The notes beneath the pieces were generated by a model. The model had not been told where the DNA came from. It searched no databases and worked only from the letters and a program-made list of their open reading frames with translations. From the IMG/VR virus record IMGVR_UViG_3300023284_001516, positions 1 to 40,947 of that record: a stretch of DNA of 40,947 nt, one strand, 5' to 3'. Positions 1-40,947 of the stretch are shown one piece after another. Positions within the stretch are counted from its first letter, which is position 1. Every line of letters starts with the position of its first letter. A program made the translations under genes and the position numbers. This DNA comes from a virus.

Positions 1-642
1 GTAATCTCGGCCGTACAAGCGGCATTGCCCGATGAGGGTATGACTGTTACAAAGCAACGTTCCGGTATCGGTCAGTTCTCGGTCTTTGTCACAGCAGAGA
101 ACGCTTTCGAAGTGAATGTCGGAGATGATATCTACTTTGGTGTCGCATTTAGATCATCTCTAGATGGAAGTTCACCGACTAAAGCTACACTCTCGTTCTT
201 CCGTCCGACTTGTTCGAATGGGATTTATATCAATGAGATGACTTGGTCATTGCCTCGCCGAGCACTGAAGACAGCAGAAGCGGCAAATCTGGCCATCGGA
301 GAAGGTGCGGCAGAGATATTCAGTATGAGAGAGGCCTATAATGGAAACACTCATGAACTGGCCAAGGCTAATGTCAAGGATCCAGAGGAGACTCTTATGA
401 CTCTGCTCAAGCCACTCGGTCTCTCGCCCGCTCTCTCAGATTACATCTTGGATGCATTTGCTCAAGAACCAGAGTCTACTCTCTGGGGTCTGATGAATGC
501 GCTAACACGAGCGGCCAACGAGGTTCCTACTTTGACGTTAGCGGAACAGCTGTGGACCTCCGCCGGTATTCTGGTTGAGCAGGGTGCAGCCGTCTGCAAG
601 TCTTGCGGTCACGTCCTCTTGAATGGTGAACATAGCCATTGA
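1..642 (+). CDS. DUF932 phage/plasmid-like protein (5' end cut by window)
   Basis: The frame is open from base 1, so the true start probably lies outside the window; the first possible start inside it is TTG at 25. The segment with Ser-Leu-Asp-Gly-Ser-Ser followed by Phe-Phe-Arg-Pro-Thr-Cys-Ser-Asn-Gly resembles the conserved core of DUF932, a family widespread in phages and plasmids whose biochemical role is not settled. The C-terminus ends in a CxxC pair with nearby histidines (CKSCGH...EHSH), possibly a small zinc site. The stop codon overlaps the TTG start of the homing endonuclease downstream. The family call rests on motif recognition only. The position beside recombination genes fits a DNA-metabolism role, which is inference. 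Confidence 0.72.
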   Translation, partial: VISAVQAALPDEGMTVTKQRSGIGQFSVFVTAENAFEVNVGDDIYFGVAFRSSLDGSSPTKATLSFFRPTCSNGIYINEMTWSLPRRALKTAEAANLAIGEGAAEIFSMREAYNGNTHELAKANVKDPEETLMTLLKPLGLSPALSDYILDAFAQEPESTLWGLMNALTRAANEVPTLTLAEQLWTSAGILVEQGAAVCKSCGHVLLNGEHSH

Positions 643-1178
643 TAACCGAAGATCATTCTAGAGCTTGGAAATTAGGAGCCGTCTTGGGCAGGTTCGCCTC
701 GGACGGTTCTTACCATTCTGGGGGAATTCGGTGGTTCTTTGCTGATCATGAGATTGATGTCTTTGATTTTGTGTTTGATGTTTTGTTTAATGAAGGTGTC
801 CGGATTACTGTTCATAATCAGAATGGTCTTATTGTGTTGATGACTAGTGATCATGAATATCGAGAGAATTATGGTAGATGGAAGTTAAAAGAGCAAGTGC
901 CACATCATGTTCGGAAGCATGGCGAGCGCTTGCGAGGATATCTGGCAGGTTTCTTTGACGGAGATGGTGGGTGGGATAATACGGGAGCACCCTATATTAG
1001 TCAAAGTGAAGATCGTCTCGGTCTTATTTATGATATTTCGTTATTATTGAATATGGTGGGTTTGAGTTATTTTCTTTATCATTACCCACCTGCGTTGCGT
1101 TTAAGGGTGCATAAAGAGAGTGTTACACTGTTTCAGCGAGAAGTCGGTTTTCTCTCGATGAGAAAACGTGATCACTAA
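639..1178 (+). CDS. LAGLIDADG homing endonuclease, free-standing, two motifs
   Basis: A 179-residue protein with two LAGLIDADG-type helices. The first is around residues 12-24 (LGAVLGRFASDGS) and the second around 102-110 (LAGFFDGDG), with acidic residues D22 and D107/D109 in the catalytic positions. Two motifs in one chain indicate a monomeric enzyme of this family, which cuts long asymmetric sites and spreads its own gene. No Hint/intein splicing motifs flank it, so I read it as a free-standing gene, not an intein. It starts at a TTG overlapping the DUF932 stop and ends 11 bases inside the Rad50-N gene. Its sequence is visibly richer in A and T than its neighbours, as expected for recent arrival. 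Confidence 0.85.
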   Translation: MITEDHSRAWKLGAVLGRFASDGSYHSGGIRWFFADHEIDVFDFVFDVLFNEGVRITVHNQNGLIVLMTSDHEYRENYGRWKLKEQVPHHVRKHGERLRGYLAGFFDGDGGWDNTGAPYISQSEDRLGLIYDISLLLNMVGLSYFLYHYPPALRLRVHKESVTLFQREVGFLSMRKRDH

Positions 1179-2277
1179 TCTGTCGCTGAAGGATTATCAA
1201 GTATGGTCCGATCTAACTCTCGAGTTAGGCCCCTTCACTTGTATCGTAGGTCCATCGGGCTACGGCAAGTCGTCTATTGTCAGAGCTCTTGAAGCCGTAT
1301 TCACTACTCCGTCTGGTTTAGGTCACGTTAGACACGGTGCGCAGTCTCATACCCTATCCATCGATTTAGACCCCGATATCAGCATCGTCTGGTACAAGTC
1401 AAAGAAGACCAACCACTATCGTATTACGACCGGCGAGGACAGACAGCTCCTCGATAAGGTCGGTCGTAAGGTCCCGGACGAAGTGGCCGAGCTTCTGAAT
1501 CTGCCTTTAGTGGACATCGGCGGAACTGAAGAAGCCCTTTACATATCGCATCAGTTCGATCCGCCTTTCCTTATCTTTGAGTCGCCACAACAAGCGGCCC
1601 GTCTCTTAATGGCCGTGACTGGAGTCGATCGTCTAACAGCAGTACAGAAAGAGGTCGGTTCAGATAGGAGAAAGGTTCAGGTCGAGAAGACGGTAGTAAC
1701 TAAAAGAAGGGAAGAGCTAGAGACCGACGAACGGTTGATGAAACGGGCTCGTGGTTGTCTTCGTTACCAAGAACTCATGCCAGTTATCAATCGTTACAAG
1801 GAATCAGCCAAAAGAGAGGAAGAGCTGACCAAACTTCAAGCTCTTGCACCAGAAATTCCAAGCGAACTCGTAAAATACCCGGGGAACGGTGAAAAATACC
1901 GTGTAGCCTGGGAGGATTATCAACGTCTACCACAGCCAGTCGACGAGCCCGGCGATAAGATCTTTCCGGTAGATACGGGTGATTTTCAGCTGACTCTTTC
2001 TGACCTGAATCGTTTACTACATCTCCAATCCAACCTTGATGCAGTTGATATTACAGCGAGACCATTAGAACGACCCGAGGTCTCGAACTATGACGACATG
2101 TTGGCTAGATGGAACAAACTTCGGGTTCTGCAAGCGGATCTCGATGATACAAATATTAAAGCGGGACTGGCAGAGCAGTACTTGATTACTGTCGAGATGG
2201 AGTACCATGAGACAGTAGAAGGAACTTGTCCTTTATGCGGACAGGAGTGGCCAGATGAAGATTCTGTTCTTCGCTGA
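1168..2277 (+). CDS. Rad50/SbcC-like ATPase, N-terminal half with zinc hook
   Basis: A 369-residue protein that begins like Rad50/SbcC/SMC ATPases. The Walker A motif is at residues 28-35 (GPSGYGKS), a Q-loop-like region lies near 130, and a charged helical segment covers roughly 165-350. It ends with the zinc-hook pair C354-P-L-C357-G-Q only a few residues before the stop. Walker B, the ABC signature and the H-loop are absent here and occur instead in the protein at 6532-7152. The start is GTG, chosen because the first residues (MITNLSLKDYQ) match the usual family beginning; the ribosome site is weak. The end overlaps the SbcD gene by 23 bases. Expected role: ATP-driven partner of the SbcD nuclease in processing DNA ends. 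Confidence 0.82.
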   Translation: MITNLSLKDYQVWSDLTLELGPFTCIVGPSGYGKSSIVRALEAVFTTPSGLGHVRHGAQSHTLSIDLDPDISIVWYKSKKTNHYRITTGEDRQLLDKVGRKVPDEVAELLNLPLVDIGGTEEALYISHQFDPPFLIFESPQQAARLLMAVTGVDRLTAVQKEVGSDRRKVQVEKTVVTKRREELETDERLMKRARGCLRYQELMPVINRYKESAKREEELTKLQALAPEIPSELVKYPGNGEKYRVAWEDYQRLPQPVDEPGDKIFPVDTGDFQLTLSDLNRLLHLQSNLDAVDITARPLERPEVSNYDDMLARWNKLRVLQADLDDTNIKAGLAEQYLITVEMEYHETVEGTCPLCGQEWPDEDSVLR

Positions 2278-3160
2278 CACCCATCTACAGCCGAAAGGCC
2301 CAGCCACTCGAAAGGACGACTATGCTCATGCCATCCTCGGAAAGCTCGAACAGATCTCAGCTCTCGCCTTCACTGAAGGAGTCGACCTTACGATCTGCCT
2401 CGGGGACCTCTTCCATCATAAAGATCCAAGCCGAACTCCTTATTGGCTCCTCAATGAGACCTATAAGATCCTTGAATCTTTTGATCCCCCTGTCAGAATC
2501 GTTCTGGGGAACCATGACTTACAGTCTGCTGGTCCGGCTTCCCTCGATCGGCAACCGATTGGATTACTTATCGAAGCTGGTGTCCTTGACCATGATCAAG
2601 AGCTGACAATTAATGGTCGGGCTGTTACTTTCATCGATCATCAGCCTAAGATTCTGCCCCATCTACGAGAAGTTCACTCTGTTACTGTTTCTGGAGGTGT
2701 ACTTCTGACTCACGCTGATATCACTAACGATGGCCGGTTTGGGACTCTATCCTGGGATGAAGCATCAAAGTGGGGATATGATTGGATAATCTATGGTCAC
2801 ATGCACGAGTTTATCAAGGAGAAGAAGGTTAGAAAGACAATCTTTCTCAGTGCGCCGGCCATGTCACGAGGTGCCATTCCCACCCTAAAGGACCCCAAAC
2901 ATCCGGCGGTGGTGACGGTCGACTTCGACACCGACGAGGTCAAGTTTATTAAACTACAAGCGGCGGCGAAGAAGGATATCTTTGACTATGCTGCCCATGA
3001 AATGAAGAAGAACGCCATGTTTGAGATTGAGACCTTCGTAGCGTCGGCCTCAGATATCCAGCTTAAGTCTGGCTCTATAGCCAATGCTCTGGTTCAGTTG
3101 AAAGGGACACTAGATCCTCCTGTCTACGATTTCATGATGACATACCTTGAGGATATGTAG
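2255..3160 (+). CDS. sbcD: SbcD/Mre11-like DNA exonuclease subunit
   Basis: A 301-residue calcineurin-type metallophosphoesterase. The metal-binding motifs are all visible: D8-T-H10, G50-D51-L-F-H, G85-N-H-D88, H153 in THAD, and G181-H-M-H184. Motif order and spacing fit Mre11/SbcD, which cuts double-stranded ends and hairpins with Mn2+ when bound to Rad50/SbcC. The gene overlaps the end of the Rad50 N-half by 23 bases, implying translational coupling and a shared complex. The C-terminal region after about residue 200 is shorter than in bacterial SbcD. Its TAG stop codon forms the first three bases of the operator palindrome that controls the next gene. Confidence 0.9.
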   Translation: MKILFFADTHLQPKGPATRKDDYAHAILGKLEQISALAFTEGVDLTICLGDLFHHKDPSRTPYWLLNETYKILESFDPPVRIVLGNHDLQSAGPASLDRQPIGLLIEAGVLDHDQELTINGRAVTFIDHQPKILPHLREVHSVTVSGGVLLTHADITNDGRFGTLSWDEASKWGYDWIIYGHMHEFIKEKKVRKTIFLSAPAMSRGAIPTLKDPKHPAVVTVDFDTDEVKFIKLQAAAKKDIFDYAAHEMKKNAMFEIETFVASASDIQLKSGSIANALVQLKGTLDPPVYDFMMTYLEDM

Positions 3161-3202
3161 TACTCGAGTACTATTGTATTCCTTGTTAAAAAGTGGTATA
3201 AT
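3158..3202 (+). promoter_or_regulatory. Sigma70-type promoter with abutting palindromic operator (copy 1)
   Basis: A perfect palindrome TAGTACTCGAGTACTA (3158-3173) is followed without a gap by -35 TTGTAT (3174-3179), a 17-base spacer and -10 TATAAT (3197-3202). The -10 is preceded by TGG, an extended -10. The same arrangement recurs at 14238, 14586, 14954 and 15505. It drives the small gene at 3224. A regulator bound to the palindrome would cover the -35 region, so repression is the likeliest effect; this is inference. Confidence 0.82.
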
Positions 3203-3223
3203 ATAGGTACAAGGAGTAATAAG

Positions 3224-3538
3224 ATGAGAAACCAATTAGAGTACAAGCAACCGGTGAACGGCCGATACGATATAATGTACGGTGATGTCACGGTAGCCTG
3301 GGCACAGAAGACCAAAGACGGCTTTGAGGCCTACATACTTTATACCTCTCCTGCCCAAAGGGTACTGGCAAGGACGATGAAGCGCTTGAAGGAACTGCTT
3401 GAAGTTGATGCCGAAGACATGTTGACTCGGCTCGACGGAATGACGGTAGCCGAGTACATGAAGAAACAGCGTGACTTGGTAGTGAAGGGTAGTCCGCTGA
3501 CTGCGAGCACGAGGGGTAGAGTGGCACCTTGGGGATGA
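3224..3538 (+). CDS. Small paralogous early protein, copy 1
   Basis: A 104-residue protein of unknown function. It starts at ATG with a strong AAGGAG site seven bases upstream. It is paralogous to the proteins at 14307, 14679 and 16567: all share the pattern Y-x-I-x-Y/F, an aliphatic strand, then K/R-T-x-x-G, and most have R-T-M-K further on. It is closest to the 16567 protein, with which it shares YGDVTV, AQKT and an LDGxTxAEYMK segment. The fold looks like a short beta meander followed by a helix. It is transcribed from its own operator-controlled promoter inside the recombination cluster. The stop overlaps the ATG of the Cas4-like gene, so translation of the two is probably coupled. Confidence 0.75.
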   Translation: MRNQLEYKQPVNGRYDIMYGDVTVAWAQKTKDGFEAYILYTSPAQRVLARTMKRLKELLEVDAEDMLTRLDGMTVAEYMKKQRDLVVKGSPLTASTRGRVAPWG

Positions 3539-4356
3539 CGTTAGCTTTGGACGAAGATCTCTACATCAGTTACCACCAGTATTCAACCTATAAGAACTGC
3601 CCAAAGATAATCGACTGGTGGCACACAGCTCCAAAAGAATTAGTCGTAGACGACCACAGAAATGCGGTCGTTGGTTCTGTTGTTCACAACCTAGCCGAGG
3701 CTCATCTCAAGGGTGAGCTCACAGTAGCTCAGATGCACGGCCTGGCTGGTCGGTACTTTCAAGACTTCGAGAAGAATCACTTTATCCGCTGGCGAGGTCG
3801 TAACGATCGATCTCTCTGCCGTTCAAAGGTCGGGCTCCATATTGCGGCACTCGAAAATTTGTTGTTTAGGCACAGCATTACCCCCAAAAACGTTGACTCT
3901 GAGTCTCAGCACAAAGTCGAAGTGGATGTCGATGGCCAGATACTGAAAATAGGAGGCCGGATCGATGTTCGTCGTCGAGAACCCAAGCCCTGGATCTTCG
4001 ACTTTAAAGCTACTGAACGTATCCGCAATGTAGACATCGACCAAATGAGGGTCTATTTCATTATGGACGATGCGCTTGGCAACAGTCCCGAAGGCGGATC
4101 TTTTCTATTGACCCATTTCGAGGATACATTAATAGTTGAGCGTGATTCGAACGCCGAAAGAGAATTGCTGTATAATCTTTTACGAGTAGCTACGCGCATT
4201 CGTGATCGTGATCTACCTTTGACTCCCGGCCGACCTTGTTCTTGGTGTGAATTTGGAACTATCTGCCCAGGTTACAAGAAGTACAAGCGGATGGAAACGA
4301 TCAGGAAACGAGAAGCGGACAACCCCACAACGGGTCGAATCCCTTGGAATAAGTAA
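3535..4356 (+). CDS. Cas4/RecB-like PD-(D/E)XK nuclease with probable Fe-S cluster
   Basis: A 273-residue PD-(D/E)XK nuclease. Visible elements in order are C22 (first cluster ligand), H51 in a GSVVHN helix, D144 in GGRID, the D156-F-K158 core with Thr-Glu following, a QMRVYF helix, and C235-x2-C238-x5-C244. This arrangement of one early cysteine and three late ones matches the 4Fe-4S cluster of Cas4 and AddB-type nucleases. Such enzymes act as exonucleases on DNA ends. No cas1, cas2 or CRISPR array is nearby, so a CRISPR adaptation role is not supported; a recombination role with SbcCD is more likely. I chose ATG 3535, which overlaps the upstream TGA, over an in-frame TTG at 3529. Confidence 0.85.
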   Translation: MTLALDEDLYISYHQYSTYKNCPKIIDWWHTAPKELVVDDHRNAVVGSVVHNLAEAHLKGELTVAQMHGLAGRYFQDFEKNHFIRWRGRNDRSLCRSKVGLHIAALENLLFRHSITPKNVDSESQHKVEVDVDGQILKIGGRIDVRRREPKPWIFDFKATERIRNVDIDQMRVYFIMDDALGNSPEGGSFLLTHFEDTLIVERDSNAERELLYNLLRVATRIRDRDLPLTPGRPCSWCEFGTICPGYKKYKRMETIRKREADNPTTGRIPWNK

Positions 4357-4562
4357 TGTGTTATAAACAACACTTGAAATGGTGGTTTTATACAGTTTTA
4401 GCTGGATCTTTGGGTGTCCTTGTTGTTGAATTCTTGGTGGAAGGGACGAATTTACTTTTGGCTATGTTGTTCGGCGCCTTAGTCGGTGCATTGGTTGGGT
4501 CGATCTTTCACCTCCCCTTTGCGATAGCGGATTATGAGTGGAGGAAGAAGTATGGCAGATGA
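4356..4562 (+). CDS. Small membrane protein, two predicted helices
   Basis: A 68-residue protein with two hydrophobic stretches, around residues 10-29 and 33-56, separated by a short charged turn, and a basic C-terminus. It starts in a TAATG overlap with the nuclease stop. I do not recognise a family. It lies in the replication region, away from the lysis genes, so a holin role is unlikely. Its base composition is richer in T than the flanking genes, which suggests it joined the cluster separately. Confidence 0.65.
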   Translation: MCYKQHLKWWFYTVLAGSLGVLVVEFLVEGTNLLLAMLFGALVGALVGSIFHLPFAIADYEWRKKYGR

Positions 4563-4785
4563 ACGCCTCGAACGAGCCTTAGCACTCAAGTCTAAGATCG
4601 ACGAACATAATGCACAGATAGCGGTCCAAAAAGCACTCTATGATAGGTATGTTACAGAGCTGGCCGAGTTGGGTTTAACCCCCGACACTCTTGCAGCCGA
4701 GATTGATCGACTGACCGAGAAATTAAAAACTCTCGGGAGTGAGTTGGATAAGGAACTAGACGAGATCGAGGAGGTCTTATTGTAA
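4552..4785 (+). CDS. Small coiled-coil protein
   Basis: A 77-residue, highly charged helical protein with leucine-rich heptad-like spacing throughout, broken once by a Gly-Leu-Thr-Pro segment near residue 45. This gives a probable helical hairpin. I chose ATG 4552 because GGAGG lies seven bases upstream; an in-frame ATG at 4534 lacks such a site. It overlaps the membrane protein gene by 11 bases and meets the clamp gene in a TAATG overlap. No family is recognised. Its place directly before the sliding clamp suggests a small accessory or structural partner in DNA metabolism, which is inference only. Confidence 0.65.
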   Translation: MADERLERALALKSKIDEHNAQIAVQKALYDRYVTELAELGLTPDTLAAEIDRLTEKLKTLGSELDKELDEIEEVLL

Positions 4786-6197
4786 TGGCAAGTTCAGACC
4801 AAGAAGCCGAGGCACACGGAGAAAAGGGTCTCGGAGGGCATGTCGGTGAGGCATTAAAAGGGGACGAAGCGGCGGAATGGACCAACCCACCCGACGAGAC
4901 CGAAAAGGAGTTACCTACTGGATCCACTCCAGACGGTACAATACCGGAAGAGAAGACCGAAAAGGTAGAGTCTCGTACCACCGAAGATCCAGAGTACGAG
5001 GCTAAAGACATTACTACTCGTGACTCCACTGAAGAGGAGCCACTCGGTTGGCAAGAAGGCGACACCGAAGGTCTCTCCGATAAGCCACTTGAAGTGGGCA
5101 CCGGAGACATGAAAGTGGTCTTCGACAAGCTCACACTACAGGCCATGGTGACCAAGGTATCAGGAGTCACTGGCACTCCTGCTTCCAACGACATCCTCAA
5201 ACACGTCCTTGTACAAGCTCATTCAGGTGGCGTAGCAATGGTCGGCACAGACATGGAACTCTCGGCTATAGCCCGTTCTGCAGAACCCAAGGTAGAGACC
5301 GAAGGCGTAATCGTTCTCCCTATTAAGATGCTCGGTTCTATCGCCGATCTAGCAGGTGACATAGTCACCATGGACGTAAAGGAGGGCCTGGCAAGGTTCA
5401 TATCTGATGACACAGTCTGGCAACTTAACTCAGTCGCACACGATCTCTTCCCAGAAGTCCCTCGTGCAACCGACAATGCTCGTCCTATATCAACAAGTCA
5501 GCTACTCCGTGCTTTGGAGATCGTCTTCCCTGCTGTCGGTAGAGATGAGTCACGACCCGCTCTCCTTATGGTCCACTTCGACGCTCTCGGAGTCTACGCC
5601 ACCGACGGAGCTCGGGCTCACTTTGCGGCTCTCCCGTCCGACTTCGAGAATCTCCATATCCCTGCACCTGCGGTCCGCCCCCTCATCAACCTCCTCAAGA
5701 ATACTCCGGAGGATTATGTCTATATTGACGAGACTGCGGCTCACATCCTCTTCCTGATAGGACCAGACGAGTTCGCTACACGAATGATGGACGCGCAGTT
5801 TCCTTCGGTTAGAGGGTCAATGATCGATCCAAGACTGAAGACTCACACCGAGGAGCTGGTGTTTAGCAGAGAACGAATGAGGCTAGCTTTGAAACGAGCG
5901 GCGGCAATTTCCGATGACGGCGCCGGATCTGTTACTCTCAAGCTCAACTCTGAGGGTGCTTGCCATATTACGACATCTAATATGAAGGGTAACAGAGTAG
6001 CGACTCTTTTAGAGATCGACTACAAAGGACAACCTAGATCGGTGACCTATCTGATTCCTTCTATATTGGACCTGATGAACTCATTTACGGATGAAATGTT
6101 GACTGTGAAGCTATCTCCAAGCGCTTCTGAAGGGGTGCTTCTAGCTCACTCTGAAGAAGCAACGGTAGTAATTCTACCAAGAGTGCGTGCCTCATGA
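4785..6197 (+). CDS. dnaN: DNA polymerase III beta sliding clamp with acidic N-terminal extension
   Basis: A 470-residue protein whose residues from M109 onward are a beta clamp. MKVVFDKLTL resembles the usual clamp start; GTDMELSA, LFPEVP and YATDGARAH match the conserved clamp segments, and the third domain has the FATRMMDAQFPSVRG segment. The clamp part, about 362 residues, is of normal family size. Residues 1-108 are extra: rich in Glu, Asp, Thr and Pro, low in hydrophobics and probably disordered. The start at 4785 has GAGGAGG ten bases upstream, and the extension is coding in composition. The clamp is a ring that tethers polymerase and repair enzymes to DNA; the phage also encodes its loader (12500). 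Confidence 0.92.
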   Translation: MASSDQEAEAHGEKGLGGHVGEALKGDEAAEWTNPPDETEKELPTGSTPDGTIPEEKTEKVESRTTEDPEYEAKDITTRDSTEEEPLGWQEGDTEGLSDKPLEVGTGDMKVVFDKLTLQAMVTKVSGVTGTPASNDILKHVLVQAHSGGVAMVGTDMELSAIARSAEPKVETEGVIVLPIKMLGSIADLAGDIVTMDVKEGLARFISDDTVWQLNSVAHDLFPEVPRATDNARPISTSQLLRALEIVFPAVGRDESRPALLMVHFDALGVYATDGARAHFAALPSDFENLHIPAPAVRPLINLLKNTPEDYVYIDETAAHILFLIGPDEFATRMMDAQFPSVRGSMIDPRLKTHTEELVFSRERMRLALKRAAAISDDGAGSVTLKLNSEGACHITTSNMKGNRVATLLEIDYKGQPRSVTYLIPSILDLMNSFTDEMLTVKLSPSASEGVLLAHSEEATVVILPRVRAS

Positions 6198-6535
6198 GAC
6201 GGTGTGCATTATTTGAATGTCATGAGCCAGTTTATGGGTCTCGACAGATTTACTGTTGCGGGAGTCATAAGGTTAGGGCTCATGAGCGTCGATCAGGTAG
6301 AAGTGTGAATAATTCAGTCGAAGCTCAATTGAAGGCGCGAGCCCGGAAGTTAGCCTGGGATGCAGTTCAACGGGGTCAGATAGTAAAAGCAACTCATTGC
6401 AGTAATTGTGGTAACTCCGAAGAATTTGCCGAAGATGGACGTTCTCTTTTGGAGGCCCATCATCAAGATTACTCTCAACCATTTGATGTGACCTGGCTTT
6501 GTTGGCAGTGTCATGCGGAACCAGTTTTTGCATGA
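6194..6535 (+). CDS. HNH-type zinc protein, putative endonuclease
   Basis: A 113-residue protein with two cysteine-rich parts. The N-terminal part (residues 4-35) has C-x4-C and a later CC-x-S-H-K segment resembling a small zinc finger. The C-terminal part has a CSNCG pair, then EAHHQDY, then WLCWQCH; this is the layout of phage HNH proteins in which the His pair is catalytic and the four cysteines hold a structural zinc. It starts in an ATGA overlap with the clamp gene and ends in an ATGA overlap with the Rad50 C-half. Its codon use is more A+T-rich than that of its neighbours. It could be a homing-type nicking enzyme or a repair nuclease. Confidence 0.72.
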   Translation: MRRCALFECHEPVYGSRQIYCCGSHKVRAHERRSGRSVNNSVEAQLKARARKLAWDAVQRGQIVKATHCSNCGNSEEFAEDGRSLLEAHHQDYSQPFDVTWLCWQCHAEPVFA

Positions 6536-7152
6536 TTGATCGCATTGACGTAGTCGAGAAGCTTTATAATGTACGATTAGCGGAGGTTAAGCAGAGAAAG
6601 ACCGATCTGATAGACCTTCGTGTACAGGAAGAGCAACTTGCATCAAAGGATCTTGATCTTAAAAAGGTTGAAGCGGCTATTGCTACTTTGACCAACATGG
6701 TCTATGGCGAGTCAGTTCAGTCTTTAGCGGAGGTACTCAACTATGGCATCCGTTCCGCCTATCCTCGAGAAGTCACTGCAGTGGTCGAGAAGGCTATCGC
6801 CTCAGGCCGCCCTACTCTTAGTATCGGCCTTATGGACGGCGGCAGTGATCCTATTGATCCTGAGTCGGCGCATGGTGGGGGTCTCGCGCAGATCCTCGGA
6901 TTTCTGGCGAGGGTCATCATCATTCTCGCCACTGGAAAACGGCGACTTCTTATCCTCGACGAGACCTTCTCGGCCGTATCCGGAGACTTACTCCCAGACC
7001 TCTCTGCCCTCATCAGAGCTATCGTAGAACAACTTGACTTTCAAGTGGTTCTGGTCACCCACAAACCAGAGTTAGGAGACGCGGCACAGAGACTTTACCA
7101 ACTACAAGCACCAGGAACACTAATAGAAGTTGAAACATCTTACTCGCTTTAG
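6532..7152 (+). CDS. Rad50/SbcC-like ATPase, C-terminal half
   Basis: A 206-residue protein with the half of an ABC-type ATPase that is missing from the product of 1168-2277. Residues 1-60 are a charged helix, probably the end of a coiled-coil arm. A glycine-rich signature-like segment follows at G115-G-G-L118, then Walker B RRLLILDET with D143-E144, a D-loop region, and an H-loop at H177 (VTHKPEL). There is no Walker A. With the N-half it would rebuild one Rad50-type head. The arms differ in length (about 190 residues in the N-half, 60 here). The start at ATG 6532 overlaps the HNH stop; an upstream in-frame TTG lies inside the HNH gene and is unlikely. Confidence 0.82.
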   Translation: MIDRIDVVEKLYNVRLAEVKQRKTDLIDLRVQEEQLASKDLDLKKVEAAIATLTNMVYGESVQSLAEVLNYGIRSAYPREVTAVVEKAIASGRPTLSIGLMDGGSDPIDPESAHGGGLAQILGFLARVIIILATGKRRLLILDETFSAVSGDLLPDLSALIRAIVEQLDFQVVLVTHKPELGDAAQRLYQLQAPGTLIEVETSYSL

Positions 7153-7166
7153 TCAGCCCAGCTGAC
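7152..7166 (+). other. Short perfect stem-loop before the radical SAM gene
   Basis: GTCAGC and GCTGAC pair across a three-base loop within the 32-base gap between the Rad50 C-half and the radical SAM gene, where the TAG stop also lies. There is no T-run after it, so it is not a classic terminator. It may limit or separate the two messages. Confidence 0.3.
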
Positions 7167-7184
7167 CTCAGACTGGAGACCCGG

Positions 7185-10181
7185 ATGACTCTAGATTTCA
7201 CAACCCGTACCGAGATCCATGTACCACCCGAAATAGCATCGACCAAGGTCAAAGGCGTTGGACGCCTCATGTCCGAAGTAGAAGATATCGATGCTTGGCT
7301 CGATAAGAATCTTGTCTTCATGGACCATCCCGAGATCTATGCCTCACATGGCGACGAGATGAATACGGTCCATCGAGATTGGGATACGTCACCTTTCAAG
7401 ATCTGTCTTGTTGGTGGTATGGCTTACCGGAACTCAGTCGGTAATCTGGCAATCCCTTTGCTCTACTCAGAACTAATAGAGACAGCCCCGAAGGATTGGG
7501 TTGTAGATAGAGCGCACTTTTGGGAGACCCGCAAGAACTTTAAGATGACAACAAGAGACGGTGTACCTGTCGTAGGGCTACAGTCGCATCGCCCGCTCGA
7601 CCAGTTCGATGCCCTACTCTTCTCTTGCTCGTATCTCCAGACCACACTCCATATTGGCATGATGTTGAAGTGGTCCGGCATTGCTCCTCGAGCAGATGAA
7701 CGTTCCAATGATGACCCTTATGTGGTCGGTGGTGGTCACCATATGTACGTCAACTCGGACCCTATCTCTCATATTCCGGATATAATCTGGGTTGGTGAGT
7801 TCTCGGCTGGCGGAGTTGAAGCCATTGAAGATATCGCAAAGGCTCGTATCGAAGGTCGTGATAAGTGGGAGTTCATTGAGGAACGGGCGAAGGAAGGACG
7901 ACGAGGGTTCTATGTCCCCTCCTTTTATACCCAGACTTACTCGAAGCACGAACCCTATCCGATAGCAGACTACTACTCTCATGTCGAGGGTGTACCCTTC
8001 CCTGTTAAGAAGGCGTACTCCTCTAACTTGGACCAGGAAGCACACATCAATAAGAGACCAATCGTTTCACTTCTCAATCCAGGCATGGGAACGGCAGAGA
8101 TACAGTCTAGCTTCGGCTGTGATACTGCCACATGCACCTTCTGCTCGGAAGGTCAGACCAACAAACCTTTCCGTTTCTACTCAGTCGACACCATAGTTGA
8201 GGCGGCAAAAGAACAAATGAAGTACAGCGGAATGAGATCGTTTACTCTTTCCGCTTTTGATGGTGCCGGACATCCACTAAAGCGACGTCTGCTACGTCGA
8301 CTCCTCGAGGAGGTGTCAGATGAAGTTACGCTACTATCGCTCAGAGTGGACGAGATGGCAGATGATGACATATTTTCTGTTGTATCTACCACGGCAGGGA
8401 ATAAGACTCTATCGCTTGGTGTGGAGGGTATGTCGGAACGTATGCGTGCGGTCTATCAGAAGTGGTGCAACCAAGGTCAGATACTTAAGGTATCGGAAGA
8501 TGCGATAGCCTCGGGTGCAACCAAGCTGAAGTACTTCATGATCGCCAACCACCCTTGGGAGACCGAAGAGGATCGCATGGAATGGGTCCATACCTTGAAG
8601 GATATCGAGGCACTGAAAGAGAAGTACGGTTCGAAGTGTCAGATCCTGACGTCCTGGACTCCACTTGTGATTATGCCGTTCACCTCACTCCAATGGGAGG
8701 CACCGACACCAGATGACAGAACTCTCCATGGGATCATCAAAGCCATCAAAGATGAAACTGGTACAGACTTTCGTATCGGCTCTGGTGGGCGAAGAGACGA
8801 AGCATATATGGCTCAGCTCATGCAATTGGGAGATCGACGGCTTTCGCATCTTATTGACTGGTGCATCGACAACGACTTCCTCCACTATGGTTCAACGCCT
8901 AAGGGTATGGTGGAAACCATTGAGGACATCCTCAATGAGGTACCACAGGCTGATGGAACTCCTTACGAAGCACCATTAGGATTTCATACTTGGTTTCGTC
9001 CGAAGGCGTACTCTGAACCTCTGCCTTGGGACGCTTGGGATGTGGGCGTCACTAAAGAGTGGCTCATCATGGTCAACGAGATATCCAAGCTCGGACATCA
9101 GCAAGTTCAAACCTGCGTAACCTCATGCTCAGCATGTGGTGCATGTTCAGACCTGGACCGAGTGAAGATGGCGGCAGGACACGCAATGCCAGATGACGAC
9201 TTCGAGATCCATGAGATCAATGTTATCAAGCAACGTGGATCCACCCAGGTCTTGCGTCTCAAGTTGAAGATCGATCGTGACCATCGGTTTATCGGCGACG
9301 AATACTGGCATGCAGGCCTCGTACGTTCGGCCCGTCTTGCTGATCTACCAGTCGACAAGGGCAAGATAGCAATGGTGAGTCAACGTTACAAGTTCTTCGA
9401 TTATGCCTACGGTATCGAGTATGCAGATGTGGGTATGATGGAACGTATTACTCTGAAGCAGGCACGCACAATGGCAGAGTTTATGCCAGCTGGAATGGAG
9501 CTAGTCGATGTACGAGCCTTCTCACCCAACGTCGGTTTACTACGTAACGTGGCAGGAGCTGTGCACTACATCTGCGACGTTCGGCCCGTCTACTCGACAA
9601 GAGCAACGAAGGAAGCTCTCGAGAGAATGCTCGGAGCTGAAGAGTTCATTGCCACCGTCAAGAAGAAGATATATCGTAAAGGCATGGTCTCAGTTGATGT
9701 CGACGTACGCCCGTGGGTGTTGGATGGATGGGTACAGCCGAATGGTCTACTCCACCTCCTCTTGAAGGGTACAGCCAACCCGTACGAACTCCTACCAGCC
9801 ATGTACGGTGTGTCTCGACGAAAGATTCTACCTCTGGATGTGGTACGTGCAGAGATCTATCTCGACGAGAAGGACGAAGGACAAGTGGATGCATTTCGAC
9901 CAGTCTGCCCCAAGACCGGAGTTAAGGTTGAAGCTAATATGTACGATGAGGTGCATGAGTCTGGGCTAGCAGTCAAAGCACGTTACAACCGACTGAACCT
10001 CGACGTCACCAATGTCGGACAGATCCAAATCCAGAACATATCAGAACAAGAATTAGCGGAAGACTCAGAACTTGTGAAGTCATCCGACCTGTTTGATGAG
10101 ATGATGGCAGAGGAGCTGGCCCTGGTCCCACAGACCTTGGGAACGCATCCCGAGCCAGTAACAATCTCAGGTGGTGATTAG
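7185..10181 (+). CDS. Large B12-binding-like / radical SAM / DUF2344-like fusion enzyme
   Basis: A 998-residue protein, the largest in the window. Residues about 65-240 resemble the cobalamin-binding-like N-domain of the radical SAM family described as TIGR03960 (the LVGG, LQSHRPLDQFDALLFS and VVGGGHH segments fit that pattern). The radical SAM site follows at C312-x4-C317-x2-C320, one residue longer than the usual CX3CX2C. A second cysteine set, C644-x3-C648-x2-C651-x2-C654, could hold another Fe-S cluster. Residues about 675-900 resemble the DUF2344/TIGR03936 domain fused in the same family. The substrate is unknown; nucleic acid modification is possible but unproven. The start has GGAG six bases upstream. 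Confidence 0.85.
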   Translation: MTLDFTTRTEIHVPPEIASTKVKGVGRLMSEVEDIDAWLDKNLVFMDHPEIYASHGDEMNTVHRDWDTSPFKICLVGGMAYRNSVGNLAIPLLYSELIETAPKDWVVDRAHFWETRKNFKMTTRDGVPVVGLQSHRPLDQFDALLFSCSYLQTTLHIGMMLKWSGIAPRADERSNDDPYVVGGGHHMYVNSDPISHIPDIIWVGEFSAGGVEAIEDIAKARIEGRDKWEFIEERAKEGRRGFYVPSFYTQTYSKHEPYPIADYYSHVEGVPFPVKKAYSSNLDQEAHINKRPIVSLLNPGMGTAEIQSSFGCDTATCTFCSEGQTNKPFRFYSVDTIVEAAKEQMKYSGMRSFTLSAFDGAGHPLKRRLLRRLLEEVSDEVTLLSLRVDEMADDDIFSVVSTTAGNKTLSLGVEGMSERMRAVYQKWCNQGQILKVSEDAIASGATKLKYFMIANHPWETEEDRMEWVHTLKDIEALKEKYGSKCQILTSWTPLVIMPFTSLQWEAPTPDDRTLHGIIKAIKDETGTDFRIGSGGRRDEAYMAQLMQLGDRRLSHLIDWCIDNDFLHYGSTPKGMVETIEDILNEVPQADGTPYEAPLGFHTWFRPKAYSEPLPWDAWDVGVTKEWLIMVNEISKLGHQQVQTCVTSCSACGACSDLDRVKMAAGHAMPDDDFEIHEINVIKQRGSTQVLRLKLKIDRDHRFIGDEYWHAGLVRSARLADLPVDKGKIAMVSQRYKFFDYAYGIEYADVGMMERITLKQARTMAEFMPAGMELVDVRAFSPNVGLLRNVAGAVHYICDVRPVYSTRATKEALERMLGAEEFIATVKKKIYRKGMVSVDVDVRPWVLDGWVQPNGLLHLLLKGTANPYELLPAMYGVSRRKILPLDVVRAEIYLDEKDEGQVDAFRPVCPKTGVKVEANMYDEVHESGLAVKARYNRLNLDVTNVGQIQIQNISEQELAEDSELVKSSDLFDEMMAEELALVPQTLGTHPEPVTISGGD

Positions 10182-10204
10182 GCAGACTCCGGTCGTAGCC
10201 TAAT
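10177..10204 (+). other. Stem-loop over the stop of the radical SAM gene
   Basis: ATTAGGC (10177-10183) pairs with GCCTAAT (10198-10204), and inside the loop GAC pairs with GTC. The stop codon TAG lies in the left arm. No T-run follows, so it may be an inefficient terminator or an RNA-stability element after the radical SAM message. Confidence 0.35.
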
Positions 10205-10219
10205 TCACCTATCGACACC

Positions 10220-10513
10220 ATGACCCGACGAGTCACCTGCTCCAATCCCCTCTGTAACAGGACGGTATTGGTGCGGGAGGGCTCTTCGGGTCGTGACTTC
10301 TACTGTTCAAAAGAGCATCGAGCTTTATGGTCTCCTCAGATGAGAGCTATCGCCCAACGCATCGGAGCGAAGGATCCAAAGAACCTTCTTGATCAGCTCA
10401 ATCTCATCACTCGAAACAACGGGACTGACTTAACAGCATCCGTTCTCGGTGTTAACACACGTACTCTTGTTCGCTGGATGGATCGCTTAAGAACTGAATA
10501 CCCCCTTCTTTAG
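10220..10513 (+). CDS. Zinc-finger plus helix-turn-helix DNA-binding protein
   Basis: A 97-residue protein. The N-terminal third has C-S-N-P-L-C and later Y-C-S-K-E-H, giving a CxxxxC...CxxxH zinc site. The C-terminal part is helical with a helix-turn-helix-like segment, roughly residues 65-92 (DLTASVLGVNTRTLVRWMDRL, read in two parts around LGVNT). This arrangement suggests a small DNA-binding regulator. It is a candidate, on position and size only, for the factor that reads the repeated operators in this genome. The upstream ribosome site is weak. It follows the stem-loop at 10177. Confidence 0.65.
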   Translation: MTRRVTCSNPLCNRTVLVREGSSGRDFYCSKEHRALWSPQMRAIAQRIGAKDPKNLLDQLNLITRNNGTDLTASVLGVNTRTLVRWMDRLRTEYPLL

Positions 10514-10526
10514 CGGTATCATAATT

Positions 10527-10688
10527 ATGTTTATATCAGACCCAAGCATCTTGGTGTGGCTTCTAGATAGGACAGGTAAGAAACCAGAAGCATTAAGTTT
10601 TGTCTACGAAGCTTTCGATACTAATTGGTATACTGTTCTCGGTTATGTTTTTACTTGGGAACTTTACCAAAGGGTTATGACTGTATGA
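10527..10688 (+). CDS. Possible small protein, 53 residues
   Basis: An ATG-started frame between two better supported genes. The product has an ordinary protein composition, rich in aromatic residues and Leu/Val, with no charged low-complexity runs. No Shine-Dalgarno site is clear. Its TGA stop falls within the GAGGG ribosome site of the next gene, the usual packing in this genome. No family is recognised. It may be a real small gene in a 187-base gap that otherwise holds nothing I can see. Confidence 0.4.
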   Translation: MFISDPSILVWLLDRTGKKPEALSFVYEAFDTNWYTVLGYVFTWELYQRVMTV

Positions 10689-10700
10689 GGGTTTACTTCA

Positions 10701-10904
10701 GTGGAATTAACAGCTGAGCGTAAGAAGCACATTGACTCGCTTAGTGTCGAGGAGCTTCTCAGACACAACAGGTTTGCTCCTGCTGGTGATCGCTGGTTTC
10801 AAGGCGACACGGGTGACTATTGGCTTGAGCGGTTGTTCAAGCTAAGGTCAGAAGACAACGCTGCTTATGTAAGGGCTTCCAAGAATATAGGTTGGAGCGG
10901 ATGA
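10701..10904 (+). CDS. Small conserved phage protein
   Basis: A 67-residue soluble protein. The segment ERKKHIDSLSVEELL followed by RFAPAGDRWFQGDTG and DYW resembles a small family I recognise from many environmental tailed phages, without a known function. The start is GTG with GAGGG nine bases upstream. The end overlaps the endonuclease IV gene in an ATGA junction, so the two are likely translated together. Confidence 0.72.
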   Translation: MELTAERKKHIDSLSVEELLRHNRFAPAGDRWFQGDTGDYWLERLFKLRSEDNAAYVRASKNIGWSG

Positions 10905-11695
10905 AGATTGGTCTCCATATCTCGACTCAGGGTGACCCAATCAAGGCACTTCGGGCCTTTGAGATGGCCGGTGGACAAGCGGCACAGATCTTCTCGGGTA
11001 ACCCTCGAAGGTTTATGCCGAGTAAGAAGGCTGGATACTACGACGGCGACATGTCCATTGTTGTTCATTCATCATATGTGATCAACCTGGGTTTGATAGA
11101 GAACCATTCGAAGGCTCTGCCAGGTGCTGTTGACCAGTTCAAATGGGCACAGGAGATTGGGGCTGACTGGTACGTACTCCATGCCGGCTCCACTAAGAAT
11201 GTTCCGCATTCTCACGGTCTATATTCATGGAGGAAAGCAATCGATGAGCTCCTTGCGCACAAAATTGGTGGTACTCGACTGGCGATCGAGAACATGGCTC
11301 AGGGACGTCCGTTTCCTACTGCGGGTTCTCTGGGCAATCTTGAAACGGTCGCGCACTTGGTTCAGGGTTACTCCTCAGATGACGTTTCCATCTGTCTTGA
11401 TACAGCTCACGCCTGGGGAGCAGGAGAGAATCTCCGAGCTCTTGCAGAACTTGGCTCTAACCGCTGGATACGACTCTTCCACGCTAACATCCCGAATGCT
11501 GGAATCGCTTACGGTTCAAGACTTGATCGACATGATCAACACATTCAAGAAGGAGCATTCCCTGTAGGTCTCTTGGTAGACATTATGCAATCAATACAAC
11601 CGGAAGTAGCGATTCTTGAATCCATGGTCCATACCGTACAAGATTGCCAGTACCTGTATGATCTAGTAATGCATTCGAACGGGAATGTGAAATGA
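10901..11695 (+). CDS. nfo: Endonuclease IV (AP endonuclease)
   Basis: A 264-residue TIM-barrel protein with the zinc ligands of endonuclease IV in order: H6 in GLHIS, the VHSSY and LHAGS strands, the Glu in AIENMAQG, DTAHAWGAG, the FHAN strand, the SRLDRHDQHI segment and a terminal Glu in ILESM. Endonuclease IV cuts DNA 5' of abasic sites and acts on oxidised bases using a three-metal centre. Length is close to the bacterial family. ATG 10901 overlaps the upstream TGA. The phage may use it to repair its own genome or to incise modified bases; an active link to the radical SAM enzyme is speculation. Confidence 0.92.
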   Translation: MKIGLHISTQGDPIKALRAFEMAGGQAAQIFSGNPRRFMPSKKAGYYDGDMSIVVHSSYVINLGLIENHSKALPGAVDQFKWAQEIGADWYVLHAGSTKNVPHSHGLYSWRKAIDELLAHKIGGTRLAIENMAQGRPFPTAGSLGNLETVAHLVQGYSSDDVSICLDTAHAWGAGENLRALAELGSNRWIRLFHANIPNAGIAYGSRLDRHDQHIQEGAFPVGLLVDIMQSIQPEVAILESMVHTVQDCQYLYDLVMHSNGNVK

Positions 11696-11946
11696 TCACT
11701 TTCGCTTTAATTGGTTGGGTCATAGTTTGGTTCTTCTTACTCTTTGTTATCGGGTTCGAGATCCTTGCCCTGATGCGGAAAGAGGAAGATTGGCCTACCT
11801 GGTCCCGAATGGTCTGGAGGATACAGATGCGTTGGCCATGGACTCGATGGTTGTTTTTGTTTTTGGTTATCGCTATTAGTGGGACATGGACTATCTGGCT
11901 CTCCATCCATTTCTTTTTCGGTGAATGTGCCTTTGGCCTCTGCTAA
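11692..11946 (+). CDS. Small membrane protein, two predicted helices
   Basis: An 84-residue protein with hydrophobic segments at about residues 4-27 and 52-72, separated by a basic, Trp-rich loop. It begins in an ATGA overlap with the endonuclease IV gene and ends in a TAATG overlap with the next gene. No family is recognised. Its place among DNA metabolism genes suggests membrane anchoring of early functions or an accessory role, not lysis. Codon use is richer in T than in nearby core genes. Confidence 0.65.
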   Translation: MITFALIGWVIVWFFLLFVIGFEILALMRKEEDWPTWSRMVWRIQMRWPWTRWLFLFLVIAISGTWTIWLSIHFFFGECAFGLC

Positions 11947-12194
11947 TGACTGACATAGAGATGGAACATGTAGGAGCGATAGCCGGCGAGATGATGCATG
12001 AGATGCGGAGGGCAACTAAGCTCTTTGGTCCTTTTGCCTCGGGCCACGAGGGTTATGGAGTCTTGAAGGAAGAACTCGATGAACTCTGGGACGAGATTAA
12101 ACTGAAGGACGGCCATCCGACCGACTTAAGGACGGCCATACATCTTGGAGCCATGGCAATCCGTTTTGTCTACGATCTCTGTGATCAGGAATGA
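11946..12194 (+). CDS. MazG-like all-alpha NTP pyrophosphohydrolase superfamily protein
   Basis: An 82-residue helical protein. The helix with GYGVLKEELDELWDEIK holds an E-E-L-D-E-L-x-D-E pattern typical of the metal-binding helix in MazG-like enzymes, and AAHLGAMAIRF-type packing follows near the C-terminus (AIHLGAMAIRF). The superfamily hydrolyses nucleotide triphosphates or (p)ppGpp-like molecules with Mg2+. The chain is short, as in many phage members. I chose ATG 11946, which overlaps the upstream TAA; an in-frame TTG-type start at 11925 lies inside the membrane protein gene. Activity is inferred from the motif, not shown. Confidence 0.6.
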   Translation: MTDIEMEHVGAIAGEMMHEMRRATKLFGPFASGHEGYGVLKEELDELWDEIKLKDGHPTDLRTAIHLGAMAIRFVYDLCDQE

Positions 12195-12221
12195 CTTTTG
12201 CCTTTAATTTTAGGTTCAATT

Positions 12222-12503
12222 ATGAGCGAATTAGAGAAGATTAAAGCATTAGGCATGGCTTTGGGTTCCAACTCCTCTGAAAAGTGGGGCGGGAAACCTC
12301 CAATGGCGACTTGTCCTAACTGTGGTGAACCGCTCATTGCTACCTTTCATTTCCCAGGATATGAGTTCATTTGTGCTTCTTGTAAGCGGATGTGGGGGTT
12401 TGTGGATCCCGTGCCAGTAGAGTCGACGCCAGAGCTAGAAGCTCGTCACAGTGAACTTAAAGCTCAATGGATTGCTGAACTTGAGGACCAGAAGACAGAA
12501 TGA
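12222..12503 (+). CDS. Zinc-ribbon small phage protein
   Basis: A 93-residue protein with CPNCGEPLIATF and, 21 residues on, CASCKRMWGF, forming a clear four-cysteine zinc ribbon. The C-terminal third is a charged helix. Proteins with this ribbon and the Gly-Phe after it are common in tailed phages and have no assigned role; binding to nucleic acid or to RNA polymerase is possible. I chose ATG 12222 with AGG seven bases upstream; an in-frame TTG at 12198 gives eight more residues. It ends in an ATGA overlap with dnaX. Confidence 0.75.
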   Translation: MSELEKIKALGMALGSNSSEKWGGKPPMATCPNCGEPLIATFHFPGYEFICASCKRMWGFVDPVPVESTPELEARHSELKAQWIAELEDQKTE

Positions 12504-13567
12504 CGCTCGCTCTCGATTATAGACCTGTCATCTGGGACGATCTCGTTGGACAAGAGGTCAACACAAAGATAATAACCTCGATGCTGAGGCGGAAGCAACA
12601 ACATCCCTTCTTCATATTTTCCGGACCACGAGGAGTCGGCAAGACAACAGCGGCACGAATACTGGCGAAGTCACTAAACTGCACAGGAGATCAAAATGGA
12701 TCTGTCAATCCGTGTAACAAATGTGAAGCGTGTTTATCTATCGATACCGACTCGTGTCCGGATGTCGTTGAACTCGACGCGGCATCACATGGCGGTGTTC
12801 AATCTGTCCGGCGGATCCGCGAACTCAGCCTTTATCGGCCTATCCAGGTCCGTCAAAGAGTTATCATTCTGGACGAGGCTCATGCTATGTCTCGGGAGGC
12901 CTTTCAAGCGCTCTTAAAGATCCTCGAAGAGCCACCCTCCTACATGACATTCGTGATGGCAACGACTGAGGTCCATGCCATACCCGATACCATCATCAGC
13001 CGAGCCTTCCCATTCGAGTTCAGACGGATCTCGGCCAACGACATCTTTCGCCGGATAGACATGATAGCGAAGAAAGAGTCACTGGGTCTTACGGAAGGCG
13101 CTCTGCGGTTGATAAGTCTCCATGTGTCCGGCGGACTTCGAGACGCAATCACCCTGATGGAACAGGTAAGCACTCTCGAAGACAACGTCGACGAAGATAC
13201 AGTAGTCAGAGTTCTCGGACTTTTGGTCCGCTCGGAAATAGCAAAGTTCTTCGACTCACTCATAAACAAGCAACGCGCAAAGGTGTTCATGTGGACAAAG
13301 GAAATGACAGATCGAGGTATCGAGGCGAAAGTAGTCCTATCCGCATTGCTCGGCTACGCCCGAGATTTAATGAGCGTCTCAGTTGGTTTCCGTGGAGACC
13401 TCAACGACACGGACTACGCCAAAGCGACGGCCCAGTCAAAGATACTGGGACAAGAGCGATTACTCTCCATCGCGAACGACTTGATGGATCTGGAAGCACG
13501 ATCGACCAACTCGCCGGTGCCCGTCTCGATCTTAATAGAATTATCTCTCTCAAAGATGGTGATCTGA
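12500..13567 (+). CDS. dnaX: DNA polymerase III clamp loader subunit, DnaX-like
   Basis: A 355-residue AAA+ protein. Walker A is at residues 42-49 (GPRGVGKT), the DnaX zinc module at C61, C72, C75 and C78, and Walker B at D125-E-A-H128. The ISRA segment corresponds to the SRC motif, with Ala in place of Cys but the arginine finger kept. A collar domain fills the C-terminus. The length matches the short gamma form; the tau-specific polymerase-binding part is missing. It opens the sliding clamp (4785) and places it on primed DNA. No delta or delta' subunit is in the window, so it may assemble alone, with host subunits, or with the product of 13582. Confidence 0.93.
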   Translation: MTLALDYRPVIWDDLVGQEVNTKIITSMLRRKQQHPFFIFSGPRGVGKTTAARILAKSLNCTGDQNGSVNPCNKCEACLSIDTDSCPDVVELDAASHGGVQSVRRIRELSLYRPIQVRQRVIILDEAHAMSREAFQALLKILEEPPSYMTFVMATTEVHAIPDTIISRAFPFEFRRISANDIFRRIDMIAKKESLGLTEGALRLISLHVSGGLRDAITLMEQVSTLEDNVDEDTVVRVLGLLVRSEIAKFFDSLINKQRAKVFMWTKEMTDRGIEAKVVLSALLGYARDLMSVSVGFRGDLNDTDYAKATAQSKILGQERLLSIANDLMDLEARSTNSPVPVSILIELSLSKMVI

Positions 13568-13581
13568 CGGAGACTCAGCTC

Positions 13582-13890
13582 GTGGAGTTAGTCTCCACCG
13601 AGCTCTACACTCATCTGAGCGAGCAACTAGCCGACGAGAAAGCAATATCCGCACTCCACTGGATACTCATTCAGCGCGCCACAATAAGATTTGCTAAGGC
13701 AACGATATTCGAACATCGTCAGGACGATAAGTTAATGATGGAACTACTCACAGAACCACTCCGAGCAATGAGACATACAGATGCAGTCATGCGTCGCATC
13801 GAAGACGTCATAGCAAAGGTATTGCTCGAAGCACTCCCAGATCCTGCCGACAGAGCGCGAGCCATGACCCGAATTGTGGACGTGGATTAA
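13582..13890 (+). CDS. Helical protein of unknown function downstream of dnaX
   Basis: A 102-residue, largely helical, soluble protein. I chose GTG 13582, which has GGAG nine bases upstream; it lies 14 bases after the dnaX stop. The same frame is open further upstream but there overlaps the clearly coding dnaX collar domain, so that part is a shadow. The frame is -1 relative to dnaX. I looked for a slippery heptamer that would create a longer tau-like product and found none. It may be a clamp-loader partner, given its place, but no sequence motif supports this. The first origin-like repeat begins directly after the stop. Confidence 0.6.
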   Translation: MELVSTELYTHLSEQLADEKAISALHWILIQRATIRFAKATIFEHRQDDKLMMELLTEPLRAMRHTDAVMRRIEDVIAKVLLEALPDPADRARAMTRIVDVD

Positions 13891-14107
13891 CCGCAGAACA
13901 GCATTTGTGCGATCGACCGTAGAACAATAATTGTGAGAGAGTCCAAGGAAGTTAGCCGCAGAACAGCATTTGCACGAAAGCAACCGCAGAACAGCATTTC
14001 CGTCAGGCCGAGGGAATTAACCGCAGAACAGCATTTCCTCACACGCCAGAGTCGCCGCAGAACAGTGCTAGGGGTAGGGGGAGGGAGATCGCCGCACAAC
14101 AGTGTTT
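13891..14107 (+). repeat. Seven 16-bp direct repeats, iteron-like array
   Basis: Copies of CCGCAGAACAGCATTT start at 13891, 13956, 13984 and 14021 (identical), with variants at 13917 (CCGTAGAACAATAATT), 14055 (CCGCAGAACAGTGCTA) and 14092 (CCGCACAACAGTGTTT). All face the same way, with 26-39 bases between starts. A G-rich tract (runs of 4, 5 and 3 G within 14071-14085) lies between the last two copies. No gene is present here. Arrays like this bind replication initiators or regulators; position after dnaX and before an A+T-rich promoter makes a replication origin likely. Confidence 0.85.
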
Positions 14108-14113
14108 TCGGAC

Positions 14114-14129
14114 TGGTACTCGGGTACTA
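14114..14129. promoter_or_regulatory. Operator palindrome without promoter (one mismatch)
   Basis: TGGTACTCGGGTACTA differs from the TAGTAC-N4-GTACTA consensus at one base. No -35/-10 pair follows at the usual place. It lies between the direct repeats and the promoter at 14238. Confidence 0.6.
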
Positions 14130-14187
14130 CCTCGATCAACATCTTCTCGAACGTTACGAGACTTCTCTCTTCATTCTGCCCGTAACC

Positions 14188-14203
14188 TAGTACTCGAGTA
14201 CCA
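14188..14203. promoter_or_regulatory. Operator palindrome without promoter (one mismatch)
   Basis: TAGTACTCGAGTACCA matches the operator consensus at all but one base. It is 50 bases upstream of the operator at 14238, a spacing of nearly five helical turns, which would suit cooperative binding or looping. Confidence 0.65.
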
Positions 14204-14237
14204 CGTTACGAGTACCTTCTGGCCGGGTGCAGTAACC

Positions 14238-14282
14238 TAGTACTCTGGTACTATTGACAATTTTCTTGAAATATGGTATAAT
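14238..14282 (+). promoter_or_regulatory. Consensus sigma70 promoter with abutting operator (copy 2)
   Basis: TAGTACTCTGGTACTA (14238-14253) is followed at once by -35 TTGACA (14254-14259), 17 bases, and -10 TATAAT (14277-14282) preceded by TGG. Both boxes are perfect consensus. It drives the paralogue at 14307. Confidence 0.9.
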
Positions 14283-14306
14283 TATAGTATCGGGGAGATA
14301 TGCCAG

Positions 14307-14588
14307 ATGAAAAAGGTTTCGCATAGAAAACTAGATGGAAAGAACCAATATCAAATCCTTTACCGGGGAGTGGTGGTAGCAGAAGTCCACAAAACCAAAA
14401 GAGGATTTCAAGGTTCAACAATAAATTACGGAATCTTGAATATGAATCTTCGAGAGAGAACCATGAAGGGGATCAAAGTCCAAATGGGAATCTTCGTAGA
14501 TAAAACTCCAAGAACTTATTGGAAAGGAATTGACACAATCAAAGTTGTGAAGGCTCAGGAGTTGTACTGGAGAGCTGGAAAGGATTAG
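14307..14588 (+). CDS. Small paralogous early protein, copy 2
   Basis: A 93-residue basic protein of unknown function, one of four paralogues (see 3224, 14679 and 16567). It keeps Y-Q-I-L-Y, the VVVAEV strand, HKTKRGF and a RERTMKG segment; the last is closest to the 14679 copy. The C-terminal third differs from the other copies. It starts at ATG with GGGGAG about ten bases upstream. Its TAG stop is the first codon of the operator that controls the next gene. Strong consensus promoter boxes suggest high early expression. A role against host functions is possible but nothing in the sequence shows it. Confidence 0.75.
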   Translation: MKKVSHRKLDGKNQYQILYRGVVVAEVHKTKRGFQGSTINYGILNMNLRERTMKGIKVQMGIFVDKTPRTYWKGIDTIKVVKAQELYWRAGKD

Positions 14589-14630
14589 TACTCCGGTACT
14601 ATTGACTCCACCTTCATAATCTGGTATAAT
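14586..14630 (+). promoter_or_regulatory. Sigma70 promoter with abutting operator (copy 3)
   Basis: TAGTACTCCGGTACTA (14586-14601) overlaps the upstream stop codon and abuts -35 TTGACT (14602-14607); a 17-base spacer leads to -10 TATAAT (14625-14630) with TGG before it. It drives the gene at 14679. Confidence 0.88.
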
Positions 14631-14642
14631 ATAAGTAAGAAT

Positions 14643-14669
14643 GGCAATCCTGCCGGACCCGAACAGGAG
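14643..14669 (+). promoter_or_regulatory. Shared leader: hairpin, GGACCCG and ribosome site (copy 1)
   Basis: A small stem (GGCA/TGCC) is followed directly by GGACCCG (14655-14661), three bases, and AGGAG (14665-14669). The same order and exact three-base spacing recur before the genes at 15048 and 15585. The conserved block upstream of the ribosome site may control translation. Confidence 0.55.
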
Positions 14670-14678
14670 TCATAGAAG

Positions 14679-14936
14679 ATGTCAAATAAATTGTCTTACA
14701 GCAAGGTTTCAGAGACCGAACGAGAGAGCTCCGGTCACGAGTATCGGATCAATTTCCGGGGATTCTCTATCGCTCAGGTCAGCCGGACGAAGAACGGCTT
14801 CGAAGGCCAGACCATTGGAGTGATGAAGAAACGGAATATCCAAGAGCGAACGATGAAGGGTGTAAAGGCCCAACTCCAGGACCTGATCTCCCATGATAAA
14901 CGTCCGGCCTGGAGAAAGATGATTGCTACGACTTAG
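14679..14936 (+). CDS. Small paralogous early protein, copy 3
   Basis: An 85-residue basic protein of the same paralogous family as 3224, 14307 and 16567. It shares Y-R-I-N-F, the IAQV strand, RTKNGFEG and QERTMKG with the others, and is closest to the 14307 copy. It has an insertion of a few polar residues before the first strand and a shorter C-terminus. The ATG lies nine bases after AGGAG. It is transcribed from its own operator-controlled promoter and carries the shared GGACCCG leader. Function unknown. Confidence 0.75.
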   Translation: MSNKLSYSKVSETERESSGHEYRINFRGFSIAQVSRTKNGFEGQTIGVMKKRNIQERTMKGVKAQLQDLISHDKRPAWRKMIATT

Positions 14937-14953
14937 TGCTACCAAGGAGTCAG

Positions 14954-14998
14954 TAGTACTCCGGTACTATTGACTCCACTTTCATAATCTGGTATAAT
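14954..14998 (+). promoter_or_regulatory. Sigma70 promoter with abutting operator (copy 4)
   Basis: TAGTACTCCGGTACTA (14954-14969) abuts -35 TTGACT (14970-14975), 17 bases, -10 TATAAT (14993-14998) with TGG before it. From operator to -10 it is nearly identical to copy 3, which suggests recent duplication. It drives the gene at 15048. Confidence 0.88.
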
Positions 14999-15009
14999 AT
15001 AGGTACACA

Positions 15010-15038
15010 GGGCGCTTCTGCCCGGACCCGCGAAGGAG
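15010..15038 (+). promoter_or_regulatory. Shared leader: hairpin, GGACCCG and ribosome site (copy 2)
   Basis: GGGC (15010-15013) pairs with GCCC (15020-15023); GGACCCG follows at 15024-15030, then three bases and AGGAG at 15034-15038. Same layout as the leaders before 14679 and 15585. Confidence 0.55.
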
Positions 15039-15047
15039 TTCGACATT

Positions 15048-15365
15048 ATGGAAACCAATGAAATCGTAATAAAGATTCAGGAAATCCTTGAAGAAAGAGG
15101 AACTGTCGAGCTCAGCTACGAAGTCTCAATGGACACTCAGATCTCCAGACTCTCCATAGCGATGACTCCGGACGACGATGGAATCCCAATGATTTGGTCT
15201 TACGGCTACGACGCTAACGTCTCTCACGAAGATACAAATCTAGTTCAAGTTGATGAAGCTCTGAAATACTTCGTCGAAGAAATCGAGATGCTTATCACTT
15301 GGGATGTTGAACTTGACGAGATTCTTCGTGATCTGTCTGAATATGGAATCTGGGTTTCGGTCTGA
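15048..15365 (+). CDS. Acidic small early protein
   Basis: A 105-residue, strongly acidic protein of unknown function. It has an N-terminal helix, a beta-rich middle (ELSYEV, SRLSIAMTP) and a C-terminal acidic helix. It is not a member of the paralogous family around it. It is expressed from the same type of operator-controlled promoter and has the shared leader. Acidic small early phage proteins sometimes mimic DNA or bind host enzymes; I see no motif that decides this. The frame stays open for 52 codons after the TGA stop (see the possible small frame at 15414). Confidence 0.72.
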   Translation: METNEIVIKIQEILEERGTVELSYEVSMDTQISRLSIAMTPDDDGIPMIWSYGYDANVSHEDTNLVQVDEALKYFVEEIEMLITWDVELDEILRDLSEYGIWVSV

Positions 15366-15413
15366 GAACTACTCTTTTCAACCTTCGTTCTTTTTGGGAT
15401 CTTGCTCAAACTG

Positions 15414-15524
15414 ATGATTTTCGAATGGCCGGTTGAATCTGAGAAGGAAAAGAGAAATCTGTATTTGGGATGTGTGAGTGCGATTAAGACAAAAGAACCT
15501 GCTCTAGTACTCGAGTACTATTGA
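15414..15524 (+). CDS. Possible very small protein, 36 residues
   Basis: An ATG frame that is in the same reading frame as the gene at 15048, after its TGA stop. The open stretch between that stop and 15414 would encode a hydrophobic, membrane-like segment, so either a readthrough product or a small membrane protein with an unusual start is conceivable. No good ribosome site is present. The stop codon falls in the -35 box of the next promoter. Weak support. Confidence 0.22.
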   Translation: MIFEWPVESEKEKRNLYLGCVSAIKTKEPALVLEYY

Positions 15525-15549
15525 CTCAAACACTGAAACATGGTATAAT
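15505..15549 (+). promoter_or_regulatory. Sigma70 promoter with abutting operator (copy 5)
   Basis: The perfect palindrome TAGTACTCGAGTACTA (15505-15520) abuts -35 TTGACT (15521-15526), 17 bases, -10 TATAAT (15544-15549) with TGG before it. It drives the gene at 15585. Confidence 0.88.
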
Positions 15550-15556
15550 ATAGGTA

Positions 15557-15578
15557 CCGGAACGGACCCGAATAGGAG
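15557..15578 (+). promoter_or_regulatory. Shared leader: GGACCCG and ribosome site (copy 3)
   Basis: A short CCG/CGG stem (15557-15565) runs into GGACCCG (15564-15570), then three bases and AGGAG (15574-15578). The stem is smaller than in the other two leaders but the GGACCCG-N3-AGGAGT block is the same. Confidence 0.5.
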
Positions 15579-15584
15579 TTCGAA

Positions 15585-15866
15585 ATGGAAATCGAAGTTC
15601 ATTCAATCCCCTCAGATCCACAAGAAGTAAAAGTCTGGACCCGAGCTCGAGCGGGGCTTTGCCCCCAGTGCAATGGGCTACTTTACTATGGGAAGCTCTA
15701 TAAAATGAGTTCTCCTGAAGGAACCGAGATAGTCCATAAACGATGCGGTCGGGCATTCGCTGACCGGACTGGTTTCACTCATCCGGCATTGAGTCCACAG
15801 AAGGCCTACATGAAAGTCGATGAGAACTTCAAAGTCACGATTGTCGATGGAAACGGGAGTTCATAA
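15585..15866 (+). CDS. Zinc-binding small early protein
   Basis: A 93-residue protein with a CPQC pair near residue 26 and an HKRC segment about 28 residues later, suggesting a zinc site with C, C, H and C ligands. The part between them is beta-rich (LLYYGKLYKM). The C-terminal third has no recognised feature. It starts at ATG after AGGAG with six bases between, under its own operator-controlled promoter. Its stop overlaps the next start in a TAATG junction. No family is recognised; single-gene zinc proteins of this size in phages are often regulators or host-enzyme binders. Confidence 0.72.
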   Translation: MEIEVHSIPSDPQEVKVWTRARAGLCPQCNGLLYYGKLYKMSSPEGTEIVHKRCGRAFADRTGFTHPALSPQKAYMKVDENFKVTIVDGNGSS

Positions 15867-16171
15867 TGTTAGACTTTATCAAGAGTGTAATTCTTTGGGT
15901 GTTTTTATCGGCAATAGTGATAAGCTTGATGGTGGGATGCATGGTTCTAGGTTTCGTAGCGGGAACTGATACCAGTCAAAATCTAGGATCCGAGATCAGC
16001 ATATTGGAACTCCGGCTAGGCTTTGCCGAGGAGGCCATAAATCAGAGAGTACCCAATTGCCCAGAAGACTCAGTTTTAGTAGGAATAGGTCAATTTGAAG
16101 ATGGTCAATGGGACTCATACGAGTGTGGTCCAGCACTGGACGATTTCGAGGGTTACAATGAAACGACTTGA
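15866..16171 (+). CDS. Small membrane-anchored protein
   Basis: A 101-residue protein with one hydrophobic helix at about residues 7-33 and a polar C-terminal domain containing two cysteines. The few residues before the helix carry one Lys, so an N-in, C-out type II topology is likely, with a possible disulfide outside. A lipoprotein-type cysteine in the helix (VGCMV) is not in a convincing lipobox. The start overlaps the previous stop (TAATG). No family is recognised. It may act in the host envelope early in infection. Confidence 0.65.
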   Translation: MLDFIKSVILWVFLSAIVISLMVGCMVLGFVAGTDTSQNLGSEISILELRLGFAEEAINQRVPNCPEDSVLVGIGQFEDGQWDSYECGPALDDFEGYNETT

Positions 16172-16520
16172 ATCTACAAGTGAAACTGGGTTCTTCTACA
16201 TCTTTCAAGAAGGAGAATCCACTAGATTGTTCGTCACCAAGAGAACAGACCTCGACAGTGCCGATGAGGACATGAGAAGGAACACAAGAGGAAGTTCATA
16301 TGTCCTCTTTCACGGTCCTAATCTTACTCAGTGTATCAAGAAACACGATTACACCGATCATGATATCTCGATCTGGGTCGAGGGAGATAAAGATGGCGAG
16401 AAAGTCTACGCCTCACACGAAGACTGCGGGTCAGTCTGGGAGATAGAGGCTCTGCTTTACGGTTCCAACTGGAATGAAGAACCAGAGTTAGGGTTCAACT
16501 TGGGTCTAGTGTCCGACTAA
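16158..16520 (+). CDS. Hypothetical soluble early protein
   Basis: A 120-residue acidic protein without a recognised family. It has mixed strand and helix character, with aromatic residues spread through it and two cysteines. I chose ATG 16158, which follows GAGGG and overlaps the membrane protein gene by 14 bases; an in-frame ATG at 16095 would overlap far more. It is the last gene of the unit that begins at the 15505 promoter. Confidence 0.62.
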   Translation: MKRLESTSETGFFYIFQEGESTRLFVTKRTDLDSADEDMRRNTRGSSYVLFHGPNLTQCIKKHDYTDHDISIWVEGDKDGEKVYASHEDCGSVWEIEALLYGSNWNEEPELGFNLGLVSD

Positions 16521-16526
16521 TCATCA

Positions 16527-16555
16527 CTGAACCTCCGACTAAATCACGGTATAAT
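16527..16555 (+). promoter_or_regulatory. Sigma70-like promoter without the operator
   Basis: A -10 TATAAT (16550-16555) lies 17 bases after CTGAAC (16527-16532), a weak -35 match. Unlike the five other promoters there is no palindrome next to it and no TGG before the -10. It drives the fourth paralogue at 16567, which may therefore be expressed independently of the operator-binding factor. Confidence 0.6.
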
Positions 16556-16566
16556 AAGAAGGAGTT

Positions 16567-16902
16567 ATGAAACACAAACTACATTATCATCACCCAAAGA
16601 ATCACATCTATCGTATCACCTACGGAGATGTGACAGTGGGTACTGCTCAGAAGACGGGAGATGGTTCATTCATCGGTTACACCACCTTCGACCGTGCCAA
16701 CATCTCGAAGAAAGCACCGACCATGAGGGCCCTTCTAAGAAGGATGACAGATGCAATGCGGCCTACATTAGGAGAACTGGACGGGAAGACAATGGCCGAA
16801 TATATGAAAGGTGAGCGTGATCATGCCGTTGAGTTGGTCAACGCCCGAAAGGTCATGGGCCTTCCCATTCCAAGGGTTCTACAAGATCTCCTAAAATTCT
16901 AG
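16567..16902 (+). CDS. Small paralogous early protein, copy 4
   Basis: A 111-residue protein of the paralogous family seen at 3224, 14307 and 14679. It is clearly closest to the 3224 copy: both have YGDVTV, AQKT followed by DG, and a LDGxTxAEYMK stretch with a following charged helix (ERDHAVEL). The ATG follows AAGGAG with four bases between. Its promoter lacks the shared operator. The long distance from the 3224 copy (13 kb) despite closer similarity suggests duplication followed by rearrangement or gene exchange. Function unknown. Confidence 0.75.
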   Translation: MKHKLHYHHPKNHIYRITYGDVTVGTAQKTGDGSFIGYTTFDRANISKKAPTMRALLRRMTDAMRPTLGELDGKTMAEYMKGERDHAVELVNARKVMGLPIPRVLQDLLKF

Positions 16903-16963
16903 GTACTTTGGGCCGGGGAGATAATCGTTAGATTGGTATCCTTGTATGTGTGAGAACGCCTCT

Positions 16964-17006
16964 ACAAACCGGGGGAAATAATAAGAATGACACACAAACC
17001 GGGGGA
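16964..17006 (+). repeat. Two 13-bp direct repeats before the terminase
   Basis: ACAAACCGGGGGA occurs at 16964-16976 and 16994-17006, 30 bases apart. The stretch 16903-17041 holds no gene I can support. Repeats just upstream of terL are typical of packaging-start (cos or pac) regions, so this is a candidate terminase binding site. Confidence 0.5.
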
Positions 17007-17041
17007 TTAGTCGGATATTCTTTTGAGGACTGGATAATTTA

Positions 17042-17167
17042 ATGTTGTTGAGTGAGTTTCTTACAGAACATAAAGCGTCAACATTCGGTTTAGCGCCAGT
17101 ATCAAAGGCTTTGGCCATTGAAATGGCCATGAATCTTGAATCGATAGAAACTGCGGCAGGAATCTAG
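17042..17167 (+). CDS. Possible small protein, 41 residues
   Basis: An ATG frame with GAGGA twelve bases upstream, longer than ideal. The product is mostly helical with several Met and Glu residues and no recognised family. It is too short for a typical small terminase subunit, although it sits where that gene is often found. Moderate to low support. Confidence 0.35.
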   Translation: MLLSEFLTEHKASTFGLAPVSKALAIEMAMNLESIETAAGI

Positions 17168-17169
17168 AG

Positions 17170-17253
17170 ATGGCTGCTCGGAATCGTGGTTACGGTAACC
17201 TGCCATTGATGGATCTGTGGCTGAGACTACGCGGTACCCTAGAAAAGGAGTAA
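17170..17253 (+). CDS. Possible short upstream frame, 27 residues
   Basis: An ATG frame two bases after the previous stop; its final codons form the AAAAGGAG ribosome site of terL. It could act as a leader peptide that couples translation to terL. Length alone makes the call weak. Confidence 0.25.
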   Translation: MAARNRGYGNLPLMDLWLRLRGTLEKE

Positions 17254-17256
17254 TCC

Positions 17257-18984
17257 CTGGTTCTAGACGTATCCCGTATAGCCGACCTAGTCACAGAAGC
17301 GGCACATATCCCAGAGAAGCCCGGGGACTATCCCGAAGTCTTGGAAGACCCCTTCGAGATAGAACCGGTACCTCTTGACGTATTCCTCTACGAGGAGGAA
17401 TACTTGCGCCTACCTTCACTAGGTGAGGAGCAGTTCAACGTAGTTTATCACGCCACCAACATCTATCCCAAAGCAGTTAGGGAACTGGTAGGGATAAAGG
17501 ACACCACCGTCTACGACATCGTGGTCGCCCTTTGGGGCAAAGGATCCGGTAAGGATTTTTGCTCGCGCGTATCAATTTCGCGGATCGCGTACTTATTGTA
17601 CTGTCTCAAGGACCCACAAGCAACATTCGGGATGGCCTCCGCAGACTCCATCGACGCCATCAACATGGCCTACACCGCGTACCAAGCCCGGAACATCTTC
17701 TTCGAGCCACTAAAACGGCTCCTCCTCTCCTCGCCCTGGTTCAAAAATCGGCACCACCCAACGGGCAATCAGATAGTCTTTCCCAAGGGTATCATCGCAC
17801 ACTCAGGGAACTCAGCCCAAGAATCATTCGAGGGATTCAATCCCATCCTCGTCGTCCTCGACGAGATCGACGCCTTCAAAACAAAAGAAGATCTCCGTAG
17901 GCATGGCGGTTGGAACCCCGAACACAGCGCAGAGGGAGTCTACAACGCACTCAGATCAAGCGGCCAGAGCCGTTTCCCCGGACTGGCCAAGACCGTTCTC
18001 CTGTCCTTCCTCCGACGCCCCGACGGCTTCATGATCCAGGAGTATAAGAAGGCACTCAACGACGAATCCGCATACGCTTCTGGAGGTCCAGGTACCGGCG
18101 CCACGTGGAACATCAATCCCACCAAGACACGCAAGGATTTCGACCGCGAGTTCGCTCGAAACCCAGAAGACTCGGCCATGCGATACCAGTGCATCCCCAC
18201 AGCAACCGCCGAGAACTTCTTCAGGAACCGGGAACTGATCTATGAGACATTCTACTTCGACGACCACACCGAACAAATAAAAAAGAAGGCGCCCCGGAAC
18301 CCATTCCAGGAAGGAGCGTTCCTGCCCGGCTACAAGATATCACGCCATGATAACGCATTTCGTTACATCCACGTCGACACCGGCATCACGAACGACGCCG
18401 CATCCGTCTGCTGCACCCACATCAAGCAGACCATCAACCAGTACGGTCAGGACGTACCAGTAGCCGAGATCGACTTCATAGCCCACCTCGATCCGAAGGA
18501 AATCGGCGAGATTATGCTCGACGATATCAGAGACGTCATCAGGGAGTTCCGTCGACGAAAAGAAGGACCGCCCATCCAGATGGTCGTCACCTTCGACCAG
18601 TACCAATCCCGGGACTCTATGCAGATCCTAGCAGCGGAGGGCATAACCACCGGATATATCTCTGTCGACAAGAACGACGAACCCTGGGTCGTGCTCAAGG
18701 ACTACATCTACACGTACCGTCTCCTAGCACCGGGATCCACCATCCTCCCCCTCGAACTACGAACCCTCGTTAAGATACGGGGTAACAAAGTCGACCATCC
18801 CACCGGAGGATCAAAGGATGCCGCAGACAGCCTTGCAGGATCCATCTGGCTCCTTAACGAGGACTGGCACGGCGAGATAGAAACAGTCATTATGTACGAC
18901 CACCGTCTCGGTATTGGAGAAGGAGATTTCTCAATCGGAGGCTTTGACGAGTCCCCGGGAATGTCCATTACCGGAGACTATTAA
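17257..18984 (+). CDS. terL: Terminase large subunit
   Basis: The packaging motor. A Walker A-like GKGSGKD lies at residues 94-100 counted from the chosen start, the Walker B strand reads LVVLDEID, and the C-terminal nuclease has acidic residues in HVDTG, TFDQYQ and SKDAADSL. I chose CTG 17257 because AGGAG ends six bases before it and the frame encodes 28 sensible residues (LVLDVSRIADL and onward) before the first ordinary start, TTG 17341, which has no ribosome site. If CTG is wrong, the protein is 547 residues from 17341. ATP hydrolysis drives DNA into the prohead and the nuclease cuts it. No small terminase gene is recognised. Confidence 0.92.
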   Translation: MVLDVSRIADLVTEAAHIPEKPGDYPEVLEDPFEIEPVPLDVFLYEEEYLRLPSLGEEQFNVVYHATNIYPKAVRELVGIKDTTVYDIVVALWGKGSGKDFCSRVSISRIAYLLYCLKDPQATFGMASADSIDAINMAYTAYQARNIFFEPLKRLLLSSPWFKNRHHPTGNQIVFPKGIIAHSGNSAQESFEGFNPILVVLDEIDAFKTKEDLRRHGGWNPEHSAEGVYNALRSSGQSRFPGLAKTVLLSFLRRPDGFMIQEYKKALNDESAYASGGPGTGATWNINPTKTRKDFDREFARNPEDSAMRYQCIPTATAENFFRNRELIYETFYFDDHTEQIKKKAPRNPFQEGAFLPGYKISRHDNAFRYIHVDTGITNDAASVCCTHIKQTINQYGQDVPVAEIDFIAHLDPKEIGEIMLDDIRDVIREFRRRKEGPPIQMVVTFDQYQSRDSMQILAAEGITTGYISVDKNDEPWVVLKDYIYTYRLLAPGSTILPLELRTLVKIRGNKVDHPTGGSKDAADSLAGSIWLLNEDWHGEIETVIMYDHRLGIGEGDFSIGGFDESPGMSITGDY

Positions 18985-19089
18985 GTCCTGCCCCGCGGCC
19001 CCCTCGATCATTCACCATCCCCAATCTTGCTCATTAATCAGTAAGATAAGGAACATGGATCTGAACGGTCATCCCGGAGGCCGCACACC

Positions 19090-20580
19090 CTGTTCCCAGA
19101 AGACAACCCGCACTTCCCATTAACAGAAGACCATCCATACGCGGAGCACGCACTGACGATCAACCAGATCGTCGCTCAAGCTCTGGAAGTCTCTCCGTAT
19201 CTGGAAGCCAACCAGCTTCGGGATATCCGCCTCATGGGCTGGATGCTCTTGTCCGACGCCATGTCCACATCCGGGCGTTCGGAAATCGTCGCCCAATCAC
19301 GCCTTCTAGCACGAAAAGACCCGCTCGGACGAAATGCGAACCGCATCTGGGAGTCATACGTCGTCGGGGATGGAATGACGTGGGATACCATTAAGGATTC
19401 TGAGTCCACACCCAATTCTCGCCTCCTACTAGATTGGTGGAACCTTTCGAAAAACCGGCCGGCGTTGAATTTTCAGGCGCAGCGCAAAGCGTACAAATCC
19501 CTGCTGACCGACGGCGAACTCCATTACATACTCTTCTTTGGACCACTCGGCACGATCCCGGTCATCCGCCTCATGGAAGACAGCACCGAATTCATAGACC
19601 CAATCACACATCCAGACGACCGAGCGACCGTCCTCTACTTCGTACGACGCTACTCACCAGAATCCTGGTCCTTCGGCGAGCACGGTCCCCAGAAGACCGT
19701 CGAGACCGAGGAAAGGTTTCAGTACATCAAGGCCTGGGACGCCGATCTCACCGTACTCAAGGAAGCAGGAATAAACCCACCACGAGCAGACATCCTCCAA
19801 GGAGCATTGGCAATACGCGCCACGATAAACGAGAGTCTCTCACGGGGCTTCCCGATGAACGAGTCTGCTCTGGACTGGATAAGGTCTTTTAAGGGCTTCA
19901 TGGAAGATCGTGTAACCATCTCCCGGGCACTCTCACGCTTTGCTTGGAGACTGACTGGGAAAGGTACTGAGACACAGATCGATTCAATCATCTCAGAGAT
20001 AGAAAACAAGAAACCAGATTCCGACATCAACGCAGGCCGTGGTGTTGGCAAGATATTCGGATCCAACGAAAAGTTAAAACTCGAAGCGCTCCGTCCACCC
20101 TCCGGCGGAGCTGATTCACGAACAGACGCTCGGCTAATTCGGCAAATGGCAGGTGCCGGCATGGGGATCACGGAGCCCAACCTCACCGGTGATCCTTCTG
20201 TCGGCAACCTGGCATCACTTACGGCCATGGACGGTTCCATGCACCGTAACTTCTCCACCGACCAAGCTTTGATGAAGGACACCTGGAGGGACGTCTTCTC
20301 AGCAGTAATCACTCGAGGCAAGGCTGACCCACGTGTAATCGAGGAGGCTATATCCTGGGTAAGAGAAAGCCTGGACATAGACTTCCCAGTAATCGTAGCA
20401 CAAGATCTTAAGATCTACTCCGACGCAGTGTCCGTACTCTCTCCATGGTTACCGCGTGAGTGGATATCCAAGAATGCTTTGGTAGCGTTCGGTGAGAAGA
20501 ACCCAGAACAGGTTCTCAACGAACTAGGCATGCCAGAACCACCACCACAAGAAAACAGACCCAAGCCGGAAGGAGGCTAA
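19090..20580 (+). CDS. Portal protein
   Basis: A 496-residue protein (448 if started at ATG 19234). It fits phage portal proteins: after the N-terminal helix come a SRLLARKDPLGRNA-like segment, a WW-containing stem region, beta strands around PVIRLMEDS and a long helical C-terminus ending in a Pro-rich tail. The conserved-looking segment LEANQLRDIRL lies upstream of ATG 19234, and GGAGG ends nine bases before CTG 19090, so I prefer CTG. Portal dodecamers form the DNA entry ring at one capsid vertex and bind terminase. Position between terL and the protease supports the call. The 105 bases after terL hold no gene. Confidence 0.82.
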   Translation: MFPEDNPHFPLTEDHPYAEHALTINQIVAQALEVSPYLEANQLRDIRLMGWMLLSDAMSTSGRSEIVAQSRLLARKDPLGRNANRIWESYVVGDGMTWDTIKDSESTPNSRLLLDWWNLSKNRPALNFQAQRKAYKSLLTDGELHYILFFGPLGTIPVIRLMEDSTEFIDPITHPDDRATVLYFVRRYSPESWSFGEHGPQKTVETEERFQYIKAWDADLTVLKEAGINPPRADILQGALAIRATINESLSRGFPMNESALDWIRSFKGFMEDRVTISRALSRFAWRLTGKGTETQIDSIISEIENKKPDSDINAGRGVGKIFGSNEKLKLEALRPPSGGADSRTDARLIRQMAGAGMGITEPNLTGDPSVGNLASLTAMDGSMHRNFSTDQALMKDTWRDVFSAVITRGKADPRVIEEAISWVRESLDIDFPVIVAQDLKIYSDAVSVLSPWLPREWISKNALVAFGEKNPEQVLNELGMPEPPPQENRPKPEGG

Positions 20581-20582
20581 AT

Positions 20583-21947
20583 ATGCGACCAACCGTGGAG
20601 AGCGTGGTACAGGTGCTCGCATCAGGCCCACAGGAACTAGACGCCATATTCATCGGTGCCGGAATGTCGCTTAATAGGCGACTTTATACCCCTGAGGTTC
20701 TGAAGGCGGCAGTAAAACTGTTCAAAGGTGCACCAGTCTACGTCGACCACCCAACCCTGAGCGAGCAGTTTGAGCGACCTGAAAGGTCACTCAGAGATCT
20801 CGCCGGGGTAATCCTCGATGCCCGCTTTGATACCTTCGAGCTAGAAGACGGTAGCTTCATCGAGGGCATCGGAGGTAAGCTCAAGGTGGCGGCAGGCGCA
20901 GAGTGGTTGGTCCAACTCTTCGAAGAGGATGTCCACGGCGGTGATCTATCGATCGTAGCCTTCCTCGAAGGAGATGTCGAAGGACCAGAAGACAAGCCCG
21001 ATGAGCAGTTCCTGAAGGTGACCAACATTGAGCGCCTTCTCTCTGTCGACTTCGTTACATCAGCGGCAGCAAAGGGAACTCTTCTAGAGACCGAAGCAGA
21101 GGCTCATCCAGTCTATGTTCAGCCTGAAGAGATCAACCAGAAGGATATTTACTTCGTTGACCACAGTCTTGGTCAGGCGCTACAGATCACCGAGGATGCC
21201 TTCTTGGTAGTCGAGTCTGAGACCTTCTTCAAGGAAGAGATCCAGGAGGAAGAGGATGACGAAACATCGTCTGAAGAAGACTCCGAAGAAGAGCCCAAAG
21301 AAGACTCCGAAGAAGAGCCCAAAGAAGACTCCGAAGAAGAGCCCTCTGAGGAAGAAGAAACAGAGCCCACCGACCGTGATTCCGGCGAGGACGAAAAGGA
21401 CCGGGAAGAGTCTGAAGAAGAGGACAACGATGCCTCTCACGAGGAAGAAGGCGAGGAAGAGACCTTCGAAGATAAGGTCCTTGCCAAGCTACAATCCATC
21501 GAGGACTCTCAGTCTATACTCTCTGATCGGGTAGACGTTCTGGAAGAGCCATCCGAAGAGGAGTCCGCTGAAGAAGAGAACGAGGATGCAGAAGCATTCG
21601 CGGATCTCGTCGACAATACAATAGAAGAGGCAATCGCGGGGTTTGAACTCGAGATCCTCTCTATATCCAGGATCAAGAGGCTTGCAGAGCTTGACGGTGT
21701 TAAATCCCGGGCCGTAGCCTGGAAGGAAGAAGGTAAATCCACTGGGCAGATCCTGGAACTAGTTAAGGCAGAAGTCGAGACCTTCATCCAAGAAGAGCTC
21801 GAGTACGTTACCAGACTGGCAAGCCCTCGGGTAACCGGTCTCGGTGGCGGACAACAAACCGATGAGGAGCTCGTGACCGAGACTTCGAACTTGGACGGAG
21901 TTCTGGAGAATTTCGGCATGATCCGAAGAACGGCCCAACCTCAGTAG
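20583..21947 (+). CDS. Prohead protease-like protein fused to acidic scaffold-like region
   Basis: A 454-residue protein in two parts. Residues 1-190 resemble Mu-type and related capsid maturation proteases: MSLNRRLYTPEVLK, then APVYVDHP with an essential-looking His, then a GDLSIVAF strand where the Ser could be catalytic. From about residue 220 to 345 it is extremely Glu/Ser-rich with a 24-bp tandem repeat, and the last 110 residues are helical. This suits an internal scaffold that is degraded on maturation, fused to its protease. GGAGG precedes the ATG. A shorter scaffold made from an internal start is possible, but none stands out. Confidence 0.75.
   Translation: MRPTVESVVQVLASGPQELDAIFIGAGMSLNRRLYTPEVLKAAVKLFKGAPVYVDHPTLSEQFERPERSLRDLAGVILDARFDTFELEDGSFIEGIGGKLKVAAGAEWLVQLFEEDVHGGDLSIVAFLEGDVEGPEDKPDEQFLKVTNIERLLSVDFVTSAAAKGTLLETEAEAHPVYVQPEEINQKDIYFVDHSLGQALQITEDAFLVVESETFFKEEIQEEEDDETSSEEDSEEEPKEDSEEEPKEDSEEEPSEEEETEPTDRDSGEDEKDREESEEEDNDASHEEEGEEETFEDKVLAKLQSIEDSQSILSDRVDVLEEPSEEESAEEENEDAEAFADLVDNTIEEAIAGFELEILSISRIKRLAELDGVKSRAVAWKEEGKSTGQILELVKAEVETFIQEELEYVTRLASPRVTGLGGGQQTDEELVTETSNLDGVLENFGMIRRTAQPQ
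21276..21347 (+). repeat. Three 24-bp tandem repeats in the scaffold region
   Basis: Units of GAAGACTCCGAAGAAGAGCC plus four bases repeat at 21276, 21300 and 21324; the third unit diverges in its last three bases. They encode EDSEEEPK. The near-identity suggests recent expansion and a site prone to length change. Confidence 0.9.
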
Positions 21948-21958
21948 TCTCGTCCTCG

Positions 21959-21976
21959 ATACGGACGAAACCGTAT
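21959..21976 (+). other. Stem-loop between protease/scaffold and decoration genes
   Basis: ATACGG pairs with CCGTAT across a six-base loop in the 50-base gap. No T-run follows. It may mark a processing point between head gene messages. Confidence 0.35.
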
Positions 21977-21997
21977 ATCACGTAAAGGAGAGCAAAT

Positions 21998-22525
21998 ATG
22001 CCAAACATTGTTCGAGTAGCAGGTGTAAATGCGTCCTTGTCAATGAAGGCGCGTTCCCGTCACTGGGAATTTACTAGCGCCCGACTCGAGGACATTACAC
22101 CGACCATCTGGGATCCGTTTGCTTTGGTCGACGATGCAGCACTTCCTGGCACCGCAGTCCAGCTAACGGGAACGATCCTCATCGTCAATGCTGATGAGGC
22201 ATGGATTCTGGGAGACGTCACCCCAGGTTCCGTCTATCAACACAATGTTCGTAATGTTCTGACCTATACGACTGGATCCGAAGCAACATGGGGCAACTTT
22301 TATGAGGGATCGCTCGTTTATTACGATCGTTCATCGACGATGCCAGCCGGAGCCTTCCTCTCCCTTGCAAACCAGGATAGCGGGACCCTAGCATCACCAC
22401 GCTTCGGTGTCGTAGTCCGAGGAGCAGGAGAACCAGCTTCCGACTTCCCGAAAGGTCAAACCACAGCAGGCGTCACACACGGCGCCGCCGTCATGCAGTT
22501 CGGTGTGCTATCCAGCCTGAGCTGA
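21998..22525 (+). CDS. Head decoration-type protein
   Basis: A 175-residue, beta-rich, Gly/Ala-rich protein directly before the major capsid gene. The segment with EGSLVYYDRSSTMPAG and later PRFGVVVRG resembles DUF2190-like capsid cement proteins, small beta-tulip or beta-barrel proteins that bind the capsid surface after expansion. The start is ATG with AAAGGAG nine bases upstream. Gene order (protease, decoration, capsid) is the usual one for such phages. The family call is moderate. Confidence 0.62.
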   Translation: MPNIVRVAGVNASLSMKARSRHWEFTSARLEDITPTIWDPFALVDDAALPGTAVQLTGTILIVNADEAWILGDVTPGSVYQHNVRNVLTYTTGSEATWGNFYEGSLVYYDRSSTMPAGAFLSLANQDSGTLASPRFGVVVRGAGEPASDFPKGQTTAGVTHGAAVMQFGVLSSLS

Positions 22526-22581
22526 TTAACTGGGTGAGGCTCGACTAAGATCAGTCACCTTCTATAAAAGGAGGAACAAGC

Positions 22582-23688
22582 ATGCGACAAATTTTACAAA
22601 TGGTGCTTGAAGTCGCCCACGAGATCAACAAAGAGGCGTACGGCACCAAACCAGAAATCCTCAACACCAAGATGCTGGAGATTCGTGAAGCATACGGGGT
22701 TGTAGACCAGCTTCTGTCAACGCCCCAGCAAGTCTCCCCTCAGATCGCGCGTGAGGCGATGACCATTGCCGACTTCCCGCTCTACTTCGGCCAGGCCATC
22801 TCCCGTGCTTTCTACGCGGAGTATGCGATGAAGCCCGCATCTTACGGGGAATTCACATTTCTGGACGAAGTACCTGATTTCCGTGATGTAGACCGCCTAC
22901 GCACTGATGAGTTCGATACACTGGTACTACGTGAAGAGCTCGGACAAGCCAAAGCGGCGATCATCACCGAAACGCAGATCCAGTACAAGGTCAACGAATT
23001 TGCTCGTGGCTTCTCCATCTCGTGGAGAACGTTGGTCAATGACGACATGGGTGAGATTCGAACCTTCCCCCACAAGCTGATGAGAGCTGCACAGCGACAC
23101 GAGTGGAGTTTCATCTCGAATCTGTACGACAATGCAACATCACAGGCAGGACTAAACGCTCTAGGAACCGACTTCGGCGACTCTCTGAACATCGACGTAG
23201 CCGGCCTGAAGAGCGCTTACGAGAAGTTCCTGAACCGCACAGATGCGAAGGGCAACCCCCTCCTGGTCACTCCCCGCTTTGTGGTGACACATCCGATCCA
23301 CGAACTAACTATGCGCGAGATCCTGGCCGGCTTCGATCCTGCGGGAACGAATGCCCTAATGCCTCGCGTTACGCAGGGACTACTCCAGTGGCGTCCGGAT
23401 CCATACATCGCCACGACCACGGACTGGTACCTGTTCGCAGACCCTTCGGACATCCCAGCAGTAACGGTAGCTCGTCTCCGAGGATACCCGAGGCCAACAG
23501 TGTACCTGAAGGCCCCGGATATGGTTCCATTCTCGGGCGCTGGCTCTTTGGGAAGCCCATCCTGGCTCACAGGTGACTTCGAAAATGGCGAGATTGAGTT
23601 CATGGTCTTGAACATCATCGGTGGATGGGACGACGCGACCTTTGAAGGTGTAACAGACTTCAGAGGTATCTTTTACGCTCACGCCTAG
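22582..23688 (+). CDS. Major capsid protein
   Basis: A 368-residue protein with the layout of Mu gpT-like and related HK97-fold capsid proteins. An N-terminal helical arm (residues 1-60) comes first, then an E-loop-like beta segment (YGEFTFLDEVPDFRDVD), a WRTLVNDDMGE segment typical of the group, a P-domain helix and a C-terminal A-domain that ends in GIFYAHA. AAAGGAGG precedes the ATG at ideal distance, as expected for the most abundant virion protein. It follows the protease, scaffold and decoration functions and is followed by a strong hairpin (23728). Confidence 0.88.
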   Translation: MRQILQMVLEVAHEINKEAYGTKPEILNTKMLEIREAYGVVDQLLSTPQQVSPQIAREAMTIADFPLYFGQAISRAFYAEYAMKPASYGEFTFLDEVPDFRDVDRLRTDEFDTLVLREELGQAKAAIITETQIQYKVNEFARGFSISWRTLVNDDMGEIRTFPHKLMRAAQRHEWSFISNLYDNATSQAGLNALGTDFGDSLNIDVAGLKSAYEKFLNRTDAKGNPLLVTPRFVVTHPIHELTMREILAGFDPAGTNALMPRVTQGLLQWRPDPYIATTTDWYLFADPSDIPAVTVARLRGYPRPTVYLKAPDMVPFSGAGSLGSPSWLTGDFENGEIEFMVLNIIGGWDDATFEGVTDFRGIFYAHA

Positions 23689-23727
23689 GTCAAAATCTGA
23701 CCTGAATCGGGGAACATGCAAGAAACT

Positions 23728-23758
23728 GGGCCGGGCGACGCCTCCGGACGCCTGGCCC
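23728..23758 (+). other. Strong stem-loop after the major capsid gene
   Basis: GGGCCGGGCG (23728-23737) pairs with CGCCTGGCCC (23749-23758) through ten pairs, one a G-U, with an 11-base loop. There is no T-run, so it is not a textbook terminator. It ends 12 bases before the next ATG, which lacks a Shine-Dalgarno site, so it may block or shape translation of that gene or stabilise the capsid message. Confidence 0.55.
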
Positions 23759-23770
23759 TAGCAATCATAT

Positions 23771-24205
23771 ATGGCAGCTTCACCTAAGTTTACCTACGAT
23801 CCGGCAACGGATGTAGGCAAGATAAGGCTTCGGATCAACGACACTGATCTGACAAAGCCTGGTGCAACATCCGAGACTTATGCGAACAGGGAGGATTGGA
23901 CGGTTTTCTTCTCAGACCAAGAGATATCCTCCATGCTCGGGCAAGCAAGTAGCAGTCTTAATCTAGCCACGGCTCTCTGTTTACGAGCAATAGCCAGCTC
24001 AAAGACTCTGCTGGCAAAGTGGCAGAAGTATAAGCTCGATGACGTTGAAGTTGATCTAGGAAGGTTGGCAGACGCCATCCTGAAACAAGCGGAGTCTCTT
24101 GAAGAGCTCGAAGAGGAACAGGAAGGGCCTTTCGTTTCCATAGGCGGTCCAGACAATAGCCTCTTTGACCTGGCTGAGAGACGGTGGATAGAAGATCTCA
24201 AATAA
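23771..24205 (+). CDS. Head-tail adaptor (connector) protein
   Basis: A 144-residue helical protein. The opening DPATDVGKIRLRINDTD, the FSDQEISSML helix and the following Ala-rich helix (LATALCLRAIA) fit the adaptor proteins that attach under the portal (gp6/gp15-like). The next genes fit the order adaptor, stopper, tail completion, tail terminator. There is no ribosome site before the ATG and a strong stem-loop sits just upstream, which is unusual for this genome. The end is followed by GGAGC, the site of the next gene. Confidence 0.75.
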   Translation: MAASPKFTYDPATDVGKIRLRINDTDLTKPGATSETYANREDWTVFFSDQEISSMLGQASSSLNLATALCLRAIASSKTLLAKWQKYKLDDVEVDLGRLADAILKQAESLEELEEEQEGPFVSIGGPDNSLFDLAERRWIEDLK

Positions 24206-24214
24206 GGAGCAAAC

Positions 24215-24556
24215 ATGGCTAGAACAGCTCTGGCAGTACAACAGATTGTACGTGCGGGCCTAGATCCTGATCTCACAGAAGCCGCGAACTCTGGCGGTGA
24301 GTCTATACCTAATAATGGTGATGTGTTCGTTTACATCAGCAACGGTGGCGGTGGAAGCATCAACGTCACTTTCTTGATCCCGGGAACGATAGACCAACAG
24401 GGTATAGCTAATACTGGTCGTGTGGTCGCAGTCGGTGCTGGAATCGACATGTGGTGTGGACCTTTCCCGACGTCACAGTACAATCAGTCAGATGGTGCAC
24501 TCTACGTAGACTTCTCAGGAGTAACAACTGTCACGGTAGCGGCTATTAGGTTGTGA
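24215..24556 (+). CDS. Virion structural protein, beta-rich
   Basis: A 113-residue beta-rich, Gly-rich protein. The segments DVFVYISNGGG, NVTFLIPG and GPFPTSQYNQ resemble small structural proteins seen between connector genes in many phages. It could be a decoration or neck protein. It begins after GGAGC and ends in a GTGA overlap with the next gene. The exact position in the virion cannot be told from sequence alone. Confidence 0.68.
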   Translation: MARTALAVQQIVRAGLDPDLTEAANSGGESIPNNGDVFVYISNGGGGSINVTFLIPGTIDQQGIANTGRVVAVGAGIDMWCGPFPTSQYNQSDGALYVDFSGVTTVTVAAIRL

Positions 24557-24933
24557 GCCCTGTTAATCGGCCGTTCGATCGTCTCTTCATACAGACATGC
24601 ACTATTGAGAGACAGATCGACGAAAAAGATAAATACGGAGAAGTTGGAGGAGCTTGGGATCGAGAAGAGACAGAAGTTGAGTGCTCTTTGATCGAGATGA
24701 TGGAAAAGACTATGGCCACTGCGGATGCTTCCGGACTGGTCATAACCGACTACCATCTGATCTTGAAGCCGACAGCTAGAATAGCAGAGAACGACAGGAT
24801 AACGACCATAATCGACAAAGGTGATGAGACCGGCGCCACACTCGACCAACGGAACTTCGTGGTCAAGAGCGTTGTAGACAGACCAGTACCAGGAGTCGAA
24901 CACAAGCTATTATCGTTAGAGCTAGCTAGTTAG
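24553..24933 (+). CDS. Head closure (stopper) protein
   Basis: A 126-residue beta-barrel-type protein. The opening with FIQTCTIERQI and a later strand set around NDRITTIIDKGDE and FVVKSVVDRPVPG match the pattern of SPP1 gp16-like stoppers, which close the connector channel after packaging. The start GTG overlaps the previous TGA. Size and neighbours agree with this role. Confidence 0.7.
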   Translation: MSPVNRPFDRLFIQTCTIERQIDEKDKYGEVGGAWDREETEVECSLIEMMEKTMATADASGLVITDYHLILKPTARIAENDRITTIIDKGDETGATLDQRNFVVKSVVDRPVPGVEHKLLSLELAS

Positions 24934-24940
24934 GAGAGTA

Positions 24941-25390
24941 ATGGCCCAGTTACAGATCTACTTCACTGATGAACAGTATGATGCCTGGAAATTGGTTGCC
25001 GTAGCAACGGGGAAGGGAATTGCGGAGGCCATCGCCCTTGGAGGACTAGAGTTGAGTTCCGGCGACACTTTCATAGAGCGAGAAGCCCTCACTCTGGAAC
25101 CCAGGACGGCCCCGGATCCAGTTACTTATCAGGGTCAACAAGCGTTCAAGGAAGAAGCAGAACGAAGAGCGATAGCCGCGGATGACACTCTGTACTCTGA
25201 AGAGGATCTACAGAAGATCAACCGTGACAAGGTGATTGAGATCGGTGTGGCCAGGGGCTACGACATGCCTCTTCGTGCCTTGAAGCCTTTCGTCGTTGAA
25301 CGGTTCCTAGAACAACAAGCAGAAGGTCTGGAAGATGTTTCAACTCCGGAACCGGAAGAGGTACCGTATGATGAAGAGGACGAAGATTGA
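24941..25390 (+). CDS. Hypothetical protein with SAP/HeH-like C-terminal helices
   Basis: A 149-residue acidic protein. The N-terminal half has no recognised fold. Residues about 88-122 (YSEEDLQKINRDKV, then ARGYDMPLRALKPF) resemble the helix-extended-helix pattern of SAP/HeH domains, which in phages often occur in small proteins of the neck region. The last 20 residues are almost all acidic or Pro. It follows AGGAG and overlaps the next gene through a TTGA junction. Function unknown; a neck or assembly role is inferred from position. Confidence 0.6.
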   Translation: MAQLQIYFTDEQYDAWKLVAVATGKGIAEAIALGGLELSSGDTFIEREALTLEPRTAPDPVTYQGQQAFKEEAERRAIAADDTLYSEEDLQKINRDKVIEIGVARGYDMPLRALKPFVVERFLEQQAEGLEDVSTPEPEEVPYDEEDED

Positions 25391-25809
25391 CTTTCACTCT
25401 TGAATGGAGAGGTGAGTCCGTAACCGAAGAAGCTAAGGAAGGCATTGAAGAAGGTATGATTGACTTCCTAGGAAAGGTCGAGGACAACTGCAAGCAGTTC
25501 CTCTATCCTGGTCACGGGTTCGATACAGGATCACTTCAACGCTCTATTCATGTCGACGAGCCGAGCTATAACTGGTTCGCAGACCATGTAGATCCGAGCT
25601 TCGGATCTCCTGAGAGGGGTGGGTTCCCGAAAGGGATCTGGGAAGCAGATCTATTCCGAGCAGTTCTGGGGTCCGGTCAGGATTACGCTATTTATTTACA
25701 TCAGGGAACATCCCGGATGGATGCAGTACCGTTTCTAGTAATACCGTATGAGCAGACACTACCTCAATTATCAAAGACCATCGAGGCACACGCACCACGG
25801 TTCACTTAG
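25387..25809 (+). CDS. Tail completion/neck protein, HK97 gp10-like
   Basis: A 140-residue protein that fits the HK97 gp10 family: an N-terminal helix, a FDTGSLQRSI strand and the signature-like DYAIYLHQGTSRMDAVPFLVIP near the C-terminus (YAxYxxxGTxxxxAxPFL). These proteins join the tail to the head connector. The TTG start overlaps the previous stop, and the next gene starts directly after this one. The call rests on motif and order. Confidence 0.75.
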   Translation: MTFTLEWRGESVTEEAKEGIEEGMIDFLGKVEDNCKQFLYPGHGFDTGSLQRSIHVDEPSYNWFADHVDPSFGSPERGGFPKGIWEADLFRAVLGSGQDYAIYLHQGTSRMDAVPFLVIPYEQTLPQLSKTIEAHAPRFT

Positions 25810-26241
25810 ATGATCGATGTCAATGAAGCCATTATTAGTTACTTTGCCTCGGACCCGACAATACAACAGCAAGTAGACGATCGAGTCTCTGTAAGGCAAC
25901 AGTTTGGGAAGTCGATGTCATGGGGCGAGCCACCTGCGAAGGCTCTTACCGTAAGAATAGATGGCGGAACACCGGACATCTATATTCAGAATCAGGATCT
26001 CCGTCTTGAGATACGCTGCTATGGGGCGAGCTATATTGAGTGTGGAGAAGTTTGGAGAGTCTTCGCAGATCTCGTCAGAAACACCGAGAGAAAAACAGTA
26101 ACGTTAGAAGATTCGACAGTAGCGCTGATACACTTCATGATCGCTCTGACAGGGCCAGTGCAGCTGTACGACACAGATCTAGAATCGCCTTTTATCCTGA
26201 CGTTTGTCCGAGCTTTCGTCGACGAACGCGTAGTACCATAA
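25810..26241 (+). CDS. Tail terminator protein
   Basis: A 143-residue alpha/beta protein at the position of the tail terminator, between the gp10-like and tail tube genes. It opens with an ISYFASDPTI helix and has a central strand pair (ALTVRIDGG, LRLEIRCYG) as in gpU/gp17/DUF3168-type proteins, which cap the tail tube and bind the connector. There is no gap after the previous stop, and the ribosome site is weak. Confidence 0.65.
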   Translation: MIDVNEAIISYFASDPTIQQQVDDRVSVRQQFGKSMSWGEPPAKALTVRIDGGTPDIYIQNQDLRLEIRCYGASYIECGEVWRVFADLVRNTERKTVTLEDSTVALIHFMIALTGPVQLYDTDLESPFILTFVRAFVDERVVP

Positions 26242-26251
26242 GGAGTAGCCA

Positions 26252-26830
26252 ATGGCAGGTCAAATACCGCACAATCAGTTAGCAGGAATCCCTCTGACCG
26301 TATTTCTGGCTCCTGTCGGCGAAGCTGTACCAGCCGTCGATGTGACGCCGGCCGGTAACTGGGCCGTCTTCGGGCCAACTACTGGTGATCAGACATGGGC
26401 TTTCGAAGGCGGAGTGGAAACCTTCATGGACAACGATAGCGAAGGTCCAGTGAAGGCAGTCCGCCCAGAAGAGTTCATTAGAGGAACGTTTACCGTAGTC
26501 AATGCTACGCTGGAGGCTTTAGCTCAGCACTTGAATGCTTCCGGTGATGTTGTCTCGGCAACAGGTCCGCCAGCTATATCGACACTCCCGTTAATTCGTG
26601 GGAGACATCCGACTGAATATGCAGGGCTCTTTAAGGGACTGTTAGCTAGCCCCTATGGTGCTTTTCCTGCACAACTGGTCATTCCGAGGTTCATCTTTGA
26701 GTCAGAGCCGGAGCTCGTGTTCTCGAAGGAAGGCAGAGTAGAGCATGAGTGCGTGGCACTAGCTTTGATGGACCCAGGTACAGCAACAGCCAACCAGAAG
26801 ATGGGATTCTTGGTAGCACAAACAGCATAG
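26252..26830 (+). CDS. Major tail (tube) protein
   Basis: A 192-residue beta-rich protein with a central FEGGVETFMDNDSEGPVKAV region and later strands typical of tail tube subunits. It sits directly between tail terminator and tail chaperone genes, the usual place. GGAGT precedes the ATG with six bases between. Such subunits stack as hexamers along the tape measure to make the tail. No extra C-terminal Ig domain is present. Confidence 0.78.
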   Translation: MAGQIPHNQLAGIPLTVFLAPVGEAVPAVDVTPAGNWAVFGPTTGDQTWAFEGGVETFMDNDSEGPVKAVRPEEFIRGTFTVVNATLEALAQHLNASGDVVSATGPPAISTLPLIRGRHPTEYAGLFKGLLASPYGAFPAQLVIPRFIFESEPELVFSKEGRVEHECVALALMDPGTATANQKMGFLVAQTA

Positions 26831-26851
26831 CCGAATAAGTGAGGTAATGCC

Positions 26852-27247
26852 GTGACAATGAATTTGGATTTCACGGATCTCTTCCCCGAGGAGATAGATA
26901 CCTTCACTTTGTCAGACGGGAAAGAAATCACGTTCCTGAACCCGGAGGATTTCGACGCGGAAACTTTTGCTATCGTTTCCAAGGCCGAGGCCGAGTTTAA
27001 AAAGGCTCTCAAGGCTTTAGGAGACAACCCTCACGACGTACAGTCTGCGAGGAAGATGGAGGTCACAGCCACGATCTTCGTCAAAGTCATTCTGCCAGAT
27101 ATGCCCGAGGAAGCTCTGGATCGGTTGAATCTTGCCCGAAAGGCAAAGATCATCGAGTGGTGGAATGAAAGACACCGCTTGGATGAGGAAGGTACCTCGG
27201 GGGAAGTGGTAGAGGACGAGCAAGAGCGAGAGAAAGCCCCGGCATAA
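26852..27247 (+). CDS. Tail assembly chaperone, first frame (gpG-like)
   Basis: A 131-residue protein before the tape measure gene, in the position of lambda gpG. It opens with strands around FTLSDGKEITFLNPEDFD, then a long charged helix and a Glu-rich tail. The GTG start follows GAGG by nine bases. A second frame (27202-27570) is open in the -1 register and likely gives a longer gpGT-like form by frameshifting. These chaperones coat the tape measure during tail assembly and are not in the final virion. Confidence 0.75.
   Translation: MTMNLDFTDLFPEEIDTFTLSDGKEITFLNPEDFDAETFAIVSKAEAEFKKALKALGDNPHDVQSARKMEVTATIFVKVILPDMPEEALDRLNLARKAKIIEWWNERHRLDEEGTSGEVVEDEQEREKAPA
27199..27205 (+). promoter_or_regulatory. 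Candidate -1 frameshift site
   Basis: G-GGG-GAA, part of a run of five G, lies near the end of the first chaperone frame, 13 bases after the last in-frame stop of the second frame. Slipping back one base here would join the frames. It is not a perfect XXXYYYZ heptamer, so the exact site is uncertain. Confidence 0.4.
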
Positions 27248-27570
27248 CGCTTTCTCGGCTCGTCCGCTTCTATCACTTGAGCCCCAGAGAAGTACTTACA
27301 ACCCCGTACCGCATCCTTAGGGAACTGGTAGACTCTCTACCTGGTCTTCAAGCGGAGGAAGCTTTGTTGGAAGCTACGATCGTCCAACTTCCCCACATGA
27401 AGAAAGGACCACGGGAGAAGTTCATCAGCTCCATGCGGGCTGCTCGTCCACGTCTGAAGTTCGAACCTCCTACTTATGAGGTGGAGGAAGAGGACCCAGA
27501 CAAATTTGAGAAGTGGGCGAATAGCAGGGGCATTTATGTCGTTAGGAAGGATCAGTCATCGCATCACTAG
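27202..27570 (+). CDS. Tail assembly chaperone, second frame (T-like extension)
   Basis: The frame is open from 27187 to 27570 and has no ribosome site or good start; the first ordinary start is TTG 27277 in the middle of a protein-like stretch (LSRLVRFYHLSPREVL). This is the pattern of the T extension of tail chaperones, read only after a -1 frameshift from the 26852 gene. The last part is helical and acidic. If it is instead an independent gene, it would be 97 residues from TTG 27277. The end overlaps the upstream open part of the tape measure frame. Confidence 0.65.
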   Translation, partial: GSGRGRARARESPGITLSRLVRFYHLSPREVLTTPYRILRELVDSLPGLQAEEALLEATIVQLPHMKKGPREKFISSMRAARPRLKFEPPTYEVEEEDPDKFEKWANSRGIYVVRKDQSSHH

Positions 27571-27638
27571 GTGAGGCCACTCTAGAGACTCGCGCAGACC
27601 TCTCACAACTGCGTAAGGATCTCGATAAAGGCGAACGA

Positions 27639-29846
27639 ATGGCCCGAAATAGTTTCGACAATATGGGCAGCTCGTTTGCGAGCTTCGGAGCTACCGTTGC
27701 CAAGGTTTCTCTTGCAGCTGTTCTTGCCATAGGCTTGATTACTGCCGCCACTGGCGCTCTGGCCATCAAGATGGGCGAAAAAGCCGTAACCGAGGCTTTG
27801 TCTCTCGAAGATGCCTTCACTGGTGTCCTTAAAACAACCAAGTCCCTCGGTACTGGCTTCTTTGATCTCAGTGAACAGGGTGAAGAAGTCCTTCAAGGCT
27901 TCCGAGACTTGGCGAAGGAAACACCAATCGCTGTTGAGGAACTCATGCGGATTGGTGAACTCGGTGGTCAATTAGGCATCGCCGAAGACGACCTCCTTAA
28001 TTTTACAGAAATAATATCACAACTTAGTGTAACCACTGACCTCTCGGTCGATTCTGCAGCACTAGCCCTGGCCCGATTTGCGAACGTCATGCAAACAAGC
28101 GGTGATGACTTCAGAGCGGTTGGTGATGTCATTGTGGCGCTCGGCAACAACACTGCCACTACTGAATCAGAGATCACACGCTTCGGTGAACGTATCGCTG
28201 CTTCGGGTGCTATTGCAGGTCTGGCAGAAGCCGATGTCCTTGCGATCGGCGCCGCACTCTCCTCAGTGGGTGTAAGAGCAGAACGTGGTGGTACAGCCGT
28301 ACAGAAGTCATTGCTATCGATGGTTCAGGCGGTAGCTGAAGGCGGCGAAGACCTGGAAATCTTCGCAGAGATAACAGGAAAGACGGCAGAGGGGTTTGCT
28401 GAGCTCTTCCGTGACGATGCAGGACAGGCCTTTGAGGAGTTCATCCTTGGTCTGGGTAAAGACACAGAAAAAGCTATCGGGTTCCTCGACGATCTCGGAC
28501 TTGGTAACGAGCGCACTAAACAGTCCATGCTCTCACTGGCCGGAGCAGGTCCGCTCATCACGGAAACCATGGATTTAGCTAATCAGGCCTGGGAAGACAA
28601 CAACGCTCTCCAGACCGAGGCAAATCTCCGCTTTGGCACCACGTCATCTCAGATGGAGATCTTTAAGAACATCGTTCGGGATCTTTGGCAAGAGATCGGT
28701 ATCCAACTTCTACCGATCGTACAAGATGTCATCAAGGAACTGAAACCCTGGATAGACCAACTCTCCAAGGACCTTCCTGAAGCCTTTAACAGACACATCT
28801 TACCGGCCCTTGAAAAGTTTGTACCCTGGCTGAAGGACTTCATACCTCAGGCCATCACGACGTTGACTAACGTCTGGAACAACCTTCTGAAACCGGCCTT
28901 CCAGTGGTTCATGGACAACAAAGAGGTTATCATTGGAGCTTTTGTGGCTCTAGGGGCAGTACTCGCCTCAGCGGTTATAGTGAGTGGAATACTAGCGATT
29001 GCGGCGGCTATTAATCCTGTTGGCATAGTTATCGGCCTGATAGTCGGGGCAATTACTTTACTCGGAGCTGCTTGGGCAGGTAACTGGGGAGGCATTCGTG
29101 ACTTCTTCGATGCTGTCTGGGAAAATCAACTGAAACCGGCGTTCGAGACAATGAAGGAGATATTACAGGTTGTTATCCCAGCTGCCCTTCAGTTTTTGAC
29201 CGATGTCTGGAATAATGTTCTCTTTCCTGCTGTTAAAGTCGTGATCGGATGGTTTAGAGATGTCGTTTTTCCTATTCTAGGAGGCATAGCCGATGTGATT
29301 ACAGCGGTTTTGTCTGTGGCTTTGACTGTTATGGCAGGTATCTGGCAGAACATACTACAGCCAGCCATCAAGGGAGTCGTTGACTTTCTCGAAGCCCACC
29401 TCATGCCTATATTCGAAACTGTATCCGAGTTTGTCGGTGATACGCTCGGTCCTATTTTAGAGTGGCTTAACGAAAACATAATTCAGCCCTTGATCACCGG
29501 AGTCGGCGGCATCGTCGACGCTGTTAAGTCTTTGGTCGACTGGCTCGGCGATCTGGCAGACACGATCCGGAGCATTAAGCTACCTTCTTGGATGACTCCA
29601 GGCTCTCCAACACCGCTCGAGATGGGTATACGAGGCATCACTGCCGCCATGGGTGATCTGTCAAATATGGCACTTCCTGCCTTTAGGGCGGAGCTGGATT
29701 TCGCAGGTCGAGGTGGTGGTGTCTCTCGCAGGACTGAAGAAGTACACAATCACTGGGAGTTAAGAACAGTACTCCCAGATGTTGGAGACATTCCTCTCCG
29801 TGACTGGATACGGATCCAGCGCACCCTGAATGCGAGTGCGGCATAG
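27639..29846 (+). CDS. Tail tape measure protein
   Basis: A 735-residue protein. An N-terminal hydrophobic segment (residues 20-45) is followed by the conserved TP901-1-type core: KETPIAVEELMRIGELGGQ, DLSVDSAALALARFANVM and GVRAERGGTAVQKSL. A second hydrophobic block spans about 425-480, and Trp-Pro helix repeats fill the rest. It sets tail length and is ejected with DNA; the length suggests a tail of roughly 110 nm by the usual rule of about 1.5 Angstrom per residue. ATG 27639 has AAAGG seven bases upstream. The frame is open back to 27546 with family-like residues (ASLGEATLETRADLSQL), and AGGAAGGA precedes an ATC at 27558, so the true start may be earlier. Confidence 0.9.
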   Translation: MARNSFDNMGSSFASFGATVAKVSLAAVLAIGLITAATGALAIKMGEKAVTEALSLEDAFTGVLKTTKSLGTGFFDLSEQGEEVLQGFRDLAKETPIAVEELMRIGELGGQLGIAEDDLLNFTEIISQLSVTTDLSVDSAALALARFANVMQTSGDDFRAVGDVIVALGNNTATTESEITRFGERIAASGAIAGLAEADVLAIGAALSSVGVRAERGGTAVQKSLLSMVQAVAEGGEDLEIFAEITGKTAEGFAELFRDDAGQAFEEFILGLGKDTEKAIGFLDDLGLGNERTKQSMLSLAGAGPLITETMDLANQAWEDNNALQTEANLRFGTTSSQMEIFKNIVRDLWQEIGIQLLPIVQDVIKELKPWIDQLSKDLPEAFNRHILPALEKFVPWLKDFIPQAITTLTNVWNNLLKPAFQWFMDNKEVIIGAFVALGAVLASAVIVSGILAIAAAINPVGIVIGLIVGAITLLGAAWAGNWGGIRDFFDAVWENQLKPAFETMKEILQVVIPAALQFLTDVWNNVLFPAVKVVIGWFRDVVFPILGGIADVITAVLSVALTVMAGIWQNILQPAIKGVVDFLEAHLMPIFETVSEFVGDTLGPILEWLNENIIQPLITGVGGIVDAVKSLVDWLGDLADTIRSIKLPSWMTPGSPTPLEMGIRGITAAMGDLSNMALPAFRAELDFAGRGGGVSRRTEEVHNHWELRTVLPDVGDIPLRDWIRIQRTLNASAA

Positions 29847-30742
29847 TGGCGCTAACTAAGACCGAGATTGTTGTCGGAGGCATCACCTATGATGTGTCGG
29901 ATCGAGTCGATTTCCTACACTTGTCCGACGAGGGCCATGGTATGGCCCCTTCACAGAGAAAATTTGTATCGGGACCCAATCAAGACGGTGTAACAGATGT
30001 GGGCTTTCAACTCCGACCTCGCATCATAGCAGTGGAGATTGGAGCATTTGCGGATAATCCTACAGAGCACTATACTTTCCGTGATAAGCTCCTAAGAATA
30101 TTCGTGCCACAGGAGAAATCCTTACTTTATCGCCGAACTTTACCGGATGGAAAAGTTCGTCAGCTGGACTGTCACTATGCAGGTGAGTTAAATTTTGGAT
30201 CAAGGGGACACCGGGGTGATGCTATGATCGACATCGTAGCACTCAAGGCCTCAGACCCAACTTGGTGGGAACCCACTCTCCGTACCTTTACCGCAGGTCC
30301 AAGTGGTACAGGCGAACTCGGCTTTCCTATAGGGTTTCCGATCAAGTTCTCCTCGTCTATTGTAAACGAGGGTATAGCCATTATATACATGGGTAGTTGG
30401 AAGGCCTATCCAACGATCAAGTTAACCGGGCCAATGACCAACCCAATAATCACCAACAATGAAATCGTGCAGTCGATCAAGCTTTTAACAACGATCGCCT
30501 CTGGTGTCATAGTGACGATAGAACTAACACCGGGGTCAAAGCGGATCTTCGACGATGCGGTACCATCAAACAATCTCATAGGAACTCTCTCGACCGACTC
30601 AGATCTATCAACGTTCCATGTAGCAGCTCCGATCGATGGCACTCTGAATCGAACCAATAACTTTCAACTCTCGGCGGGAGGCATGACGCCAGGGACCTCG
30701 GAGATCTCGATCGAGTTTTTCAACCGCTATGTTGGAATCTAG
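29846..30742 (+). CDS. Distal tail protein (Dit-like)
   Basis: A 298-residue protein after the tape measure gene. The N-terminal half has the Dit pattern: QDGVTDVGFQLRPRIIAVEI, FRDKLLRIF and LPDGKVRQLDCHY. The C-terminal half is beta-rich, like the galectin-type domain of Dit proteins. Dit forms a hexameric hub joining tail tube and baseplate. The GTG start overlaps the previous TAG. Confidence 0.82.
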   Translation: MALTKTEIVVGGITYDVSDRVDFLHLSDEGHGMAPSQRKFVSGPNQDGVTDVGFQLRPRIIAVEIGAFADNPTEHYTFRDKLLRIFVPQEKSLLYRRTLPDGKVRQLDCHYAGELNFGSRGHRGDAMIDIVALKASDPTWWEPTLRTFTAGPSGTGELGFPIGFPIKFSSSIVNEGIAIIYMGSWKAYPTIKLTGPMTNPIITNNEIVQSIKLLTTIASGVIVTIELTPGSKRIFDDAVPSNNLIGTLSTDSDLSTFHVAAPIDGTLNRTNNFQLSAGGMTPGTSEISIEFFNRYVGI

Positions 30743-30751
30743 GAGCAACTC

Positions 30752-31918
30752 ATGACCGAAACTTCAATCCCTTGGCCAGAGACCGGTGGTGGTGACGCAG
30801 GGACCTATTCTGACGATCAGTGGTCCGATATTTGGCGCAAGCTCTATACTTTAGATAGAGCAGAAGAAGGCGTCATCAATGGTTTCGCCAACGAGTTGGC
30901 TGTATCTGGTGTGACATCGCCTGTCAGTATAGCGACCGGAGCGGCGCTTGTTGATGGTAAATATTATGAGAGTACCGCTGCGGAGACAAAGTCCATATCG
31001 ACGCCAACCACGGGTAACTCGCGGATAGACGTGATCGTCTTGCGTAAGGGATGGGTTGCTCAAACAGTTCGCATCGCTGTAGTCGCTGGCACTCAAGCGC
31101 CTTCACCAACCAAGCCAGCTATCACTCAGTCTGATGGAACAACATGGGATGTAGAATTAGCAGAGCTGATTATCACTGATGCCGGTAACATTACTGTTAC
31201 TGATAACAGACACTTCGCAGTCTCGTCTCTGTCCTCTCTTCGCGCACCTCCTCTATCAGTTACGATCGTTTCCGGTGCCATCACCATTCAGCACGGAACG
31301 ACCGATGTAGAAGTTACTAATGAAGGAACACCGGCGGTCGATATTCTTACCACCATCAACGGTGGCTACACAGATCAAGTCATCACTCTTCGTCCTGCAC
31401 CCGGGGACGAGGTCCAGCTGGATCATGGTGCAGGTAATCTTGCTCTAGCTAGAGACCAGGACTGGTGGTTAATCGACGTCGACCGCTATATCATGCTCAA
31501 GTTCGACGGCTCTAACTGGGTCGAACTCTTTCCAGGGTCTCAGCGGTTCACCGAGATTGCCTTCATCATCGATGGTGCTGGAACTGTGATAGCGGCCGAA
31601 GAGAAGACCGGTATCAACATTCCGATCAAGTTCGATGCCGAGATCCTTGCTCAACAGACGGTCGCGGATGTGTCTGGAACTATCGAGATAGATCTCTGGG
31701 TCGACTCTTTTGCCAACTATCCACCAACGGTAGCCGATACGATAGTTGCCTCAGCCCCGATCTCACTATCGTCGGCCATCAAGGATGAAGACACGACACT
31801 TACCGGTTGGACTACTAGATTACTTCGAGGAGACTGGATGAGACCAGATGTGGCCACAACTCCTGCTCCCGCCACTATTACAGCAGTTACAGTACTACTT
31901 GAAGTTACTAAGCTCTAA
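30752..31918 (+). CDS. Baseplate/tail fibre-type virion protein
   Basis: A 388-residue beta-rich protein. The first 160 residues (YSDDQWSDIWRKLY, then VSIATGAALVDGKYY and NSRIDVIVLRKGW) match the N-terminal domain of upper-baseplate and fibre proteins in many siphoviruses. The middle (ITLRPAPGDEVQLDHGAGNL) looks like a beta-helix or trimeric segment, and the C-terminal 110 residues form a separate beta domain that may bind the host. AGGAGC in the upstream stop region serves as ribosome site. It ends in a TAATG overlap. Confidence 0.75.
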   Translation: MTETSIPWPETGGGDAGTYSDDQWSDIWRKLYTLDRAEEGVINGFANELAVSGVTSPVSIATGAALVDGKYYESTAAETKSISTPTTGNSRIDVIVLRKGWVAQTVRIAVVAGTQAPSPTKPAITQSDGTTWDVELAELIITDAGNITVTDNRHFAVSSLSSLRAPPLSVTIVSGAITIQHGTTDVEVTNEGTPAVDILTTINGGYTDQVITLRPAPGDEVQLDHGAGNLALARDQDWWLIDVDRYIMLKFDGSNWVELFPGSQRFTEIAFIIDGAGTVIAAEEKTGINIPIKFDAEILAQQTVADVSGTIEIDLWVDSFANYPPTVADTIVASAPISLSSAIKDEDTTLTGWTTRLLRGDWMRPDVATTPAPATITAVTVLLEVTKL

Positions 31919-33072
31919 TGTCGCTCGCGTACGAGATTCGTGTTAAAGATACGACAGGATCAAATGTTATGATCCTGGATGATAAAGGAGGTTTTCAGAG
32001 ATTAGCCTACTCACACTTGATCAACGGTAAAGGCATCTACGTTCTGGAGATGAATGCTGGAGATACGAGAGTAGATCTCTTCGATCTCGATTTCCAGGTC
32101 GAGATCTGGAGATCGAATAGAACGGTCGGCTTGGCGCCATACCTGGAGTTTGAAGGACTACATAGGACGCCAACGGAGACCACGACTCAAGATCGAGCAA
32201 ATCGTTGGAGAACCCATGGGTTCTCTTACGTCGAACTTTTACAACGCAGATCTACTCTCTATTTTGCGGGAGAACCGGAAGTTAAAAAGTCTGGTCCCGG
32301 TGAGACCGTCATGAAGGAGTTCGTTGACGAGAACATTGGACCTTTGGCACTAATCTCTAATGGTAGATTTCGAGACGGCAATATGACTGGGTTCTCGTTG
32401 CAAGCCGATGCAGCTGGAGGATCTTCCTGGTCAGGAAGCCGGACCTATAAGAATCTGCTTAGTGTTTTGCAAGATGTAGCACCAGTGGCAGGCCTCGACT
32501 TCGATGTGGAAGGAAATGGAGCTGCACTCTTTCAATTCAAGACTTATTCTCTCCGTGGAACCGACCGCTCAACGGTAGGTCTCGTACCTGCAACGGGTCT
32601 AAATGGAGCGGGTAATGTGCCGGTTATATTCTCGGTCGAGAACCAGACTATGACCGAAGCGGCCTACTCTAAGGTCCGGAACTCCGAGGTCAATGTAGCG
32701 GTCGCTTTAGGAAGAGGAGAGGGGGCAAACAGAGACTTCGAGATCAGAGAAGATATCCCCCTTCAAGGGGACTCGCCTTGGAACGATCGAGAACAGACTG
32801 TTAATGCTTCAAATGAACCGTCAGGTGATACGGCGGCACTACAAGCAAGGGCAGATAAGGTATTAGACGATCATCTGCCTAGGGAGAAGATAACTTTTAG
32901 GGTGGTACAACAGCCACATCAGCACTACGGTCTTCACTACTTTTGGGGAGATCTGGTCCAAGCACAGTTTGCGGGAGTGGATGTTGCTCTGAAGATTAAG
33001 TCGGTCGACATAGTAGTTGAAGCAGGTGAAAAAACGTCCGAGGCTCTACATTTCACATTCGAGGTGGCTTAA
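31918..33072 (+). CDS. Tail hub protein, ReqiPepy6 Gp37-like (Tal-like)
   Basis: A 384-residue protein. The N-terminal region (VKDTTGSNVMILDD, then a central EFEGLHRTP) and the domain with FVDENIGP, a NLLSVLQDVA helix and the final YFWGDLVQAQF segment fit the siphovirus ReqiPepy6 Gp37-like family, which sits at the tail tip like gp27/Tal. It has no C-terminal peptidase or lysin domain. Position after Dit and a baseplate protein supports the role. Confidence 0.8.
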   Translation: MSLAYEIRVKDTTGSNVMILDDKGGFQRLAYSHLINGKGIYVLEMNAGDTRVDLFDLDFQVEIWRSNRTVGLAPYLEFEGLHRTPTETTTQDRANRWRTHGFSYVELLQRRSTLYFAGEPEVKKSGPGETVMKEFVDENIGPLALISNGRFRDGNMTGFSLQADAAGGSSWSGSRTYKNLLSVLQDVAPVAGLDFDVEGNGAALFQFKTYSLRGTDRSTVGLVPATGLNGAGNVPVIFSVENQTMTEAAYSKVRNSEVNVAVALGRGEGANRDFEIREDIPLQGDSPWNDREQTVNASNEPSGDTAALQARADKVLDDHLPREKITFRVVQQPHQHYGLHYFWGDLVQAQFAGVDVALKIKSVDIVVEAGEKTSEALHFTFEVA

Positions 33073-33708
33073 ATGGTTATGCCAAAAGAAACACCAATCG
33101 ATCCACTTTTTGACTCGGAAGCACAGGTTGCTGAAAATCTCAAGTCTCTACGAGAAGATGTAGATTTCCTGCTCTCTTTGGCTCAGCCTCGTGGCTTGGT
33201 AGAGATTGAGGATAAGGTGCTTGGTACAGCGGCCCCGAGCTTCGATTTTCAAAGCATTTCTCAGGATTTCCGGCACTTATTGATCAGAATCTCTGTTCGT
33301 ACTGACCGCGTGTCCGAGGTCGACTCGGTTCTTATGTACTTCAACAACGACACCGGAGCTAAGTATCATTCTGCTCGTGCCCAGTTGTTCCACAGTGCCC
33401 AGTTCACGACCCAAGAGCGTCTATCTTTTACGGCAATGGAGGTACTGGAGGTCGCTGGCGATACTCTTTCCCTTGCCGATGAGTACGCAGTGGGTTCGAT
33501 CCACATTCCCGACTACACGGGAAGCAAGAACAAACACTCTTTTGCATCAGGAGGATTTACAAAGAGCGCTACTACCACGGACACTATCAACACATTCGGT
33601 AATGGTACCTGGGTAGATGTGGCCGCCATTAATCGCATAACTCTGGTTCCTGGTGTCGGGTCTAACTGGAAAGCTGGATCTCGAGCAACGCTGTACGGAT
33701 TAGGTTAA
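33073..33708 (+). CDS. Tail fibre/receptor-binding-type protein
   Basis: A 211-residue protein. A short N-terminal helix likely forms a coiled-coil trimer stalk (residues 15-40); the rest is a beta sandwich of the kind ending in GSRATLYGLG, a common terminal motif in phage adhesins and virion surface proteins. The start is directly after the previous stop. A receptor-binding role is likely but the receptor is unknown. Confidence 0.7.
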   Translation: MVMPKETPIDPLFDSEAQVAENLKSLREDVDFLLSLAQPRGLVEIEDKVLGTAAPSFDFQSISQDFRHLLIRISVRTDRVSEVDSVLMYFNNDTGAKYHSARAQLFHSAQFTTQERLSFTAMEVLEVAGDTLSLADEYAVGSIHIPDYTGSKNKHSFASGGFTKSATTTDTINTFGNGTWVDVAAINRITLVPGVGSNWKAGSRATLYGLG

Positions 33709-33710
33709 GT

Positions 33711-34487
33711 ATGAGCGATAACGGTAAAGAGTCAAGTCCCTTAAAAGTAGCGATCGTAGGAGCAGCTCCCATTGGGAGGGACGCCATCCCTTGGGAGGAC
33801 GAGTCCTGGGAGATTTGGGGCCTGAATGCTCATCACCTCTTCAATGATGGAGTGGGGTTACCTCTCTATCGTAGATGGGATCGATGGATCCAAATACATC
33901 CGTCAGAACTGATGGAGTTTCTGAACGGTCCATTTCACATTCAGTGGTTGAAGGAGTCTCCTCCTGACAAACACATCTACATGCAAGGTACCAATGTGGA
34001 CTATCCTGCGTCCGAGGAATACCCTCTAATGCAGATTATTAGAAGGTACGGAATCAAAGGTGACTCATGCGGTCACTGCGCTCTTCTCACCTGTTCAGTC
34101 GCGCAAGCGATGGCTCTAGCTCTTTATCTAGGAGCCGACGAGGTCGGACTTTATGGAGTCACGGGCGATGAGCCTTATGCCTGGCAGAAGGAAGGTGTCC
34201 TGTTCTGGCTCGGGATGACACACGCACTCACTACGTTAACGATACCAGCAGACCATCCCTGGATGAAAGCGCCCATCTATGGTTACGAGGTGAATAAGTC
34301 TCCTGAAGATGTGGTGCTTCACGTCCGTGAGATGCATGATGAACTCTCTCGAAGACGTGCTCCTATCGAGCAAGAACACGGTAGAGAGAGTGCTGAGTTT
34401 CGAGAACTACAGGCTCAGATAAACCTTCTAGCCTATATAGAGACTTTAGTCATCGATCCTGTAATGAACCCACTGATGGGTAAATAA
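33711..34487 (+). CDS. Rossmann-like enzyme of unknown function in the tail cluster
   Basis: A 258-residue alpha/beta protein. It opens with a Rossmann-type strand and glycine loop (VAIVGAAPIGRDAIPW), then WEIWGLNAHH and RWDRWIQIHP, a segment resembling a phage family that I recognise but whose function is not established. A later GADEVGLYGVTGDE strand-loop may form the active site. It is not a typical virion protein. It lies between two adhesin-type genes and ends in a TAATG overlap, so it may modify a tail protein or a surface sugar; glycosyl or nucleotide-sugar chemistry is a guess. Confidence 0.6.
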   Translation: MSDNGKESSPLKVAIVGAAPIGRDAIPWEDESWEIWGLNAHHLFNDGVGLPLYRRWDRWIQIHPSELMEFLNGPFHIQWLKESPPDKHIYMQGTNVDYPASEEYPLMQIIRRYGIKGDSCGHCALLTCSVAQAMALALYLGADEVGLYGVTGDEPYAWQKEGVLFWLGMTHALTTLTIPADHPWMKAPIYGYEVNKSPEDVVLHVREMHDELSRRRAPIEQEHGRESAEFRELQAQINLLAYIETLVIDPVMNPLMGK

Positions 34488-35677
34488 TGACGATCGCTAC
34501 TGGAAACTTTCTGACTGGAACGGGCGCCGTTAGCACCACTGTCGTCGAGACAGGCCTAGACTTTACGCCCAAGTGTATTATCTTCATGACTGAAGACGGT
34601 TTCGGTGTAGCGGTAGGCACTTCAAATCGTTGGACAGTCACCATGGGCAAGCGGAGTAGTACTAGTTCTGGTGACGATGGTTCTTATGGAACCAACGATG
34701 CTTGTATCGCACACATGACAAACGATACAACTCTGAACGGTAAGCTAGACTTGCAATCATTCGATAGCAACGGCTTTACCTTAGTGGTCGACGATCAATT
34801 TGCTACATCCGAGAGCGTAGACTATATCGCTTTCTCTAAGGGAGACTTTGATACGGGTGTCTTAACGGAGCCAGGTGCAACAGGCAATCAATCTGTTACA
34901 TCAACTTCGTTTACACCCAATGGTGTGATCTTTGGTACAGCATCAAAAGAATCGCATAATGTTGTAGATACTGGTAGACACATGGCCATCGGTATAGCAA
35001 CAGGAGCTTCGAACAGAGGCTGGGCGAATCAAGGAGTCTCGAACAAGGGTTCGGATTGCGGAACCTGTAACAACTATAGTGTTGCTGCTGGAGGCTTGTC
35101 TCTGACAGAGTGTTTGGGAGCAATGAGACACACCTTTAACACGCGAAATAACGACTCTCGGGCAGACTTCGTCTCTTTCAACTCGAACGGTTTTACGATT
35201 AACTGGCTAGAACGAAAGGCCTCTCATTTCCACTACTGGTTGGCGATGAACTTAGATGATGTTCACATGAACAGCTTCCAGACTCGAACAGACCTCAGCA
35301 ATGAGTCGGTGCTTACTCCAGGATTCCCGCCAGATGCCATATTTTTCCTGAGCGATAGTGCTTTCGCTGGTGAAGCCTATACGTTCGGTTGGGCCACAGG
35401 TGCTCTGGATAGAGGATGTTCATGGCGTAACTGGCACGATAACGCTTCTTCCGGTTCAGGTGGCGGAGCTACCGGTGTCTGGGGTCAAGAAACAACGATG
35501 TTCTATAAACACGTGGATAATGGGGGTTCAACAGTAGCTGAAGCGGATCTGGTTACAATCGACCCCCTTGGTTTTACTTTCAAAATGGATGACGCAGACT
35601 CTGTAAACCGTAATGTTGCATTCATGGCCTTTGGAGACTCAGGCCCTGGAAACCAGATATTACTAGCAGGAATATAG
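34487..35677 (+). CDS. Tail fibre protein with repeated lectin-like domains
   Basis: A 396-residue, Ser/Thr/Gly-rich beta protein. Similar segments recur: GLDFTPKCIIFM near residue 25, SFTPNGVIFGTA near 145 and GFPPDAIFFLSD near 285, each followed by strands and a Gly-rich loop. This suggests three copies of one beta-sandwich fold fused in tandem. Such repeated sandwiches occur in phage adhesins. A set of cysteines (CGTC and others) lies in the middle copy. It ends before GGAGG, the ribosome site of the next gene. Confidence 0.72.
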   Translation: MTIATGNFLTGTGAVSTTVVETGLDFTPKCIIFMTEDGFGVAVGTSNRWTVTMGKRSSTSSGDDGSYGTNDACIAHMTNDTTLNGKLDLQSFDSNGFTLVVDDQFATSESVDYIAFSKGDFDTGVLTEPGATGNQSVTSTSFTPNGVIFGTASKESHNVVDTGRHMAIGIATGASNRGWANQGVSNKGSDCGTCNNYSVAAGGLSLTECLGAMRHTFNTRNNDSRADFVSFNSNGFTINWLERKASHFHYWLAMNLDDVHMNSFQTRTDLSNESVLTPGFPPDAIFFLSDSAFAGEAYTFGWATGALDRGCSWRNWHDNASSGSGGGATGVWGQETTMFYKHVDNGGSTVAEADLVTIDPLGFTFKMDDADSVNRNVAFMAFGDSGPGNQILLAGI

Positions 35678-35686
35678 GAGGAAACA

Positions 35687-36232
35687 ATGACCAACTTTAC
35701 AGCGACACTCAAAGGAGACCTGGAAGGTACCATCGATCTGGACATCGAGATTCCAGATCCCCCTCCGGGTAATGGAGGAACACCCCCTCCAGTCGAAGCC
35801 GGTAATCCTTTTGATACGCCGGTGCTTTGGAAGGCCAACGGCGGTAATGGACATCCCGATATCGGAAATGGTCTGTTACGAGCACGCGCTCAGAAGATCG
35901 GTGATAAGGTGGTCGATTTGACCATCATTCTTCAGCCAGGAACGACGACCAAGTTTGGCGGAAGCACAGCCTTCTGGTATTTCCAACCGACCGATCTTAT
36001 GGCAGATCTTGAAGCAAGACCGGAAGGCGGTGACGCTGCTGGTTCTGCTTTTGCTTGGTATGGAGGTCATGACAATCAAAAAGAAGGAGCCTGTTGGTGG
36101 GGTAAGCCCGGAGGGACGCTAAGTTTCGGCATACGTGTAACCCTTGCTGGAAAGGATTTTCAAGGTACGAAGCCCGCTCCCTTTGGCGATGGCGACAAGC
36201 TGCGTTTGAGGATCAGATACGAGATTCCATGA
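35687..36232 (+). CDS. Virion-associated beta-sandwich protein
   Basis: A 181-residue protein. The first 40 residues end in a Pro/Gly linker (PDPPPGNGGTPPP). The rest is a jelly-roll-like domain with Trp and Tyr residues (AFWYFQPTD, AFAWYGGHD) as in carbohydrate-binding modules. It may be a fibre tip or an accessory sugar-binding protein. ATGA overlap with the following hydrolase gene suggests that the two act together, for example in binding and cutting of cell-surface polysaccharide. Confidence 0.62.
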   Translation: MTNFTATLKGDLEGTIDLDIEIPDPPPGNGGTPPPVEAGNPFDTPVLWKANGGNGHPDIGNGLLRARAQKIGDKVVDLTIILQPGTTTKFGGSTAFWYFQPTDLMADLEARPEGGDAAGSAFAWYGGHDNQKEGACWWGKPGGTLSFGIRVTLAGKDFQGTKPAPFGDGDKLRLRIRYEIP

Positions 36233-37251
36233 CCTGGAATGCTCGCTTCGAGAACGTCCACATAGAAGGAACCCTTCACACGGAAGGGATACCGGAGGCA
36301 CCAACGATGATATCAGGAAAGGGAGTGTGGATCTGGAAAGTCTACACACTACATGGCGGCGACGTCGATAATGTCCAGGTCGACAAGATTGTGCAAACTG
36401 CACTTGATCTTGGTCTGTCACATGTCTTCATAAAGACACACGATGGTCCGTTCCTTTACAATGTGAAGTGGAGAAATTGGCCTGTCTGGTCGGGCGGAGT
36501 TGAGGAGGACCTTCTTCCTCCAGTCGTCGCTGCTCTGCAGAACGTGGGCATTCAGTGCCTGGGGTGGACTTGGCCTTTCATATACAATGTGGAAGATCAA
36601 GCCAAGGCACACGTTGCTCGCTGCAAAGCACTTGGTATGGCTGGATTGGTTCTTGACATTGAGGGCTACCATCAAGACAACAGGAACTGGAAGAAACCGG
36701 GCCTAGAACCAACTGCCCTTTCATACATGAACGCACTTCGGGCAGAAGGAGGCGACGACTTCCTACTCGGCTTCTCCTCTTACCGCTTCCCGCGCATACA
36801 TCCGGAAGTGGCCTATGAACCCTTCCTGCGGGAGTGCGACTTCAATACATTCCAGCATTACTGGGTGCGTTCACATAATCCGTCAGCACAGCTCGACTCG
36901 GCACTAGTTGACTACAATAACCTGTATCAGAAGTTCGCAATCGAACCACTTCCGACCTTACCCTCGGGCGGAGCATATCCTGCAGGGGACTGGTTTCCGA
37001 CGGAAGCAGACTGGCAAGGTTTCATCGCTAGGGTAGAACATCACGGCTTGCCTGGATTCTCAACATGGCACTGGGACTCTGTAACGAGACCACCGATGAC
37101 GCCTGATGTCTATAATGTGATAAGGGATGCACCAGGGGTTCCTCCGGCGCCACCTCCACCCCAGGAGGAGGACTTCCTGGAGATGACGGCGGCAGAGCGC
37201 TGGCAGATCGTAAGCGATGACTTGTTAGCCAGAGGTGTAATCGACTCTTAG
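36229..37251 (+). CDS. Glycoside-hydrolase-like TIM-barrel protein, lysin candidate
   Basis: A 340-residue protein. Residues 30-290 look like a TIM barrel of a phage glycoside-hydrolase-like family: VWIWKVYTLHGGD, LSHVFIKTHDG, CLGWTWPFIYN, and GLVLDIEGY where D and E are in the usual catalytic strand end. A Pro-rich linker (PPAPPPPQ) and a short acidic helical tail follow. It lies immediately before a holin-like gene, so it may be the endolysin; the gene before it is sugar-binding, so a virion-bound depolymerase is the alternative. No signal peptide is present. Confidence 0.72.
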   Translation: MTWNARFENVHIEGTLHTEGIPEAPTMISGKGVWIWKVYTLHGGDVDNVQVDKIVQTALDLGLSHVFIKTHDGPFLYNVKWRNWPVWSGGVEEDLLPPVVAALQNVGIQCLGWTWPFIYNVEDQAKAHVARCKALGMAGLVLDIEGYHQDNRNWKKPGLEPTALSYMNALRAEGGDDFLLGFSSYRFPRIHPEVAYEPFLRECDFNTFQHYWVRSHNPSAQLDSALVDYNNLYQKFAIEPLPTLPSGGAYPAGDWFPTEADWQGFIARVEHHGLPGFSTWHWDSVTRPPMTPDVYNVIRDAPGVPPAPPPPQEEDFLEMTAAERWQIVSDDLLARGVIDS

Positions 37252-37259
37252 AGGAGTTC

Positions 37260-37622
37260 ATGGCAAGTAATGACGATGTATTAAAGGCCATTACTGATCT
37301 AAAGGTAACGACCGAAAGAGCGGCAACGTCTGCGAACGGAGCCAAAGATGCGGCCGAAAAGGCACATGCTCAAGCTAAGGAAGCCGCAGACACAGCTAAT
37401 GGGAACTCGGTCGAGATTGCCAAGATTCAGGCAGAGCTACCAAGCCTACGCAGGGATGTCGATCGTCATGAAGGAAAGTTGGAAACATTAGCCGGCAAGA
37501 TCAATGGATCAAAGCGTGCGGCACAAGTCTCAGGAGGGACGACCGGAGCGGTAGTAGCGCTCATCCTGGGCTTGGCTGAGGGACTGCTTCTCTGGATAAA
37601 TTTGAGAACAGGAGGACAGTAA
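37260..37622 (+). CDS. Holin-like protein: coiled coil with C-terminal membrane helix
   Basis: A 120-residue protein. Residues 5-80 form an Ala-rich coiled coil (AATSANGAKDAAEKAHAQAKE), and residues 95-113 (GAVVALILGLAEGLLLWI) a single membrane helix at the C-terminus. This layout resembles XhlA-type lysis proteins and tail-anchored phage proteins. It follows the hydrolase gene after AGGAG, supporting a lysis role. A baseplate anchor role cannot be excluded. Confidence 0.68.
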   Translation: MASNDDVLKAITDLKVTTERAATSANGAKDAAEKAHAQAKEAADTANGNSVEIAKIQAELPSLRRDVDRHEGKLETLAGKINGSKRAAQVSGGTTGAVVALILGLAEGLLLWINLRTGGQ

Positions 37623-37623
37623 A

Positions 37624-38559
37624 ATGAAAAAGTATATTCCGTTCTTAGCTCTAATCCCTTTGGCACTCATCGGGATGTTTTATGCGGTCGTTCCTGCTGC
37701 GGCGGAACCAGTCTGTTCTGATGGTAACGGCTGGATAAAGGTCGACAACGGCAACTTCGTTCCTGTACCGGGAGCAGTCGAGTACTGCTTCAAGGCAGGA
37801 TCAGAGAACAGCCAAGGTTGTACGGGAGGAATCTTTGATGAATGGCCTCCTCCTGGTGTGGATAAACCATGTGGTCTTTCTCACTGGGCTTATAGATTGG
37901 GAAGTCCAACTAAATCACCGGCACCCAGTGATACTCCACAACCATCGAATACACCAACACCGAAGGGGACGGTAACCGATGAGCCGCCAACAGTTACGCC
38001 GACGAATACGCCTAAGTCTCCAACGGCAACGTCGACGAAGGACACGCCAACTGAGACTCCGGATCCTAGTGCAACGGCTACGAAGAGGCCTCCGACGAAT
38101 ACTCCGAGGCCGAGTAATACGCCAAAGCCCAGTAACACTCCGAAGCCGTCGAATACGCCTAAGCCAAGCAATACGCCAAGGCCGAGCAACACTCCAAAGT
38201 CGAGCGAGACACCACCGTTCTTAACACCGACTTCAACATTCTCGATCCCCGAGTGTGGCTATACACCAACACCAGAAGTCTTATCGGGCTGTGACTATCA
38301 GTATAAAGGCACAGGCTGCGGAAATGCTTGTTGTGGCGGGTGCGGCAGTGGAGATGTGAACGTTAACATCGACTTTGATGAACTACTTCCTCCTAGCGGT
38401 GCTCTACAATCACAGATAGACGAAGACCGATGGATCTTCGAACTCGGTTCGCTAGTCAAGGCGGTTGACCGTATGGCCAACTTCATTCTAGCTGCTGGTG
38501 TAGCACTTGGTATTGGCCTAGGCACGATAGCACTAGCCACGGTTCTGCGAAGGAGGTAG
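37624..38559 (+). CDS. Secreted Thr-Pro-rich protein with C-terminal membrane anchor
   Basis: A 311-residue protein with a signal peptide (MKKYIPFLALIPLALIG, likely cleaved after AAA near residue 27). A small Cys-containing domain follows (about 28-95), then a 120-residue Thr/Pro/Ser linker with NTPKPS repeats, a Cys-rich patch (GCGNACCGGCGSG), a short acidic segment and a C-terminal membrane helix ending in RRR. No LPXTG motif is seen. Such linkers are common in secreted proteins of Chloroflexota. It lies in the lysis region after a holin-like gene, so a spanin-like or envelope-disrupting role is possible; changing the infected cell surface is the alternative. Confidence 0.72.
   Translation: MKKYIPFLALIPLALIGMFYAVVPAAAEPVCSDGNGWIKVDNGNFVPVPGAVEYCFKAGSENSQGCTGGIFDEWPPPGVDKPCGLSHWAYRLGSPTKSPAPSDTPQPSNTPTPKGTVTDEPPTVTPTNTPKSPTATSTKDTPTETPDPSATATKRPPTNTPRPSNTPKPSNTPKPSNTPKPSNTPRPSNTPKSSETPPFLTPTSTFSIPECGYTPTPEVLSGCDYQYKGTGCGNACCGGCGSGDVNVNIDFDELLPPSGALQSQIDEDRWIFELGSLVKAVDRMANFILAAGVALGIGLGTIALATVLRRR
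38098..38205 (+). repeat. Six degenerate 18-bp repeats coding NTPKPS
   Basis: Units encode Asn-Thr-Pro-(Lys/Arg)-Pro/Ser-Ser six times in a row, with third-base differences between units. The amino-acid repeat is kept while the DNA has drifted, so selection on the protein is likely. Confidence 0.85.
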
Positions 38560-38562
38560 TCA

Positions 38563-39126
38563 ATGGAGGAAGGTAGAAAAGCATCCTCAGAAGCCTTCAA
38601 TGCTTGGACGCGCTTGCATGCTCTTCGTGCGCTCATCCTTAGCCTCCAGCATGAGGGTGTATCCGATAGCGACATTAAGATGGTACAAGCACGACAGCAA
38701 CAGAGAGTCGTCGCTGAAGATCTAGTCCGTATGGGTGAAGCCAAGGGCATAATCCTTGACGGACGAGAAGGAGACCGTAATTGGTTCCAGCGGGCCAAGA
38801 TTAAGATCTTTGGAAAGGTCCAGTCTCTGGTGACATCATCGCAGCCTCAAGAGCTGTTGGATTTAGAAGAGGGTAAACCTCCTCCTCAGATCATCAAGAT
38901 GAAGTCACTATCATTCATGACGGAAGCGGGGGTAATAGAGGCAGGAACCCCTCAACCAAGTCAAACAGTTGCTCTGGAGTCCCTGAGTATCGAAGGAAAG
39001 ACGGGTCGTTTGCTAAACCGTAATCAGAGTGTCCTTGAAGGGACTCTAGGTGTCGACTATGTGTACGACCATGATCCGGACAGCGGGGAAACGTTCTACG
39101 TCCCCATAACGAGGAAAGGAAAGTGA
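38563..39126 (+). CDS. Hypothetical protein after the lysis genes
   Basis: A 187-residue protein. Residues 1-60 are helical with Arg and Leu; the middle (WFQRAKIKIFGKVQSLV) could be amphipathic, and the C-terminal part is mixed with a final acidic-aromatic patch (YVYDHDPDSGETFYVP). No family is recognised. GGAGG before the ATG is a good site. The next gene overlaps its TGA. It may be a minor virion or lysis accessory protein, on position only. Confidence 0.62.
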   Translation: MEEGRKASSEAFNAWTRLHALRALILSLQHEGVSDSDIKMVQARQQQRVVAEDLVRMGEAKGIILDGREGDRNWFQRAKIKIFGKVQSLVTSSQPQELLDLEEGKPPPQIIKMKSLSFMTEAGVIEAGTPQPSQTVALESLSIEGKTGRLLNRNQSVLEGTLGVDYVYDHDPDSGETFYVPITRKGK

Positions 39127-39359
39127 TGGCAACCAAAGCACAGCTCGAAGCGATGTCGATCGACGAACTTGAAGCTCATCGTAACGACATCGCGGGTCAA
39201 CAGGCCAAGCTCCAGGTAGAGTTCCGTGCTGCTGGAGTGGCGAAGGCCAAGAAAATCGCAAGTAGTCCGAGAGTACAAGGTAAGGCCATGATCGCCGAAG
39301 GCAGGGCCATTATCGCAGAAGCTGCAGCGGAAGCAGCCGCTGAAGACTTAGGAGACTAA
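39126..39359 (+). CDS. Small Ala-rich helical protein
   Basis: A 77-residue protein, nearly all helix, Ala-rich, with an acidic C-terminus. A start at ATG 39126 overlaps the upstream TGA and has AAGGA upstream; a GTG one codon earlier is the alternative. The N-terminal MSIDELEAHRNDI segment is similar to small phage proteins near fibre genes, without known function. AGGAG just before its stop serves the next gene. Confidence 0.62.
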   Translation: MATKAQLEAMSIDELEAHRNDIAGQQAKLQVEFRAAGVAKAKKIASSPRVQGKAMIAEGRAIIAEAAAEAAAEDLGD

Positions 39360-39361
39360 GC

Positions 39362-39817
39362 ATGGCAGAAGGTGACGGCGTCGTTTATAACATCTTCAAA
39401 GCCGATATCTTGGAGAAGTTCCATGACATCGGAGCAGGTGGAGACACGATCCAATCGACACTCCATACCGCGTACACCCCGAATATCGACACGCACGTGA
39501 TCTTTGCGACAGCCGGGGTGAGCTCCACCGAATATGGCACGGCGAGCGGCTACACCGCAGGTGGTCAGGTACTTGCGGGTCAGGCGGTCACGGTCAATAC
39601 GGCCTCTGATCGGGCAGAGTATGATGGAACGGATGAAACTTGGACTTCACTTGGGCCTTTATCACCGGCCACTCCAAGCCACATCATCCATTGGAATACG
39701 ACTCCCACCGGACCGGTCGATCCGCTGATTTGTTACTGGGTTTTAGGCACTACCGCCACCAACGGCGGTGACTACACCCTCCAGTGGGGTGCGAACGGGC
39801 TAATCCTGCTCACCTAG
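39362..39817 (+). CDS. Conserved virion-type protein
   Basis: A 151-residue beta-rich protein. YNIFKADILEK, then AYTPNIDTHVIF, AEYDGTDETW and a final LICYWVLG...YTLQWGANGLILLT match a small family I recognise in the structural gene clusters of tailed phages, of unknown role. A decoration or fibre-linked role is likely. A 7-bp stem-loop covers its stop codon, and a larger one follows, so the late transcription unit probably ends here. Confidence 0.72.
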   Translation: MAEGDGVVYNIFKADILEKFHDIGAGGDTIQSTLHTAYTPNIDTHVIFATAGVSSTEYGTASGYTAGGQVLAGQAVTVNTASDRAEYDGTDETWTSLGPLSPATPSHIIHWNTTPTGPVDPLICYWVLGTTATNGGDYTLQWGANGLILLT

Positions 39818-39835
39818 CCTCGGCTTGGGGCTAGG
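39813..39835 (+). terminator. Stem-loop over the stop codon, first of two
   Basis: CCTAGCC (39813-39819) pairs with GGCTAGG (39829-39835) across a nine-base loop; the TAG stop is in the left arm. No T-run follows. It belongs with the larger hairpin at 39847. Confidence 0.45.
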
Positions 39836-39846
39836 CCATTCAGGTC

Positions 39847-39880
39847 GAGGTTAGGTCAGCTTAATAGCTGGCCTAGCTTC
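39847..39880 (+). terminator. Large stem-loop, candidate late terminator
   Basis: A 15-pair stem (three G-U pairs) closes on a TAAT loop: left arm 39847-39861, right arm 39866-39880. It fills most of the 100-base gap before the next gene. The following bases have few T's, so termination might be weak or factor-dependent. Position between late genes and a gene of different character supports a boundary. Confidence 0.5.
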
Positions 39881-39917
39881 GGTTCGGAGATCTGCATTTA
39901 TTAAGATAGGAGATCAA

Positions 39918-40947
39918 ATGAAGCGAGTAATCAATTACTTGTTAGGCGTATCTGTTTTGGTTGCACTTATTTTTGGAGTTGATACATTGGCACAGGGACC
40001 GGCACTGCCTCCTGGCGAATACAACCTGGAGGAGGGACGATATGTTTTCAATCAACACCCGCTATCCATCCTTAGTCTCTCGGTCCTTGATTTGAGCGCA
40101 ACCCCAACAGCGACGCCTATCCCACTTACAGATACGCCAGTTCCGCCCACCAGCACGTCCATTCCGAGCGGCCACACATCAAGAGACTGGCACTCGCTTT
40201 CTCAAGAGATTGGTCACGAACACGGTGACGATCCACGTTTGGTCGATGACATATTCGGGACGCAGTTCTATGTATTGGCCGGTGGCGAAATATCCTATCC
40301 GTGGGAAACCTTGGATGAGAATGCCACGAAGCACGAGGGTTACAAGTGGTTCGTGGACAGAGACATCGATCCCTCTGATCCTCGCAATACGTCGAGCGTT
40401 CTATTCATAAAAGCCTTTCGGGTACAAGCCCATTTCCTTGGGATGCCAGTTCTTTCTAGGGGTGGCGATGGGACGATTGGATCGGGCGGCGGCTTCGTTT
40501 CTCGTTTCCATTCCTACTATGCCGAAGTGCTAGTTTGCCACAAAGCAGATCCCGACGATTGCGGTTTTAACCGTTGGGGCAGGCATGCGGATTATGGCGC
40601 AGGCGAGGTCAATAGATTGCAAGTTCCGCTCCCGAATGACTCGATTGATCCTGTCGTAGTGGATTTGAAACATGGACGACGAACAAGCCCTGAGCATGAT
40701 CCCAGCGCTATCTTTGGAGGCCATACGGTGTGGTATGAAAACCCGAGTTATGGGAGTCCCGATTCGACTTGGGCACACGTTAGTGATGCCAACAGAATAT
40801 CAATTTTGGCTAACGGCATTTGGGGAGGAGTGGATCTGTCAAATCCGTTCCTTCTTCATCTCGTCTGCCCGGATGTGAACACCTGTGCCCGGCCTGATCA
40901 GAACAACTCAAAACGCTCTATGCACATCCTGAATGTGAAGATCAAGC
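39918..40947 (+). CDS. Secreted protein with Thr-Pro linker, cut by the right edge
   Basis: An open frame of 343 codons that runs off the window without a stop. It starts at ATG 39918 with AGGAG about five bases upstream. Residues 1-26 form a signal peptide (KRVINYLLGVSVLVALIFG, cleavage likely near LAQG). Residues about 55-78 are a TPTATP/TPVPPTSTS linker, followed by a large globular domain rich in His, Asp and aromatic residues, with cysteine pairs, that I do not recognise. The protein is exported by the host. Hairpins separate it from the late genes, so it may be a separately expressed cargo (moron) gene of host origin. Confidence 0.78.
   Translation, partial: MKRVINYLLGVSVLVALIFGVDTLAQGPALPPGEYNLEEGRYVFNQHPLSILSLSVLDLSATPTATPIPLTDTPVPPTSTSIPSGHTSRDWHSLSQEIGHEHGDDPRLVDDIFGTQFYVLAGGEISYPWETLDENATKHEGYKWFVDRDIDPSDPRNTSSVLFIKAFRVQAHFLGMPVLSRGGDGTIGSGGGFVSRFHSYYAEVLVCHKADPDDCGFNRWGRHADYGAGEVNRLQVPLPNDSIDPVVVDLKHGRRTSPEHDPSAIFGGHTVWYENPSYGSPDSTWAHVSDANRISILANGIWGGVDLSNPFLLHLVCPDVNTCARPDQNNSKRSMHILNVKIK

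Follow-up and report, generated by a model that had tools for sequence, protein, structure and literature searches.

The Rad50/SbcC ATPases are treated as single-chain proteins, in which DNA tethering depends centrally on the two arms and the hook. A working enzyme can also exist in two pieces, as in Aeromonas phage Aeh1, whose nrdA was reportedly split by a homing endonuclease. Fusions of Mre11/Rad50 (SbcD/SbcC) have been described from Mimivirus, and in the fusions from Anaerostipes and Bacillus phage 0305phi8-36 one SbcC P-loop segment was not observed (PMC3175470); that work reports fusions, not a split. No description of a split SbcC or Rad50 was found in the open literature, the genome papers of BboS-125 and Tunturi_5 do not mention SbcC, and the form reported here is apparently hitherto undescribed.

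We analyzed a stretch of 40,947 nucleotides from a viral record (IMG/VR record IMGVR_UViG_3300023284_001516), here referred to as the window. Our main reading, to which we assign a probability of about 0.87, is that it carries an ancient, stably inherited split Rad50/SbcC that would work as a composite enzyme with SbcD. Like single-chain Rad50/SbcC/gp46 with Mre11/SbcD/gp47, this system has an N-lobe with Walker A, a long arm, a CxxC hook, a C-lobe with Walker B and H-loop, and an adjoining SbcD-type partner. Unlike them, it consists of two genes cut at the hook, has unequal arms and an added small gene (M), carries GGG instead of an SGGE-like signature, and forms a separate group in trees. 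Two PHROG families correspond to its parts, 16465 ("exonuclease," 491 positions) to the N-half and 15167 ("ATPase," 211 positions) to the C-half, and their entries state neither that they belong together nor that they are SbcC. Neither half scored above the cut-off of any NCBIfam model, and Pfam gave only the general domains AAA_23/AAA_15, for the N-half. The split Rad50/SbcC offers a likely function for these "exonuclease" and "ATPase" phage families and for genes labelled "hypothetical" or "ParA."

The half-genes and their neighbors in the window

An earlier note on this DNA had proposed that two genes together encode a single Rad50/SbcC ATPase whose chain is interrupted at the zinc hook, with SbcD, a Cas4-like nuclease, and the sliding clamp between them, a LAGLIDADG gene before the N-half, and an HNH gene before the C-half. 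The coordinates and motifs of both halves were confirmed (Table 1), Pfam and PHROG identified all of the neighbors, and the proposal of a single broken ATPase is supported by what follows.

The N-half matches Pfam AAA_23 (2.5e-8) and PHROG 16465 (6.9e-30) and has the N-lobe of Rad50/SbcC, with Walker A and Q-loop. Residues G28, G33, and K34 are invariant in the alignment of N-halves, and the hook cysteine pair is invariant in 42 aligned N-halves. The CxxC is conserved, but it is placed at a chain end. AlphaFold models the N-half lobe with pLDDT mostly 76 to 96, and its closest match among PDB chains is P. furiosus Rad50. The C-half matches PHROG 15167 (3.5e-10) as well as the C-terminus of PHROG 77 (SbcC-like), and its profile matches Rad50 best (2.9e-17 to 3qkr_B). 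It lacks Walker A and has the signature, Walker B, D-loop, and H-loop of a Rad50/SbcC C-lobe, though its signature is GGG, without the canonical serine of the SGGE-like motif in SbcC and SMC proteins. An in-frame TTG at position 6499 is an alternative start that would give 217 aa.

Of the 248 ORFs of the window, leave-one-out profiles, which were built without the window, select precisely the ones assigned here (N-half, E 4.4e-37; C-half, 1.2e-24; SbcD, 4.1e-40), and the assignments of N, C, and SbcD are therefore not due to chance. M was recovered by its leave-one-out profile (E 4.6e-7) and by a profile from chromosomal copies only (1.1e-7). M does not appear in the earlier note; its Pfam matches to myosin, tropomyosin, and similar proteins were dismissed as coiled-coil noise.

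Table 1. Features of the split Rad50/SbcC locus and adjacent genes, in window coordinates
Feature	Position	Strand	Remarks
LAGLIDADG-type ORF beside N-half, neighbor outside the system	639..1178	+	Pfam LAGLIDADG_3 2.3e-5
SbcC/Rad50 N-half: N-lobe, long helical arm, C-terminal zinc hook	1168..2277	+	369 aa, GTG start
Walker A GPSGYGKS, N-half residues 28-35 (G28 to S35)	1249..1272	+	read directly
Q129, Q-loop-like, N-half	1552..1554	+	invariant in alignments
Zinc-hook motif C354-P-L-C357, N-half C-terminus	2227..2238	+	12 residues after motif, then stop
SbcD/Mre11-type phosphoesterase	2255..3160	+	overlaps N-half gene end; Pfam Metallophos 3.9e-12, PHROG 100 SbcD-like
PD-(D/E)XK (Cas4/RecB-like) nuclease	3529..4356	+	Pfam PDDEXK_1 1.7e-12
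M, small coiled-coil protein, 83 aa	4534..4785	+	candidate third subunit
Sliding clamp with ~108-residue acidic N-terminal extension	4785..6197	+	Pfam DNA_pol3_beta domains, PHROG 947 2.5e-36
HNH-type endonuclease beside C-half, neighbor outside the system	6194..6535	+	PHROG 2340 5.4e-15
SbcC/Rad50 C-half: ~60-aa coil and C-lobe	6532..7152	+	206 aa, ATG overlaps HNH stop
Signature-like GGG, C-half residues 115-117	6874..6882	+	alignment and direct reading
Walker B LILDE, C-half residues 140-144	6949..6963	+	alignment and direct reading
H-loop H177 (VTH, residues 175-177), C-half	7060..7062	+	alignment and direct reading

The reading of the earlier note presupposes that no complete single-chain SbcC exists elsewhere in this genome, and the 41-kb record, a linear fragment, indeed holds a single AAA_23 match and no second SbcC-type N-lobe. 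That the usual gene is single-chain is the one point in favor of a decayed gene or an assembly or frameshift artefact in the window. We give this explanation next to no credence: the halves are separated by seven ORFs, no motif is damaged, and the same split arrangement recurs in isolates and in finished plasmids and phages, which refutes frameshift, pseudogene, and assembly error alike.

Recurrence and age of the split

A search for other phages with the same split, as suggested in the earlier note, found it in diverse phages and also in plasmids and Bacillota chromosomes, as a cassette of SbcD, a hook-ended N-half, M, and a separate C-half. The first genome scan returned nothing, and the second found the loci. 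In the viral collection, neither the N-half of the window by itself nor its alignment with the Magritte N-half retrieved a relative, and a scan with the window C-half found one; alignments of all six phages proved too diverse to serve as queries, and the query that succeeded was an alignment of BboS-125 and L002. Of the 55 loci in which N and C are both complete, every one also has M; an SbcD gene lies nearby in nearly all complete loci, and a CxxC stands 4 to 26 residues (median, 10) before the N-half end in 53 of the 55 loci holding N and C. Eighteen further chromosomal loci were all complete. The chromosomes of Halonatronum, Halanaerobacter, and Orenia share the order recA-recX-sbcD-N-M-C-rny, the Halanaerobiales cassette lying directly downstream of recA-recX. 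Three viral contigs carry an N-half without a C-half; one ends near the N-half (L051), one is short (L059), and one is 82.5 kb long (L064).

In the window, N-lobe and C-lobe have a gene each, and the same holds for every relative except one (G052), in which a natural fusion protein of 700 aa unites SbcD, N-lobe, and C-lobe and lacks the hook. SbcD is fused to N in three cases overall, and on Paenibacillus and Aneurinibacillus plasmids the SbcD-N fusion ends at the hook, with M and C separate. Such fusions fit the picture in PMC3175470 and are a possible explanation for the SbcD-SbcC fusions without one P-loop half reported in 2011.

Because numerous phages that are not related to one another share the split with chromosomes of the Halanaerobiales and of other Bacillota, it is old and not a recent accident. 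The earlier note had instead attributed it to the neighboring endonuclease genes, after the example of Aeh1 nrdA, and a LAGLIDADG gene does directly precede the N-half and an HNH gene the C-half; in Bacillus phage vB_BboS-125, N and M are separated by an AP2-domain gene. A recent split of this kind in the phage lineage is nevertheless extremely unlikely, given that the break at the hook is identical in 53/55 loci, that there are phages and bacterial chromosomes in which N, M, and C adjoin or overlap one another without any insertion, and that both halves form single groups in trees. Furthermore, phage LR745208 has the window's order SbcD-Cas4like-M-clamp-C, with the Cas4-like nuclease likewise between SbcD and M, and lacks an HNH gene between clamp and C (BLASTP between the two clamps found no match; both match PHROG 947). 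In those annotated relatives that we examined, the split genes have no annotated LAGLIDADG neighbor, and we did not find a split that coincides with an endonuclease gene and has unsplit close relatives. The resemblance to Aeh1 nrdA is that of a conserved enzyme in two chains with homing endonuclease genes close by; the split here, unlike that one, is ancestral and independent of endonucleases. A recent event is refuted, and an endonuclease may have had a part in the first, ancestral split.

Common ancestry and near-exclusivity with full-length SbcC

A single branch sets the split N-halves (support, 100) and, in the other tree, the split C-halves (support, 98) apart from unsplit SbcC/gp46, and the three phages that cluster with the window N are also those that cluster with the window C. 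Among 199 sampled genomes of the Bacillota, 34 hold a C-half, encoded in short frames except for one fusion. Full-length SbcC, for which TIGR00618 served as the marker, occurs in 1 of these 34 split-family genomes versus 77 of the 165 others (Fisher p 1.9e-7, kinship ignored). PF13558 was dropped as a marker of full SbcC: it also matches unrelated proteins of ~1,100 to 1,500 aa, and two of its matches (L102 and L111) have starts unlike SbcC. In these 34 genomes, the split form apparently takes the place of SbcC, which would account for the apparent absence of SbcC from some Halanaerobiales and other Bacillota. A natural, ancient Rad50 cut at the hook would provide a ready-made system for studying the purpose of an unbroken chain, of symmetrical arms, and of the hook.

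A predicted joint head and a possible place of M

In the composite enzyme, the N-half would supply the N-lobe (Walker A and Q-loop) and a long helical arm that ends in the zinc hook, and the C-half would add the C-lobe, with signature, Walker B, and H-loop, together with a short coil, such that one N and one C chain would build one ABC head. Two heads with two SbcD would form, in vivo, a Mre11-Rad50-type complex with ATPase and nuclease activity, acting on DNA ends, breaks, or replication intermediates; genetic linkage suggests that an Mre11/SbcD-type nuclease is the working partner. An AlphaFold model of a relative rather than of the window's own pair, in which Halanaerobacter N and C are linked by read-through (the linker being an artefact of this), gives both lobes pLDDT of about 90 or more. 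It aligns across both lobes to Rad50 heads with TM scores of 0.70 (3qku_A) and 0.73 (3qkt_B); alignment A16 of the linked chain was used in preference to A13 and A15, in which rows of the N arm had been aligned into the C coil. The two lobes are thereby predicted to fold into one complete Rad50-type ABC head, as the earlier note had envisaged. Together with the natural SbcD-N-C fusion and the Rad50 heads whose N and C were solved as separate chains (PDB 1f2t, 1f2u, 1ii8, 1us8, and 3qkr), this model makes it very probable that two chains build one head with SbcD.

The halves might also serve different complexes, for example N alone as a hook-bearing ATP-binding protein and C as an accessory factor. 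The missing signature serine of the C-half would suit such roles, as would the distance between the halves in Magritte (~93 kb) and in Tunturi_5 (~107 kb, on opposite strands). Separate complexes are very unlikely in our view, as neither half holds a complete ATP site, M accompanies the cassette in every one of the 55 cases, SbcD, N-lobe, and C-lobe occur as a single chain, and a joint head is predicted. Magritte also lacks the CxxC, and M was not found in the stretches of Magritte and Tunturi_5 read; given this and the distant halves, hook and M may be dispensable.

The two lobes do not belong to a single chain with a pair of coiled-coil arms between them, and the arms are unequal, with about 200 to 350 residues in N and about 60 in C. 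This inequality, the division of the N arm into several helices by AlphaFold, and the lack of a hook in Magritte and in the fused protein would agree with a head whose N arm folds on itself, with M and the hook serving otherwise (e.g., in replication-protein docking) and no DNA tether by hook pairing. We consider this unlikely, since the CxxC is invariant across the aligned N-halves and the N-half C-terminus gives a weak profile match to the solved Rad50 hook chain 6zff (E 0.001). In the composite Rad50 that we favor, two N-halves could still pair via the CxxC hook. M, encoded near and upstream of the C-half, is probably a third subunit; it would form part of the missing return arm or clamp the C-half coil onto the N-half arm, a role to which we give about even odds.

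A further, tentative proposal, which we hold to be possible but somewhat doubtful, is a three-chain Rad50 (N, M, and C) whose return arm is a detachable subunit, with M and the C-half coil binding the hook-ended arm reversibly. The ring or rod could then open, or the arm could change in length, a mechanism that to our knowledge has no counterpart in single-chain Rad50. If true, some of the Bacillota would have a three-chain Rad50 as their housekeeping form, in common with their phages.

Split SbcC genes in the window

The window carries a split Rad50/SbcC, predicted to be a working enzyme, whose family is ancient and spans phages, plasmids, and bacterial chromosomes; no description of such a family was found in the open literature searched. 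The window makes up an entire IMG/VR record (40,947 bases), a linear fragment in which a compact run of plus-strand genes occupies positions 639 to 7152. Motif reading of both open reading frames (ORFs) confirmed the division of motifs described in the earlier note: Walker A (residues 28 to 35) and CPLC (354 to 357, with the stop 12 residues later) lie in the N-half, and GGG, LILDE, and VTH in the C-half, which lacks Walker A. No second AAA_23 match occurs elsewhere in the 40,947 bases of this fragment. The run also includes a gene that the earlier note overlooked, encoding a small coiled-coil protein (M) that is probably a third subunit. Using profiles built without the window, N, M, C, and SbcD were each the sole match among 248 window ORFs (E-values of 4.4e-37, 4.6e-7, 1.2e-24, and 4.1e-40, respectively).

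Genes of the window block and SbcD fusions at other loci
Feature	Positions	Strand	Remarks
LAGLIDADG ORF	639-1178	+	
SbcC N-half	1168-2277	+	
SbcD	2255-3160	+	
104-aa ORF	3224-3538	+	
PDDEXK/Cas4-like nuclease	3529-4356	+	
68-aa ORF	4356-4562	+	
M, small coiled-coil protein	4534-4785	+	
Sliding clamp	4785-6197	+	
HNH-type endonuclease	6194-6535	+	
SbcC C-half	6532-7152	+	radical-SAM protein gene comes next
Plasmid SbcD-N fusion, L117	2076-4601		841 aa; hook-ended, then M and C genes
Plasmid SbcD-N fusion, L120	2519-5332		937 aa; hook-ended, then M and C genes
SbcD-N-lobe-C-lobe fusion, L079 (genome G052)	4152-6254	-	700 aa

Ahead of its clamp domains, the sliding clamp is extended at the N terminus by an acidic, low-complexity stretch of ~108 residues (4785-5110). 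The 998-aa radical-SAM protein (7185-10181), with Radical_SAM_N2 at its N terminus and also a DUF2344-like part, matched no PHROG family. Farther along lie a 267-aa look-alike of AP endonuclease IV (10892-11695; so judged from sequence reading only, with no PHROG match) and, downstream of it, a clamp loader gene (12500-13567; PHROG 5846).

Carriers and ancestry of the split family

The earlier note had proposed looking for other phages with the same split. In a search of 50,697 phage records, the same five were matched by the N-half and by the C-half; they represent four phages (one entered twice), and the C-half is a separate gene in all four: Bacillus phage vB_BboS-125 (halves gp32 and gp35), Microbacterium phage Magritte (~93 kb between halves in the record), Tunturi_5 (opposite strands, ~107 kb between), and LR745208, an uncultured 485-kb phage with separate N- and C-halves. 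An IMG/VR scan using two N-halves yielded 59 loci. Scoring with profiles built in this analysis (N, M, C, and SbcD) showed N and C together in 55 loci; this set pools viral with chromosomal loci and includes the closely related contig group L011-L025, and M was present in 55/55. In 53 of these 55, the end of the N-half lies 4 to 26 residues past a CxxC; the exceptions, L073 (a hookless N-half and a C-half match of only 144 aa) and L063 (an N-half spread over two ORFs, the second ending CPLCGRE), look like broken genes. M is specific to the C-half neighborhood, because its profile had no match far from a C-half among 4,737 ORFs of 45 to 140 aa. Two viral contigs have a hook-ended N-half and no C-half found in the record (L064, 82.5 kb, N-half 9998-11131; L059, 20.3 kb, N-half 8044-9177).

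The bacterial genome scan placed the cassette in Halonatronum, Halanaerobacter, Orenia, Natroniella, Frackibacter, Caloramator, and a Eubacteriales MAG, and Sutcliffiella holds a copy of the vB_BboS-125 type. The first three genera have the order sbcD-N-M-C followed by an RNase Y-type gene; the genes ahead, recognized from sequence, are cinA, recA, and recX. Across 199 genomes drawn evenly from Bacillota, C-half profile matches were bimodal, with 34 genomes at E < 1e-37 (frames of 155 to 282 aa, save one fusion) and the rest weak and in SMC/RecN-sized frames. Twenty of these loci were examined (18 complete, one at a contig end, and one fusion), and all 18 complete loci contained SbcD, an N-half ending at the hook, M, and C. 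Full-length SbcC (TIGR00618 at E < 1e-20) was present in 78 of the 199 genomes, yet in only 1 of the 34 split carriers (Fisher p 1.9e-7, optimistic since kinship is uncorrected), which suggests that the split form replaces SbcC in its carriers. In the sole sampled carrier of both (G105, locus L098), SbcD sits on the far side of the C-half.

The cassette in its plain form also occurs in Microcystis phage Mvi-JY20 and on a Bacillus velezensis plasmid (70.5 kb); annotation there calls its genes "AAA family ATPase," "ParA," or "hypothetical." Plasmid-encoded fusions of SbcD to the N-half, from Paenibacillus polymyxa (pSC2) and Aneurinibacillus, stop just past the hook, and separate M and C genes come after them. 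This arrangement is in line with a puzzling observation of the Mimivirus paper (PMC3175470): in the SbcD-SbcC fusions of Anaerostipes and Bacillus phage 0305phi8-36, one SbcC P-loop segment was not observed. The chain encoded in G052, with no arms and no hook, reads as an armless Mre11-Rad50 in a single protein; such natural fusions connect the parts of the system.

In quick trees that included 12 unsplit SbcC/gp46 sequences, whose root is not established and which contain several long-branch rows (the window C-half foremost), 65 split N-lobes formed one side of a branch (support 100), as did 53 split C-lobes (98). The window N clusters with Magritte, LR745208, and Tunturi_5 (96) and the window C with the same three (87); therefore, the window halves travelled together. 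The split is common to diverse carriers and old.

Predicted head and probable third subunit

The AlphaFold model of the window N-half (42 sequences; mean pLDDT 77.8) has a confident lobe, a helix at 153-234, weak middle helices, a helix at 303-349, and the hook, in that order, and its closest PDB chain is P. furiosus Rad50. The proposal that two chains could build one head gained support from a relative. The Halanaerobacter N and C genes share one frame, and a linked chain was modeled by reading through the intergenic stretch (the linker is an artifact of this step), using an alignment of N-lobe and C-half rows. With pLDDT of ~90 or more in both lobes, this model fits Rad50 heads over both (3qku_A, TM 0.70; 3qkt_B, 0.73), and the lobes are predicted to join as one head. 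Two-chain assembly is physically possible, since several solved Rad50 heads have the N segment on one chain and the C segment on another (1f2t, 1f2u, 1ii8, 1us8, and 3qkr).

ATP-closed paired heads drive the nuclease in the Mre11-Rad50 family. Here, each head would comprise one N chain and one C chain, and ATP closing two heads would drive SbcD in the same way. The terminal hook could still join two N-halves, and M together with the C-half coil may supply the return arm, because the chromosomal order N-M-C parallels the order of parts in a single SbcC chain; this assignment of the return arm calls for caution, given unequal arm lengths, a Magritte N-half without a hook, and no M found in either Magritte or Tunturi_5. 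The GGG of the split C-half, in contrast to the SGGE-like signature of SbcC, may tune ATP turnover.

Homing endonucleases near the split

The earlier note read the two genes as halves of one Rad50/SbcC, which is supported, and suggested that the neighboring LAGLIDADG and HNH genes had separated them, which is not. LR745208 has SbcD, the Cas4-like nuclease, M, the clamp, and the C-half in window order, with the clamp touching the C-half and no HNH in between, and the chromosomal N, M, and C genes adjoin or overlap one another; both observations counter a split by the window's endonuclease genes. In vB_BboS-125 an AP2-domain gene lies between N and M, and in LR745208 an HNH gene separates N from SbcD. 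Taking these phages, the window, and the chromosomal loci together, the best reading of the endonucleases is that they are visitors to the region. The window HNH-type ORF ends in CHAEPVFA, with the last 13 positions of the PHROG 2340 profile left unmatched; it may be a decayed endonuclease without the usual last His.

Follow-up and report, generated by a model that had tools for sequence, protein, structure and literature searches.

What controls a set of viral promoters that share a single palindrome, and whose protein would bind it? The question is raised by the window, the whole stretch of DNA analysed here, which is a 40,947-base virus record of IMG/VR. Among its gene products are terminase, portal, major head protein, tape measure and Dit, and also a beta clamp, SbcC/D-like proteins and a DnaX-like protein. 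No relatives were found by DNA similarity among GenBank phages, and none in IMG/VR for its beta clamp, its terminase or the orphan protein family described below. A radical-SAM protein is only ~28% identical to Chloroflexota proteins, a level uninformative for host assignment.

Operator-promoter units in the window

Perfect TAGTAC-N4-GTACTA palindromes occur five times in the 40.9-kb window, at 3158, 14238, 14586, 14954 and 15505, and one-mismatch copies lie at 14114 and 14188. These positions agree with a preliminary description made from the sequence, as do the remaining features that it reported: the -35 box begins right after each perfect operator (TTGTAT, TTGACA and three times TTGACT), all five promoters have 17 bp from the -35 to TATAAT with TGG preceding the -10, and at 3158 and 14586 the TAG of the operator is the stop codon of the preceding gene. 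The sequence TGGTATAAT has five occurrences in the window, every one of them at an operator promoter, and ATAGGTAC, downstream of the -10, is common to three of the five start regions. The elements and the genes behind them, all on the plus strand, are as follows.

3158-3173, +: operator TAGTACTCGAGTACTA, whose TAG ends the SbcD-like gene 2255-3160 as its stop codon
3174-3202, +: promoter TTGTAT-17-TATAAT, TGG before the -10; serves ORFs 3224-3538 and onward
3224-3538, +: controlled gene, small orphan protein, paralogue of the 14307, 14679 and 16567 products
14114-14129, +: promoterless one-mismatch copy TGGTACTCGGGTACTA
14188-14203, +: promoterless one-mismatch copy TAGTACTCGAGTACCA, within the longer imperfect palindrome CGTAACCTAGTACTCGAGTACCACGTTACG
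14238-14253, +: operator TAGTACTCTGGTACTA
14254-14282, +: full-consensus promoter TTGACA-17-TATAAT; serves ORF 14307-14588
14307-14588, +: controlled gene, same orphan family as the 3224 product
14586-14601, +: operator TAGTACTCCGGTACTA, whose TAG ends ORF 14307-14588 as its stop codon
14602-14630, +: promoter TTGACT-17-TATAAT; serves ORF 14679-14936
14679-14936, +: controlled gene, same orphan family as the 3224 product
14954-14969, +: operator TAGTACTCCGGTACTA
14970-14998, +: promoter TTGACT-17-TATAAT; serves ORF 15048-15365
15048-15365, +: controlled gene, acidic orphan protein, no match
15505-15520, +: operator TAGTACTCGAGTACTA
15521-15549, +: promoter TTGACT-17-TATAAT; serves ORFs 15585-15866 and onward
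15585-15866, +: controlled gene encoding a small protein with Cys/His residues; no match reached significance

The operators mark the sole strong promoters of the contig. When the window was scanned for TTGACA/TATAAT-type promoters (at most 2 mismatches, spacer 16-18 bp), five were found, four of them with an operator, and the fifth was a poor match on the minus strand; the promoter beside operator 3158 has three mismatches in its -35. Units of operator, TTG, 17 bp and TATAAT numbered five against a mean of 0.0 in 300 shuffles, with up to 3 operator mismatches tolerated. The spacers of the 14586 and 14954 promoters are almost wholly identical, suggesting that one of the two is probably a recent duplicate. 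The remaining spacers are unrelated to one another, and the operator is unchanged throughout.

Three of the controlled genes belong to one orphan family, which has a fourth paralogue at 16567 with no operator of its own. Searches of Pfam and PHROG with the 3224-3538 product gave no match, and the predicted structure of the family (pLDDT 49) was too low in confidence for use. The operator-controlled genes are presumably expressed early.

A short palindrome closely upstream of a promoter recalls the PeSt cassettes of T4-type phages, 'mobile regulatory cassettes' in which a terminator hairpin stands just upstream of early promoters. The idea that the window palindrome is likewise a terminator ahead of a promoter draws on other phages, where long TAGTACT...AGTACTA hairpins with T-runs lie 8-10 bp upstream of early-type promoters. 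Those hairpins are 12 bp long with a stability of -12 kcal/mol, whereas the window stem is 6 bp at -4 to -6 kcal/mol and has no T-run or other terminator features, and it is the sequence that is conserved, not pairing alone. We regard the chance that the window element is a terminator as next to negligible; the reading fits many of the palindromes that a loose pattern finds in other, large phages.

The same element in other phages

Our next question was whether this arrangement is peculiar to the window. The preliminary description had proposed a scan of related phages, and the exact geometry does recur, in six or more other phages of IMG/VR. Almost none of them shows protein similarity to the window, and the overlap is limited to a single weak match, in G012; the site is present in several unrelated phage lineages. 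G006 (57 kb) carries six perfect sites, all six touching a -35, and its promoters are of the sigma-70 type, nearly perfect and with an extended -10. G012 (112 kb) has 14 copies with no more than a single mismatch; the majority lie 0-1 bp from a -35, and the promoters there are often weak. Relaxing the outer operator bases in the IMG/VR search added one contig only, which suggests that the whole 12-base pattern matters.

The preliminary description had held that one regulator controls the separate units. Recurrence of the geometry in unrelated phages supports a single DNA-binding factor. It had also implied that the phage itself supplies this regulator, with the zinc/HTH protein at 10220 as a candidate. 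Nothing links that protein to the site: it has no relatives in IMG/VR, and its single-sequence structure model is of middling confidence (pLDDT 72.6). More generally, a phage-encoded repressor or activator, such as the 10220 protein here or a small XRE protein in G006, would account for the multi-site regulons of the window, G006 and G012. The G006 XRE gene lies behind a promoter with a partial operator, and the two promoterless copies in the window resemble dispersed operators. P1 C1 and the mycobacteriophage stoperator repressors are phage-encoded regulators with many sites of this kind. Against such a protein, the phages are otherwise unrelated and have no HTH_3, LexA or clear GerE gene in common. 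LexA and HTH_3 were both searched for in the window and neither was found, which leaves room for other HTH types. GerE had no match in the window, G006 or G313 and gave only sub-cut-off traces in G008 and G012, so none of the phages appears to encode a clear LuxR-type protein. Together with the host loci described below, where the element precedes pilin genes in an identical register, this makes a phage-encoded regulator decidedly unlikely in our judgement.

Chromosomal copies at Chloroflexota kinase-pilin loci

When 84,980 species genomes were scanned, without regard to genes, for the operator touching TTG-18..22-TATAAT, six matches were returned, of which four are in Chloroflexota; the other two come from a spirochaete MAG and Halosimplex. 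All four Chloroflexota matches are directly downstream of a DegS-type histidine-kinase gene, with the first flp gene between kinase and element in G003 and at the second site of G004, and Flp or TadE/TadG-like genes follow in three of the four. Pfam identified a Response_reg+GerE regulator, a DegS+HisKA_3+HATPase kinase and TadE at the host loci; the Flp_Fap match was below the curated cut-off.

The kinase was then used as a query against 301 Chloroflexota genomes and 30 loci were fetched. Among these, which are the most similar to one kinase and lean to its clade, an operator-like 16-mer touches the -35 of a TTG-17-TANNNT promoter at every one of the 19 kinase-flp loci. The host 16-mers differ from the operator at 2-5 of 12 positions and take the form (T/C)(A/G)G(T/G)AC-N4-NN(C/G/A)CTA, with positions G3, A5, C6, C14, T15 and A16 invariant in 20 sites. 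In most host sites the proximal half is degenerate, whereas the phage sites are palindromic. Among 180 permutations of the half-site, TAGTAC ranked first, also when perfect copies were left out (score 102 vs. 87 for the next, mean 37.6). A site with at most 4 mismatches was present at 6 of 12 Flp loci with the kinase and at 0 of 17 without it (Fisher p=0.002). Even the overlap of the operator TAG with the stop codon of the preceding gene, seen in the window, recurs at host loci L247 and L248. The five phage switches closely match a putative Chloroflexota Tad-pilus switch in both sequence and exact position.

According to the preliminary description, a motif frequent in the host would speak against a regulatory role. 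Host genomes carry few perfect sites (about one each, which is the control level), yet the rare copies sit in one specific place. A phylum-wide host regulon of perfect sites was looked for and rejected, at 1 of 301 genomes. A Response_reg+GerE gene lies beside the kinase in some of the element-bearing loci only (L247, L248, L249, L252 and L261); in the larger kinase clade no regulator gene was present within the 1.5 kb fetched around the locus. L196 and L197 have regulator, kinase and flp, and the element is absent from both.

Could the palindrome instead be a variant LexA/SOS box? In other phages TAGAACN4GTTCTA or TAGCACN4GTTCTA abuts the -35, GAAC-type and GTAC-type sites occur together in G011 and G313, and the cyanobacterial box RGTACNNNDGTWCB would accept the window sequence (PMC3091678). 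The boxes at Chloroflexota lexA/recA genes, however, are GAAC-N4-GTTC or GTGC, unlike the GTAC halves, and lie between the -35 and -10 or downstream of the -10. Within G006 and G012, GAAC-type sites are away from the -35 and it is the GTAC-type that touches it; a search of the window found no GAAC-type site. The host lexA/recA promoters and this placement inside the phages disfavour a LexA box, which we consider very improbable. There is, besides, a class of phage promoters whose -35 is touched by a GAAC-type box.

A candidate host regulator and its possible mode of action

With the same element in the same register at host kinase-pilus promoters, the neighbouring host response regulator appears a better candidate than a phage-borne one. 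The operator is built like a LuxR/NarL-type site, with inverted hexamers, a 4-bp spacer and a position upstream of the -35. A relative, ComA of Bacillus subtilis, binds two hexamers in inverted repeat with a 4-nt spacer, upstream of the -35 (PMC4797271). ComA is a LuxR-type response regulator with the same 6-N4-6 layout; it differs in its hexamer, TTGCGG, in a canonical site further upstream and in a second, direct-repeat element near the -35. Because a regulator gene is adjacent in several loci and ComA shares this layout, the natural binder would be a LuxR/NarL-type regulator, presumably the neighbouring one. The phage sites match the element at kinase-flp promoters, and we infer that the cognate regulator is shared as well.

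We put the probability at roughly 0.6 that the operators are sites of a host DegU/NarL-type response regulator and that the phage promoters borrow a host two-component activator. Chloroflexota would use a DegS/DegU-like system at their own Flp/Tad pilus promoters, and the phage, which may infect a member of this phylum, would have set an idealised and completely palindromic copy of the site immediately ahead of the -35 at five promoters. The LuxR-family response regulator of the DegS-type system would bind each operator, and its dimer at -51 to -36 (centre about -43.5) could touch RNA polymerase through sigma region 4 or the alpha-CTD. Both the invariant -51 to -36 register and the weakness of the host promoters point towards a class II activator, which would boost transcription of the small orphan proteins. 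Several observations count against a borrowed activator: four of the window promoters are near consensus and would hardly need one, the copies at 14114 and 14188 have no promoter, L196 and L197 lack the element, the regulator gene adjoins the kinase at some loci only, most host sites are degenerate in one half, two chromosomal matches fall outside the phylum, and the radical-SAM protein is only distantly similar to Chloroflexota proteins.

The same regulator might also bind as a repressor, a brake that holds the phage genes back for as long as the pilus programme runs. Like those of G006, the 14238-15505 promoters are nearly perfect for sigma-70, have an extended -10 and would fire unaided, and the CtrA proposal and Spo0A at phi29 are precedents (PMC9437464). 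Braking is the main rival to activation because the window promoters are intrinsically strong. We nevertheless think it unlikely: the register is fixed upstream of the -35 and does not cover the core promoter, and the sites of the hosts and of G012 go with weak -10/-35 boxes, as expected of an activator.

Comparison with known systems

An activator borrowed from a host two-component system would have several parallels. CtrA sites lie in promoters of several unrelated pili- and flagellotropic phages of Alphaproteobacteria, an arrangement termed 'lytic deferment' (PMC9437464). In both cases the sites of an appendage-linked host response regulator are concentrated in promoters of unrelated phages, whereas phylum, regulator family, site and geometry differ. 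CtrA is OmpR-type, as against the LuxR/NarL-type candidate here. Binding and regulation have been shown for the CtrA phages; for the window element we infer both. Spo0A sites are carried by phi29 promoters, and Spo0A suspends the lytic cycle, as described in the same source (PMC9437464). There, too, a host response regulator acts on phage promoters, with the differences that the outcome is suspension of the lytic cycle and that regulator family and site are others. Cyanophage genes under Pho boxes are controlled by PhoBR (PMC10976474), again a host two-component system controlling phage genes without a phage regulator. That system responds to nutrients and its boxes vary in position, in contrast to the window element, which is fixed, abuts the -35 and stands at the only strong promoters.

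Implications

Tad pili serve phage adsorption in Caulobacter, which by analogy suggests a possible receptor link for phages of the window type. We tentatively propose, at somewhat less than even odds, that unrelated Chloroflexota phages have independently put promoters under a host Tad-pilus two-component regulator, perhaps entering by the pilus, with infection timed to the piliated state. If true, this would be a second origin of 'lytic deferment', outside both the phylum and the regulator family of the CtrA case. In a phylum whose phages have seen little genetics, uncultured viruses would be tied to a signalling pathway and to a possible receptor, and the 45-bp sequence signature could provide host suggestions for orphan viral contigs. 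The element is also a proposed operator for the Chloroflexota DegS/DegU-like system at flp promoters, for which, to our knowledge, no site has been described. If the proposal holds, the reading of pilus regulators by phages would become testable outside Alphaproteobacteria.

Sequences flanking the operators

The operator copy at 14188, which has one mismatch and no promoter, is nested in a longer imperfect palindrome, CGTAACC...GTTACG (window 14181-14210), and GTAACC is also found ahead of the 14238 operator. Directly after the -10, three of the five window promoters carry ATAGGTAC (3203-3210, 14999-15006 and 15550-15557); several promoters of the operator-bearing phage G006 share AGAAGTA in the same place.

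Sequence elements in other genomes

In phage G313, three operators stand in tandem (L245 10440-10483) with a 14-bp period, a TA being common to neighbours. They combine GTAC, GGAC and LexA-like halves and abut a TTGACA box; L194 is a further case. A broader class of phage promoters has TAGAAC/TAGCAC-N4-GTTCTA abutting the -35 (L234-L243). At other Chloroflexota promoters of the Flp/Tad pilin gene flp (L198-L199) there is a different element, GGCTAACATAACTGTTAGGG. Approximately eight GAAC-N4-GTTC palindromes are clustered in phage G006, distant from any promoter (L157 12430-12780), with three more at L156 989-1064.

Other genes of the window

Among the proteins that the phage itself encodes are a beta clamp and, as a clamp-loader subunit, a DnaX-like protein (4785-6197 and 12500-13567). 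A LAGLIDADG-type protein (639-1178) adjoins the SbcC-like gene. One further product is unusual for a 41-kb phage:

7185-10181, radical SAM protein of 998 aa (Radical_SAM_N2; DUF2344 match slightly below cut-off)

A repeat array upstream of the clustered operators

Noncoding DNA immediately upstream of three clustered operators contains:

13887-14107, seven direct repeats around CCGCAGAACAGCATTT, spaced 26-39 bp

This array is a candidate replication origin.
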